NCBI GenBank assembly: GCA_963924555.1
Contig: OZ004581.1
Coordinates: 8,781,338-8,845,337 of the forward strand
DNA from: Crambe crambe
Taxonomy: Eukaryota; Porifera; Demospongiae; Poecilosclerida; Crambeidae
DNA: 64,000 bases
Direction: 5' to 3'
In this document: in pieces, positions 1-64,000 of the stretch
How positions within the stretch are numbered: position 1 is the first letter of the stretch
Layout: each line of letters begins with the position of its first letter
Position numbers and translations under genes: made by a program
The notes under the pieces: generated by a model
What the model was told of the DNA's origin: nothing
Databases searched by the model: none
The model's input: only the letters and a program-made list of their open reading frames with translations

Positions 1-3000
1 CAGTGAAGGTACAACAGGGTAAGAGAATAGACAGCATGTAAGTAACAATGCAGAGAGTGAATACGTTCAGAATAACTTACCACCTGAAGGAATGAAATTA
101 AGCATCAAAATACGACAGTGAAGGTACGACAGGGTAAGAGAATAGACAGCATATAAGTAACAATGCAGAGAGTGAGTCAGTTTAGAATAACTTACCTCCT
201 GAAGGAATGAAATTAAGCATCAAAATATGACAGTGAAGGTACAACAGGGTAAGAGAATAGACAGCATGTAAGTAACCATGCAGAGAGTGAGTACGTTCAG
301 AATAACTTACCAACTGAAGGAATGAAATTAAGCATCAAAATACGACAGTGAAGGTACAACAGGGTAAGAGAATAGACAGCATGTAAGTAACCATGCAGAG
401 AGTGAGTACATTCAGAATAACTTACCGACTGAAGGAATGAAATTAAAGCATCGAATACGACAGTGAAGGTACAACAGGGTAAGAAAATAGACAGCATGTA
501 AGTAACAATGCAGAGAGTGAGTACGTTCAGAATAACTTACCCACTGAAGGAATGAAATTAAGCATCAAAATACAACAGTGAAGGTAAGACAGGGTAAGAG
601 AATAGACATCATGTAAGTAACAATGCAGAGAGTGAGTCAGTTCAGAATAACTTACTCGCTGAAGGATGAAATTAAGCATCAAAATACGACAACAGGTTAA
701 GAGAATAGACAGCATGTAAGTAACAATGCAGAGAGTGAGTACGTTCAGAATAACTTACTCGCTGAAGGATGAAATTAAGCATCAAAATACGACGACAGGT
801 TAAGAGAATAGACAGCATGTAAGTAACAATGCAGAGAGTGAGTACGTTCAGAATAACTTACCTTCTGAAGGAATGAAATCAAGCATCAAAATACGACGAC
901 AGGGTAAGAGAATAAACAGCATGTAAGTAACAATGCAGAGAGTGAGTACGTTCAGAATAACTTACCTCCTGAAGGAATGAAATTAAGCATCAAAATACGA
1001 CAGTGAAGGTAAGACAGGGTAAGAGAATAGACAGCATGTAAGTAACAATGCAGAGAGTGAGTGAGTTCCGAATAACTTACCTCCTGAAGGAATGAAATTA
1101 AGCATCAAAATACGACAGTGAAGGTACGACAGGGTAAGAGAATAGACAACATATAAGTAACAATGCAGAGAGTGAGTCAGTTTAGAATAACTTACCTCCT
1201 GAAGGAATGAAATTAAGCATCAAAATACGACAGTGAAGGTACAACAGGGTAAGAGAATAGACAGCATGTAAGTAACAATACAGAGAGTGAGTCTGTACAG
1301 AATAACTTACCAACTGAAGGAATGAAATTAAGCATCAAAATACGACAGTGAAGGTACAAAAGGGTAAGAGAATAGACAGTATGTAAGTAACCATGCAGAG
1401 AGTGAGTACGTTCAGAATAACTTACCGACTGAAGGAATGAAATTAAAGCATCGAATACGACAGTGAAGGTACAACAGGGTAAGAAAATAGACAGCATGTA
1501 AGTAGCAATGCAGAGAGTGAGTACGTTCAGAATAACTTACCCGCTGAAGGAATGAAATTAAGCATCAAAATATGACGACAGGTTAAGAGAATAGACAGCA
1601 TGTAAGTAACAATGCAGAGAGTGAGTCAGTTCAAAGTAACTTACATACTGAAGTAATGAAATTAAGCATCAAAATACGACAGTGAAGGTACGGCAGGGTA
1701 AGAGAATAGACATCATGTAAGTAACAATGCAGAGAATGAGTCAGTCCAGAATAACTTACTCGCTGAAGGATGAAATTAAGCATCAAAATATGACGACAGG
1801 TTAAGAGAATAGACAGCATGTAAGTAACAATGCAGAGAGTGAGTACGTTCAGAATAACTTACCTTCTGAAGGAATGAAATTAAGCATCAAAATACGATGA
1901 CAGGGTAAGAGAATAAACAGCATGTAAGTAACAATGCAGAGAGTGAGTACGTTCAGAATAACTTACCTCCTGAAGGAATGAAATTAAGCATCAAAATACG
2001 ACAGTGAAGGTACGGCAGGGTAAGAGAATAGACAGCATGTAAGTAACAATGCAGAGAGTGAGTGAGTTCAGAATAACTTACCACCTGAAGGAATGAAATT
2101 AAGCATAAAAATACGACAGTGAAGGTACGACAGGGTAAGAGAATAGACAGCATATAAGTAACAATGCAGAGAGTGAGTCGGTTTAGAATAACTTACCTCC
2201 TGAAGGAATGAAATTAAGCATCAAAACATGATAATGAAGGTAAGACAGGGTAAGAGAATAGACAGCATGTAAGTAACAATGCAGAGAGTGAGTATGTTCA
2301 GAATAACTTACCAACTGAAGGAATGAAATTAAGCATCGAAATACGACAGTGAAGGTACGGCAGGGTAAGAGAATAGACAGCATGTAAGTAACAATGCAGA
2401 GAGTGAGTCAGTTCAAAGTAACTTACATACTGAAGGAATGAAATTAAGCATCAAAATACGACAGTGAAGGTACGGCAGGGTAAGAGAATAGACATCATGT
2501 AAGTAACAATGCAGAGAGTGAGTACGTTCAGAATAACTTACCAACTGAAGGAATGAAATTAAGCATCGAAATACGACAGTGAAGGTACGGCAGGGTAAGA
2601 GAATAGACAGCATGTAAGTAACAATGCTGAGAGTGAGTACGTTCAGAATAACTTACCACCTGAAGGAATGAAATTAAGCATCAAAATACGACGACAGGGT
2701 AAGAGAATAAACAGCATGTAAGTAACAATGCAGAGAGTGAGTACGTTCAGAATAACTTACCTCCTGAAGGAATGAAATTAAACATCAAAATACGACAGTA
2801 AAAGTAAGGCAAGAGAACAGACAGCATGTAAGTAACAATGCAAAGAGCGAGTACGTTCAGAATAACTTACCTCCTGAAGGAATGAAATTAAGCATCAAAA
2901 TACAACAGTGAAGGTACGGCAGGGTAAGAGAATAGACAGCATGTAAGTAACAATGCAGAGAGTGAGTACGTTCAGAATAACTTACCTTCTGAAGGAATGA

Positions 3001-5345
3001 AATTAAGCATCAAAATACGACGACAGGGTAAGAGAATAAACAGCATGTAAGTAACAATGCAGAGAGTGAGTACGTTCAGAATAACTTACCTCCTGAAGGA
3101 ATGAAATTAAGCATAGAAATACGACAGTGAAGGTAAGACAGGGTAAGAGAATAGACAGCATGTAAGTAACAATGCAGAGAGTGAGTACGTTCAGAATAAC
3201 TTACCTCCTGAAGGAATGAAATTAAGCATCAAAATACGACAGTGAAGGTACGGCAGGGTAAGAGAATAGACAGCATGTAAGTAACAATGCAGAGAGTCAG
3301 TTCAGAATTACTTACCTCCTGAAGGAATGAAATTAAGCATCAAAATACAACAGTGAAGGTACGGCAGGGTAAGAGAATAGACAGCATGTAAGTAGCAATG
3401 CAGAGAGTGAGTACGTTCAGAATAACTTACCCCCTGAAGGAATGAAATTAAGCATCAAAATACGACGACAGGGTAAGAGAATAGACAGCATGTAAGTAAC
3501 AATGCAGAGAGTGAGTACGTTCAGAATAACTTACCAACTGAAGGAATGAAATTAAGCATCAAAACATGATCATGATAGTGAAGGTAAGACAGGGTAAGAG
3601 AATAGAGAGCATGTAAGTAACAATGCAGAGAGTGAGTCTAACTTACTTGCTGAAGGAATGAAATTAAGCATCAAAATACAATGACAGGGAAAGAGAATAG
3701 ACAGCATGTAAGTAAGTAAATGCAGAGAGTGAGTACGTTCAGAATAACTTGCCTCCTGAAGGAATGAAATTAAGCATCAAAACATGATAATGAAGGTAAG
3801 ACAGGGTAAGAGAATAGACAGCATGTAAGTAACAATGCAGAGAGTGAGTATGTTCAGAATAACTTACCAACTGAAGGAATGAAATTAAGCATCGAAATAC
3901 GACAGTGAAGGTACGGCAGGGTAAGAGAATAGACAGCATGTAAGTAACAATGCAGAGAGTGAGTCAGTTCAAAGTAACTTACATACTGAAGGAATGAAAT
4001 TAAGCATCAAAATACGACAGTGAAGGTACGGCAGGGTAAGAGAATAGACATCATGTAAGTAACAATGCAGAGAGTGAGTACGTTCAGAATAACTTACCAA
4101 CTGAAGGAATGAAATTAAGCATCGAAATACGACAGTGAAGGTACGGCAGGGTAAGAGAATAGACAGCATGTAAGTAACAATGCTGAGAGTGAGTACGTTC
4201 AGAATAACTTACCACCTGAAGGAATGAAATTAAGCATCAAAATACGACGACAGGGTAAGAGAATAAACAGCATGTAAGTAACAATGCAGAGAGTGAGTAC
4301 GTTCAGAATAACTTACCTCCTGAAGGAATGAAATTAAACATCAAAATACGACAGTAAAAGTAAGGCAAGAGAACAGACAGCATGTAAGTAACAATGCAAA
4401 GAGCGAGTACGTTCAGAATAACTTACCTCCTGAAGGAATGAAATTAAGCATCAAAATACAACAGTGAAGGTACGGCAGGGTAAGAGAATAGACAGCATGT
4501 AAGTAACAATGCAGAGAGTGAGTACGTTCAGAATAACTTACCAACTGAAGGAATGAAATTAAGCATCAAAATACGACGACAGGGTAAGAGAATAAACAGC
4601 ATGTAAGTAACAATGCAGAGAGTGAGTACGTTCAGAATAACTTACCTCCTGAAGGAATGAAATTAAGCATCAAAATACGACAGTAAAAGTAAGGCAAGAG
4701 AACAGACAGCATGTAAGTAACAATGCAGAGAGCAAGTACGTTCAGAATAACTTACCTCCTGAAGGAATGAAATTAAGCATCAAAATACAACAGTGAAGGT
4801 ACGGCAGGGTAAGAGAATAGACAGCATGTAAGTAACAATGCAGAGAGTGAGTCAGTTCAGAATAACTTACCTCCTAAAGGAATGAAATTAAGCGTCAAAA
4901 TACAACAGTGAAGGTACGGCAGGGTAAGAGAATAGACAGCATGTAAGTAACAATGCAGAGAGTGAGTACGTTCAGAAAACTTACCTCCTGAAGGAATGAA
5001 ATTAAGCATCAAAATACAACAGTGAAGGTACGGCAGGGTAAGAGAATAGACAGCATGTAAGTAACAATGCAGAGAGTGAATATGTTCAGAATAACTTACA
5101 AACTGAAGGAATGAAATTAAGCATCAAAATACGACAGTAAAGGTAGGGCAAGAGAACAGAAAGCATGTAAGTAACAAAATGCAGAGAGTGAGTTTATTCA
5201 GAATAACTTACCCACTGAAGGAATAAATTAAGCATCAAAATACAACAATGAAGGTACGACAGGGTAAGAGAATAAACAGCATGTAAGTAATAGTGCTGAA
5301 AGTTGTCAAGAATAACTCACATCCTGAAGGATCTAAATATGTCAA
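1..5345 (-). repeat. Array 1: ~115-bp tandem repeat, each unit a candidate 3-nt exon with splice sites
   Basis: About 48 units of ~115 bp run from the left edge to 5345. On the minus strand each unit reads TGCTTAATTTCATTCCTTCAG, then three variable bases, then GTAAGTTATTC. That is a branch-point-like motif, a pyrimidine tract, an AG acceptor, a 3-nt exon and a strong donor. Triplets seen by eye in minus sense include GAG (commonest), TTG, GTG, TAT, CGA, AAG, TCG, TGG, CGG, GGG, CAA, TTT and, in the diverged last unit, GAT. One unit near 3750 has a GC donor. A ~700-bp stretch at about 2183-2880 recurs almost exactly at 3739-4436, showing amplification in blocks. The array continues past the window edge, so its downstream exons are unseen. 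Short open frames inside it (60-94 codons) are read-throughs of the repeat and are not called as genes. Confidence 0.9.
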
Positions 5346-5928
5346 TGAAGGTATGACAGGGTAAGATAATGAGAAGTGATAAAACAATATGTTAATGAAG
5401 TATAAGTAATGACTTACCAGGAGAAGGGGTAATAAGTTCCAACATCAAATTGAGTGTGTATGGTGTGAAAGAACATGATGCCAAATATAATAATGTCAGT
5501 CTTGAATGACTCACCTCCTGAAAGAAAACATTGATACACATACTAACTAAAGGTCGTGATCATAACATAATTCAGCACTTTCTAATCAATAAATATTCCA
5601 GACACAATCTTGAAACCGCCTTCCTTTTTTGGTAAAGGGTTGACAAGTGAGAATTGGCCCCACCCGTACGTACACATGGGCCACATAGGCACACTGCAGT
5701 ACAGCACAAACTGCACTTCAGGTGAGGAAGGAATGAGCTTCCAATTCATTACCAGTGGGTTGCATTGGTACACCCTCTATAATCAATACTCCACAACTAA
5801 ATGAGCTGTCACACCCTAGTCCCTAGCTACCTTTTTCATGTGAATACACTCACAAAATATGGTTCAGCTCTGCTAGAAGTAGCCTTCTTCTCTGCTTCTT
5901 CATTCTCTTCACCTTTTTTATCACTCAT
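5321..5928 (-). CDS. Head 1: first exons of an array-containing gene (partial)
   Basis: The first exon is 5854-5928: ATG, 25 codons, beginning MSDKKGEENEEAEKK and ending AEPYF, followed by donor GTGAGT at phase 0. The next candidate exon is 5753-5776, 24 nt after acceptor TTATAG, reading RVYQCNPL before a weak GTAATG donor. Two single-codon exons follow: GAG at 5515-5517 between TTTCTTTCAG and GTGAGTC, and GAT at 5321-5323 between CCTTCAG and GTGAGTT. Then array 1 begins. All boundaries are phase 0. The 5' peptide is charged and has no signal sequence. The same head occurs at 12.8-13.2 kb and 51.6-52.0 kb. The 24-nt exon differs from those copies by exactly one CCA codon, which supports coding. 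The remainder of the gene lies left of the window, so function is not known from this copy. Confidence 0.55.
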
Positions 5929-6670
5929 GATGTGATCCAGTAAATATTTCTTACCTGATCCAAAAGTCTGTGGGTTCAAAGGTTATAATGATTCACTACG
6001 CATGCGCAAGATGCAAGTGGTTTCTGCACATAAATAAATCTGAAATGGTCTCAAAATTAATGTCTAACCTAGATGAGTGAATGGTTTTAAGAAAGCATAA
6101 ATGAAGAGATTAGACAACATGATAAGCATTAAGTGATACCTGCACGTGAAAAGGGGAAAGTCATTCAGCCTGCAGTGTGAAATAATGTCACACTGATCTG
6201 TCCTTCTTTACTTCTCTCTATTTATTACACAGGTGCACATGTCTGCATCCTTCTCAATATAATTATCAGTCTGTAAAGGATGCAGTATATGTATATGTAC
6301 CTGTAGCACCTGTGTGATAGAGAGAAGTTATTAAAGAGGGATGGATCAGTGTGTCTATTCACAACACACTAACAAAGAACCTCATTTATTTACTCATAGA
6401 TTGAAGAGCCTGAGTGAATACATTCACACACTTCTTCTCTATCTGACCTCTCACCCACTTCTCTCTCATCCACCATCTAACCGCTCACCCACTTAATTCC
6501 TTCTTCTCCATTTAACCTCTCACCCACTTCTCCATGCATCCTCCACTTTTTCTCCATCAAACCTCGCACCCACTTCTTCTCCACCTAACCTCTCACCCAC
6601 TTCTTCTATCCTGTCACATACTTCCTATCCACCTAGCCTGTCCCACAATTTTTAGCCTGCCGCCCACTTG
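5929..6670. other. Upstream region of head 1, part of a segmental duplication
   Basis: No gene is seen. The stretch matches 20640-21110 and 53000-53580 closely. Positions ~6430-6660 are a degenerate pyrimidine-rich minisatellite built on CTCTCACCCACTTCT-like units. As the region lies immediately 5' of the minus-strand first exon, it would contain that gene's promoter, but no core promoter motif can be pointed to. Confidence 0.5.
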
Positions 6671-6832
6671 ATGGAGGAACTCTTTCAGAGTTCTGACCGT
6701 GACCAAAGATGTCAGTCAACAACATTCAATGCACTGCAATATGAGCACTTAGACAAAGCATGTGACATATCACTCAAGTCATGTGTTGAGGACAGACTCC
6801 TGTACAATTCAGTAATGTTTCTGCAAGAAAAG
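6671..6832 (+). CDS. Possible plus-strand exon, unrecognised
   Basis: An ATG-initiated frame of 54 codons, beginning MEELFQSSDRDQ and ending FLQEK, stops at a GTTAGC that could be a donor. It is conserved at 53582-53743 with no indels, although three of the few substitutions change amino acids. No continuation exon was found. It may be a first coding exon or chance; no family is recognised. Confidence 0.25.
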
Positions 6833-7575
6833 GTTAGCTAACTATACAATTTTTATTATTATGGGGGGGGGGGGGGCCTCTGATTTCAATTTAAAAAAAT
6901 AACTAGCAGAATAACACTGAGCCAATGACTTATCCTGTTTTTGCTTCCCAAATACCTGATGCAATAATATAAGAAAACTCTAAAAATTTTCCCAGGGGAG
7001 CATACCCTAGTTGGCAGGCCTTGCATGCTGTGTAGCCTACCTTCAATTCCTCAATGGAACCCAGATTTGGTACCCCCCAATATTTCGTAGTGGATTTTGT
7101 ACCCATGCGAAATATCATAGTTGATTTTGCACCCCCACACCAAATATCCTTGAATTCTCCAGTGGTTTTGGTTTGATATCCCCATGGGTGCAAAAATCCC
7201 TAAGTAGATTCAAAATCCACTAACACATCTTTTCAGTGGATTTGGTATGGGGGAGCATAATAATTCACTAGTGGATTAGGTAGGGGTACAAAAAAAGGGG
7301 TGCCGAATTTCCTGTGACACCATACCTGGTCTTACACCTTAAGTTACAGTATACATGGGCATCATGCCCCCCCCCCTTTCAAATTCCTAGATCCACCCCT
7401 GTACATAAGCAAGATTTTTCTGGTAATTTCTATGTCATATATCTATGGTACAGTACATATGTACATGTTAACCTCCTTTTTCTCGAGGGTGGGCATAGGC
7501 GCCGCCAGACTAGACATGCAATGTGGTCTTAATAATAATCATTGTTATGATAATACCATGGATATTACAAAGCAT
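6833..7575. other. Non-coding, low-complexity segment
   Basis: This holds a poly-G run near 6863-6876 and, at about 7050-7290, a loose repetition of GTGGATTTTGTACCCC-like words. The region is duplicated at 53744-54485. A readable minus-strand frame at 6930-7193 is composed of these words and is not called as a gene. Confidence 0.5.
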
Positions 7576-9813
7576 TTAAATACACAACTCCTGATCTGAA
7601 ATGAAGTGAGACGCTAAAGGCATCTCAGGAACAATCACTTCACAAGGTTGTGGCCCAGCCCCACCCATTTCTTTCACAGCTAAATACTGTGAATGTGATG
7701 AGCTGTAATCTGGGAGATCTTCATCACTGAAGGAAACGTCAAATTCATTCCCAGAATACTCTTCACTGGAGCTGGCAGTAGAATCTTCATTGGAGTAGAT
7801 ACTCCCCTCGTTTCCACTCATCTCAGGAGGTACTTCGTGGGACGGCTGGTAAGTGGTGTGAGCATGAAGAGAAAATGGCATTGTGATCACAAACTCATCT
7901 CCCTCAACATAAACAGCATTCGCTTCAGGGAGAAGTGGCATAGCATAGCTGCCATCTTGTGTCTCAGTGGCCTCATCATTCGCATCACCAGCTGCTTCAA
8001 TAATCGCTATGGCATTGTTTGGACCAAGACCAAATAAAAAGCGCAAATATTTGTAAAGACGTGAAAAAAACTGGCCGACAAGGATAGTGATTCTCCATCT
8101 GTTCTGATTCAATGGAGCTTGGAATTCAGATGATGCAGAATCGACTGAGTAATGAGGTGTAACGTCAGAAGTCTGAAAGTGATGAGAGTCAAGTCATTAC
8201 CAGGTGAGGTGAGGCCTGAGCATGAAAAGATTTCAAGTACACTGGGAAGGATTCCGAAGTATTGGACAACCAAGAGGATTCAAGTAGCAACTCTTGATCG
8301 TTTAACGCACCATTTCCACCACCATTCAATCGTGCTAGTTCTCTGTTTAGCCTGTCACCCACTTTTTGGCGAGGAACGGAGAAACATTCGTGGTGAGTGG
8401 CTTGCATGCTGGCATATCTCTGAAGTAGTTCCTCTACAGGATTGGGAGAGAATTGTGGAAGATAAGACTGTACATTTTGATGGAGAGGGTTGATGGTTTT
8501 TATACCGAATATGTCGATGAGAGTTAAAGTATAGCGATACAAGCACTTGGAGAGGTCACGTGCTGAGGATCGGTTCGATAGTCGGACTTCTTTGCAATTC
8601 TGTAGATGATTCTGCAGGTAGGTAGAAAAATGAATTTATCAAATGGATGTGTAATCTGCTCATATAGTTTCATTGCTGCTGAAACATAGTTTATAGTTCA
8701 CCCAACAGTGAAAATAAGGATAAAACGCTTCACAGTGAAATCTCTGAACAAGGGGCCAAATTCAGCCAAACTGAATGGAATGAAATGACCTTTCCTAACC
8801 TCCGGAAAGGGCCAACCTCTCTACAAAGATCAAAAAAATAATAATCTGTCCCAAACATTGAACCTGGCTGTTGTTCAGTATGTGCACATCTGCTCTCAAT
8901 CCCCTCAGAACCTCCCTTTATACTCTCAATCCCCTCGGAACCTCCCTTTATACTCTCAATCCCCTCGGAACCTCCCTTTATCCACTCTCAATCCCCTCAG
9001 AACCTCCCTTTATCCACTCTCAATCCCCTCGGAACCTCCCTTTATCCACTCTCAATCCCCTCGGAACTTCCCTTTACCCACTCTCAATCCCCTCGGAACC
9101 TCCCTTTATCCACTCTCAATCCCCTCGGAACCTCCCTTTATCCACTCTCAATCCCCTCGGAACTTCCCTTTACCCACTCTCAATCCCCTCGGAACCTCCC
9201 TTTATCCACTCTCAATCCCCTCGGAACTTCCCTTTACCCACTCTCAATCCCCTCGGAACCTCCCTTTATCCACTCTCAATCCCCTCGGAACTTCCCTTTA
9301 TCCACTCTCAATCCCCTCGGAACCTCCCTTTATCCACTCTCAATCCCCTCGGAACCTCCCTTTATCCACTCTCAATCCCCTCGGAACCTCCCTTTATCCA
9401 CTCTCACTTTTAACTGTTGTCTTGGAAGAACCAACTCACACAATGGACACACCACTAGTGGAACCATAGCAACAAATCCATTACACCTGGCATAATATGG
9501 AAGTTCCGATACCTGCAGTAAGATAAGCAGTTGTGAGTTAGCTGTACAAGATCTGAACGAGGTCCTAGACATGACATAATCTATGCTTACATGTGTCTGC
9601 GACCAACGACTGTGATCTATCGTGCCATGCCTTCCAAGTATCATCTCACACTTTAGCTATTTAACTCTAATGACTTACCCTGCTGGCTACATCATCGAGC
9701 AGCCTTTTGTTTCGAGCATTGTAATCAGATAGCTTCTTTCTTTGGCCACGGCTTGTATACGTATTGTTATAAGGTCGGCAATGCTGAATTCGAAGTTGCT
9801 TAATAACTGACAT
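7576..9813 (-). CDS. Four-exon gene of unknown function, complete copy
   Basis: Four phase-0 exons give about 415 residues from ATG to stop. Exon 1 (9679-9813, 45 codons) begins MSVIKQLRIQHC and is Arg/Lys-rich, containing RGQRKKLSDYNARNK. Exon 2 (9408-9512, 35 codons) has a hydrophobic core with CNGFVAMVPLVVCPLC, a short CxxC-containing segment. Exon 3 (8201-8611, 137 codons) includes FSPNPVEELLQRYASM. Exon 4 (7576-8172) has a hydrophobic stretch ILVGQFFSRLYKYLRFLFGL and then a long acidic Ser-rich tail. Intron 3 is only 28 nt (8173-8200), GTAATG to TTTCAG. Intron 2 is filled by a 32-bp minisatellite. A second, frameshifted copy lies at 54486-56550. Exon 1 resembles the first exon at 61059-61202. 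I do not recognise the family. The hydrophobic segments suggest membrane association, but that is inference. Confidence 0.65.
8893..9406. repeat. 32-bp minisatellite in intron 2 of the unknown gene
   Basis: About 16 copies of a unit read on plus as ACTCTCAATCCCCTCGGAAC followed by CTCCCTTTATCC. On the minus strand it abuts the exon-2 donor, and the first bases of the intron (GTGAGAGTGGATAAAGGG) match the unit's ATTGAGAGTGGATAAAGGG. The tract therefore seems to have grown from the donor itself. Long plus-strand frames across it are artefacts of the repeat. Confidence 0.9.
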
Positions 9814-9911
9814 GGTTGGAAAGCTAGGTAACTCATAGAATACTCATTCGAGCGTATTAATAGTTTTAAATTTAACCGCGAACCCAGCGCCATTCACCTT
9901 ATTTTCGCGGG

Positions 9912-10166
9912 TCAACCTGATTGCATATTAAACTGGTAACAGGATGGTGCGTGTTGTTTTGATATAATATACAGCAGCCATGGTCTGAGGATATGCACAC
10001 TATGCAGCCATGGGGTCCTCCTGTTCAGCTTGTAGGCTTCCATTTCTTCTTCAGTGGGTTCCCGACACTCCCCATCCCTCTTCAGAGAGTTGTATGGTCT
10101 CTTCCTCTCATCCATCACCATCAGTCTCTCCATCTTCCCCTCTCGGTCCTCCTCAGCCAGTAGTGC
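9912..10166 (-). pseudogene. SLU7 C-terminal exon fragment, frameshifted
   Basis: After an acceptor CCCACCCTCAG at 10167, the minus strand reads [11 protein letters not shown], then [16 protein letters not shown] and [15 protein letters not shown]. This matches the conserved C-terminal block of the pre-mRNA splicing factor SLU7 (DERKRPYNS...[10 protein letters not shown]...DPMA). Just after the NRR the expected DPMA is found in another frame, with a stop at about 10000, so the coding frame is broken by a small indel. No other SLU7 exon (zinc knuckle, N-terminal region) is visible nearby. The same broken fragment is at 56680-56934. It is most simply a partial gene copy carried along with the segmental duplication. 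Confidence 0.7.
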
Positions 10167-10920
10167 CTGAGGGTGGGGGAGGGGAATAGATCAGGTGATT
10201 TTATCAAAGCTGAAAGATACTGATTATGGTACAGTAAACTCCCTCCTTAATTAACAAAACCTTCTGAATTCCTATTAAGAGCCATTAGTTATTAATTGGA
10301 TAGAGAAAACATGACTACATTTTTGAGAAATAACAACACTATTTTTTTGAAATTCTTCATTTTCCTAACAATAATTCTTTCAATTTAGTGTGACCTGATA
10401 ACATGATGTCAATATGCAATTTTCCCCACTTTGGAATTTCACCAATTTTCATAGCAACAAATACCACCAAGGATTAAACAAAGAGGGTTATACAATAGAA
10501 TTACTCAAACCCACCCCAAGGCAATTGCACTTCATTATTATGGTGATGGCATTGACGTGTGACAGTGGAGGGTAGAAATCTTTTGAAAAAAGACTCACCA
10601 GTGACCTCAGCTACCTAATTAACCCTACCAGTGAGGTAAGATAGCTCTTGGATCCACAGAAATCTTATAGACCAGATAAAGGGAATCTTCCCCTGCTATC
10701 CCCCTAAAAACCACTAATTCAATGATTATTTAATAGGACCTAGACACAATAAATCTAGAAAACTATTGTAATTATTGTGTATCCATACACCAGCCACTAC
10801 AGTGGATTTCAGCTGAGTTGTCCATAGACTTCAGAAATAGGAGTGTCTTAGTTGTTTACATAATGTTATTGTGATAAACCACCATGGTGGTTTTGCTTAC
10901 AGTACTAGCAGGTCAAAGTA
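10167..10920. other. Non-coding tail of the duplicated block
   Basis: AT-rich, no supported exon. It matches 56935-57566 until about 10800, where similarity stops in CCAGCCACTAC; that point is the duplication breakpoint. Array 2 starts abruptly at about 10921. Confidence 0.5.
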
Positions 10921-12620
10921 CAGAATGAAATTAAGCATCAAAATACGACAATGAAGGTACGGCAGGGTAAGAGAATAGACAGCATGTAAGTAACAATGCA
11001 GAGAGTGAGTCAGCTCAGAGTAACATACCAACTGAAGGAATGAAATTAAGCATCAAAATACGACAGTGAAGATACGACAGGGTAAGAGATTAAACAGCAT
11101 GTAAGTAACAATGCAGATAGTGAGTATGTTCAGAATAACTTACCTCCTGAAGGAATGAAATTAAGCATCAAAATACGACGACAGGGTAAGAGAATAGACA
11201 GCATGTGAGTAACAATGCAGAGAGTGAGTCAGTTCAGAATAACTTACTATCTGAAGGAATGAAATTAAGCATCAAAATACGACAGTGAAGGTAAGATAGG
11301 GTAAGAGAATAGACAGCATGTAAGTAACAATGCAGAGAGTGAGTACGTTCAGAATAACTTACTCGCTGAAGGAATGAAATTAAGCATCAAAATACGACAA
11401 CAGGGTAAGAGAATAGACAGCATGTAAGTAACAATGCAGAGAGTGAGTACATTCAGAATAACTTACCTCCTGAAGGAATGAAATTAAGTATCAAAATACG
11501 ACGATAGGGTAAGAGAATAGACAGCATGTAAGTAACAATGCAGAGAGTGAGTCAGTTCAGAATAACTTACCTCCTGAAGGAATGAAATTAAGCATCAAAA
11601 TACAACAGTGAAAGTACGACAGGGTAAGAGAATAGACAGCATGTAAGTAACAATGCAGAGAGTGAGTCAGCTCAGAGTAACTTACCTCCTGAAGGAATGA
11701 AATTAAGCATCAAAATACGACAGTGAAGGTAAGACAGGGTAAGAGAATAGACAGCATGTAAGTAACAATGCAGAGAGTAAGTACATTCAGAATAACTTAC
11801 CAACTGAAGGAATGAAATTAAGCATCAAAATATAACAGTGAAGGTACGACAGGGTAAGAGAATAGACAGCATGTAAGTAACAATGCAGAGAGTGAGTATA
11901 ACTTACTAACTGAAGGAATGAAATTAAGCATCAAAATACGACAGTGAAGGTACGGCAGGGTAAGAGAATAGACAGCATGTAAGTAACAATGCAGAGAGTG
12001 AGTCAGCTCAGAGTAACTTACCAACTGAAGGAATGAAATTAAGCATCAAAATACGACAGTGAAGATACGACAGGGTAAGAAAATAGACAGCATGTAACAA
12101 TGCAGAGAGTGAGTCGGTTCAGAATAACTCACCTCCTGAAGAAATGAAATTAAGCATCAAAATACGACAACAGGGTAAGAGAATAGACAGCATGTAAGTA
12201 ACAATGCAGAGAGTGAGTACATTCAGAATAACTTACTCGCTGAAGGAATGAAATTAAGCATCAAAATACGACAGTGAAGTTAAGACAGGGTAAGAGAATA
12301 GACAGCATGTAAGTAACAATGCAGAGAGAGTGAGTACGTTCAGAATAACTTACTCGCTGAAGGAATGAAATTAAGCATCAAAATACGACAGTGAAGGTAA
12401 GACAGGGTAAGAGAATAGACAGCATGTAAGTAACAATGCAGAGAGAGTGAGTACGTTCAGAATAACTTACTCGCTGAAGGAATGAAATTAAGCATCAAAA
12501 TACGACAGTGAAGGTACGACAGGGTAAGAGAATAGACAGCATGTAAGTAATAGTGCTGAAAGTTGTCAAGAGTAACTCACATCCTGAAGGATCTAAATAT
12601 GTCAATGAAGGTATGACAGG
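10921..12620 (-). repeat. Array 2: short microexon-like array, truncated
   Basis: About 15 units of the same ~115-bp repeat as arrays 1 and 3. Minus-sense triplets between CAG and GTAAGT include TTG, GAG, ATA, CGA, TTA and, in the diverged final unit, GAT. The left edge breaks inside a unit and joins unrelated sequence, with no transmembrane exon beyond it, so this copy looks orphaned. Confidence 0.88.
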
Positions 12621-12774
12621 GTAAGATAATGAGAAGTGATAAAACGATATGTTAATGAAGTATAAGTAATAACTTACAAGGAGAAGGGGTAATAAGTTCC
12701 AACATCAAATCGAGTGTGTATGGTGTGAAAGAACATGATGCCAAATATAATAATGTCAGTCTTGAATGACTCAC

Positions 12775-13173
12775 CTCCTGAAAGAAAACATTGATACACA
12801 TAATTATTCAGCACTTTCTAATCAATAAATATTCCAGACACAATGTTGAAACTTCCTTCCTTTTTTGGTAAAGGGTTGACAAGTGAGAATTGGCCCCACC
12901 CGTACACATGGGCCACATAGGCACACTGCAGTACAGCACAAGCTGCACTTCAGGTGAGGAAGGAATGAGCTTCCAAGTCATTACCAGTGGTGGGTTGCAT
13001 TGGTACACTCTCTATAATCAATACTCCCCAACTAAATGAGCTGGTGTCACACCCTAGCCCCTAGTCCCTAGCTACCTTTTTCATGTGAATGCACTCACAA
13101 AATATGGTTCAGCTCTGCTAGAAGTAGCCTTCTTCTCTGCTTCTTCATTCTCTTCACCTTTTTTATCACTCAT
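12775..13173 (-). CDS. Head 2: first exons upstream of array 2
   Basis: The first exon (13099-13173, 75 nt) starts MSDKKGEENEEAEKK and ends AEPYF at a GTGAGT donor. The second candidate exon (12985-13011, 27 nt) reads RVYQCNPPL. A single-codon GAG exon lies at 12775-12777 between TTTCAG and GTGAGTC. The structure is that of heads 1 and 3. A KDZ transposon begins only 36 bp upstream of the ATG, probably separating this head from its promoter, and array 2 leads nowhere. The locus is probably not functional, although its exon frames are intact. Confidence 0.5.
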
Positions 13174-13204
13174 GATGTGATCCAGTAAATATTTCTTACC
13201 TGAC

Positions 13205-13209
13205 AAAAT
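13205..13209. repeat. Left target-site duplication of the KDZ element
   Basis: AAAAT directly before the left terminal repeat recurs at 20635-20639 after the right one. Flanking sequence on both sides continues the duplicated head-2 segment seen uninterrupted near 5950. Confidence 0.6.
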
Positions 13210-13297
13210 GCACCCGGTTCACGAACTATTCCCAGTACGGGTACTGGAAAGAAATTGGAACTAACGCAGCAGATCCAGTGGGTAAAAGTTCCTGAAA
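13210..13297 (+). repeat. Left terminal inverted repeat of the KDZ element
   Basis: About 88 bp match the reverse complement of 20547-20634 with only a couple of mismatches, ending around GGGTAAAAGTTCCTGAAA. Confidence 0.88.
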
Positions 13298-13374
13298 TTT
13301 AACCCCGTTAAAGCACGCACATTAACCTAGTACGTACCTAGTACCTGCTAGCGCAGTGAGCTATAGCTGCAACA

Positions 13375-16300
13375 ATGGCCACTTACAGAAAATGTACTCT
13401 ACCAGCTCTGAAAGTGACTCAAAGGCCTACCAACAGACCAAAATCTACAACTTTGGTACACAGAAGCATGAGTAACTCTTCTGCTTCTGCTGAGTGTCTA
13501 GACCCCAGGCCAAGTGATCCTTCCAGCGAGGTACAGGAATCTCTACCTCCACTAGTGGACATGGTACCTGATTTCATTGAGCCCACAGAACATGAGTTGT
13601 CTCGTCAGTCATCAGCTGCTGGCTGGAATGAGATAAGAAATGCACTGAGGACAGCAGTGACTGAAAATGCTGCTATGCCACAGGGGCAATTGTGCATTAT
13701 GTGTGCAGAAGTGGCTTGTTTACAATGCCAGCGTTGTGGACCTCAAGGTTTCTTCTGCTCACAGTGCTTCCCAAAATTTCACAGCAAAGTCAATATATTT
13801 CATATTCCAGAGAAATGGGAGGTGAGAATAATAAGTGATGTGTCACATTTTATTAAGGCCGACATAGATGAAACTCAGAACTTGGCTAATATAGCTGTAC
13901 CTATTTCTATCACTGCTGTTACATAATGCACACATGAATGTTGCCGGCATACATAGAATTCGGTTGTAAAATGTAATGCATTTCATTATAGGATGATCAT
14001 TTTGTACCAATTTTTGGAATTTGTCGACATGTGGATGTCAGAAAGAGGCACTATTTTGAATGTGAGAGTAAAAGAGATATAAAGATTCGGGTTATTGATG
14101 AATATGGTATGAAACTATTTTATAATTATTAGTAGCAATTATATACTGCATCACGTTTGCAGGGATAGAGCATGAAGTGAGTTTCGTGTGCTGTAACTGT
14201 GAACCAGCTGCAGTAACTTTATCCCGTGCAAAGTTATGGCCAGCTACCCCCAAGAATCCTTGCTTAGCATTTACATTTGAGCTACTAAATTTGGTTGAAG
14301 CTCTACTATTAGAGTGCCAAGTGTCACTGAAAAACTTTTGCAGTGCACTAAAATTTTATTGCCCTTTCTTGGTTCCTCAAAGAAGAGAAGTATATTCTGC
14401 TCTCATTGACTGTTTTGAAGAGTACAGGTAGCCAAATAATCACAGCAGGGAATTTATTTATTTATTTTACGCTATAGATTTTTAAGGCATAATCTTCGAC
14501 ACATGAATTATTTGTGTGAAAGCCTTGATCTGGGAAACAGGTGTCCAGCATGTCCTCAAAATGTCCAATGTGAAGGTAGCTAAATAGTTTAATGTAACTT
14601 ACATCCTGAACTATAATTATAAAAATTTAGATGATGTGCCATCCAATAATTTGATATTTGCTATGGATGCCATCTTCGGTTTGCCACGAAAAAAATCTGC
14701 AGGCACAAGTTTTAGAGCTCCCCTCCATAAGGAGTTATTTTTTGAGGACCAGTCTGCTGTTGACCAGTTCATTGCAGAGGACAGTACAAGAAAGTCTACA
14801 ATTATTGTGAATGTAAGCCTGATACATTCGTTCAGTGATGTAATAGTAATCACACATGCTATCATAGGAATGTAATGATTTTCTTGCGGGAAACATGCTT
14901 CGCAGTGCTAGGCGATATAATGCATTGGATGAGACGGGTGTGTTTGGGTATTGTTGCCGGCATGAGTTCCCAGGAAAGTTCGTAAATTTGAAGCATGGAG
15001 AACGGTAGGTGTGAGTATGATAATTATCATGTGGCTGTTTCCATGCATTATTGTTATACCATTAGATTGGCATATCCTGTTTGGATGTTAGAGAACATTA
15101 TCTCTACTCATGCTGGGTCAGGATCAAAACTTTTTGTCATGTATGACATTGCTTGTTCTCTCTCCAAGCACTTGAAGGTATGTAGTCTATAGGTGACGGT
15201 AGTTTGCTTACATCCAAAAATTACTCCTACAGAATCTTAAAAGGTTTGACATTCTTCAGAGTGTTTCTTTGTGTTTGCCAACTTTCCATTCATATGGACA
15301 TGTAGTTTCTTGCCAGGTAAGTATCAGTCCCTGCAGTCATGTAGTGCAGTTACCACATGAATGTATTATGGGTTCTCTATGGCCCCCGGAGATGTCAAGG
15401 AATTGGTCTTAGTGATGGCGAGACCATGGAACGATTGTGGTCATATCTACGTAGGTTTAATCGGATGACAAAGGAAATGAGACCATCACATCGTATTGAC
15501 ATCCTCTCAAGTGCCCTAGCATACTATGGAATCAAGACTAAAAACAAGCTAGGTGAAAATTTTAAGATCATCTTTATGTATATAGAGTGTATAGCATGTT
15601 AGCATATTATTGTATAGCTTCTCTGCTTCTTATGCGGTGGGATAGAGCTTATAAATGCAAAGCACTTGCTGAAGAGATATTGAATGAACTTATCCCTAAT
15701 TTTTTCCATGGTATGTGTTTTTATTATTGTGTCAGCTATGTAATGTAGAAACCTCTCTCATTATGTAGATGAAAAGATCCAGGGTGAGATAATCAGATGG
15801 TTGTCCGAGGAGGAAAGTAGTTGTCAGTATAAGCCAGGAGCAAGTAGGTCCTTTATATTATTAACATCAAGCATGCCATGAAATATCGCTTATTCTGTGA
15901 TACATGTATATAGGATTGGTTCAGTGGAAATCTGAGTATGTTCAGATACTTCAAATTTATTATGCTTTAAGGTTGCACAATTAATTTTATACTTACCTGT
16001 ATGCCAGCAAGTGTATTTCTTACAGGGATCAACTCTTGTCGGGGAGTACTGGCAGTGTTAGTGGTGGACAATTTACACAGTATGTATTATTATTTGCATT
16101 GAAGAATCACTGCATTTACATGTTGTTCATAGATTGAATAGGCGACTAGAAGAAATAGAAAAGAAGTACGGGATTCAACATCGGTGGTCTCAGTCTGACA
16201 AGGAATATACTGAATGCTTATGCACTCTTTCACTTACCAAAAGGGAGCACTTGCTGATTTCTATGTGGAAGAGTGGACAAAAAAGATCCTTTTTGCTGAA

Positions 16301-16917
16301 TTTGAAGAAGAAGTATGCAGGTGTGCTAGCTGTTACAATAAATGCAATTCCATCTTCATGACTACAATTATGCAGATGGACAGAAGATAGCTATAAAACT
16401 CAGCAAGCAGATTTCAAAGGAGACGGCTTCAGTGAAGATACTGCTAAGAGAGTACAATGCTGTCTGCAACTCTCCATTGAAATTAGACGATTCTCTCACT
16501 ATGGCTGAAGCATTGGATCCAAGAACAATTGAAGGACATCTTAGTGGACTGAGCAGAAAGTACACTTCCATTGCTACTGGGAATAAGCGTCGCATTATTG
16601 ATGCATATTCAATGCTTTATCGATCACAAGAAGAGCTGGTAATGCTGAAAAAAGAAGTCTTGTTGCTGGTTCAGTACTATGAACAGAGAAAGAAATACGT
16701 GCTTGTACAACTAAGCAACTTTTCTAGTCAAAACAACTTGTTTAGCCAAGGAGCTGTAGCAATGTTGAAACAGCTCCTTAGTGACAATGATTTTTACCTA
16801 AAGCAGGGACATCTAGTCATTGGTGCTATGAACCAAGGCAACACCAGTAATGAAGCTTACAGTGACAGTGACTTTTCTGATGACAATAGTGATTGTAGTG
16901 ATAGTGATGTTGACTAA
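13375..16917 (+). CDS. KDZ transposase, about 15 exons, one frameshift
   Basis: This would catalyse cut-and-paste movement of the element. Exon 1 (13375-~13818) encodes an N-terminal region and a Cys/His cluster (LCIMCAEVACLQCQRCGPQG, then FFCSQCFPKFHSK), like the CxC domains that accompany KDZ transposases. Later exons give DDHFVPIFGICRHV, FVCCNCEP, NLRHMNYLCESLDLGNRC, an FGLPRKKSAG block, DETGVFGYCCRHEFPGKF, YDIACSLSKHLK, FHSYGHVVSCQ, and the DGETMERLWS acidic motif. The last exon (from ~16375) ends in an acidic Ser/Asp tail (DSDFSDDNSDCSDSD). Introns are short with GT-AG ends. Near 15003 the frame of LKHGER does not continue into YDNYHVAV; a one-base indel is needed. The family call is firm from the motifs; exact exon edges are approximate. 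Confidence 0.82.
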
Positions 16918-17082
16918 ACAGGTTTTGAATTATATTTTGTGGCTGGATATTTATTTTCAAGCATTCTTTGAGTGTGACCCATATCTAAGCATGTCTAAAC
17001 AGTTGCTGGCAGAGTAGAGACACTAACTGACATGCCAATCCCATGACAAGAGTGGAACCCAGAGTGGAACCTAAATCCAGGA

Positions 17083-17235
17083 ACTCAAATCCAGTAAACT
17101 TGCTGGCAGAATGGAACCCACGTCCAGTAAACTTGCTGGCAGAATGGAACCCACGTCCAGTAAACTTGCTGGCAGAATGGAACCCACGTCCAGTACACTT
17201 GCTGGCAGAATGGAACCCAAATCCAGTACAGTTGC
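17083..17235. repeat. 33-bp minisatellite between the two KDZ genes
   Basis: Four to five copies of CCAGTAAACTTGCTGGCAG plus AATGGAACCCACGT. It lies between the convergent 3' ends of the transposase and the accessory gene. Frames through it on both strands are not genes. Confidence 0.85.
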
Positions 17236-17440
17236 TGAGAACCCAAATCATAATAAAAAGCTATCAGAAGATGTGGTTTCATCTTAGCACTTGGGTTTTT
17301 CTCTCCCTCCCCCAACAATAAGGCTGGTATTTGATTAGCTTGTGCTTTTTGCAAAATTTTCATATATAATATTATATAAACAGCTACTGTATGAGTATAA
17401 TAAATTACTAGTAACCAATAGCTATCTATTAATAAAACAT

Positions 17441-20400
17441 TTACTTCTGTATCTGTCTTATAAAGGATTTGCATTCAGGACACAGCCACTTAATTTCCTT
17501 ATACGATTCCTCTTTAAGATTCACACACTCAAGGTGAAACCACTTAAGGCAACACCCACACTCTATCATTGGTTTGTGTCTTTCATTGGGCATTCTGCAG
17601 ATGCATAAAATCTGTTCTGAAATTGACTTGATGATTCTTCTTCCCAAACGAAGGTGTCTTTCTCCCTTACGAGGAAACTTAAGCATTTCACCATGTTCCA
17701 GGCAGGTTTTCAGATGAGGACGCATTTTCTCATGATCCCATAGACAACGAAGGGGATCACTGCCAAAGGCTATCTCAGTAGCATATGCAAGGGCATACAC
17801 CCCACAGTCACTGGAGTTGAGCTGGCCATCAACATTCATAATATCAAAACGCAAGGTACCTACTGCTGGTCGCATGAATGAACATATTCCCAATTTCACT
17901 TTTTGTTCCAAAGCTGGGCCGTGGAGGCTGTCATATATAGATATAGAATCGGTATGCACACTACCCTGGGAGTCTTTAATGTTAGAAACAGCAATCCAGT
18001 GACTATTCATTGTGTGCATTACTTGCACAAAAGGGACATTTTGGGCCAAAGTATCAAACAGCCTTTTCCTGTCACCACACTGAGGAGACTGAAATCCATG
18101 AATTAGGGGAAATTTTTTACTCAGCATTTTCTGTGCACAGAAAATAATGCCATCATTTAGCCATGAATTCCTGCTCTCTATCATTTCTTTATCTGCAAAG
18201 GTCAAATTATGCTGAGGTATCCATAGTTTCTCTTGAGATTTACAAGGACTTGCTGAAATAATAAATGGGGTGGATGGCGAACCATGCTCAGAAATGAAAG
18301 TATGCTTAATATTTTGTAGTGGAATAACAGGAGATAGTGATCCTTCAGGTGGTAGTGAATATTGATCTTGTAGTGAATGATTTGAAAGATGTGGTAGGTT
18401 GAAAGTATGATTTGGAGGTGGCAATGAATACTTGTCAGAAGGTAGATTAAGATCTGGAGGTGGTGGTGAATGCTTGTCAGGAGATAGACTGAGTGGCAGA
18501 GGGTTGTGTTGATTTAATAAGGAACTTAAAATGGGAGCAGGCTTGACGACATTGCTGCTTTGTTCAGAATGTGGAGTAGGTAGATCAGAGAATGACATGG
18601 ACTTCTGAGAGAGGGGTGGATATAAATGACAAGAACTTGAGGAAGATGAATTAGAAATTCCAGAACAGGTAGCTGTGACTGACTTACATGATTGAATGAA
18701 TGATTTAGAGGTTGATGTGAATGAATTAGGTAATTGTGAAGAATGTGAAGTCAAGAAGTCTGATTGAAGTGGAAGTACGTGTGATTTTGATGGATTCAAT
18801 TTGGACTTTTGTGATGTGAGGGAGTGTGATTTGGAAGATGCATAAAAAAGGGATGATGAATTAGAGGAAGGAACAGATAAACTAGATGGAGAAGAATGAG
18901 ATTTAGAAGAATGAGAGAGAGACAGACGTGTTTTAGGAAGAGGTTTAGAGGAACCAGAGGAAGAGGCATACAAGTTTGATTTAGAGGAATCAGAGGGTGA
19001 TTCATTGAGTTTTGTCTGTGATAATGAGCATGGAATGGATTGTTTAGAGGAATTAGGAACATGTGAAACAGGTTTGGATATAATATGTGATGTGGAGAAA
19101 TCATGTGAAGTTGCCTGTGACTGAGAAAAACTCTTCACTTCTGGTGGTGGCTGACCTAAATAAATTACTATACAGTATAGATAGCTAGTGTTACAGAGCA
19201 ACAAGCTTACCGGCAACAATCAGAGATCGTAGGTAATCAACAACTTTTCCAGTGATACATGCTGCACAGTCCTTAGTGTTCACCATTTGGACATCCATCT
19301 CATAGAAACCCAGAGCAAAGCCACTATAACCGATATTTTCTAACTCCTTAAACTATACATAAGTAGAGAATTCATTCTGAATGTTTGAAAGACAAAACTT
19401 AATACCTGTTTATGAATAATTTTAAAGGCTTTAGTGCCTGCTTTTATAACATCTTTGGGTGACATAACTTCTGTTGAATTATTATCACCAGATAGCTTTA
19501 CAAGCCGATCCTTTTCACTTTGAGGAAGTGCCGAATACATCTCGCTAGCCTTCTTATTGAATACTCCCACACCACTCTTCATTGCATCTTTCCCAGCTAA
19601 AAATGCATTTAGTTGTAACTTAAGCCATAACAATTAATTAATTAATGTTGCTTGGGGCCAACTAACTGCCGGCTATAATGATAGTCTAAATAAAGCACAC
19701 TAACAATAATATCAGCCTATGTGATTGTAGAAAAGTTCTAATGCATCTATCACGTAGCTAAATTTCTATGCATGATGTCACTCAAACAAGCAAGCTAAAC
19801 CAGAAGCTTAGGCTGATGAAGAGAGCAAGGAACACATAAACACCATGAAAATTGCCACAGATTATCTGTGAGTTAGGCTAGTTATTAAATGACTTTGCCA
19901 CCTAGCTACTCCAATTGAATACTTTTTCACGGAACAAGGAATGTTCAATATCATAATTATTACTATCACAGTGTAGGTACCATTTGCTGGTAGGGGGTGA
20001 GTGGGGCTGATGGCCAGCATGGAATGTACTCTAGTTTAACTAACCACTTGATTCACCATACTCCTTCAAATAGCATTGCCATGGAGTAAATTTCAGTTGC
20101 TTCTTCACAGGCCTAGGCAACCGGCTTTCTTGTGGTTTAGAATGCCTCTTTCGGTAACTTTTTTTCTTTATCCATCTCTACATATCAATAATTAGTAGTG
20201 AATTTCTGCTACTGTTCTGTTAGTTTACTACCTTTACTTGCTGAATACTTAGTTGAGCATCACTGGCTGCTTGGGAAATGAGAGCTGCATGCCTTTTTCC
20301 ACATCCAGTCAAGCCATTGAACCAGTAGGAATTTAAGCATGCTCGCTGTGCCACACTGAACCGGGTCACTTTCTTCTTGGTTAAAGAGCTGGCAACTTCA

Positions 20401-20456
20401 TCCTCACTACAAGAAGCACTGGTACTACCTACAGCTACACTACTATCAGTATCCAT
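17441..20456 (-). CDS. KDZ accessory protein: homeodomain-like, HMG-like, Ulp1 protease, PHD finger
   Basis: The start is ATG at 20454-20456 (MDTDSSVAVGSTSASCSEDE). Exon 1 (20232-20456) ends IQQVK and exon 2 (~20040-20175) begins RWIKKKSYRKRHSKP, together a helix-turn-helix resembling a homeodomain recognition helix. Exon 3 (~19400-19620) has FNKKASEMYSALPQSEKDRL, HMG-box-like. A further exon (19210-19350) reads FKELENIGYSGFALGFYEMD. The large last exon (17441-~19155) has a Ser-rich linker, then a C48/Ulp1-type cysteine peptidase with the expected triad context: His in NSHWIAVSN, Asp in ISIYDSLHG, Cys in SSDCGVYALAYA. A C4HC3 PHD finger closes the protein (CICRMPNERHKPMIECGCC, then WFHLEC and LCPEC). 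KDZ elements are known to carry SUMO-protease-like partners, and the position inside the TIRs fits. It probably deconjugates SUMO-like proteins and binds chromatin; that is inference. Confidence 0.8.
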
Positions 20457-20546
20457 CAAAAAACAACAAAAAAAAACTCCAACTGAATTTGCACACGTGG
20501 TGCAGAACTGCGCAGGCGCTAGGCTACTGGATAGCAAGGGTTAATT

Positions 20547-20634
20547 TTTCAGGAACTTTTACCCACTGGATCTGCTGCGTAAGTTCCAATTTCTTTCCAG
20601 TACCCGTGCTGGGAATAGTTCGTGAACCGGGTGC
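20547..20634 (-). repeat. Right terminal inverted repeat of the KDZ element
   Basis: Ends CGTGAACCGGGTGC followed by the AAAAT duplication (20635-20639). It is the reverse complement of the left end. Confidence 0.88.
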
Positions 20635-20639
20635 AAAAT

Positions 20640-21110
20640 GATCCAAAAGTCTGTGGGTTCAAAGGTTATAATGATTCACTACGCATGCGCAAGATGCAAG
20701 TGGTTTGAATAATTCTCGAGTTAGCTGAAATGGTCTCAAAATTAATGTCTAACCTAGATGAGTGAATGGTTTTAAGAAAGCATGATGTTTAAGTGAAGAG
20801 ATTAGACAACATGATAAGCATTGAGTGATACCTGCACGTGAAAAGGGGAAAGTCATTCAGCCTGCAGTGTGAAATAATGTCACACTGATCCGTCCTTCTT
20901 TACTTCTCTCTATTTATTACACAGGTGCACATGTCTGCATCCTTCTCAATATAATTATCAGTCTGTAAAGGATGCAGTATATGTATATGTACCTGTAGCA
21001 CCTGTGTGATAAATAGAAGTTATTAAAGAGGGATGGATCAGTGTGTCTATTCACAACACAATAACATAGATCTTCATTTATTTACCCATAGATTGAATAG
21101 GGCATAAAAT
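20640..21110. other. Continuation of the duplicated head-2 upstream segment
   Basis: Matches 5950-6410 and 53000-53345. It shows that the KDZ insertion split a formerly continuous block. No gene seen. Confidence 0.6.
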
Positions 21111-21184
21111 GTAATTTTACCAGTGGATAAACTACTGCTTCTAATCAATGTTGTGAGTTTATATTTCATGATAATTTATCTCAA

Positions 21185-21600
21185 TTGATATCAAATTATC
21201 TAAATCACTTGATACATCCTACACCTACTTCACCAGACTACAACAACTCAATCTTCTTCCCCTGACGTACCATTTTGAAATAAATGACATCATGTTTATT
21301 GTGTGTCGACTCAAAGAGCCAAAAGGCCACTTTGATCTGTCTAAGCACGTTTCATTCAGTTCAGCTTCTGCTAGGTCATCATCCAAGATGTCTCACACAC
21401 GAGTAGACACTTCTATTTTAATCACCTGCCACTTCTTTAATTACATGCTGCTAGGTCATCATCCAAGATGTCTCACACAAGAGTAGACACTTCTATTTTA
21501 ATCACCTGCGCACTTTTATGGAACGCCCTTCCTCCTATTGACCTGAACTTATCCTTTCCCTCTATCAAACCACATTTGTTAGAATATTTCTATAGCTAAT
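21185..21600 (+). pseudogene. LINE (non-LTR retrotransposon) reverse-transcriptase C-terminal remnant
   Basis: The plus strand reads RLQQLNLLPLTYHFEIND, IMFIVCRLKEPKGHFDLSKH, then VSFSSASARSSSKMSHTR and, in another frame, LWNALPPIDLNLSFPSIKPH. This is the standard end of CR1/L2/jockey-like reverse transcriptases (RL..L.LLPL.YR.EI.D, then LWN.LP). A ~75-bp internal duplication (about 21367-21443 and 21449-21510) interrupts the frame. Only the 3' end is present, as expected for a 5'-truncated insertion. Confidence 0.7.
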
Positions 21601-22462
21601 CACTTTTTGATTCATTTTTCAGTCGACAACTCGTGCAGCTATCATTTTATGTGCCCATGAGTGAACTCCCGATGTCATTTTTTAAATTTAGTTGAAGATG
21701 GTGTTTATCCTTTTTGCAACAATTGTAATAAAGAGAAGGCATAATATGTATAGCTAAGAGAGGAGCTCGAGAGAAAACATAATTATTTTGTTTATAGTTT
21801 AGCCAGCCATAGCTAGCTAGTGTGTATTTTACTGATCATTTGTGTTTTATTAATTATTATACTGAATATTGAACTCTGCAAATTTAGAAATCTTGTGACG
21901 ATAAACAGTGAATTTAGTTTGCATGGCCTAACCAGTTACACTCACATTTATTTTAACTTTGGTAAGTCACTACTCATATGGACCATAAAAGTTATCACTA
22001 TCTATGGTTGTCATTATGACCCACCTGTAAGTAATTTGGCCATGTTTTTGCACTGTTGAAATAACTGATGTGGGTTGATGGTTGCTTTGACTTTTGTATT
22101 ATGAGAGGAACTAAACTGTTAAGATAGAAATATTGAAGTGGGGGTAGCTAGTTGCTGGATCTTAACTCAAAAGGTAGACGCATAGTTATAATGGATATCA
22201 TAATTTAAAAAGTCAACACACTAACTGAATAACACAATGAGAAGCTTAATAAGAACACAACAAATAGCATGTATCATACCTGTACAGTAGTAGTGACAAA
22301 AGGGGGAGGGGGTACAAAAATAACTATGACAATGACCTCAAATCAAACAGGAAAAACCATATAGCTACATAGCAAAAATAGAGGGGAAAAATTATAATAT
22401 AGAAAAGGCATCACATTTTTCCATTCGGTGGAATGTCTCTCATGATGTCCTGGTATTTTTCT
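21601..22462. other. Intergenic, no supported gene
   Basis: AT-rich. It begins with the probable 3' tail of the LINE remnant (to about 21760, with AATAAAG). Nothing else can be supported. Confidence 0.4.
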
Positions 22463-22733
22463 TTACTTTTTGGTTTGTCCTGCCCCCCCCCCCCCCCCCA
22501 GCATTTCCTTGTGGTAGTTTTTATTCAGCCCACCACTGAGAATGGTACCATCACTTGCATTCTTTGTCCAAAGCAATCCACCCTCCTTCGTCTTCATGTG
22601 AGTATAGTATGCACCACTGTCTATACCCCGCTGATCCATTTTGACTTCACCCTCTGTGAGGCCAGTAAAATTTGAACGCCTTCCATTTTTTGAAACAGAT
22701 AAAAATACCTCCTTCCAGCGCTCCAGTTTTAGG
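22463..22733 (-). pseudogene. Frame-shifted continuation of the J-FYVE gene's C-terminus
   Basis: The large exon stops at 22734 after HRWNHVFTPKKGHV, next to a run C5-A5-G3. In the neighbouring frame an open stretch continues for about 90 codons (for example RGIDSGAYYTHMKTKEGG and NASDGTILSGGLNK) before a poly-G run (C-run on plus, ~22484-22500) and a stop at 22463. A one-base homopolymer error or a true frameshift mutation would explain it. The domain is not recognised. Confidence 0.45.
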
Positions 22734-25700
22734 TTAAACATGGCCCTTTTTGGGGGTAAATACATGATTCCAACGATGACTTGGTTTGCCACCATCACCA
22801 TTGCTACCACCACTGCCACCACTCCTATTGCTGCCATCTCCATTGCTACTGCCACCACCAGCAGCAGTGCGCTGACTTGAGAATGATGTCGAACAGCTAT
22901 GTGCACCAATATATTGTGCAGGTCTAGAAAATCTGCCTACCCTTCCTTGAGTGATTTTCGGTGCTACTAGCACTCCTCCATAGCAGATAGATCTAGAATC
23001 AAGGTCATCTTTAATCAGTTGAGCAGCAGGTACCCAATCACTAAACTTCAAATGACTAGAAGGCAATGGAGAAGTTTTCAGCGATTGAATAAAATGGTTA
23101 AAAGCAGCATACTTGCTTACATAGGATCGAGTAATACTCTGTCGAATTTCTGAAGCTGTTGGAAGAGGCATAGAAGAACATATAAAATCTCTCAGTTCTC
23201 TAGCAGAAGAAGGATTTCGAGTAGAAAGCCATGCTCTAACATACCTTTCTAGTGAATATCTTGACAACTGACTGTTGCTAGACTGCACAAAAACATCAAC
23301 AATCTGGGATAGAACAGACTGGTCTTTTTTACGTAATCCCTCTTTTACTATAGGCTCTACATCAGACCGATAGGCAACGACATTATAGGGCAAATTACGA
23401 ATCAATTTATCAACTTCATTTGAAACTGTAGTGTAATCTTCAGCTTCAGGCCAGATTCCAATTTCTCTACTCATACTGTTTAGAGCTTTTTCGATATTGC
23501 TCTGGTATTGCTGTCTGGCATCAGTCTGTACTTCTGTAAGCAGCTCCCTACTCACAGTAATACCACTACCGTCAGCTTTTGTTTTTAGATCCTTCAATAC
23601 TGAATGCACCAATGCACCATAAACTTGCAGCTTACAGAGTTCACGTAAGCGCAAAAATATAGGAAAGTATAGGCCAAGCTCGTCATAATGTTTAGTCAAA
23701 TCTGATGCAAATGTTGCTTCAGGGCTATTAGGGTCATCTTCATGAAGTGTATCCTGAAGCCTACCATCAGAATCAGGGAGTAAGGGATGGCTGCGGACAG
23801 ACATTTTCATTGCCCCAAAGCGGAATTCAATTTCTGATCCTGATTGATGTTGATCACAAGTAAGTTCTTCTGCCTGGATCCAAAAACGATGAACTCTGGA
23901 TAGGCTTGGACCTCGTTCAGCAACTGGGTGAATTTTATGCTTTAATCTGGAAGGAAGGTTCTTTGTCAATCCATTACTGCATGATCGTTGAACAAAGGGA
24001 GGCTTTGATGACACTTCTGCTCCAACACTGAATGATTTAAGTAAGTAATCAGTTTGGAATAAAGTGTGTAAGAGATCAGTATTGTGGAGTTTGTCAGAGG
24101 ACATTCTCATGCATTGAAAAGGATGAAATCTTTCGTGCACACTTGGGGGGTCAAGACTAAAGTAAACAGGAAGAATATCTGAAAAGTCCAATTGCAGCAC
24201 TGCAGCAATGTCTGCCCGAGAGAAGAGACCCACTTTTCCCTGACTAGGATTTGCAGGTATGACTACAGCTTTTATGGAAGGATTGTTTTCACTCAGATCT
24301 ACCACAAAACCTTTCAATTCAGCATACTCCAAATTGCTCATATAAAATTGACCATTTCGTGATTCAAGCCAACCTTCAGAATCACGTGGACTGAGATGAG
24401 AGGTCAAATTTTGAGAAATATCTTCCCAAGAGTATCCCTTTTCACGCAGTAACGATTCCATAGCTCTTTCACGTGCACTAGCTGAATCAGGAAGTGTAGT
24501 GACATGGCGAAGATCATTTTCATACAGCTGATACTTGAGTTCAGCCTCACGCAAGGGACTATTGAGTGGATTGACATTTTGAAGACCAAGGAGAAAGTTG
24601 CTGTGTATATTGCCAGAGGTAATGTGCATAATCATGGCTTCAGATACAGGAACAGTGTGCGCCTGCCAAAATGGATTCATCCTGCCAGTTTTGATTATCG
24701 TTTTTACCAACTCTTTAAAGAACTCACAGTCTTCATGGCAAACTATCTGACTAGAATTCTTCAATTGAAAGACAGATATCAAGACCCTTAAAGCCAAACG
24801 TGATGCATACAATTGCATACCTGGATGAAGAGCGATTGAAGCTATGCCATAAGATTGCTTCAAGATATCAATAATCAGCTTACTATGAGCATATATATCA
24901 CTTATTGGAAGTCTTGGTTTCTTCTCCAAGTCATCAAACAACCAAAAAGCAGCATGAAGAAAGCACAATACAAATTCAGAAGGATGGCTACAAGATGGCA
25001 CGAGATCAAGATAAGCTAAACCAGCTTCCCAAGCTGTCCATTTCTTCTCTGCAATCTGTTTATGAATTCCCATTTCATACTTCCGATGGCTTCTGGCATT
25101 GTGCCCTTGAAATGAAAATTCAGGCCATATTTGAGAAAAGGGGGGTTTTATATCTGAAGAAGGTGGAAGAAGTTGAAAATTATTCCCATCACCACCAAAA
25201 ATAAGTTCTGGTGAATCAATAAAATGCTCAGCAGCTGTGCAAGCTTCTCTGATACCACTCAACAAAAATAGGTTATTAGCCGGATCATTTAAGATATCCA
25301 AAAAGACCTGGATAATTTCTTTGCTCAAGAAATCATCTGGAAGACCATGCCATGCTGCAAGCTCAATATCAGCTAAGCCATGTCTTACCTGTTTTTGCAC
25401 AATTTTTGATATACCTCTGAGGAAAATGATAGGATAGCGATCAGAATGAAGCATCTTGTCGATATAGCATTCCTTGTTCTTTATGAATGCCTCAAGTGCA
25501 CTGATATAGAAGCTATCTCCTGAAGTTATTGCTGCTATCATTCCCTTCAGATCTCGTGACTGCCACAACTTTTCTAATTCAGTAGTATAAAGAAACAACC
25601 TCATTTCATCTTCATGAATCTTCTCTTCTGATAGAGCACGAAGGGAAGACTTGATTTCTTCACGAGTATGTTTGAAGCTTGGGATTTCTATGGAATCTTG

Positions 25701-28700
25701 AATTGAGCTTTCTAATTCCATTACGTGACAAGAAATTTCATTCACAGCCAACATCAAATCCCATTTCTCGTTTAGGATCAGATGAGGATCCTCTGCCATT
25801 TTTTGCAAAGCATCTGTGGCAAGTCTTGTTATTTTCAACATGTCAATTGAATTTTCAGGAGTTTGGTTCATCAAATATACAATCAGAATCAAAGCTAATT
25901 CAGGATACCCACTAAGCAGAGAACGAACTATCTTCTTAACAGGCTCTGCTGTGCTACCAATTTCTGAACCCACACTTATGGCCATGGTAAGACATCCAAT
26001 ACTTGCCTTCAAATCATTCTTGCTCAAAAAATCGATGCTAGTTTCAGTCCAACTCTGAACATCAAGTGCGTGAAAGTGGTGGATACACTTAGGGCACAGT
26101 AGTTGAGTTTTAGAACTCAATCTTGGAAAGACTTTTGAGTCAATATTTGATTGGCATGGCTTGCAAATCATTGTACCACACCAGTAGCAGTTGTGCTGCT
26201 TGGAGAATCTAGACAACTTCTTTTCACATATGGAGCAGTTTCTGTTTCTGATTTGCTCTACAGCAGTGAAGTCTGGTGTTTCAGTGGATACAAGTGGAAT
26301 GTACTTCAAGAGGATTTGCAACTTTTTGTCACGTGATTTTCCATTGATTTCAATGTCAGAGAATAAGCTCAGAAGTGTAGTTATGTCTTTATCACGCGCT
26401 TTTGTTAAGGTGATAACAGGCACCATACTTGAAGATGAGGAGCTAATATTTTTCAAACTGTTCTTTACACAAGCTGTGACTTCATCGATATTAGCACGGT
26501 GTAAGACAAAGTGTGGATCACTTACAACGTTTGTACAAGCATCTTTCAGTATTTCATAACTTGATTTCACTACAGCTTTCTTATAAGGTTTTGGGCTTGT
26601 CTTGTTTAACAGTATATGCTGGGAAAACATCTGCGAATCACATGACAATTTGTTTAACTCCTCTTGAAGACTACATATAACATTTATTGTCTTATGTGAT
26701 CTGAACATCATTTTATATGTATGCAATTTCTCCAAGTAATCTTCAGATAATCTTTTTGCTGCATAACAAAAATGAAGTCATATACTTACATATTAATACA
26801 TTAAATAGTTCTTATTTTCAACAGATATACATTTCATCTATCATTTTAAACCCTATTATACTCATTAACACATACATGGGTTCAGCAGATTTTACCTATA
26901 ATAGTCTCACACACACTTTTTAATATTTGGTGAGGATACGCTTGAAATTCATTTCAATATAGCATGCGACATAATAACATATCATAATTTTATGCATGCT
27001 TTTATTCTTTGACATAGCTATGTTTTTTAAGGGCAACTGAAATGATACATGGTGTTTAGCAACGTGAACATCAGTGTTTGCACAAGGAGCGGAGTTTGAA
27101 CTAGAGTCAGATAGAAGTACGCGCCAAAGTACCAACTAAACCCAGAGAAGAGCAACAAGGTACCAAGGCAGCATAATTAGCAAACTTTTGTGGATTGCCA
27201 TCCAAGGACTTTCGTGGAAATAACTTTCACAGAATCAGCTAGCCAGCTACCACACCCACTCCACGATCCTGTAGCTAGTATATGCACTGTAATGTATGTA
27301 TCTTGACCTTTTTTAGCGGGTCAATAACTTTAGCTTTAGCAGCAAAAGATGATGAAGGTTAGCTAGATCTTTATAGATCTTTGACAGGGACTAGGGCTAC
27401 TTTAGAGTCAGCGCTTGCTCCCGGATGGAAAAATAGCTCCAGTATGATCAATTGCCATGCTGCCAGACTTGAGGTCAAAGGTAAATTTTATTTGGTTTCA
27501 AATTTTTGCCACGAAGTAGAGGAAACACAGTATCTTTAGAAGCTAAAAATCAATATTAGCTAAAATATCTAAGGGGCAGTTTCAAACTAGAATCAGAGAG
27601 AAGTTAGTATCTAGCTCTATGGTGTAGCTCCCTGGTGCTACAAATGAGGGAAATAACCAGCTTAGACTATGGCATCATAAATCAGGATCTTGCTGCATTG
27701 CAGGAAGTTAGCACGCACATGGCCATTGGATAATGAGCACATTTTTTCTCCAGTGCTCAGAAACATGGAGCTCATAGTATCCATTAAGATCACTGAATAG
27801 ATCCTCCAGCAATCTTTATTGAAGTGCATTCAACTTCCAGAAGTCTCCTGAAAAAGAACAACCTCAAGAAGCCACTATCAAGGAAGAGATCTCCAAAGCT
27901 GCCCCTGAAAAAACTCTTGATGAATAAGCTCCATCAATGTACTGAAATGTGAAGACAGTAGAGTTGATACATTATTATGTAATCAAGTGAATACAAAGAA
28001 TGGAGAGATCAATCAGAACTAATTTGGAGTATACATAGAAAGCACTCAAGCTACGTACCAAAAAACAATACACATAGCTAACTGCCAAGTTCTACTTACG
28101 ATCGAAAACCAGTATGAAGTACCCTCATACTTGGTATCAAACTGCGGATCAACTGAACTACACGGACCAGTATTATAATTAATAGTGCACGCTATTTATG
28201 ACGTCATCGGGTCGAAGGTCAATTATTATAATAATTTTTTTAATAATTGGCGGGAAACACGCGGGAAGAGAAATGTCCTTGCTAGATCTTGGGCCTGTTG
28301 CCTTTGGGGGGACCCCTGCCATCATCACTTTTCTCCAGAGCAAAAATGTCCTTGCCAGGCAGAAAGAGTGTCCCTGTGGAGCCATGATGGAGTTGCAGAA
28401 GAGATCTGATGTCAGTGATGGCTGTCGTTGGCGATGCCCTGATTGCCGTAAGGCAATTTCAATCAGAAAGGGAAGCTTTTTTGAAAAATCAAAAATAACC
28501 CTCTAGAAATGGCTCCTCTCTTGATGCACTGGTGGGCAAAGTAGTATCCTGTAAAGGATGCTGCAGATGAGACTGAAGTTTCTCTGCATACAGCAATCCA
28601 AGTGTATTCTTGGATGAGGGACGTATGCAGCTACAGACTATGCACACTTGATCCTCAGATCAAACTATCTAGTAGCCAAACAACTCAACCAGCAGCTGAA

Positions 28701-29542
28701 CCAGCTAGCTTACTGTATAACATGCGTTCCATAATGATGTCATGGTGATGTGGCCAATGGCAAAGCAGTCGCCCACGTTCATGTATTGTGACATCACTTC
28801 TGGTAACTTCGCATACCAGAAACATAAAGGAGGGCCTGGGGTCGAGGCTACAAAACGTATCATTAAATAAAGGATAAAGCAATCTCAATAACTTTTCAAA
28901 GCATAATTAACTAGAGCAGTCCTAGACCTCATACCAGCACGCACTAACTGTTGATGATTTATGGGCGGGGTGTGGGGGCAGAGCATAATGGCAAATAATA
29001 ATAGATTCTAGCTGGTCAACAGCGAGCTGGTGTTTTGCACGCTGCCTTCTTTGATCTTCGGATTGGGCAGACACAAAATACTTATATCCCTGAGTATCCG
29101 GATTTAAAGCTCTTGACCCTCGGGTGCTGCGTGCCCTTGGGCCTCAAGTTTTAAATCCCTCACACTCAGGATATAACTATTACAAATGGACCCATATTAC
29201 AAAAAAAACTGTAGACACAGAAAATTTAGAATACATGCATGTACTAAGTACTACTATACCTGAAGGTAATGCAAATTCTGGACAAATTTTCAAGTCATGA
29301 TCATTCACCTCTTCCTCATCATACTTGTTTCTCTTGATACGATCAGTAAGAATGCTTTTAGCTTCATTTATTCTCTTCATTGCTTCTTCTGAGCTTGGGT
29401 TGAGAGTTTTATCTGGATGAAACTGACGAGCTTTAGCATGGTAGGCTTTTTTGATTTCTTCTTCAGTAGCATTAAAACTCACTCCCAATACATCATAGTG
29501 GCTACCATGAGTTGACAGTTGAGGAGGAACAAAAGATTCCAT
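22734..29542 (-). CDS. J-domain + FYVE-type zinc finger large protein
   Basis: Two exons are seen. The 5' exon (29260-29542) starts MESFVPPQL and is a J domain (HYDVLGVSFNATEEEIKKAY, then ARQFHPDKTLNP with the HPD triad), ending ICPEFALPS at phase 1 before GTATAG. The 3' exon (22734-26758) follows acceptor TTATGCAG with two bases that complete the split codon, then KRLSEDYLEKLHTY. It encodes about 1340 residues. Near residue 165 is a FYVE-like Cys cluster (NRNCSICEKKLSRFSKQHNC, YWCGTMICKPC, then LCPKC). The middle is helical and repeat-free. Near the C-terminus are KITQGRVGRFSRPAQY, SCSTSFSSQRT and a Gly/Ser/Asn-rich linker. FYVE fingers usually bind PI3P on endosomes and J domains recruit Hsp70, so an endosomal chaperone-linked role is possible. 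The 2.5-kb intron could hide another exon. An upstream TTACAG before the J exon leaves open a further 5' exon. Confidence 0.7.
26759..29259 (-). other. Intron of the J-FYVE gene
   Basis: Phase-1 intron from GTATAG to GTTATGCAG. It contains a Merlin-type transposase relic on plus (28273-28674). At 26770-28180 nothing else is supported, and 28680-29259 shows no gene. Confidence 0.55.
28273..28674 (+). pseudogene. Merlin/IS1016 (ISXO2-like) transposase relic
   Basis: ATG at 28273 begins MSLLDLGPVAFGGTPAII, followed by a zinc-ribbon (CPCGAMMELQKRSDVSDGC, then WRCPDCRK) and IRKGSFFEKSKITL. After a stop the same frame continues with MHWWAK, another stop, then YPVKDAADETEVSLHTAIQV and YSWMRDVCSYRL. 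This order (zinc ribbon, then YPV.DAA.E..VS..TAI..Y.W.R..C) is characteristic of animal Merlin transposases. Two in-frame stops and the missing DDE region make it dead. Confidence 0.72.
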
Positions 29543-29559
29543 TATCAAACCTGTAATTA

Positions 29560-31640
29560 TAATGCCAGAAATAATTATAATTATGAAAAGTAGGGATCAC
29601 TGTCTCAAGTTAAAAAAAGGATGGAATAACAATAATGCACAAGTGAGTAGTCACTCAGTATGTATAAATTTCTATAATACTGACCCACTGGGTGAAGGGT
29701 ACTTGCTACAGGATTTTTTTTTTTCCAGGAGGGGGAGAGTGTGCATGGCGAGGAGAATTATGTGGGCCGGAGGCTAAAAATGAACTACACTGAATAAGAG
29801 CAGTTCTCAGTGTATGTGGAAAACTTCAGCCAGGGGGGAGGGATGAATGAATCCCAGGGTGCCCCTGTATACATCCCTGCCAGGGTTCATTTATTACATT
29901 CGTAGTTTGGGTAGAGGAGAAAGGAAATAGAGGAGGATAGCATTACTATATAGCTTCTTTATTATTCAGTACTGCAACTCACTAATATGATATCTCAGAG
30001 CATGCAAGCTAGTCATCATAACATAACCCACAATACATAATACTCATTATAGTACCACATACTCCAGTCTCACTTCCTACATAGCTGTGCTGTCACATGA
30101 TGTGTATCTATAATTATTGAGTGGAACTAACCCATTTCAACAAGGAATTTAAGTATTACAGTCAGTGTACAACAAATCAAAAGTTGCTATGAGAAAGAAA
30201 TAACTACTTGCAAATACAATTGAGAACAGAGCAAGCTGAGATAAACAAATACTACAGTGATTACTCACTCTACTAAGAACTTTGGTCAAGTTTTCGATGA
30301 GTAATCAAAGTGTAAAAATAATAGATTTTTAGTAGCTATGCAGGCACAGTTCATGCAATCACGAAAAAAATCACTTGCTGTGTACTACCAGCTCATTAGT
30401 GTGGAAGCCAGAATAGAGCAGCCATTAAAGCTTGCTGGCATACTGGTCCTGCTATAAGTGTAACCACTAGCTATGGAGCTAGCTACAAATAATATACTGA
30501 GTAGCTATGACTTAGATAGCAGTTATGTAAAAAAAGTGGGGGGTTGCACTGTAGCTACATAAAAATCAGACAGTGGAAAAGGATACTCTGAAAGAGGACA
30601 AACCTCACAACAAAGGACAATCTAAAAGTACCTTTGTATATGCACTCAAAGTACTGATAAACTCTCTACAAAGGACAAAAACTGGGTCCCAAGTGCATCT
30701 ATTATTCAGAAGTTCCACTCTAGATCTAAAATGTCACGTTCACTGCATCTAAAATAATACACTGATAATCAGAGTTCCTCATGATCTAAGACACGTTTCC
30801 TAGATATAGTCAGATCTCCACTATTAAGTGAACTCAGAGTTTTAGTATATCTGTGATGGTTATTCCTCTAATGACCTCTTGAACGGTCAAAGTGAAGCAG
30901 TGGGATGAGCCCCACCCTCAAACAATAGCCTCTGACAAGCAGACTAGCTAGCTAGCAACTTTTACAATTCATGGCTAATAAGCCTGCTTTATACTACATT
31001 ATAGTCAAACCACTGTAAAGTTTAACAAACTACTTTGGAAAAAATGTGGGAGTAATGTGTTTCAGTCTTCCTTTTCTAGAGTGCTTACGGTGTTGTGTAG
31101 ATTTCCTTGGATTTCAAGTCTTGGTGATGGCATAGATCGAACACTGCGATTCCAATACCCCTTTACGATTATGATCCATGTCACGGGACCGGAACCGGAC
31201 CCATGACACGCCCATTGCACGTGATGTTATTCTAGCGCAGACGAGCCCCGCCCCAGTCTAGGGACCAGAACTGGCCAGAGCTGTACATTAATGATAAAGT
31301 GCAATACAAAAATTGTACCTGGCATCCATTAGATCTATACCTATTAGAGGTGTCAGGGTCATGATAATCCTCCACCAACTGTCCCAAGAAGTCCTGGGAT
31401 AAACATTTGGTTCAAGCCACACTAAACCACCTTTTCCACACGATTCAGATCTAGCTGCTACTGAAAAGGATGGGGCATGGCTACATGCTTTGCCAGTATC
31501 GTCTCTTGGACTGAGACTTGATGACACCATCGTAGTATCCAACTGATTTGTTTATGTCAATTTTTTGTACCTCGCACTCATTCCTATTTTCATTGTTAAA
31601 ATTATTATCATGGTCATGTTAACAAAAAATAAAACAAAGT
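29560..31640. other. Intergenic, no supported gene
   Basis: AT-rich sequence with no convincing exon on either strand. A minus-strand open frame at 31288-31542 has no recognisable motif and no clear splice context; it could be a 3' exon but is not called. Confidence 0.4.
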
Positions 31641-34600
31641 TCAAAAATACCAATCACGGATAGTTTCATTTATTTCTTCTGCAAGTGTTTTCAATCCGAT
31701 ATCATTTAAGACTTTGACAAGACTCTTCCACGAAACTTCCACTCCCTTTCCTTCCAACCAGTTGTTGAGTATTCTGGTGGTGATGTCCACTGGAACCCCA
31801 CGAAGTTCTTTTTGAATGGCCTTCACATGAGCACCTGTTTCATCCTTCAGCAGTGATATTCCAAAACTGGTATAATCTGCTCCAATCTTGTTTGGAATGT
31901 TGATGTTACGCCTGAGGCCAGGGAAGTTGAGTAAACAGGGCATAGTGGGCTTCAAACCTGGAAGAGTAAGTGACAACCAAAACTTTCATTAGTAATATTG
32001 CCCCTGAAGGAACTGCAATCAAAAGGGGACATGCTTGGACAATGACTGCAAGTAACTAGCTATTCTAGTAATAGTTAAGTAACAATAATCAGAGAGCGCG
32101 GTAGCACTCTCTATGTAGGGATGACCTATGACCCTCCATAGGACTAATACAAAATGAAGTTGGATTTTCTCAGAAAACAGTAAGTTGTAGCTGCTATGAC
32201 TGCTTATCCTGTCTTTTATGCACATTCTTATCATGCAGGAGAATTTTGGAGGCTGAAAGACTCAACACGGAAGAATAGTAAAAGCGCACTTTTTTTCATG
32301 ATTTCTTATTTTCTTGTTCTTAATCATCATAATAATGGAGAAAAATTGGGCCACGCTTGAGCCATGTTCTATATATGAATCTGCTCCATTTTACTCGGAC
32401 CAGGTCCACGTCCCATCGGTTTATATAATTAGCCTCTAGTTCACTCAAAAAAAAAGCCGCCATCTTAGTACAGTAGAAGAAGCCATTAAACATAACGCGC
32501 ATACGTAAACAACGAAGTTGCCATGACTCTCGATCACTCAAAGTTCTCAAACAAAACTCAAAAGCCATTTCTTCTGAGGTCATAACAAAAAAATAATCAG
32601 TTCTAAGATAAGGCTATCTGTACTAAGGACAGCGTTTAAATTTTAAATGGTAAGTAACGCTCGAGTTCCCGTGGTGTGCATTATTTAGAAACGAAACCTG
32701 GCAGGCTGATAGAGCAGCTCAGCTGTATCTATTTAGAACTGAAGACTTTAGTCTCACTAAATTGTTTACCAGGCTTGATTGTGATCCAACATTGCAACAC
32801 AAGACTTAGTATAACTGGTATGTAATGGAAAAAAAAAAGCTATAGATGTACAGCACTGACCACCTCCTGAAAAAGAATAATGGGCCTGACATAACAAGTA
32901 GCCAGCTAGCTATAATGAGATGGATATAATGACCTGCAAAAAATAAATAAATAAATAGAAAATGAAAGAAACAAGTAAAGAAAAAACATTTATTCAAATA
33001 AATGAAGGTGATGTAGGGATGACTATAGTAACTGGTCAAAAAAGAGATGAAACAAGAACTGAATAGATGAGATTATGCAAGGATGAAGTCGAATCCGGGT
33101 GCAGTCACTAGGTGTGACGTGCCCACATTCGACTTCATCCTTGCATAATCTCATCTATTCAGTTCTTGTTTCATCTCTTTTTTGACCAGTTACTATAGTC
33201 ATCCCTACATCACCTTCATTTATTTGAATAAATGTTTTTTCTTTACTTGTATTATTATGGTGGCTAGACTTGTTCATGTTTGGATTTCTTTAATGACCAG
33301 GTCCACTGGCTATCACAGTCAATAGCTTTAGGCTTTTTTATTTTTTAGTATTCTTACATTCTGAAGTGCTCATCCCTCCCTGAGATGATGGGTAGACCTT
33401 TAAATCAGCTGTACCTAATGATTGAGTGTGCATATAAAACACTGTATGGAGAGCACATTGGCACTACATAGCTTACCAGGCATCCATTTTGGCATAACGA
33501 TAGCTAAAATGATGGCTAGGATGGCAATAACAATTGCGATGATGGTGGTAGCTGCAATGGGTCCAAATAATTATTACTAAAACATAATAATAATTATGTT
33601 GTATGTGTATACATGCAACACTGCATGTATGGAGAGTACATTGGCAATACATAGCTTACCAGGCATCCATTTTGGCATAAAGATAGCTAAAATGATGGCT
33701 AGGATGGCAATAACAATTGCGATGATGGTGGTAGCTGCAATGGGTCCAAATAATTATTACTAAAACATAATAATAATTATGTTGTATGTGTATACATACA
33801 ACACTGCATGTATGGAGAGTACATTGGCACTACGTAGCTTACCAGGCATCCACTTTGGCATAAAGATAGCTGAAATGATGGCTACTAGAAGGGCAATAAC
33901 AATTGCGATGATGGTGGTTCTGGATGCTGTTGTGGTAGCTGTAATGGGTCCAAATAACAATTTCATGGAATGAGCTAGTGCTAGTGACAAGCACTATAAC
34001 TTATGCTACTAAATCACATACTAACCACACTAATAATACTAACACCCCACTTTCAGGCACCCCACATTTGCATCCTATAAAATTTTGTGTAAATAAACAT
34101 TTTTGAACACAATGGTAGCTACCCTCAGTCATCATGTTAAAGAATTTTGCAGAATCTTTGCAACAAGAATATCGTTATGATAGAGCTATACTGCTGTGGT
34201 CCAGGCCTATTGTTCTAGCTATGAGCAAAAAATTGTGAGGATTGATGGTGTCTATTAGACTCTGTCAAAGGTTGTTCATCTAGTTTGCCTATCAGAGAAT
34301 ACCAATACAAGATTTATGTGAAAATCATAATACTCTATACTGTAGGTAAAGGAAACTGTTAAGATAAAAATTACAAGCTATATTCAAACAGAAAATAACT
34401 TTGGGATCAATAATATTGAACTAAGTAATAATTATTTGAAAGATGATTAACCAAATTCCACTTTCTGCTCCAAACAGAATTGATATACTGTCTATGCATA
34501 AATAAACATGTATCAGAAAATTTATAAAAGAGGGGAAGAATAGAATTAGTTAATGGGCATAAAATTAAATAGTTATGGAGATGCAAAAATTCATCTGCTG

Positions 34601-34938
34601 ACATAAACATTAATGTCCCTCTTGGACTAAAACTTGCTCCCTCCTTGCCATAATGATAATGGGGGTAAAAAGGATGGTCTCCTCCCATTTGCCACAAAAT
34701 AATAAAGTACATAACCACTCAATCCCTCTGAGGTGGTAAAACATGCAAGTATGAATTTCTTGCTTGTATGAATACACAGTGATGCGGGTGTCACACTGTG
34801 GTGGTGGACCATTGATATCTAATTACCTTTCCATGAGCAGGACAAACAGCTGCTAGATCAAGACTAGTGATCTCATTATATAACTCACACCATCCCATAA
34901 AAAAGTTATACCGAATCACAATGACACACAGGAAGTGT

Positions 34939-34975
<37 letters not shown>

Positions 34976-37746
34976 ATAATATTGCTGCTAAGGACGCATT
35001 AAGAAGGACTAGCTTGCAACCTCCTGAATTCTGGTTAGGAACTCACAGGAGGACTGCTTATATATCTCTTTTCAGCATGTAGTGTGGATACCCAAAGTCC
35101 CAGCTGAAGCTATAACTAGTGTTGTGTCAGATAAAATTAATAAGTTTGTTTCTGACAGAGCTAAATGAATGAAGTGCACTGCCTTTTCTTCACACTCTCT
35201 ACTTTAAATAATAAAATGGGCTGGGCTTCTGTTAGTTATCGTACCTGGATCAATGTTGATGGTAAAAAAATTATTATTCAAAGTGCCACTTATATCCACA
35301 ATGTATTCAAGTGGCTGTACTTTCTGTCCCTCCTTTATCCACTTTGCCACTAATTCACAATGCGGTATTACTTGACTTTCTGGTTTATGACGATCCACTT
35401 GTTTCTTATCAATCTATAAGATAGTCAGTGCAATACTATAGCTAATATGTGCACACACATTTATTACCTCTGGTGATACTGAGGGGAAAATATTCCATTT
35501 TTCTTGTAGAGTAACACCTTCTTTCTCAATGCTTAAGTTGATTTTATTGTCTCTGAAGTAAAATGATTGTTCTGGACCAGTTGCAGCTTTTTTAGATGAA
35601 TAGTGTTTCCGGACAGTCTATAATAATAACAAAGTGGACTGGTCATGATATTATGATATAAAAGCTAAACATAGACATTCCTAGAAGTAGCCGAGTCAGC
35701 AAAAAGTGACAAGCCATGTCAATATTAGCACCTATGAACTTCAATTTTACACACCTTGAATATGATTCTATGATTAACTCACATTTACGTGTGCATCATC
35801 ACTCCATGTAACAGCAAAGTGTATATCTTTGTTGGTAGGCTTTCCCATATAAAACACACCAAACCAATATTCACGTTCATCAGATCCATTTTGTACTACT
35901 GCTATTCTACAAAATCGGTTTAAAGTTATCATTCCATAGGTGCTGTGTTCATTAAAGGTCCCTCCATGGATGATATTGAAGGAAACTGGACGATCCTCTT
36001 TGGTTTTTGAAGATGATGGTTGTAGGTATGTGGTATGTGAAGCCCTAGCAAAGGAGAGGCGGAAGCTGTTCTTACGTGGAGCACAGTGCTGAATTTCTAG
36101 ACTCAATTGAACTTGAAATTTACACTTTGGGTTAGATCGAAACCAAAAAACAGGACTGACCAGTTCAGTATTTACTGGGAATACATAGTGGCCAGAAAGT
36201 GAAGCAATGATAGTAATAGTGCAGCTGCTCAAGTTGCTAGGTAGGGATCCTGATGAAATATTTAGTCTCAATCCATATCCTTTCCAATCAAAGGATTGAG
36301 AAGAATTAGTCACCTGGATTTCTGTAACTTGTATTCCTGTACCAAATGAATCAGATATGCATGATACTGTGTTCACTTGCATATGGAATAGAGCATTATG
36401 TTATGATGTGGTTTTATAGAGCCACATAAAAGATAGGTTGGTATAATGCTCGACATTTAATTATGATATTAATAACTATACCTTTATAAACAGTAAGGAC
36501 AGCAACAGTGCTATTTACAGAATGTCCACCACCAGAGATAGTACAAGAATACTTTCCACTTGATTCCACAGATACGTTGTAAATTCTCAAAGTAGCAAGA
36601 TTGGAACCTTCAATATTGATCTTGTTTGATAGTGATGTGCCATTCTTATACCACTTGTAGACCAAGTCCATTCCATCTGCTCTCACTTTAAAACTCACAT
36701 CACTTCTTTCGGCAATACTTATGTTTGATGGTTGCTTCTTAATTAGTGGTTGCTTCTTATTTAGAGGAATGACTACAATGAATGTTGTTACAAAAGTCAG
36801 TGAATGCATGCACACAAGAATATAATAAATTATTCTGGTGTATGAATGTATAGCCAGATATAAATCCTATACTAAAGGACTGCATTCAGTGCTTCAAAGG
36901 ACATAATATTATGTTCCAACCAATCTTCTTATTTTTGTTTAACTATAGTAGGCACTGCAGGGGTGGGTGGCTGTGGGGGAAGGGCTCTCCACTGTTAGAA
37001 GCCTGATATCTTGAATGTGTAGTAATGAGTCACATCCTTATGTGTAGACAGCTTTGTAGCATGCTGTGCTGAAGGAACACTGCCAGCTTTCTGTAGCAAC
37101 CTGCTTTCCCTTCCTTAAGCAGGCAGGATCTACTATATATAAGCACTATAGAGAGGCGATGTTAGGGCCAGTCCATCATCTCGAGGAGGAATGAGCACAT
37201 TTCAAGAATGCTAAAAAAGCCTAAAGCCATACACTATAAAAACGAAATGGTGAACATCACTACATTGTAGTGATGTTCACCATTTCGCTTTTACAGCGTA
37301 GCAGTAGGACTGCTCTATGGTGTCTGTTAAATGCCTGCTCTATAGTAACTGCTCTATAGTCTATAGTGCCTTCTATTGCTTGCTCTAATGGTAGCATACT
37401 CTGTGCCTCCTCTATAGTGGTAGCATACTCTGTGCCTCCTCTATAGTGGTAGCATACTCTGTGCCTCCTCTATAGTGGTAGCATACTCTGTGCCTCCTCT
37501 ATAGTGGTAGCATACTCTGTGCCTCCTCTATAGTGGTAGCATACTCTGTGCCTCCTCTATAGTGGTAGCATACTCTGTGCCTCCTCTATAGTGGTAGCAT
37601 ACTCTATAGTGCCTTAATGATTGAGTGTGTACAATACATGCATCACTGCATGGAAAACATGCACACATGATCATATATATTATCTTACCAAACATCAATA
37701 TAATAACAACGATGGCTAGGAGGGCAATAACTGTTGCAGTACAATA
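31641..37746 (-). CDS. Ig - ZU5 - linker - TM - Death-domain receptor-like gene (body)
   Basis: Phase-consistent exons, in coding order. A TM exon is 37689-37746 (VIALLAIVVIILMF, phase 0 to 1). An Ig exon is 36482-36772 (phase 1-1; YKWYKNGTSL and SSGKYSC present, first core Cys replaced in DVSFKV). A ZU5-like exon is 35783-36366 (GTGIQVTEIQVTNSS, VFPVNTELVSPVFWF, LEIQHCAPRKN). Linker exons are 35468-35617 and 35245-35413. Three tandem TM exons lie at 33477-33938. The Death exon is 31641-31957 (ISLLKDETGAHVKAIQKELR, NNWLEGKGVEVSWKSLVKVL, LAEEINETIRDW). ZU5 with Death occurs in UNC5-like and related receptors, where Death domains recruit signalling adaptors. Here ZU5 precedes the TM, so topology differs from UNC5. 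The first TM exon could act as a signal anchor. The first exon is probably at 52 kb, beyond array 3. Confidence 0.78.
32068..33288. other. 1.2-kb segment absent from the paralogous locus at 62.8 kb
   Basis: The Death-gene introns here and at 62.6-62.96 kb align on both sides (CTAACTAGCTATTCTAG-like and ATGACCAGGTCCACTGGC), but this stretch is missing from the other copy. It holds the giant hairpin at 32971-33250. No gene is seen. Confidence 0.6.
32971..33250. repeat. Perfect 124-bp inverted repeat with 32-nt loop
   Basis: The left arm 32971-33094 and right arm 33127-33250 are exact reverse complements (ACAAGTAAAG...GAAGTCGAAT / ATTCGACTTC...CTTTACTTGT). The 32-nt centre contains a smaller inversion, GTCAC...GTGAC. 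No flanking target duplication is evident. A transcript would fold into a long dsRNA hairpin. Confidence 0.95.
33477..33938 (-). CDS. Three tandem, mutually similar transmembrane exons
   Basis: Exons 33843-33938 (96 nt), 33660-33734 (75 nt) and 33477-33551 (75 nt) each begin after a CCCATT(A/G)CAG acceptor and end in MPKWMPG at GTAAGC. All are phase 1-1. They encode near-identical helices, for example TIIAIVIAILAIILAIFM. The first carries seven extra codons (TTASRT). Duplicated intron flanks (~110 bp) show recent tandem duplication. Because all are symmetric, any one, or more than one, can be spliced in frame between the linker and Death exons. They are sub-parts of the gene body above. Confidence 0.8.
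33939..35244 (-). other. Intron between linker and TM exons
   Basis: No exon is supported. It contains a (GA)n microsatellite at about 34942-34972. Confidence 0.5.
37243..37287. repeat. Near-perfect palindrome, 22-bp arms, 1-nt centre
   Basis: CGAAATGGTGAACATCACTA-CA, one T, then its exact reverse complement. Flanking A/T runs extend the pairing imperfectly. Confidence 0.92.
37392..37605. repeat. 29-bp minisatellite
   Basis: About seven near-identical tandem copies of GTAGCATACTCTGTGCCTCC plus TCTATAGTG, preceded by degenerate CTCTATAGT words from 37315. Confidence 0.92.
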
Positions 37747-40700
37747 CTGGCAAGGAGAAGGTACGGCAGGGTAAGAAAATAGCAAGTAAGTAACAATGCA
37801 GAGAGTGAGTCAGTTCAGAATAACTTACTAGCTGAAGGAATGAAATTAAAGCATCGAATACGACAGTGAAGGTATAATAGGGTAAGAGAATAGACAGCAT
37901 GTAAGTAACAATGCAGAGAGTGTGTTCAGAATAACTTACCGACTGAAGAAATCATCAAAATACGTCAGTGAAGGTATGACAGAGTAAGAGAATAGAAAGC
38001 ATGTAAGTAACCATGCAGAGAGTGAGTACGTTCAGAATAACTTACCGACTGAAGGAATGAAATTAAAGCATCGAATACGACAGTGAAGGTACAATAGGGT
38101 AAGAGAATAGACAGCATGTAAGTAACAATGCAGAGAGAGTATTTTCAGAATAACTTACCCGCTGAAGGAATGAAATTAAGCATCAAAATATGACAGTGAA
38201 GGTACAACAGGGTAAGAGAATAGACAGCATGTAAGTAACCATGCAGAAAGTGAGTACGCTCAGAATAACTTACCGACTGAAGAAAATACGTCAGTGAAGG
38301 TACGACAGAGTAAGAGAATAGACAGCATGTAAGTAACAATGTCAGTTCAGAATAACTTACTGGCTAAAGGAATGAAATTAAGCATCAAAATAGGACAGTG
38401 AAGGTACAACAGGGTAAGAGAATAGACAGCATGTAAGTAACCATGCAGAGAGTGAGTACGTTCAGAATAACTTACCCTCTGAAGGAATGAAATTAAGCAT
38501 CAAAATATGACAGTGAAGGTACAACAGGGTAAGAGAATAGACAGCATGTAAGTAACCATGCAGAGAGTGAGTACGTAAAGGATAACTTACCGACTGAAGG
38601 AATGAAATTAAGCATCAAAATACGACAGTGAAGGTACAACAGGGTAAGAGAATAGACAGCATGTAAGTAACAATGCAGAGAGTGAGTACGTTCAGAATAA
38701 CTTACCGACTGAAGAAAATACGTCAGTGAAGGTACGACAGAGTAAGAGAATAGACAGCATGTAAGTAACAATGCAGAGTTCAGAGTAACTTACCACTTGA
38801 AGGAATGAAATTAAGCATCAAAATACGACAGTTAAGGTACAACAGGGTAAGAGAATAGACAGCATGTAAGTAACCATGCAGAGAGTGAGTCTGTTCAGAA
38901 TAACTTACCGACTGAAGGAATGAAATTAAAGCATCGAATACGACAGTGAAGGTACAACAGGGTAAGAAAATAGACAGCATGTAAGTAACCATGCAGAGAG
39001 TGAGTACGTTCAGAATAACTTACTGACTGAAGGAATGAAATTAAAGCATCGAATACGACAGTGAAGGTACAATAGGGTAAGAGAATAGACAGCATGTAAG
39101 TAACAATGCAGAGAGTGAGTCAGTTCAGGATAACATACCAGCTAAAGGAATGAAATTAAGCATCAAAATATAACAGTGAAGATACAACAGGATAAGAGAA
39201 TAGACAGCATGTAAGTAACAATGCAGAGAGTGAGTCAGTTCAGAATAACTTACATACTGAAGGAATGAAATTAAGCATCAAATACGACAGTGAAGGTACG
39301 ACAGGGTAAGAGTATAGACAGCATGTAAGTAACAATGCAGAGAGTGAGTATTTTCAGAATAACTTACCCGCTGAAGGAATGAAATTAAGCATCAAAATAT
39401 GACAGTGAAGGTACAACAGGGTAAGAGAATAGACAGCATGTAAGTAACAATGCAGAGAGTGAGTACGTACAGAATAACTTACAGACTGAAGGAATGACAT
39501 TAAAGCATCGAATACGACAGTGAAGGTACAACAGGGTAAGAGAATAGACAGCATGTAAGTAACCATGCAGAGAGTGAGTCAGTTCAGAATAACTTACATA
39601 CTGAAGGAATGAAATTAAGCATCAAATATGACAGTGAAGGTACGACAGGGTAAGAGTATAGACAGCATGTAAGTAAAAATGCAGAGAGTGAGTATTTTCA
39701 GAATAACTTACCAGCTGAAGGAATGAATTAAGCATCAAAATATGACAGTGAAGGTACAACAGGGTAAGAGAATAGACAGCATGTAAGTAACCATGCAGAG
39801 AGTGAGTACGTACAGAATAACTTACCGACTGAAGGAATGACATTAAAGCATCAAATACGACAGTGAAGGTACAACAGGGTAAGAAAATAGACAGCATGTA
39901 AGTAACAATGCGGAGAGTGAGTACGTTCAGAATAACTTACCGACTGAAGGAATGAAATTAAAGCATCGAATACGACAGTGAAGGTACAACAGGGTAAGAA
40001 AATAGACAGCATGTAAGTAACAATGCGGAGAGTGAGTACGTTCAGAATAACTTACCGACTGAAGGAATGAAATTAAAGCATCGAATACGACAGTGAAGGT
40101 ACGATAGGGTAAGAGAATAGACAGCATGTAAGTAACCATGCAGAGAGTGAGTCAGTTCAGAATAACTTACATACTGAAGGAATGAAATTAAGCATCAAAT
40201 ACGACAGTGAAGGTACAATAGTGTAAGAGAATAGACAGCATGTAAGTAACAATGCAGAGAGTGAGTCAGTTCAGAATAACTTACATACTGAAGGAATGAA
40301 ATTAAGCATCAAAATATGACAGTGAAGGTACAACAGGGTAAGAGAATAGACAGCATGTAAGTAACCATGCAGAGAGTGAGTACGCTCAGAATAACTTACC
40401 GACTGAAGAAAATACGTCAGTGAAGGTACGACAGAGTAAGAGAATAGACAGCATGTAAGTAACAATGTAAAGAGTGAGTCAGTTCAGAATAACTTACTGG
40501 CTAAAGGAATGAAATTAAGCATCAAAATACGACAGTGAAGGTACAACAGGGTAAGAGAATAGACAGCATGTAAGTAACCATGCAGAGAGTGAGTACGTTC
40601 AGAATAACTTACCCTCTGATGGAATGAAATTAAGCATCAAAATATGACAGTGAAGGTACAACAGGGTAAGAGAATAGACAGCATGTAAGTAACCATGCAG

Positions 40701-43700
40701 AGAGTGAGTACGTACAGGATAACTTACCGACTGAAGGAATGAAATTAAGCATCAAAATACGACAGTGAAGGTACAACAGGGTAAGAGAATAGACAGCATG
40801 TAAGTAACCATGCAGAGAGTGAGTACGTACAGAATAACTTACCGACTGAAGGAATGACATTAAAGCATCAAATACGACAGTGAAGGTACAACAGGGTAAG
40901 AAAATAGACAGCATGTAAGTAACAATGCGGAGAGTGAGTACGTTCAGAATAACTTACCGACTGAAGGAATGAAATTAAAGCATCGAATACGACAGTGAAG
41001 GTACAACAGGGTAAGAAAATAGACAGCATGTAAGTAACAATGCGGAGAGTGAGTACGTTCAGAATAACTTACCGACTGAAGGAATGAAATTAAAGCATCG
41101 AATACGACAGTGAAGGTACGATAGGGTAAGAGAATAGACAGCATGTAAGTAACCATGCAGAGAGTGAGTCAGTTCAGAATAACTTACATACTGAAGGAAT
41201 GAAATTAAGCATCAAATACGACAGTGAAGGTACAATAGTGTAAGAGAATAGACAGCATGTAAGTAACAATGCAGAGAGTGAGTCAGTTCAGAATAACTTA
41301 CATACTGAAGGAATGAAATTAAGCATCAAAATATGACAGTGAAGGTACAACAGGGTAAGAGAATAGACAGCATGTAAGTAACCATGCAGAGAGTGAGTAC
41401 GCTCAGAATAACTTACCGACTGAAGAAATACGTCAGTGAAGGTACGACAGAGTAAGAGAATAGACAGCATGTAAGTAACAATGTAAAGAGTGAGTCAGTT
41501 CAGAATAACTTACTGGCTAAAGGAATGAAATTAAGCATCAAAATACGACAGTGAAGGTACAACAGGGTAAGAGAATAGACAGCATGTAAGTAACCATGCA
41601 GAGAGTGAGTACGTTCAGAATAACTTACCCTCTGATGGAATGAAATTAAGCATCAAAATATGACAGTGAAGGTACAACAGGGTAAGAGAATAGACAGCAT
41701 GTAAGTAACAATGCAGAGAGTGAGTCAGTTCAGAATAACTTACCTGCTGAAGGAATGAAATTAAGCATCAAAATACAACAGTGAAGGTACAATAGGGTAA
41801 GAGAATAGACAGCATGTAAGTAACAATGCAGAGAGTGAGTCAGTTCAGAATAACTTACCAGCTAAAGGAATGAAATTAAGCATCAAAATATAACAGTGAA
41901 GATACGACAGGATAAGAGAATAGACAGTATGTAAGTAACAATGCACAGAGTGAGTCAGTTCAGGATAACTTACCGGCTAAAGGAATGAAATTAAGCATCA
42001 AAATATAACAGTGAAGATACAACAGGATAAGAGAATAGACAGCATGTAAGTAACAATGCAGAGAGTGAGTCAGTTCAGAATAACTTACTTGCTGAAGGAA
42101 TGAAATTAAGCATCAAAATACAACAGTGAAGGTAAAATAGGGTAAGAAAATAGACAGCATGTAAGTAACAATGCAGAGAGTGAGTCAGTTCAGAATAACT
42201 TACGGGCTGAAGGAATGAAATTAAGCATCAAAATACAACAGTGAAGGTAAGAGAAATAGACAGCATGTAAGTAACAATACAGAGAGTAAGTCAATTCAGA
42301 ATAACTTACCCACTGAAGGAATGAAATTAAGCATCAAAATACAGCAGTGAAGGTACGTTAGGGTAAGAGAATAGACAGCATGTAAGTAACAATGCAGAGA
42401 GTGAGTCAGTTCAGAATAACTTACTTGCTGAAGTAATGAAATTAAGCATCAAAATATAACAGTGAAGGTAAAAAAGGGTAAGAAAATAGACAGCATGTAA
42501 GTAACAATGCAGAGAGTGAGTCAGTTCAGAATAACTTACAGGCTGAAGGAATGAAATTAAGCATCAAAATACAACAGTGAAGGTACGATAGGGTAAGAGA
42601 AATAGACAGCATGTAAGTAACAATACAGAGAGTAAGTCAATTCAGATTAACTTACCCACTGAAGGAATGAAATTAAGCATCAAAATACAGCAGTGAAGGT
42701 ACGTTAGGGTAAGAGAATAGACAGCATGTAAGTAACAATGCAGAGAGTGAGTCAATTCAAGATAACTTACACACTGAAGGAATAAATTTAAGCATCAAAA
42801 TACGACAGTGAAGGTACGACAGAGTAAGTAAATAGACAGCATGTAAGTAACAATGCAGAGTGTGAGTTAATTAAAGACAACTTACACACTGAAGGAATGA
42901 ATCAAAATACGACAGTGAAGGTATGACAGGGTAAGAGAATAGACAGCATGTAAGTAATAATGCAGAGAGTGAGTCAGTTCAGAATAACTTACTTGCTGAA
43001 GGAATGAAATTAAGCATCAAAATACAACAGTGAAGGTACGATAGGGTAAGAGAAATAGACAGCATGTAAGTACCAATACAGAGAGTGAGTCAATTCAGAA
43101 TAACTTACCCACTGAAGGAATGAAATTAAGCATCAAAATACAGCAGTGAAGGTACGTTAGGGTAAGAGAATAGACAGCATGTAAGTAACAATGCAGAGAG
43201 TGAGTCAATTCAAATTAACTTACACACTGAAGGAATAAATTTAAGCATCAAAATACGACAGTGAAGGTACGACAGAGTAAGAGAATAAACAGCATGTAAG
43301 TAACAATGCAGAGTGTGAGTTAATTAAAGACAACTTACACACTGAAGGAATGAATCAAAATACAACAGTGAAGGTATGACAGGGTAAGAGAATAGACAGC
43401 ATGTAAGTAATAATGCAGAGAGTGAGTCAGTTCAGAATTACTTACTTGCTGAAGGAATGAAATTAAGCATCAAAATACAACAGTGAAGGTACGATAGGGT
43501 AAGAGAAATTGACAGCATATAAGTAACAATACAGAGAGTGAGTCAATTCAGAATAACTTACCCACTGAAGGAATGAAATTAAGCATCAAAATACAGCAGT
43601 GAAGGTACGTTAGGGTAAGAGAATAGACAGCATGTAAGTAACAATGCAGAGAGTGAGTCAATTCAAGATAACTTACACACTGAAGGAATAAATTTAAGCA

Positions 43701-44013
43701 TCAAAATACGACAGTGAAGGTACGACAGAGTAAGAGAATAGACAGCATGTAAGTAACAATGCAGAGTGTGAGTTAATTAAAGACAACTTACACACTGAAG
43801 GAATGAATCAAAATACGACAGTGAAGGTATGACAGGGTAAGAGAATAGACAGCATGTAAGTAATAATGCAGAGAGTGAGTCAGTTCAGAATAACTTACTT
43901 GCTGAAGGAATGAAATTAAACATCAAAATATAACAGTGAAGGTACGATAGGGTAAGGGAATAGACAGCATGTAAGCAACAATGCAGAGATTGAGTCAATT
44001 CAAGATAACTTAC

Positions 44014-44044
44014 ACGCTAACACAATAACTATTGCAGTGTAATA
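44014..44044 (-). pseudogene. Truncated transmembrane exon fused to an array unit (copy 1)
   Basis: After acceptor CATGCCAG the 31-nt exon reads YYTAIVIVLA and runs directly into an array-type CGT/GTAAGTTATC donor. It matches the first half of the 37.7-kb TM exon (YCTATVIALLA) and ends at the same phase 1, but is far too short to span a membrane. Confidence 0.65.
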
Positions 44045-47000
44045 CTGGCATGGATAAGGTACGGCAGGGTAAGAAAATAGCATGTAAGTAATGATGCAGA
44101 GAGGTAGTCAGTTCAGAATAACTTACCAGCTGAAGGAATTAAATTAAGCATAAAAAGACGACAGTGAAGGTATGGCAGGGTAAGAGAATAGACAGCATGT
44201 AAGTAACAATGCAGAGAGTGAGTATGTTCAAAATAACTTACCTTCTGAAGGAATGAAATTAAGCATCAAAATACGACTGTGAAGGTAAGACAGGGTAAGA
44301 GAATAGATAGCATGTAAGTAACAATGCAGAGAGTGAATCAGTTCTGAATAACTTACTTGCTGTAGGAATGAAATTAAGCATTGAAATACGACAGTGAAGG
44401 TACGACAGGATAAGAGAATAGACAGCATGTAAGTAACAATGCAGAGAGTGAGTATGTTCAGAATAACATACCAATTGAAGGAATGAAATTAAGCATCAAA
44501 GTAAAAGTACGGCAGGGTAAGAGAACAGACAGCATGTAAGTAACAATGCAGAGAGTGAGTCAGTTCAGGATAACTTACCGGCTAAAGGAATGAAATTAAG
44601 CATCAAAATAATAACAGTGAAGATACGACAGGGTAAGAAAATAGACAGCATGTAAGTAACAATGCAGAGAGTGAGTCAGTTCAGAATAACTTACCGACTG
44701 AAGAAATCATCAAAATACGACAGTGAAGGTACGACAGAGTAAGAGAATAGACAGCATGTAAGTAACAATGCAGAGTGTGAGTTAATTAAAGACAACTTAC
44801 ACACTGAAGGAATGAATCAAAATACGACAGTGAAGGTATGACAGGGTAAGAGAATAGACAGCATGTAAGTAACAATGCAGAGAGTGAGTTTATTCAGAAT
44901 GACTTACCAGCTGAAGGAATGAAATTAGGCATCCAAATACGATAGTGAAATACAACAGGGTAAGAAAATAGACAGAATGTAAGTAACAATGCAGAGAGTG
45001 AGTCAGTTCAGGATAACTTACCGGCTAAAGGAATGAAATTAATCATCAAAATATAACAGTAAAGATATGACAACAGACAGCATGTAAGTAACAAAATGCA
45101 GAGTGTGAGTTTATTCAGAATAACTTACCAGCTGAAGGAATGTAATTAGGCATCCAAATACGATAGTGAAAATACAACAGGGTAAGAAAATAGACAGAAT
45201 GTAAGTAACAATACAGACAGTGAGTATGTTCAGAATAACTCACCAGCTAAAAGAATGAAATAAGGCATCGAAATACAACAGTGAAGGTAAGAGAATAGAC
45301 AGCAAGTTATTAATGCAAAGAGTGAGTCAGTTCGGAATAACTTACCAACAGAAGGAATAGAGTACATACTACGGTGAACAGGACAATGTAAGATAATATA
45401 CAGCATGAAAGTAACAATGCAGAGAGTGAGTCAGTTCAGAATAACTTACTTGCTGAAGGAATGAAATTAAGCATCAAAATACAACAGTGAATTAAGGTAC
45501 AATAGGGTAAGAGAATAGACAGCATGTAAGTAACGATGCAGAGAGTGAGTCAATTCAAGATAACTTACAAACTGAAGGAATAAATTTAAACATCAAAATA
45601 CGACAGTGAAGGTACGACAGAGTAAGAGAATAGACAGCATGTAAGTAACAATACAGAGAGTGAGTTAATTAAAAATAACTTACACACTGAAGGAATGAAT
45701 TTAAGCATCAAGATACGACAGTGAAGGTATGACAGGGTAAGAGAATAGACAACATGTAAGTAATAATGCAGAGTGTGAGTTAATTAAAGATAACTTACAC
45801 ACTGAAGGAATGAATTTAAGCATCAAAATACAACAATGAAGGTATGACAGGGTAAGAGAATAGCATGTAAGTAACAATGCAGAGAGTGAGTTAATTAAAG
45901 ATAACTTACACACTGAAGGAATGACACGACAGTGAAGGTATGACAGGGTAAGAAAATAGACAGCATGTAAGTAACAATGCAGAGAGTGAGTCAGTTCAGA
46001 ATAACTTACTTTCTAAAGGAATGAAATTAAGCATCAAAATACAATAGTGAAGGTACAATAGGGTAAGAAAATAGACAGCATGTAAGTAACAATGAAGAGA
46101 GTGAGTCAATTGAGAATAACTTACCAACTGAAGGAATGAAATTAAGCATCAAAAATACAACAGTGAAGGTACGACAGAGTAAGAGAATAGACAGCATGTA
46201 AGTAACAATGCAGAGTGTGAGTTAATTAAAGACAACTTACACACTGAAGGAATGAATCAAAATACGACAGTGAAGGTACGACAGAGTAAGAGAATAAACA
46301 GCATGTAAGTAACAATGCAGAGTGTGAGTTAATTAAAGACAACTTACACACTGAAGGAATGAATCAAAATACAACAGTGAAGGTATGACAGGGTAAGAGA
46401 ATAGACAGCATGTAAGTAATAATGCAGAGAGTGAGTCAGTTCAGAATTACTTACTTGCTGAAGGAATGAAATTAAGCATCAAAATACAACAGTGAAGGTA
46501 CGATAGGGTAAGAGAAATAGACAGCATGTAAGTAACAATACAGAGAGTGAGTCAATTCAGAATAACTTACCCACTGAAGGAATGAAATTAAGCATCAAAA
46601 TACAGCAGTGAAGGTACGTTAGGGTAAGAGAATAGACAGCATGTAAGTAACAATGCAGAGAGTGAGTCAGTTCAGAATAACTTACCTGCTGAAGGAATGA
46701 AATTAAGCATCAAAATACAACAGTGAAGGTACAATAGGGTAAGAGAATAGACAGCATGTAAGTAACAATGCAGAGAGTGAGTCAGTTCAGAATAACTTAC
46801 CAGCTAAAGGAATGAAATTAAGCATCAAAATATAACAGTGAAGATATGACAGGGTAAGAGAATAGACAGCATGTAAGTAACAATGCAAAGAGTGAGTCAG
46901 TTCAGGATAACTTACCGGCTAAAGGAATGAAATTAAGCATCAAAATACAACAGTGAAGGTACAATAGGGTAAGAGAATAGACAGCATGTAAGTAACAATG

Positions 47001-50000
47001 CAGAGAGTGAGTCAGTTCAGAATAACTTACCAGCTAAAGGAATGAAATTAAGCATCAAAATATAACAGTGAAGATATGACAGGGTAAGGGAATAGACAGC
47101 ATATAAGTAACAATGCAGAGAGTGAGTCAATTCAAGATAACTTACACGCTGAAGGAATAAATTTAAGCATCAAAATACGACAGTGAAGGTACGACAGAGT
47201 AAGAGAATAGACAGCATGTAAGTAACAATGCAGAGTGTGAGTTAATTAAAGATAACTTACACACTGAAGGAATGAATTTAAGCATCAAGATATGACAGTG
47301 AAGGTATGACAGGGTAAGAAAATAGACAGCATGTAAGTAACAATGCAGAGAGTGAGTCAGTTCAGAATAACTTACTTGCTAAAGGAATGAAATTAAGCAT
47401 CAAAATACAATAGTGAAGGTACAATAGGGTAAAAAAATAGACAGCATGTAAGAAACAATGAAGAGAGTGAGTCAATTGAGAATAACTTACTCACTGAAGG
47501 AATGAAATTAAGCATCAAAAATACAACAGTGAAGGTACGACAGAGTAAGAGAATAGACAGCATGTAAGTAACAATGCAGAGTGTGAGTTAATTAAAGACA
47601 ACTTACACACTGAAGGAATGAATCAAAATACAACAGTGAAGGTATGACAGGGTAAGAGAATAGACAGCATGTAAGTAACAATGCAGAGAGTGAGTCAGTT
47701 CAGAATAACTTACTTGCTGAAGGAATGAAATTAAGCATCAAAATACAACAGTGAAGGTACAATATAGTAAGAGAGTAGACAGCATGTAAGTAATGTGAGT
47801 CAGTTCAGAATAACTTACGGGCTGAAGAAATGAAATTAAGCATCAAAATACAACAGTGAAGGTACGATAGGGTAAGAGAAATAGACAGCATGTAAGTAAC
47901 AATACAGAGAGTGAGTCAATTCAGAATAACTTACCCACTGAAGGAATGAAATTAAGCATCAAAATACAGCAGTGAAGGTACGTTAGGGTAAGAGAATAGA
48001 CAGCATGTAAGTAACAATGCAGAGAGTGAGTCAGTTCAGAATAACTTACCTGCTGAAGGAATGAAATTAAGCATCAAAATACAACAGTGAAGGTACGTTA
48101 GGGTAAGAGAATAGACAGCATGTAAGTAACAATGCAGAGAGTGAGTCAGTTCAGAATAACTTACCTGCTGAAGGAATGAAATTAAGCATCAAAATACAAC
48201 AGTGAAGGTACAATAGGGTAAGAGAATAGACAGCATGTAAGTAACAATGCAGAGAGTGAGTCAGTTCAGAATAACTTACCAGCTAAAGGAATGAAATTAA
48301 GCATCAAAATATAACAGTGAAGATATGACAGGGTAAGAGAATAGACAGCATGTAAGTAACAATGCAAAGAGTGAGTCAGTTCAGGATAACTTACCGGCTA
48401 AAGGAATGAAATTAAGCATCAAAATACAATAGTGAAGGTACAATAGGGTAAGAAAATAGACAGCATGTAAGTAACAATGAAGAGAGTGAGTCAATTGAGA
48501 ATAACTTACCAACTGAAGGAATGAAATTAAGCATCAAATATACAACAGTGAAGGTACGACAGAGTAAGAGAATAGACAGCATGTAAGTAACAATGCAGAG
48601 TGTGAGTTAATTAAAGACAACTTACACACTGAAGGAATGAATCAAAATACGACAGTGAAGGTATGACAGGGTAAGAGAATAGACAGCATGTAAGTAACAA
48701 TGCAGAGAGTGAGTCAGTTCAGAATAACTTACTTGCTGAAGGAATGAAATTAAGCATCAAAATACAACAGTGAAGGTACAATAGAGTAAGAGAATAGACA
48801 GCATGTAAGTAACGTGAGTCAGTTCAGAATAACTTACAGGCTGAAGAAATGAAATTAAGCATCAAAATACAACAGTGAAGGTACGATAGGGTAAGAAAAA
48901 TAGACAGCATGTAAGTAACAATACAGAGAGTGAGTCAATTCAGAATAACTTACCCACTGAAGGAATGAAATTAAGCATCCAAATACAGCAGTGAAGGTAC
49001 GTTAGGGTAAGAGAATAGACAGCATGTAAGTAACAATGCAGAGAGTTAGTCAATTCAAGATAACTTACAAACTGAAGGAATAAATTTAAGCATCAAAATA
49101 CGACAGTGAAGGTACGACAGAGTAAGAGAATAGACAGCATGTAAGTAACAATGCAGAGAATGAGTATGGTCAAAATAACTTACTAACTGAAGGAGTGAAA
49201 TTAAGCATCAAGATACGACAGTGAAGGTATGACAGGGTAAGAAAATAGACAGCATGTAAGTAACAATGAAGAGAGTGAGTCAGTTCAGAATAACTTACTT
49301 GCTAAAAGAATGAAATTAAGCATCAAAATACAATAGTGAAGGTACAATAGGGTAAGAGAATAGACAGCATGTAAGAAACAATGAAGAGAGTGAGTCAATT
49401 GAGAATAACTTACCCACTGAAGGAATGAAATTAAGCATCAAAAATACAACAGTGAAGGTACGACAGAGTAAGAAAATAGACAGCATGTAAGTAACAATGC
49501 AGAGTGTGAGTTAATTAAAGACAACTTACACACTGAAGGAATGAATCAAGATACGACAGTGAAGGTATGACAGGGTAAGAGAATAGACAGCATGTAAGTA
49601 ACAATGCAGAGAGTGAGTCAGTTCAGAATAACTTACTTGCTAAAAGAATGAAATTAAGCATCAAAATACAATAGTGAAGGTACAATAGGGTAAGAAAATA
49701 GACAGCATGTAAGAAACAATGAAGAGAGTGAGTCAATTGAGAATAACTTACCCACTGAAGGAATGAAATTAAGCATCAAAAATACAACAGTGAAGGTACG
49801 ACAGAGTAAGAGAATAGACAGCATGTAAGTAACAATGCAGAGTGTGAGTTAATTAAAGACAACTTACACACTGAAGGAATGAATCAAAATACGACAGTGA
49901 AGGTACAATAGAGTAAGAGAATAGACAGCATGAAAGTAACGTGAGTCAGTTCAGAATAACTTACAGGCTGAAGAAATGAAATTAAGCATCAAAATACAAC

Positions 50001-50195
50001 AGTGAAGGTACGATAGGGTAAGAGAAATAGACAGCATGTAAGTAACAATACAGAGAGTGAGTCAATTCAGAATAACTTACCCACTGAAGGAATGAAATTA
50101 AGCATCAAAATACAGCAGTGAAGGTACGTTAGGGTAAGAGAATAGACAGCATGTAAGTAACAATGCAGAGAGTGAGTCAATTCAAGATAACTTAC

Positions 50196-50226
50196 ACGCT
50201 AACACAATAACTATTGCAGTGTAATA
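50196..50226 (-). pseudogene. Truncated transmembrane exon fused to an array unit (copy 2)
   Basis: Same 31-nt structure as at 44014-44044, with the same flanking ~250 bp. The two are copies produced by block amplification of the array. They mark where an ancestral TM-exon unit recombined with a microexon unit. Confidence 0.65.
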
Positions 50227-51613
50227 CTGGCATGGAGAAGGTACAGCAGGGTAAGAAAATAGCATGTAAGTAATGATGCAGAGAGGTAGTCAGTTCAGAA
50301 TAACTTACCAGCTGAAGGAATTAAATTAAGCATCAAAAGACGACAGTGAAGGTATGGCAGGGTAAGAGAATAGACAGCATGTAAGTAACAATGCAGAGAG
50401 TGAGTCAGTTCAGGATAACTTACCGGCTAAAGGAATGAAATTAAGCATCAAAATATAACAGTGAAGGTAAGACAGGGTAAGAGAATAGACAGCATGTAAG
50501 TAACAATGCAGAGAGTGAGTCAGTTCAGAATAACTTACCGACTGAAGAAATCATCAAAATACGTCAGTGAAGGTACGACAGAGTAAGAGAATAGACAGCA
50601 TGTAAGTAACAATGCAGAGAGTGAGTACGTTCAGAATAACTTACCTCCTGAAGGAATGAAATTGAGCATCAAAATACGACAGTGAAGGTACAGCAGGGTA
50701 AGAGAATAGACAGCATGTAAGTAACAATGCAGAGAGTGAGTCAGTTCAGAATAACTTACTCGCTGAAGGAATGAAATTAAGCATCAAAATACGACAGTGA
50801 AGGTAAGACAGGGTAAGAGAATAGACAGCATGTAAGTAACAATGCAGAGAGTGAGTCAGTTCAGAATAACTTACTTGCTGAAGGAATGAAATTAAGCATC
50901 AAAATACGACGACAGGGTAAGAGAATAGACAGCTTGTAAATAACAATGCAGAGAGTGAGTATGCTCAGAATAACTTACATCCTGAAGGAATGAAATTAAG
51001 CATCAAAATACGACAGTGAAGGTAAGACAGGGTAAGAGAATAGACAGCATGTAAGTAACAATGCAGAGAGTGAGTACGTTCAGAATAATTTACCTCCTGA
51101 AGGAATGAAATTAAGCATCAAAATACGACAGTGAAGGTAAGTCAGGGTAAGAGAATAGACAGCATGTAAGTAACAATGCAGAGAGTGAGTTTATTCAGAA
51201 TAACTTACCCGCTGAAGGAATGAAATTAAGCATCAATGAGGTATGACAGGGTAAGAGAATAGACAGCATGTGAGTAACAATGTAGAGAGCGAGTTTATTC
51301 AGAATAACTTACCTGCTGAAGGAATGAAAATAAGCATCAAGATACAACAATGAAGGTACGACAGGGTAAGAGAATAGACAGCATGTAAGTAATAGTGCTG
51401 AAAGTTGTCAAGAATAACTCACATCCTGAAGGATCTAAATATGTCAATGAAGGTATGACAGGGTAAGATAATGAGAAGTGATAAAACGATATGCTAATAA
51501 AGTATGAGTAATGACTTACCAGGAGAAGGGGTAATAAGTTCCAACGTCAAATTGAGTGTGTATGGTGTGAAAGAACATGATGCCAAATATAATGTCAGTC
51601 TTGAATGACTCAC

Positions 51614-52015
51614 CTCCTGAAAGAAAACATTGATACACATACTAACTAAAGGTCGTGATCATAACACGATTCAGTACTTTCTAATCAATAGACATTATAG
51701 AGATACCTCCTTCCTTTATTTGGTAAAAGGTTGACAAGTGAGATCTCGAGAATTGGCCCCACCCGTACGTACCCATGGGCCACATAGGCACATTGCAGTA
51801 CAGCACAAGCTGCACTTCAGGTGAGGAAGGAATGAGTTTCCAAGTCATTACCAGTGGTGGGTTGCATTGGTAAACCCTCTATAATCAACTAAATGAGCTG
51901 GTGTCACACCCTAGTCCCTAGTCCCTAGCTACTTTTTTCATGTGAATGCACTCACAAAATATGGTTCAGCTCTGCTAGAAGTAGCCTTCTTCTCTTCATC
52001 TTTTTTATCACTCAT
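51614..52015 (-). CDS. Head 3: first exons of the Ig-ZU5-Death gene
   Basis: The first exon (51956-52015, 20 codons) begins MSDKKDEEKKATSS and ends AEPYF at GTGAGT. The second candidate exon (51852-51878, 27 nt) reads RVYQCNPPL. A GAG single-codon exon lies at 51614-51616 and a GAT unit near 51421-51423 opens the array. All boundaries are phase 0, as is the acceptor side of the TM exon at 37746, so splicing from here through or over the array into the TM-Ig-ZU5-Death body stays in frame. The encoded N-terminus is short and charged, consistent with a cytosolic tail before a signal anchor. The link across 14 kb is inference. Confidence 0.5.
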
Positions 52016-52763
52016 GATGTGATCCAGTAAATATTCCTTACCTGACAAAAAAATCGCACAAGTGCAAACACCTGTGTGATAAATAGAGAAGTGGAATGGA
52101 TCAGAGTGTCTCAATAAACATAAAACCTCGTTTATTTAGATTGAAGAGGGCATACATTACACACAAAAGAAATCTAAACTCTCTCACAGTATAGGAATTT
52201 CTTCAACTATGAAAAGTTCATGTAACCAAGAGTCTGAAGTGATTTATCATGGCAGCGCATGGAGAATATTGGCCTATTAATAATGAAGCTGAAGATTTCA
52301 GAATTTCTTTCTGAGCTTTGAGCTATAAAATTACAGTTTGGGAATACAAGTTTGTTTGGTTCGCACAGGTTTGTTCGTTGGGTTCGTGCAGGTTCCGTGC
52401 GCATGCGAGAGCCTGCGCTGGATTGTAGCTACTATAACAAGACTGATCAATTTAATGTAGCTGTATCACATTTCAGCAGTTTACTTCAAGAATATCAGCA
52501 ATAGCTAGTAGATTCACTAGTGCATAGCTTTCCAATTTATGTACTTCATTAATTATTTTGCAGCCATGAGAAGAGCTGGTTACTAAGGCCACAGGAAATA
52601 TGAAACGTCTATCACCAAGCTATTGTGTTATCGACTTTTAATAGGCTATAGCTAGCTATGTACTTCATGGCAGCTTGCATGTTTAACTATACACTATCTT
52701 TAATTAGAGCATGAAATCAAATTGCAGAACTTATCTGGCTACATCTATTAAACTAGCACTCAC
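52016..52763. other. Intervening sequence between two alternative first exons
   Basis: AT-rich with a copy of the CACCTGTGTGATAAATAGAG word cluster found at 6310 and 21000. A minus-strand frame at 52207-52404 has no support. Confidence 0.4.
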
Positions 52764-52865
52764 AAAATATGGTCCAGCCCTACTAGGAGTATCACCGCTT
52801 TCTTTCTTTAATTTTCTTACCTGAGATTTTCGCCCCCTTTTCACGCCCGCCCTACCTAGCTGCAT
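52764..52865 (-). CDS. Alternative first exon upstream of head 3
   Basis: ATG at 52863-52865, 34 codons beginning MQLGRAGVKRGRKSQVRK and ending SRAGPYF at a GTGAGTGC donor, phase 0. The ending and donor match the MSDKK exons (SRAEPYF, GTGAGTGC) while the N-terminal half is different and basic. It could replace the 52.0-kb exon as an alternative start, or be a relic. Upstream lies GC-richer sequence with CGCATGCGCATG, possibly promoter. Confidence 0.45.
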
Positions 52866-53581
52866 ACTGCGCATGCGCATGATACAATGGCACGTGATGC
52901 ATTCAACCTACATATACTTGATTTACTCTATACAAATATACAAACAAACAAACATATGCACATGAAATAAATCTCGAGTTAGCTGAAATTAATGTTTAAC
53001 CTAGATGAGTGAATGGTTTTAAGAAAGCATGATGTGTAAGTGAAAAGATTAGACAACGTGATAAGCATTGGGTGATACCTGCACATGAAAAAGGGAAAGT
53101 CATTCAGTCTGCAGTGTGAAATAATGTCACACTGATCCGTCCTTCTTTACTTCTCTCTATTTATTACACAGGTGCACATATCTGCATCCTTCTCAATATA
53201 ATTATCAGTCTGTAAAGGATGCAGTCATGTATATGTATACCTGAAGCACCTCTGTGATAGAGAGAAGTTATTAAAGAGGGATGGATCAGTGTCTATTCAC
53301 AACACACTAACAAAGAACCTCATTTATTTACTCATAGATTGAAGAGCCTGAGTGAATACATTCACACACTTCTTCTCTATCTGACCTCTCACCCACTTCT
53401 CTCTCATCCACCATCTAACCTCTCACCCACTTAATTCCTTCTTCTCCATTTAACCTCTCACCCACTTCTCCATGCATCCTCCACTTTTTCTCCATCAAAC
53501 CTCGCACCCACTTCTTCTATCCTGTCACATACTTCCTCTCCACCTAGCCTGTCCCACAATTTTTAGCCTGCCGCCCACTTG
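52866..53581. other. Duplicated upstream region (copy of 5960-6670)
   Basis: Non-coding. It repeats the pyrimidine-rich CACCCACTTCT tract and the GTGTGATAGAGAG region. Confidence 0.5.
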
Positions 53582-53743
53582 ATGGAGGAACTCTTTCAGA
53601 GTTCTGACCGTGACCAAAGATGTCGGTCGACAACATTCAATGCACTGCAATATGAGCACTTTGACAAAGCATGTGACGTATCACTCAAGTCATGTGTTGA
53701 GGACAGACTCCTGTACAATTCAGTAATGTTTCTGCAAGAAAAA
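53582..53743 (+). CDS. Second copy of the possible plus-strand exon
   Basis: 54 codons beginning MEELFQSSDRDQ and ending FLQEK, then GTTAGC. It differs from 6671-6832 by Q/R, L/F and I/V substitutions with no indel. Same uncertainty as the first copy. Confidence 0.25.
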
Positions 53744-54485
53744 GTTAGCTAACTATACAATTATTATGGGGGGGACAGGGGGGTGCACCCCCTCTGATTT
53801 CAATTAAAAAAATAACTAGCAGAATAACACTGAGGCAATGACTTATCCTGTTTTTGCTTCCCAAATACCAGATGCAATAATATAAAAATTTTCCCAGGGG
53901 AGCATACCCTAGTTGGCGGGCCTTGCATGCTGTGTAGCCTACCTTCAATTCCTCAATGGAACCCAGATTTGGTACCCCCCAATATTTCGTAGTGGATTTT
54001 GTACCCATGCGAAATATCATAGTTGATTTTGCACCCCCACACCAAATATCCTTGAATTCTCCAGTGGTTTTGGTTTGATATCCCCATGGGTGCCAAAAAT
54101 CCCTATAAAGTAGATTCAAAATCCACTACCACATCTTTTCAGTGGATTGGGGGTGCATAATAATTCACTAGTGGATTAGGTAGGGGGTACAAAAAAAAGA
54201 GGTGCCGAATTTCCTGTGACACCATACCTGGTCTTACACCTTAAGTTACGGTATACATGGGCATCATGCCCCCCTTTCAAATTCCTAGATCCACCCCTGT
54301 ACATAAGCAAGAAGATTTTTCTGTTGTAAAGGTAATTTCCATGTCATATATCTAATGGTACAGTACATATGTACATGTTAACCTCCTTTTTCTCGAGGGT
54401 GGGCATAGGCGCCGCCAGACTAGACATGCAATGTGGTCTTAATAATAATCATTGTTATGATAATACCATGGATATTACAAAGCAT
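53744..54485. other. Non-coding, copy of 6833-7575
   Basis: Same GTGGATTTTGTACCC-like words and a shorter G-run. No supported gene. Confidence 0.45.
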
Positions 54486-56550
54486 TTAAATACACAACTC
54501 CTGATCTGAAATGAAGTGAGACGCTAAAGGCATCTCAGGAACAATCAGTTCACAAGGTTGTGGCCCAGCCCCACCCATTTCTTTCACAGCTAAATACTGT
54601 GAATGCGATGAGCTGTAATCTGGGAGATCTTCATCACTGAAGGAAACGTCAAATTCATTCCCAGAATACTCTTCACTGGAGCTGGCAGTAGAATCTTCAT
54701 TGGAGTAGATACTCCCCTCGTTTCCACTCATCTCAGGAGGTACTTCGTGGGACGGCTGGTAAGTGGTGCGAGCACAAGAGAAAACGGCATTGTGATCACA
54801 AACTCATCTCCCTCAACATAAACAGCATTCGCTTCGGGAGAAGTGGCATAGCATAGCTGCCATCTTGTGTCTCGGTGGCCTCATCACTCGCATCATCAGC
54901 TGCTTCAATAATCACTATGGCATTGTTTGGACCAAGACCAAATAAAAAGCGCAAATATTTGTAAAGACGTGAAAAAAACTGGCCGACAAGGATAGTGATT
55001 CTCCATCTGTTCTGATTTAATGGAGCTTGGAATTCAGATGATGCAGAATCGACTGAGTAATGAGGTGTAACGTCAGAAGTCTGAAAGTGATGAGAGTCAA
55101 GTCATTACCAGGTGAGGTGAGGCCTGAGCATGAAAAGATTTCAAGTACACTGGGAAGGATTCTAAAGTATTGGACAACCAAGAGGATTCAAGTAGCAACT
55201 CTTGATCGTTTAACGCACCATTTCCACCACCATTCAATCGTGCTAGTTCTCTGTTTAGCCTGTCACCCACTTTTTGGCGAGGAACGGAGAAACATTCGTG
55301 GTGAGTGGCTTGCATGCTGGCATATCTCTGAAGTAGTTCCTCTACAGGATTGGGAGAGAATTGTGGAAGATAAGACTGTACATTTTGATGGAGAGGGTTG
55401 ATGGTTTTTATACCGAATATGTCGATGAGAGTTAAAGTATAGCGATACAAGCACTTGGAGAGGTCACGTGCCGAGGATCGGTTCGATAGTCGGACTTCTT
55501 TGCAATTCTGTAGATGATTCTGCAGGTAGGTAGAAAAATGAATTTATCAAATGGATGTGTAATCTGCTCATATAGTTTCATTGCTGCTGAAACATAGTTT
55601 ATAGTTCACCCAACAGTGAAAATAAGGATAAAACGCTCCACAGTGAAATCTCTGAACAAGGGGCCAAATTCAGCCAAACTGAATGGAATGAAATGACCTT
55701 TCCTAACCTCCGGAAAGGGCCAACCTCTCTACAAAGATCAAAAAAATAATAATCTGTCCCAAACATTGAACCTGGCTGTTGTTCAGTATGTGCACATCTG
55801 CTCTCAATCCCCTCAGAACCTCCCTTTATACTCTCAATCCCCTCGGAACCTCCCTTTATACTCTCAATCCCCTCGGAACCTCCCTTTATCCACTCTCAAT
55901 CCCCTCGGAACCTCCCTTTATCCACTCTCAATCCCCTCGGAACTTCCCTTTACCCACTCTCAATCCCCTCGGAACCTCCCTTTATCCACTCTCAATCCCC
56001 TCGGAACTTCCCTTTATCCACTCTCAATCCCTTCGGAACCTCCCTTTATCCACTCTCAATCCCCTCGGAACCTCCCTTTATCCACTCTCAATCCCCTCGG
56101 AACCTCCCTTTATCCACTCTCAATCCCCTCGGAACCTCCCTTTATCCACTCTCACTTTTAACTGTTGTCTTGGAAGAACCAACTCACACAATGGACACAC
56201 CACTAGTGGAACCATAGCAACAAATCCATTACACCTGGCATAATATGGAAGTTCCAATACCTGCAGTAAGATAAGCAGTTGTGAGTTAGCTGTACAAGAT
56301 CTGAACGAGGTCCTAGACATGACGTAATCTATGCTTACATGTGTCTGCGACCAACGACTGTGATCTATCGTGCCATGCCTTCCCACACTTTAGCTATTTA
56401 ACTCTAATGACTTACCCTGCTGGCTACATCATCGAGCAGCCTTTTGTTTCGAGCATTGTAATCAGATAGCTTCTTTCTTTGGCCACGGCTTGTATACGTA
56501 TTGTTATAAGATCGGCAATGCTGAATTCGAAGTTGCTTAATAACTGACAT
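54486..56550 (-). pseudogene. Second copy of the four-exon unknown gene, frameshifted in exon 4
   Basis: Exon 1 (56416-56550), exon 2 (56156-56260) and exon 3 (55109-55519) keep the same lengths and splice sites as 9679-9813, 9408-9512 and 8201-8611. The 28-nt intron is also preserved (55081-55108). Exon 4 (54486-55080) has two separate one-base deletions relative to 7576-8172, near 54833 and 54774, that do not compensate each other. The acidic tail from about 54731 therefore falls out of frame. Either this copy is a recent pseudogene or it makes a protein with a different C-terminus. Substitutions elsewhere are few, consistent with a young duplication. Confidence 0.7.
55801..56152. repeat. 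32-bp minisatellite, shorter allele
   Basis: The same unit as at 8893-9406 but about five fewer copies, again in intron 2 and abutting the exon-2 donor. Confidence 0.9.
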
Positions 56551-56679
56551 GGTTGGAAAGCTAGGTAACTCATAGAAGACTAAACTATCGGATGCTTACT
56601 CATTCGAGCGTATTAATTTTTTTAAATTTAACCGCGAACCCAGCGCGCGCCATTCTTAATCGCACCTTATTTTCGCGGG

Positions 56680-56934
56680 TCAACCTGATTGCATATTAAA
56701 CTGGTAACAGGATGGTGGGTGTTGTTTTGATATAATATACAGCAGCCATGGTCTGAGGATATGCACACTATGCAGCCATGGGGTCCTCCTGTTCAGCTTG
56801 TAGGCTTCCATTTCTTCTTCAGTGGGTTCCCGACACTCCCCATCCCTCTTCAGAGAGTTGTATGGTCTCTTCCTCTCATCCATCACCATCAGTCTCTCCA
56901 TCTTCCCCTCTCAGTCCTCCTCAGCCAGTAGTGC
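56680..56934 (-). pseudogene. SLU7 C-terminal fragment, second copy
   Basis: Reads [16 protein letters not shown] and [15 protein letters not shown] with the same frame break before DPMA as the 9.9-kb copy. The break therefore predates the segmental duplication. Confidence 0.68.
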
Positions 56935-57717
56935 CTGAGGGTGGGGGAGGGGAATAGATCAGGTGATTTTATCAAAGCTGAAAGATACTGATTATGGTAC
57001 AGTAAACTCCCTCCTTAATTAACAAAACCTTCTGAATTCCTATTAAGAGCCATTAGTTATTAATTGGATAGACTACATTTTTGAGAAATAACAACACTTT
57101 ATTTTTTGAAATTCCTCATTTTCCTAACAATAATTCTTTCAATTTTAGTGTGACCTGATAACATAGATGTCAATATGCAATTTTCCCCACTTTGGAATTT
57201 CACCAATTTTCATAGCAACAAATACCACCAACAAAGAGGGTTATACAATAGAATTACTCAAACCCACCCCAAGGCAATTGCACTTCATTATTATGGTGAT
57301 GGCATTGTGTCATCACCTGCCAGACGTGTGACAGTGGAGGGTAGAAATCTTTTGAAAAAAGACTCACCAGTGACCTCAGCTACCTAATTAACCCTACCAG
57401 TGAGGTAAGATAGCTCTTGGATCCACAGAAACCTTATAGACCAGATAAAGGGAATCTTCCCCTGCTATCCCCCTAAAAACCACTAATTCAATGATTATTT
57501 AATAGGACCTAGACACAATAAATCTAGAAAACTATTATAATTATTGTGTATCCATACACCAGCCACTACTATGATATTCCACACGAATAGTTCAACATCA
57601 TCCTTATACGACATCCACTTCCTATAGGATTAGCTATAGGATTAGACAGCTGCTACTAATAATGACAGGGACAATCACAGGAGGAGGGAGGGCATGTTAG
57701 AGTCTTGCTACTAATAA
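56935..57717. other. Non-coding tail of the duplicated block
   Basis: Matches 10167-10800 up to about 57566. No exon is supported. A short plus-strand frame at 57175-57387 lacks any support. Confidence 0.45.
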
Positions 57718-58053
57718 TCACATGACCTTGAGTTCCCATAGTATAAAAATGACTAATACTGTGTTGCCTTGGAAACCCCAGGCAGATATTAGCCTTATAC
57801 CTGATGTTACCAAGGACAACGGAATTATGAATATTCCAACTAGAAACAGCATGTTAACAATTTCCTCCATGTGGTAGATTGCCTGAGGATACAGAGCTAT
57901 GAAGTGGGTCCAACCCAAATAATATGGTTGTGCATACAAATACTGTTCCTGATTGTTCAAGCTGTAGTAAAGATGAAACTTAATTAGTAAACAACTGAGA
58001 AAAGTGGAATACAAATAGACTATTGCCACAAAGAATGAATGTACCCACTTCAA
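57718..58053 (-). CDS. Exon of an unrecognised membrane protein
   Basis: An exon probably starts after TTACTACAG near 57963 (LNNQEQYLYAQPYYLGW) and continues THFIALYPQAIYHMEE, then a hydrophobic helix MLFLVGIFIIPLSLVTS to a GTATAAG donor. The frame is open further upstream through another hydrophobic run (FFVAIVYLYSTFLSCLLIK), so the exon may be longer. A degenerate copy lies at 59677-59868. I do not recognise the family. Confidence 0.4.
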   Translation of the reverse strand: MKWVHSFFVAIVYLYSTFLSCLLIKFHLYYSLNNQEQYLYAQPYYLGWTHFIALYPQAIYHMEEIVNMLFLVGIFIIPLSLVTSGIRLISAWGFQGNTVLVIFILWELKVM

Positions 58054-58399
58054 TAAATTTCAATTTATGGCCAAATAAAATTAATGGCCACTTCAAATTC
58101 ATCAACAGTTAACTTGAGCCACGTGCCAGAACATGCTGTGGACCTGATGATTAATTGTTCAGAACACTTGTATGAATAATATAAAATGGCTCATTGGCTC
58201 AAGTTACTTGTTGAATTAGACCACTTTTCTCTGCTTTTGAGAGATCCTTAGTGCAAAGGTCATCATGATATTCACACTCTTGCAGTTAGTGAATTTCTCT
58301 CCAGTTTTGCTTCAAGGTTTTTTTTGCATGAGGTGTTCTAGAGGTCTTTTGCATGAGGTGTTCTAGGGGTACTCTCTCTCTCTCAGCTAACTTAATACT

Positions 58400-58666
58400 T
58401 ACTGAGTGATTGTTTGGGAAGATGTCTTCTTCATAACATGACTTAGCAATGGCTTTCTCTTGTCCCTTGATGACATTGCCAGAGCGAGAATACTCCACAT
58501 AATTCTCAACAACAGTTCATTGGGTGGTACCTACACAATGACAAATACGCATACCATATAAGGTAGCAGTAATATATCATAGCTCCAGCCAAGACCCACA
58601 GAATAGCAGCAAAGAAAAGGGAAAGAGCAGTCAGTGAAGTCATCATTATTGTTGGGACCAGATATG
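58400..58666 (-). CDS. Two candidate exons of the same membrane-protein locus
   Basis: 58555-58666 follows acceptor CTCACAG and encodes a strong transmembrane helix ([28 protein letters not shown]) up to GTATGC. The next (~58400-58493) reads [17 protein letters not shown] and [13 protein letters not shown] before GTAAGTATT. Phases between the two do not match under the simplest sites, so the exact splicing is unresolved. Confidence 0.35.
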
Positions 58667-59676
58667 CTGTGAGCAAATGTGTGCGAAATTTTCAGAGAAA
58701 CCAACCAATCAGCATTGGACTGCAGTAAAGCAGAAATATCTCAGAGGCACAGTCAATTTGTTTGTATGGCAAATGAGGCTCCAGTATGACTATTGCTTTG
58801 AAAGTCCTGTGTGCCTACGAATCTTGATACAATTAGGCCCTGAAGGAGGTAACTACCATTGGGTCATGTGTGATAGCTAACTACATCACTTCTTAAACCA
58901 ACAAACTTCTGGCCTAGTCCAAGAATCCATTTTCTTGGTCTGGCCAGGAGCGTTAATGGATTGTATTATACATGTTTATCGTATCACACTATTTTTATCT
59001 TTGTTTATATTTCCTGATTTGAGCAAGCTAAAATCAATGATTGAATTCCTAGCAGGATTAGAATTGTGGAGATGTCTTGCCACCTGTACCTAGAGCACAC
59101 ACCACACCATACCACACCACACCACACCTCTGTCAATACCATACCACCTGCAGGCTAGCACCTAGAAAACAGTCCAGATAGTAATCATCACTATTGCCCC
59201 ATCTCTCATTGGACCTGTTGCATTGCCCAGTCACTTGACAATTACAAGAAGTGATTATGCCCACAAAGTGCCTATTAAGTGAAATTTAATGATCTCCTAA
59301 GCCATAATTAATCTTAGTGACTCTATATATCCACCTTCTAAAGAAAAAAGGTCACTTTTCTAGGTCTATCCCAATGACCTCTACCTAATTACCCCTAGCC
59401 CTATCAGTGAGGCCTCTAGGCTAGACAGCCTTACACACCAGAAAAAGGGAATCTTCCCCTGCTATGCCCCTAAAAAATCACTAATTCAACAATAATTGCT
59501 AGGCACAATAAATCTAGCTATCCAGAAACTATTGTAATTATTGTGTATCCATACACCGACCACTACTACAATATTCCACACCAATAGTTCAACATTATCC
59601 TTATACGACAGCTGCTACTAATAATGACAGGGACAATCACAGGAGGAGGGAGGGAGGGCATGTTAGAGTCTTGCTA
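58667..59676. other. Non-coding stretch with simple repeats
   Basis: No supported exon. It contains an ACCACACC simple repeat (59093-59130). From about 59390 it is a second copy of 57430 onward. Confidence 0.4.
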
Positions 59677-60120
59677 CTAATAATGATAGGGACAATCAAT
59701 CACATGAATACTAATACTGTGTTGCTTGGAGGCAGACATTAGCCTTATACCTGATGTGTTAGCAATTTCCTCCATGTGATACATTGCCTGAGGATACAGA
59801 GCTATGAAGTAGGGTCCAACCCAAATATGGGTGTACATAGTCGTACAAATTCTTTCATGATTGTTCAAGCCGTAATGAAGTTAGTAACTGAGAAAGGTAA
59901 AACTTACTAAACAATTGAGAAAAGTGGCAATACTCAAAATGCTAAGTGGATACAAATAGACTATTGCCACAAAGAATGCCAATGTACCCAACTTTAATGA
60001 ATTTCAAATAAATAAAATTTAATGACCACTTAAGAATTCATCAACAATTAACTCAGCCACATGTCAATTCTCAGAACATGCTATGGACATGATTATTATT
60101 GTCCATAACATTATGAATAA
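59677..60120 (-). pseudogene. Degenerate tandem duplicate of the 57.7-58.1 kb exon region
   Basis: Reads WVGPYFIALYPQAMYHMEE, then jumps by a deletion to the TSG donor, losing the following transmembrane helix. Flanks on both sides match 57600-58150, so the ~2-kb unit was duplicated in tandem and this copy decayed. Confidence 0.55.
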
Positions 60121-60171
60121 TATTAAAAGGCTCATATCAACAGTATTCTTTACCCACTGAATTCGACTCAC

Positions 60172-60234
60172 TTTTCTCAGTCTTTCTGCTTTCTCTTCTT
60201 CTTTCTTTGCTTCCTCTTTTTCTCTCTCTTGGAG
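60172..60234 (-). CDS. Charged coiled-coil exon
   Basis: 21 codons, LQEREKEEAKKEEEKAERLR plus K, phase 0 with a GTGAGT donor. It probably belongs to the locus starting at 61202. Confidence 0.4.
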
Positions 60235-60718
60235 CTCATTTTAGCACGATTGCTCCACTAATGACAGGGGCTTGCCCTCCTCCTATCATCATCATCATAC
60301 TTGGTCTACCTGACCACCCCATATGCATCCTTTCGTGCCACATACATAATGTCTCTCTGTACATCAGTACAAGTGCTCCTGCAGGTGAGAGATTACCAGT
60401 AAACAAGTGGCATGGGGAAATGAGATAGGATGTCTCCCAATTGCATTCCACAGTGTGAGTGTACATACATGCAGAGCCTACATGTATTGTGGTTGCCCAA
60501 CTGTTCTCGTTTAGTTGAGTTTGTGCCAAATCTACACACACACACATTATTTCCAGTGTCCATTCCATATGACATGCTGATCACCCCATCCCAACACCTG
60601 TTATATATGGGCACTAGCTGGAAAATGACATGCAGAGTACGGTTATATTAATCACAGCTACATGCTTATTTTAAAGTTTGTGGTCACTAAAAAATGATCT
60701 TTTAAAGTAGTCGTCAAA

Positions 60719-60744
60719 TAACAACAACAACAACAACAACAACA
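60719..60744. repeat. (AAC)n microsatellite
   Basis: Uninterrupted AAC triplets, nine or so copies. Confidence 0.9.
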
Positions 60745-60773
60745 GGTAATGTGTTAGTGGGTTGGATACTTAC

Positions 60774-61202
60774 CTTTGTTCCAGCCTGTCCTGTGTAGTA
60801 GGACCCTTTATTGATCATGGAGTGACAGCAGACATAGCCCCCCTGGAACCTGCACAGGAGAGATTAGGAGAACATTGATGGCTACTCACTACTAGGACAT
60901 TCACACACTCTACACAGGGAAGGAAGAGACAGCATTAGTTTATACACACTCAAAACTCTTCAGTCAAGTGCCCAGTCTGACAAGTGTCTCACTTGACCCT
61001 AGCTAATTGTAGTCGTTTGATCTGTGAGTATCTTTAAGCTAACTAAACTTTGACTTACCCTGGCAGCAGTGGCTAGTTTTCTATTTGATATCCGTTTGTT
61101 GTTAGATCGCCAAGCATTGTGATCAGGTAGTTTCTTTCTTTCACGGCTTGTATTGTTGTAAGAAGATCGGTAATGCTGTAGTTGATGAACTCCCTTGGAC
61201 AT
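60774..61202 (-). CDS. First two exons of an unrecognised gene (5' end of the 57.7-61.2 kb locus)
   Basis: Exon 1 (61059-61202, 48 codons) begins MSKGVHQLQHYRSS and contains SRERKKLPDHNAW, ending AAR at GTAAGT, phase 0. It is clearly related to exon 1 of the four-exon gene (9679-9813). Exon 2 (60774-60842, 23 codons) reads GGYVCCHSMINKGSYYTGQA to GTAAGT and is unrelated to that gene's exon 2. The phases match. A shared first exon on different bodies points to exon shuffling or a shared promoter duplication. Function unknown. Confidence 0.5.
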
Positions 61203-61543
61203 GGCTAGACGTAGACTAAAACAATTACTAGTTAATTATGTAGCCACGTCCACCGGCATGTGCATGTCATTCAATTGGATCGAGTATAATAATTATAGTA
61301 GCCACTTCCTTGTGAGGGCACTTCAATTCATCATTCAAAGTATAAAAAGCGCGCGCAAAAAAAAAATCTTAAGGTAATGATAGGAAGAATAGTAAGAAGC
61401 AATGGAAGGATCAGTGTCACTCTGGGAGCCTTCATCCTCTTCTGAAAAAGGAAAAGAACTCTAAAATAAATTCTTTTGCGCACGTGACAAGTGCATGTGA
61501 CTGCATTCCAGAGTGTCCACTGAAGCCTGGCCACAGTTACCAG

Positions 61544-62026
61544 TAGTCTGGCGTCGCCAGCCCAGCTTTTCTTCTTTTTTTTTGGGACGGGGAAGAAAAG
61601 TGGTCTGGTGGCTCTAGCATCAACTACTTGTGTCGCCCGCGCGCTCTCTCAAAAATAATTTAAATTGCAATAACATGCGTGTTGAATAATTTTCCGAAGC
61701 CAGTAGGTAGAATTGCGAACACATCGCCCTTGAAAATCGCTGATACAACTTTCAGCCGTTCAGGCTTCAGGCCAGGTATTCCTAGCTCTTTAAACACAGT
61801 TCTTGGTTACTCTCCATAGCTCTAGCTCTGCCAACTTGGAATAAATAGTGGGTGTGTCTCGCCAACATTAATACTACTTCACGTGACTGAATAGAGCAAT
61901 CTGATTGGGACGCAGCTATAGCTGCGCGCGCGGGCGACACAAGTAGTTGATGCTAGAGCCACCAGACCACTTTTCTTCCCCGTCCCCCCAAAAAAGAAGA
62001 AAAGCTGGGCTGGCGACGCCAGACTA
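61544..62026. mobile_element. Non-autonomous Mutator-like element with 9-bp TSD
   Basis: A 483-bp element with ~100-bp terminal inverted repeats beginning TAGTCTGGCGTCGCCAGCCC. AGTTACCAG flanks it directly on both sides (61535-61543 and 62027-62035). Long TIRs with a 9-bp duplication are typical of the Mutator superfamily. The interior holds a helicase fragment rather than a transposase. Confidence 0.75.
61660..61805 (-). pseudogene. RecQ/DEAD-like helicase fragment captured inside the MULE
   Basis: The minus strand reads TVFKELGIPGLKPERLKVVS then AIFKGDVFAILPTGFGK, the Q-motif-to-Walker-A start of a RecQ-like helicase (KGDVFAILPTGFGKS is usual). The Ser/Thr after GK is lost and the frame stops about ten codons later. 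Its position between the TIRs suggests gene-fragment capture. Confidence 0.6.
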
Positions 62027-62263
62027 AGTTACCAGAGCTGCAGACTTTCCCTCTCCCTCTCCGTGAAGCCCCGCCCATCAGGAAAGTCTGCGCTGCGCGA
62101 GACTAATGGCCCAGTATATACCGTGCGTAAGGCCCACCCACCCACCCACGTGGAGAGTACATCGTTCTGTTTATCACAGTACTTATTATGCATTATCAAT
62201 ATGCCATGCTACATTGTACTTATAAGGAACATTGATTCAGCAAGAAGCTTTGAAATTATGTAA

Positions 62264-63963
62264 TCAATTTCTTTTAATAAATAAACTTGTATACCAATCA
62301 CTGACAGTTTCATTTATTTCTTCTGCAAGTGTTCTCAATCCGATATCATTTAAGACTTTGACAAGACTCTTCCATGAAACTTCTACTCCCTTTCCTTCCA
62401 ACCAGTTGTTGAATATTCTCGTGGTGATGTCCACTGGAACCCCACGAAGTTCTTTCTGAATGGCCTTCACATGACCGCCTGTTTCATCCTTCAGCAGTGA
62501 TATCCCAAAACTGGAATAATCTGCTCCAATCTTATTTGGAATGTTGATGTTACGCTTGAGGCCAGGGAAGTTGAGTAAACAGGGCATAGTGGGCTTCAAA
62601 CCTGGAAGAGTAAGTGACAACCAAAACTGTTAATGATGAGTGAAGGTGTAGCTATTATGCATGAGTTATCACATTCATTAAAGTAATATTGCCCCTGAAG
62701 GAACTGCAATCAGTGCTTCACATATGTAGTACCCTAAGGGGACATGCTTGGACAATGACTAACTAGCTATTCTAGTTCGTGTTTGTATTCGTTGATGACC
62801 AGGTCCACTGGCTATCACAGTCAACCACTTTTTTTACTATTCTTACATTCTGAAGTGCTCATCCCTCCCTGAGATGATGGGTAGACCTTTAAATCAGCTG
62901 CACCTAATGATTGAGTGTGTACATACAGCATTGCATGGAGAGTACATTGGCATTACGTAGCTTACCAGGCATCCAATTTGGCATAAAGATAACTGAAATG
63001 ATGGCTAGGAGGGCAATAACAATTGTGATGATGGTGGTTCTGGATGCTGCTGTAATGGGTCCAAATAATTATTACTAAAACAATTTCATGGAATGAGCTA
63101 GTGCAGTGACACGCACTATAGAGTGTTTTTATTGTCATATCTTAAATTTAAAGTATAGTTGATTGGCATGATGCATGTTCAGGATCTCTTCCGGGCTCAC
63201 TGACCAAGCTAGAAGGAGGTATGATGCATGCATGAGGTGAGATTGCATGGTAGCCTTCCTACTGTCTACTAAATGTGGACTAGCTGCTCCAACTGAGTTG
63301 AAGCCAGTGACATTGTGACCTATGCCTATAGTCCTGCAGACACTGCAATCGAAACTCTCACCGGGCCAGATTGATAAGAAACACACAAAACAACACACAG
63401 CACTCTAGTTACTACTTACCTTGTTGCTTCAAATGACCAATTTCTTCATTCTTTTCTATAGTGTGCATAACTTTGCATTTGTGCATGTACAAAATCCATT
63501 ATTATTAGCTATACCTTTCTCCGACTCTTTCAAATGTTCAATTTCTGTGTCTTTTTCACATAGATCTATTGGTTAATACACTGTAGTCATGAACACATAA
63601 TAATATAATGAACCATAGCTACCTTGCTTCATTTTTTCACTCTTTTCACCCATGTCTATAGCATAATTAAAATCTCTGCATGTGTGTCATGCACAAAATC
63701 CATATTATACCTTTCTTCAACTCTTTAAAACGTTCAATTTCTGTAGTTTTTTCTATTAGCATTATTAAAACACACTGGAGTTATTATGTACACACATATA
63801 ATAATGCTACTTACCTTGCTTCAAATGATCAATCTCCTCATTCTTTTTACATATTATACCTAGCATTAAATTAATGTTAGTGCATGTGTGCATGCCCATA
63901 CATTATGTATACCTCTCTCCACCTCCTTCAAGTGATCTATTTCAGTGATTTTTTCATGTACAT
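62264..63963 (-). CDS. Coiled-coil - TM - Death-domain gene (3' part)
   Basis: In coding order there are six tiny exons, all phase 1-1: 63913-63963 (VHEKITEIDHLKEVER), 63815-63859 (IICKKNEEIDHLKQ), 63711-63752 (KTTEIERFKELKK), 63623-63655 (MGEKSEKMKQ), 63515-63565 (LCEKDTEIEHLKESEK) and 63420-63455 (KNEEIGHLKQQ). Then come a TM exon 62966-63049 (phase 1-1; TIVIALLAIISVIFMPNW) and a Death exon 62264-62601 (ISLLKDETGGHVKAIQKELR ... NETVSDWY). The short exons form heptads of a coiled coil that probably oligomerises the protein; the Death domain would signal in the cytosol. The TM and Death exons are paralogous to those at 31.6-33.9 kb. The 5' end lies right of the window. The phase coherence of eight exons makes the model strong. 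Confidence 0.8.
62602..62965 (-). other. Intron between TM and Death exons
   Basis: Aligns with the corresponding intron at 31958-33476 but lacks the 1.2-kb hairpin-bearing segment. Confidence 0.6.
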
Positions 63964-64000
63964 CTATTAATATAATTATACAGTAATTATGAACATATAA

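Follow-up and report, generated by a model that had tools for sequence, protein, structure and literature searches.

Recursive (ratchet) splice sites place an acceptor directly against a donor and retain no sequence between them, introners are near-identical introns inserted at scattered points in many unrelated genes, and Dscam-type exon clusters and MHC genes combine homogenised introns with diverse exons. The repeat arrays described here, from the sponge Crambe crambe, resemble each of these systems in part. As at recursive sites, a donor follows at once upon an acceptor and removal would be stepwise, but in Crambe the two sites are separated by three bases that avoid stop codons, and this codon would be retained under coding constraint. 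As with introners, one genome holds many similar introns (mean per-site diversity 0.079 in the arrays of Roc genes), whereas the Crambe introns stand in tandem within one gene family and bring exactly one codon per copy. Exon diversity between homogenised non-coding sequence is shared with Dscam-type clusters and MHC genes, the difference being that in Crambe diversity comes residue by residue and the exons are serial rather than mutually exclusive.

Schistosome micro-exon genes (MEGs) likewise evolve fast and contain tiny symmetric exons in series, whose skipping could vary the product in frame. Their exons have been described as 6-36 bp long and as making up about 80% of the coding region in genes whose proteins are nearly always secreted or exposed, according to the part of the source used here (PMC5825161). 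The Crambe arrays share the symmetry (a multiple of three, with 3 nt in 1,064 of 1,068 matches) but fall outside the exon size and coding share given in that part of the source: their exons are of 3 nt, up to 129 of them follow one another in an array, the introns are similar and tandem, and the hosts are mostly Roc-COR genes. Excerpts on Drosophila homothorax describe internal 3-nt exons in CAG-exon-GTAAGT/GTGAGT contexts (PMC7392893, PMC4674806). Together with other isolated 3-nt micro-exons and an exon of just 1 nt in Arabidopsis APC11, these show that exons of 1-3 nt can be spliced; they are single exons in ordinary genes, whereas the Crambe exons come in arrays of dozens. The literature on tiny exons that was searched yielded no single-codon exon array among the papers listed, some of which mention a '3-nt microexon', and we know of no demonstration that up to 129 near-identical introns in series can be spliced accurately. 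An architecture of this kind would be new.

The window, i.e., the whole 64,000-nt stretch of contig OZ004581.1 that was analysed, belongs to a multigene cluster and holds three arrays, with the following features:

51956..52015, minus strand: first exon of the gene with array 3, MSDKKDEEKKATSSRAEPYF, with a phase-0 donor
51614..51616, minus strand: first single-codon exon, GAG (E), 3 nt, common to all three copies in the window
51423..51425, minus strand: second single-codon exon, GAT (D), 3 nt
37829..51315, minus strand: array 3, 119 units of intron plus single codon, triplets running from 51315 to 37829
47491..47493, minus strand: in-frame TGA triplet of array 3
45346..45348, minus strand: array-3 unit with its acceptor lost (CTG for CAG)
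44472..44474, minus strand: array-3 unit with its acceptor lost (CAA for CAG)
38794..38796, minus strand: array-3 unit with its acceptor displaced by one base, giving a 2-nt exon if used
37689..37746, minus strand: TM exon, phase-0 acceptor after CCAG
36482..36772, minus strand: Ig (I-set) exon, PF07679, E 5e-11
35783..36336, minus strand: ZU5 exon, own match weak (E 0.16)
31641..31985, minus strand: open frame with a domain of Death type, probably the 3' exon belonging to the array-3 gene
13099..13173, minus strand: exon 1 of the array-2 copy
11029..12473, minus strand: array 2, 14 single-codon units
5854..5928, minus strand: exon 1 of the array-1 copy
1..5214, minus strand: array 1, with 47 of its 63 units inside the window

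An earlier note on this DNA had set array 3 between a phase-0 first-exon donor at 51956 and a phase-0 TM-exon acceptor at 37746, and this placement is borne out, both exons being read in phase: the donor is GTGAGT from 51955, and the TM exon (37746-37689) translates as YCTATVIALLAIVVIILMF from phase 0. Between them lie 121 units, each consisting of an intron of about 112 nt, AG, three bases and GTAAGT; exact copies of the flank of the GAT exon occur at 36 places on contig C1, and two chimeric units (44060-44023 and 50242-50205) carry sequence resembling the TM exon. Array 1 extends about 1.7 kb beyond the window start, up to a Death-type exon, while the repeat of array 2 stops at about 10923 and no exon was recognised beyond it.

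Eighteen arrays were read in detail, comprising 12 in front of Roc genes (706 units), three of the TM type (218 units) and three others (191 units). Their units of about 115 bp agree with the anatomy first described for the window, namely a branch-point-like sequence (CTTAAT/TTGAT), a pyrimidine tract, CAG, a free triplet and GTAAGT. When the spacing between the consensus half-sites was left free, the triplet was exactly 3 nt long in 1,064 of 1,068 matches while intron length varied, 112 nt being commonest (613 cases); the other four matches (two of '7', one '4' and one '-1') proved on inspection to be search artefacts in which the flank bears a small insertion or deletion and the triplet is still 3 nt. 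The consensus scan misses degenerate units, some of which may be hidden in 23 introns of over 135 nt. Genome-wide, CTTCAGNNNGTAAGTTATTCTGA has 2,505 exact matches in 143 Mb against none for a reversed-pattern control, so the pattern is not due to chance. Outside the Crambe crambe genome, the unit pattern was met as three single matches on prokaryote contigs and one on a viral contig.

Outside the window, 12 of the arrays read directly precede open Roc-COR GTPase genes, and at least 23 Roc places with open frames lie in C1:8.14-9.36 Mb. The order expected of a Roco gene, a Roc GTPase domain followed by COR, was found in the one gene tested (PF08477, E 3.7e-9; COR-A, PF16095, E 2.9e-15; both above cut-off). 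The Roc-COR part is an exon of about 2 kb, and 3-nt exons are restricted to the N-terminal segment, where the predicted array peptides of the 12 Roc genes comprise 20-129 residues; the predicted peptides of all 18 arrays differ, although some arrays are recognisable as duplicates. One paralogue (L042) has, by eye, just two exons of 3 nt (CCT and TGG) upstream of its Roc exon, and in another (L044) all 15 of 15 units are of 3 nt with an intron consensus 74% identical; for a third (L043, on C11), no array was seen by eye in the 4.2 kb upstream. For an in-silico spliced Roc gene, 120 of 321 homologues were listed; all of these align to 86% of the query or less, and in none does an N-terminus of array type run on into the Roc exon, as it would in a spliced transcript.

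None of the 2,505 exact-flank units carries a stop (0 TAA/TAG, 0 TGA), and the same exact flanks carry 91 TAT and 54 CAA/CAG triplets; these 145 listed TAY and CAR units are confined to C1 and C11. In the 12 Roc arrays, stops number 0 in 706 triplets against 16 to 85 under three simple expectations, and 0 of 189 when scored by presence per array, against a shuffled mean of 14.9 and a minimum of 3 in 10,000. The absence of TAA and TGA may have a splicing reason, since donor-like GTAAGT/GTGAGT would overlap the acceptor, and TGA alone is not depleted once TM-type arrays are included (3 vs 5.1, P 0.22). For TAG, with 0 observed against 7.1 expected, we see no such reason. Of the 706 Roc-array units, 703 keep both AG and GT, so that these arrays have three broken sites and no stops, compared with two and none in the 191 units of the three other arrays, and 11 broken sites and three TGA triplets in the 218 TM-type units. 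The triplet is also the most variable place of the unit: its per-site diversity in the Roc arrays is 0.72, 0.73 and 0.58 against the mean of 0.079 in their introns, where a few columns also vary strongly (0.64, 0.55 and 0.54).

The arrays are very probably protein-coding arrays of single-codon exons that give each Roc-COR-Death protein a distinct N-terminal segment, a reading that draws on the anatomy of the units, their exact 3-nt length, stop avoidance, hypervariability, their place before open Roc genes and the two-exon paralogue. Points against it are the listed homologues, none of which covers the array, the damage in the window's own array, the possible splicing reason for the lack of TAA and TGA, and the few strongly variable intron columns. 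Each unit would comprise one codon and an entire short intron of U2 type and, since single codons are flanked by phase-0 introns, the array would spell a peptide one residue per exon. In the Roc genes, the translated peptide would sit between a conserved short N-terminus (…AEPYF-E-D) and the Roc-COR GTPase with its Death-like domains, a product presumably of immune-signalling type. Splicing would proceed stepwise by intron definition, because an acceptor and the next donor only 3 nt apart are hardly usable at once, and the joining of each intron would expose the next GTAAGT. Near-identical introns may recombine unequally and convert one another, so that whole codons are gained, lost or rearranged with the frame kept; selection at the peptide level would meanwhile maintain diverse, stop-free codons.

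The same geometry would allow stochastic inclusion of units, so that mRNAs would differ in the set of in-frame codons they carry and a single gene would yield a large peptide repertoire. As the exons are of 3 nt, in phase 0 and set among near-identical introns, any donor could join any acceptor further downstream and leave the frame intact. Roc arrays tolerate a lost acceptor in three of 706 units, and the TM gene of the window, if used through exon 1, would require skipping of its TGA unit. The gene-specific, stop-free peptides nevertheless speak for a reading of most codons in sequence, and we regard such a repertoire as doubtful, as we do its extension, in which germ-line unequal exchange and stochastic inclusion in the cell would together create single-residue combinatorial diversity in Roc-COR-Death proteins. 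That the AG-NNN-GTAAGT points merely act as ratchets in a long intron, with the triplets absent from the mRNA, would fit an acceptor immediately preceding a strong donor. This ladder, the other option raised in the earlier note, would on its own leave stop avoidance and hypervariable triplets unaccounted for, since triplets free of coding constraint should not give 0 stops in 2,505 units, nor be the most variable place; moreover, there is no evident need for it, as the long intron exists only through the array, and we consider it very unlikely. An ordinary intronic minisatellite, its splice-like look inherited from one founder copy, appears more improbable still: the higher-order periods of 230 and 345 bp and the few variable intron columns accord with a tandem repeat, yet homogenisation should affect all positions alike, which the contrast between triplet and intron contradicts, and exact exon length and stop avoidance would go unexplained.

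Single-codon exons are the preferred reading for the family; the window gene itself is a weaker case. The more than 100 such exons once proposed for it fit its sister Roc genes better than the gene itself, where a TGA in frame and damage to three acceptors make it probable that this TM-Ig-ZU5-Death copy is a poor example of the architecture, with a homologous array in decay. We lean towards array 3 being a relic in a pseudogene-like or refitted copy that is unexpressed through exon 1. The two other TM-type arrays, a recently duplicated pair, show similar damage, and the composition of this type departs from that of the Roc arrays (49 W and 19 C of 218, against no Cys in 706 Roc or 191 other triplets). 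Against decay, stops number just three in 218 units, Cys- and Trp-rich composition could fit an extracellular segment, and the downstream TM, Ig and ZU5 exons are open in frame. Full inclusion of the array would reach the TGA (47493-47491) after about 35 residues, and the acceptor at 38796, if used, would yield a 2-nt exon. Among the domain labels, Ig is secure, ZU5 is backed by precomputed PF00791 in seven of 12 homologues, TM was assigned by reading only, and Death (PF00531, E 0.0014) stays at 19.1 bits, below the Pfam cut-off of 22.6.

If the reading of the Roc genes is right, gene architecture would here reach its limit, every amino acid having its own exon in segments of up to 129 residues, and single residues could be gained, lost or swapped without breaking the reading frame. 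The arrays would then offer a simple residue-by-residue evolution of protein segments free of frameshift risk, and a natural test of how the spliceosome handles serial 3-nt exons among near-identical introns. The domains of the gene family suggest a role in innate immunity or self-recognition. As such small exons map poorly with ordinary RNA-seq aligners, other genomes may hold comparable cases that have gone unnoticed.

As to how the codons change, 312 of 893 pairs of exactly identical introns differ in the triplet to either side, and these differences look near-random, although the pairs are not independent, a few common introns supplying many of them. This makes one-step mutation a less likely origin of the codon variety and favours reshuffling or intron conversion. 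The excess of codon changes was about 20-, 17- and 9-fold in a loose unit alignment and about 8-, 5- and 14-fold in strict ungapped runs with few events, the 8- and 5-fold values belonging to comparisons that involve Roc arrays; TM-type arrays also reach 3.3-fold in strict runs (P 0.07). Given the few strict-run events and the TM-type value, the case is not rested on codon acceleration, nor on codons being under strong positive selection in arrays that duplicated recently. Most recent duplicates retain their codons.

Array 3 of the window lies on the minus strand between exon 1 and the TM exon of a TM-Ig-ZU5-Death gene, and the anatomy claimed in the earlier note, with a phase-0 donor at 51956, a phase-0 TM acceptor at 37746 and more than 100 triplet units between them, was confirmed at base level. 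GAG, GAT and 119 more units separate the two exons, each made up of an intron (commonest length 112 nt) with CAG or a variant at its end, followed by a triplet and GTAAGT. The features concerned are:

52015-51956, minus strand: exon 1 of the array-3 gene, with a phase-0 donor
37746-37689, minus strand: TM exon of the array-3 gene, with a phase-0 acceptor
Array 2, same strand as array 3: 14 units, the repeat being broken off at about 10923
Array 1, same strand as array 3: 63 units, 47 of them within the window

Array 1 is followed by an exon with the sequence IAASELEVISIENLKQ, which in our reading looks like the exon that opens the Death region in a Roc gene. Two array-3 units (44060-44023 and 50242-50205) are chimeric, their pyrimidine tract and acceptor being swapped for sequence like the start of the TM exon, a change that resembles conversion from that exon.

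The window, at C1:8781338-8845337, takes up only a small portion of a larger array cluster. The exact pattern CTTCAGNNNGTAAGTTATTCTGA had 2505 matches (181 forward, 2324 reverse) in the 143-Mb assembly and its reversed control none, while the flank of the GAT exon had 36 exact matches at C1:8.208-9.368 Mb (C1, C11 and C20 being contigs of this assembly). A consensus scan read 18 arrays with 1115 units; a cluster at C1:6.6 Mb contributed 31 more units and an array on C11 another 15. The scan overlooks degenerate units, some of which may be concealed in 23 introns longer than 135 nt. Outside the window, the sequence retrieved by position came to about 274 kb, from a cluster of at least 1.2 Mb.

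Twelve of the 18 arrays stop within 1.5 kb of a downstream Roc-COR exon, which is in open frame in every case; they have 51, 129, 87, 84, 45, 53, 64, 42, 20, 35, 67 and 29 units. A thirteenth, of which 114 units were read, is about 2.5 kb upstream of a Roc match outside the fetched stretch and was tallied among the three 'other' arrays; the remaining three, array 3 included, precede TM-Ig-ZU5-Death genes (TM-type arrays). In the four Roc genes printed, the linkers from array to Roc exon are in frame, the last 3-nt exon before the linker is GTG or ATG in three, with GTG as the last array unit in the fourth, and the next exon before the Roc exon is ATTCGAGCCTCAAGGACTGAAG (IRASRTE; IRAPRTE in one gene). 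The single Roc gene tested for domains matched PF08477 and PF16095, and of the Death-like open frames lying further downstream, one exceeds the Pfam cut-off. Between C1:8.14 and 9.36 Mb there are at least 23 Roc places, all free of internal stops in the matched stretch.

We think that the triplets are codons, and that their splicing and translation can be inferred from sequence constraint. With spacing left free, the triplet was exactly 3 nt long in 1064 of 1068 matches, while intron length varied widely; the other four proved on inspection to be alignment artefacts. Stop triplets were absent from the Roc arrays (0/706, against about 16, 80 and 85 under three simple expectations) and from the 'other' arrays (0/191); counted once per triplet per array, they numbered 0/189, where shuffling gave 14.9 on average and never fewer than 3 in 10,000 rounds. 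The absence of TAG alone (0 against 7.1 expected) matters because TAA and TGA also make a donor overlapping the acceptor, whereas TAG does not; GAG and AAG are tolerated as triplets, as is CAG in TM-type arrays. TGA alone, with TM-type arrays included, was not depleted (3 against 5.1 expected). Genome-wide, exact-flank units included no TAA, TAG or TGA, the same flanks enclosing 91 TAT and 54 CAA/CAG. Cys codons numbered 0/706 in Roc arrays versus 19/218 in TM-type arrays. Broken splice sites and stops go together across array types: the 706 Roc units have 3 broken sites and no stop, the 191 others 2 and 0, and the 218 TM-type units 11 and 3. The TM-type damage represents fewer independent events, since two of these three arrays are recent duplicates. 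The duplicates (C1:8229178-8234226 and C1:8376969-8382779), about 148 kb apart with 10/4909 intron differences, have a TGA and broken acceptors in common.

Per-site diversity in Roc arrays was 0.72, 0.73 and 0.58 for the triplet, and averaged 0.079 (median 0.041) for the introns, a few columns of which reach 0.64. As a 3-base word, the triplet takes 38 forms and has a diversity of 0.924; among intron words the highest diversity is 0.81, with 13 forms, and the median is 0.156. Among unit pairs with exactly identical introns, both flanking triplets differed in 312 of 893, and differing triplets were at near-random distance. Recent duplicate arrays had gained and lost single and multiple units; in their strict ungapped runs the majority of codons were unchanged, and the few triplet changes in Roc and 'other' comparisons were all nonsynonymous (13, with 0 synonymous). 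Triplets changed about 5, 8 and 14 times as fast as introns in three groupings, two short runs accounting for 9 of the 13 bases that changed in the Roc-Roc comparison; in TM-type arrays the ratio was 3.3 (P 0.07). The simplest reading would be that arrays change by frequent unequal exchange and conversion within introns, with selection acting on the codons.

A C20 paralogue, with a Roc 44% identical, has two 3-nt exons, CCT and TGG, at the equivalent place, read by eye from the splice consensus between non-repeated introns. On C11, an array (C11:7149750-7151950) whose intron consensus is 74% identical to that of C1 had 3-nt exons in all 15 units read, spelling GYAAGYAVGYFGLFF; several C11 Roc genes have TAT and CAA units upstream, and one further gene had no array in the 4.2 kb upstream. 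Thus 3-nt exons are probably older than the arrays, which are present in two diverged subfamilies. The C11 portion read is Gly/Tyr/Ala-rich and hydrophobic, versus charged C1 arrays, and all 15 codons end in T.

The nearest kind of known system is that of the schistosome MEGs, whose exons are described as symmetric and 6-36 bp long (PMC5825161, PMC4350168). Lone 3-nt exons, and one exon of 1 nt, have been described in two reports (PMC7392893, PMC4674806), the latter favouring intron definition with stepwise removal. The mostly open-access literature on tiny exons, as far as available, yielded no single-codon exon array, which is weak evidence of absence.

The architecture described in the earlier note was correct, but the gene chosen is a weak one: array 3 contains a TGA triplet (47493-47491), and its acceptors at 45348, 44474 and 38796 are damaged. 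A lost acceptor would be expected to cost one dropped codon only, the shifted one at 38796 would give a 2-nt exon, and translation would stop at the TGA unit unless it were skipped. The exons downstream read open. This copy is more likely decaying than the system's best example.

A 183-bp tandem repeat (33443-33918, 2.6 copies), whose unit holds a TM-type exon complete with its splice acceptor and donor, reads as TM exons duplicated in tandem, and the intron after the TM exon contains a perfect 29-bp tandem repeat (37389-37605, 7.5 copies). Near-identical open frames at 31641-31985, with Death-like similarity, and 62264-62629 suggest a second copy of the Death-like 3' exon near the window's end. 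Segments at about 6.4-10.2 and 53.4-56.9 kb form a segmental duplication. Both copies carry a 32-bp minisatellite in common (8893-9406; 55801-56154) and near-identical open frames, of which one is split in the second. Unrelated genes also lie within the cluster, namely a Ulp1-protease/PHD-finger frame (17441-19219) and a frame of 1347 residues (22734-26777) that is weakly similar to FYVE.
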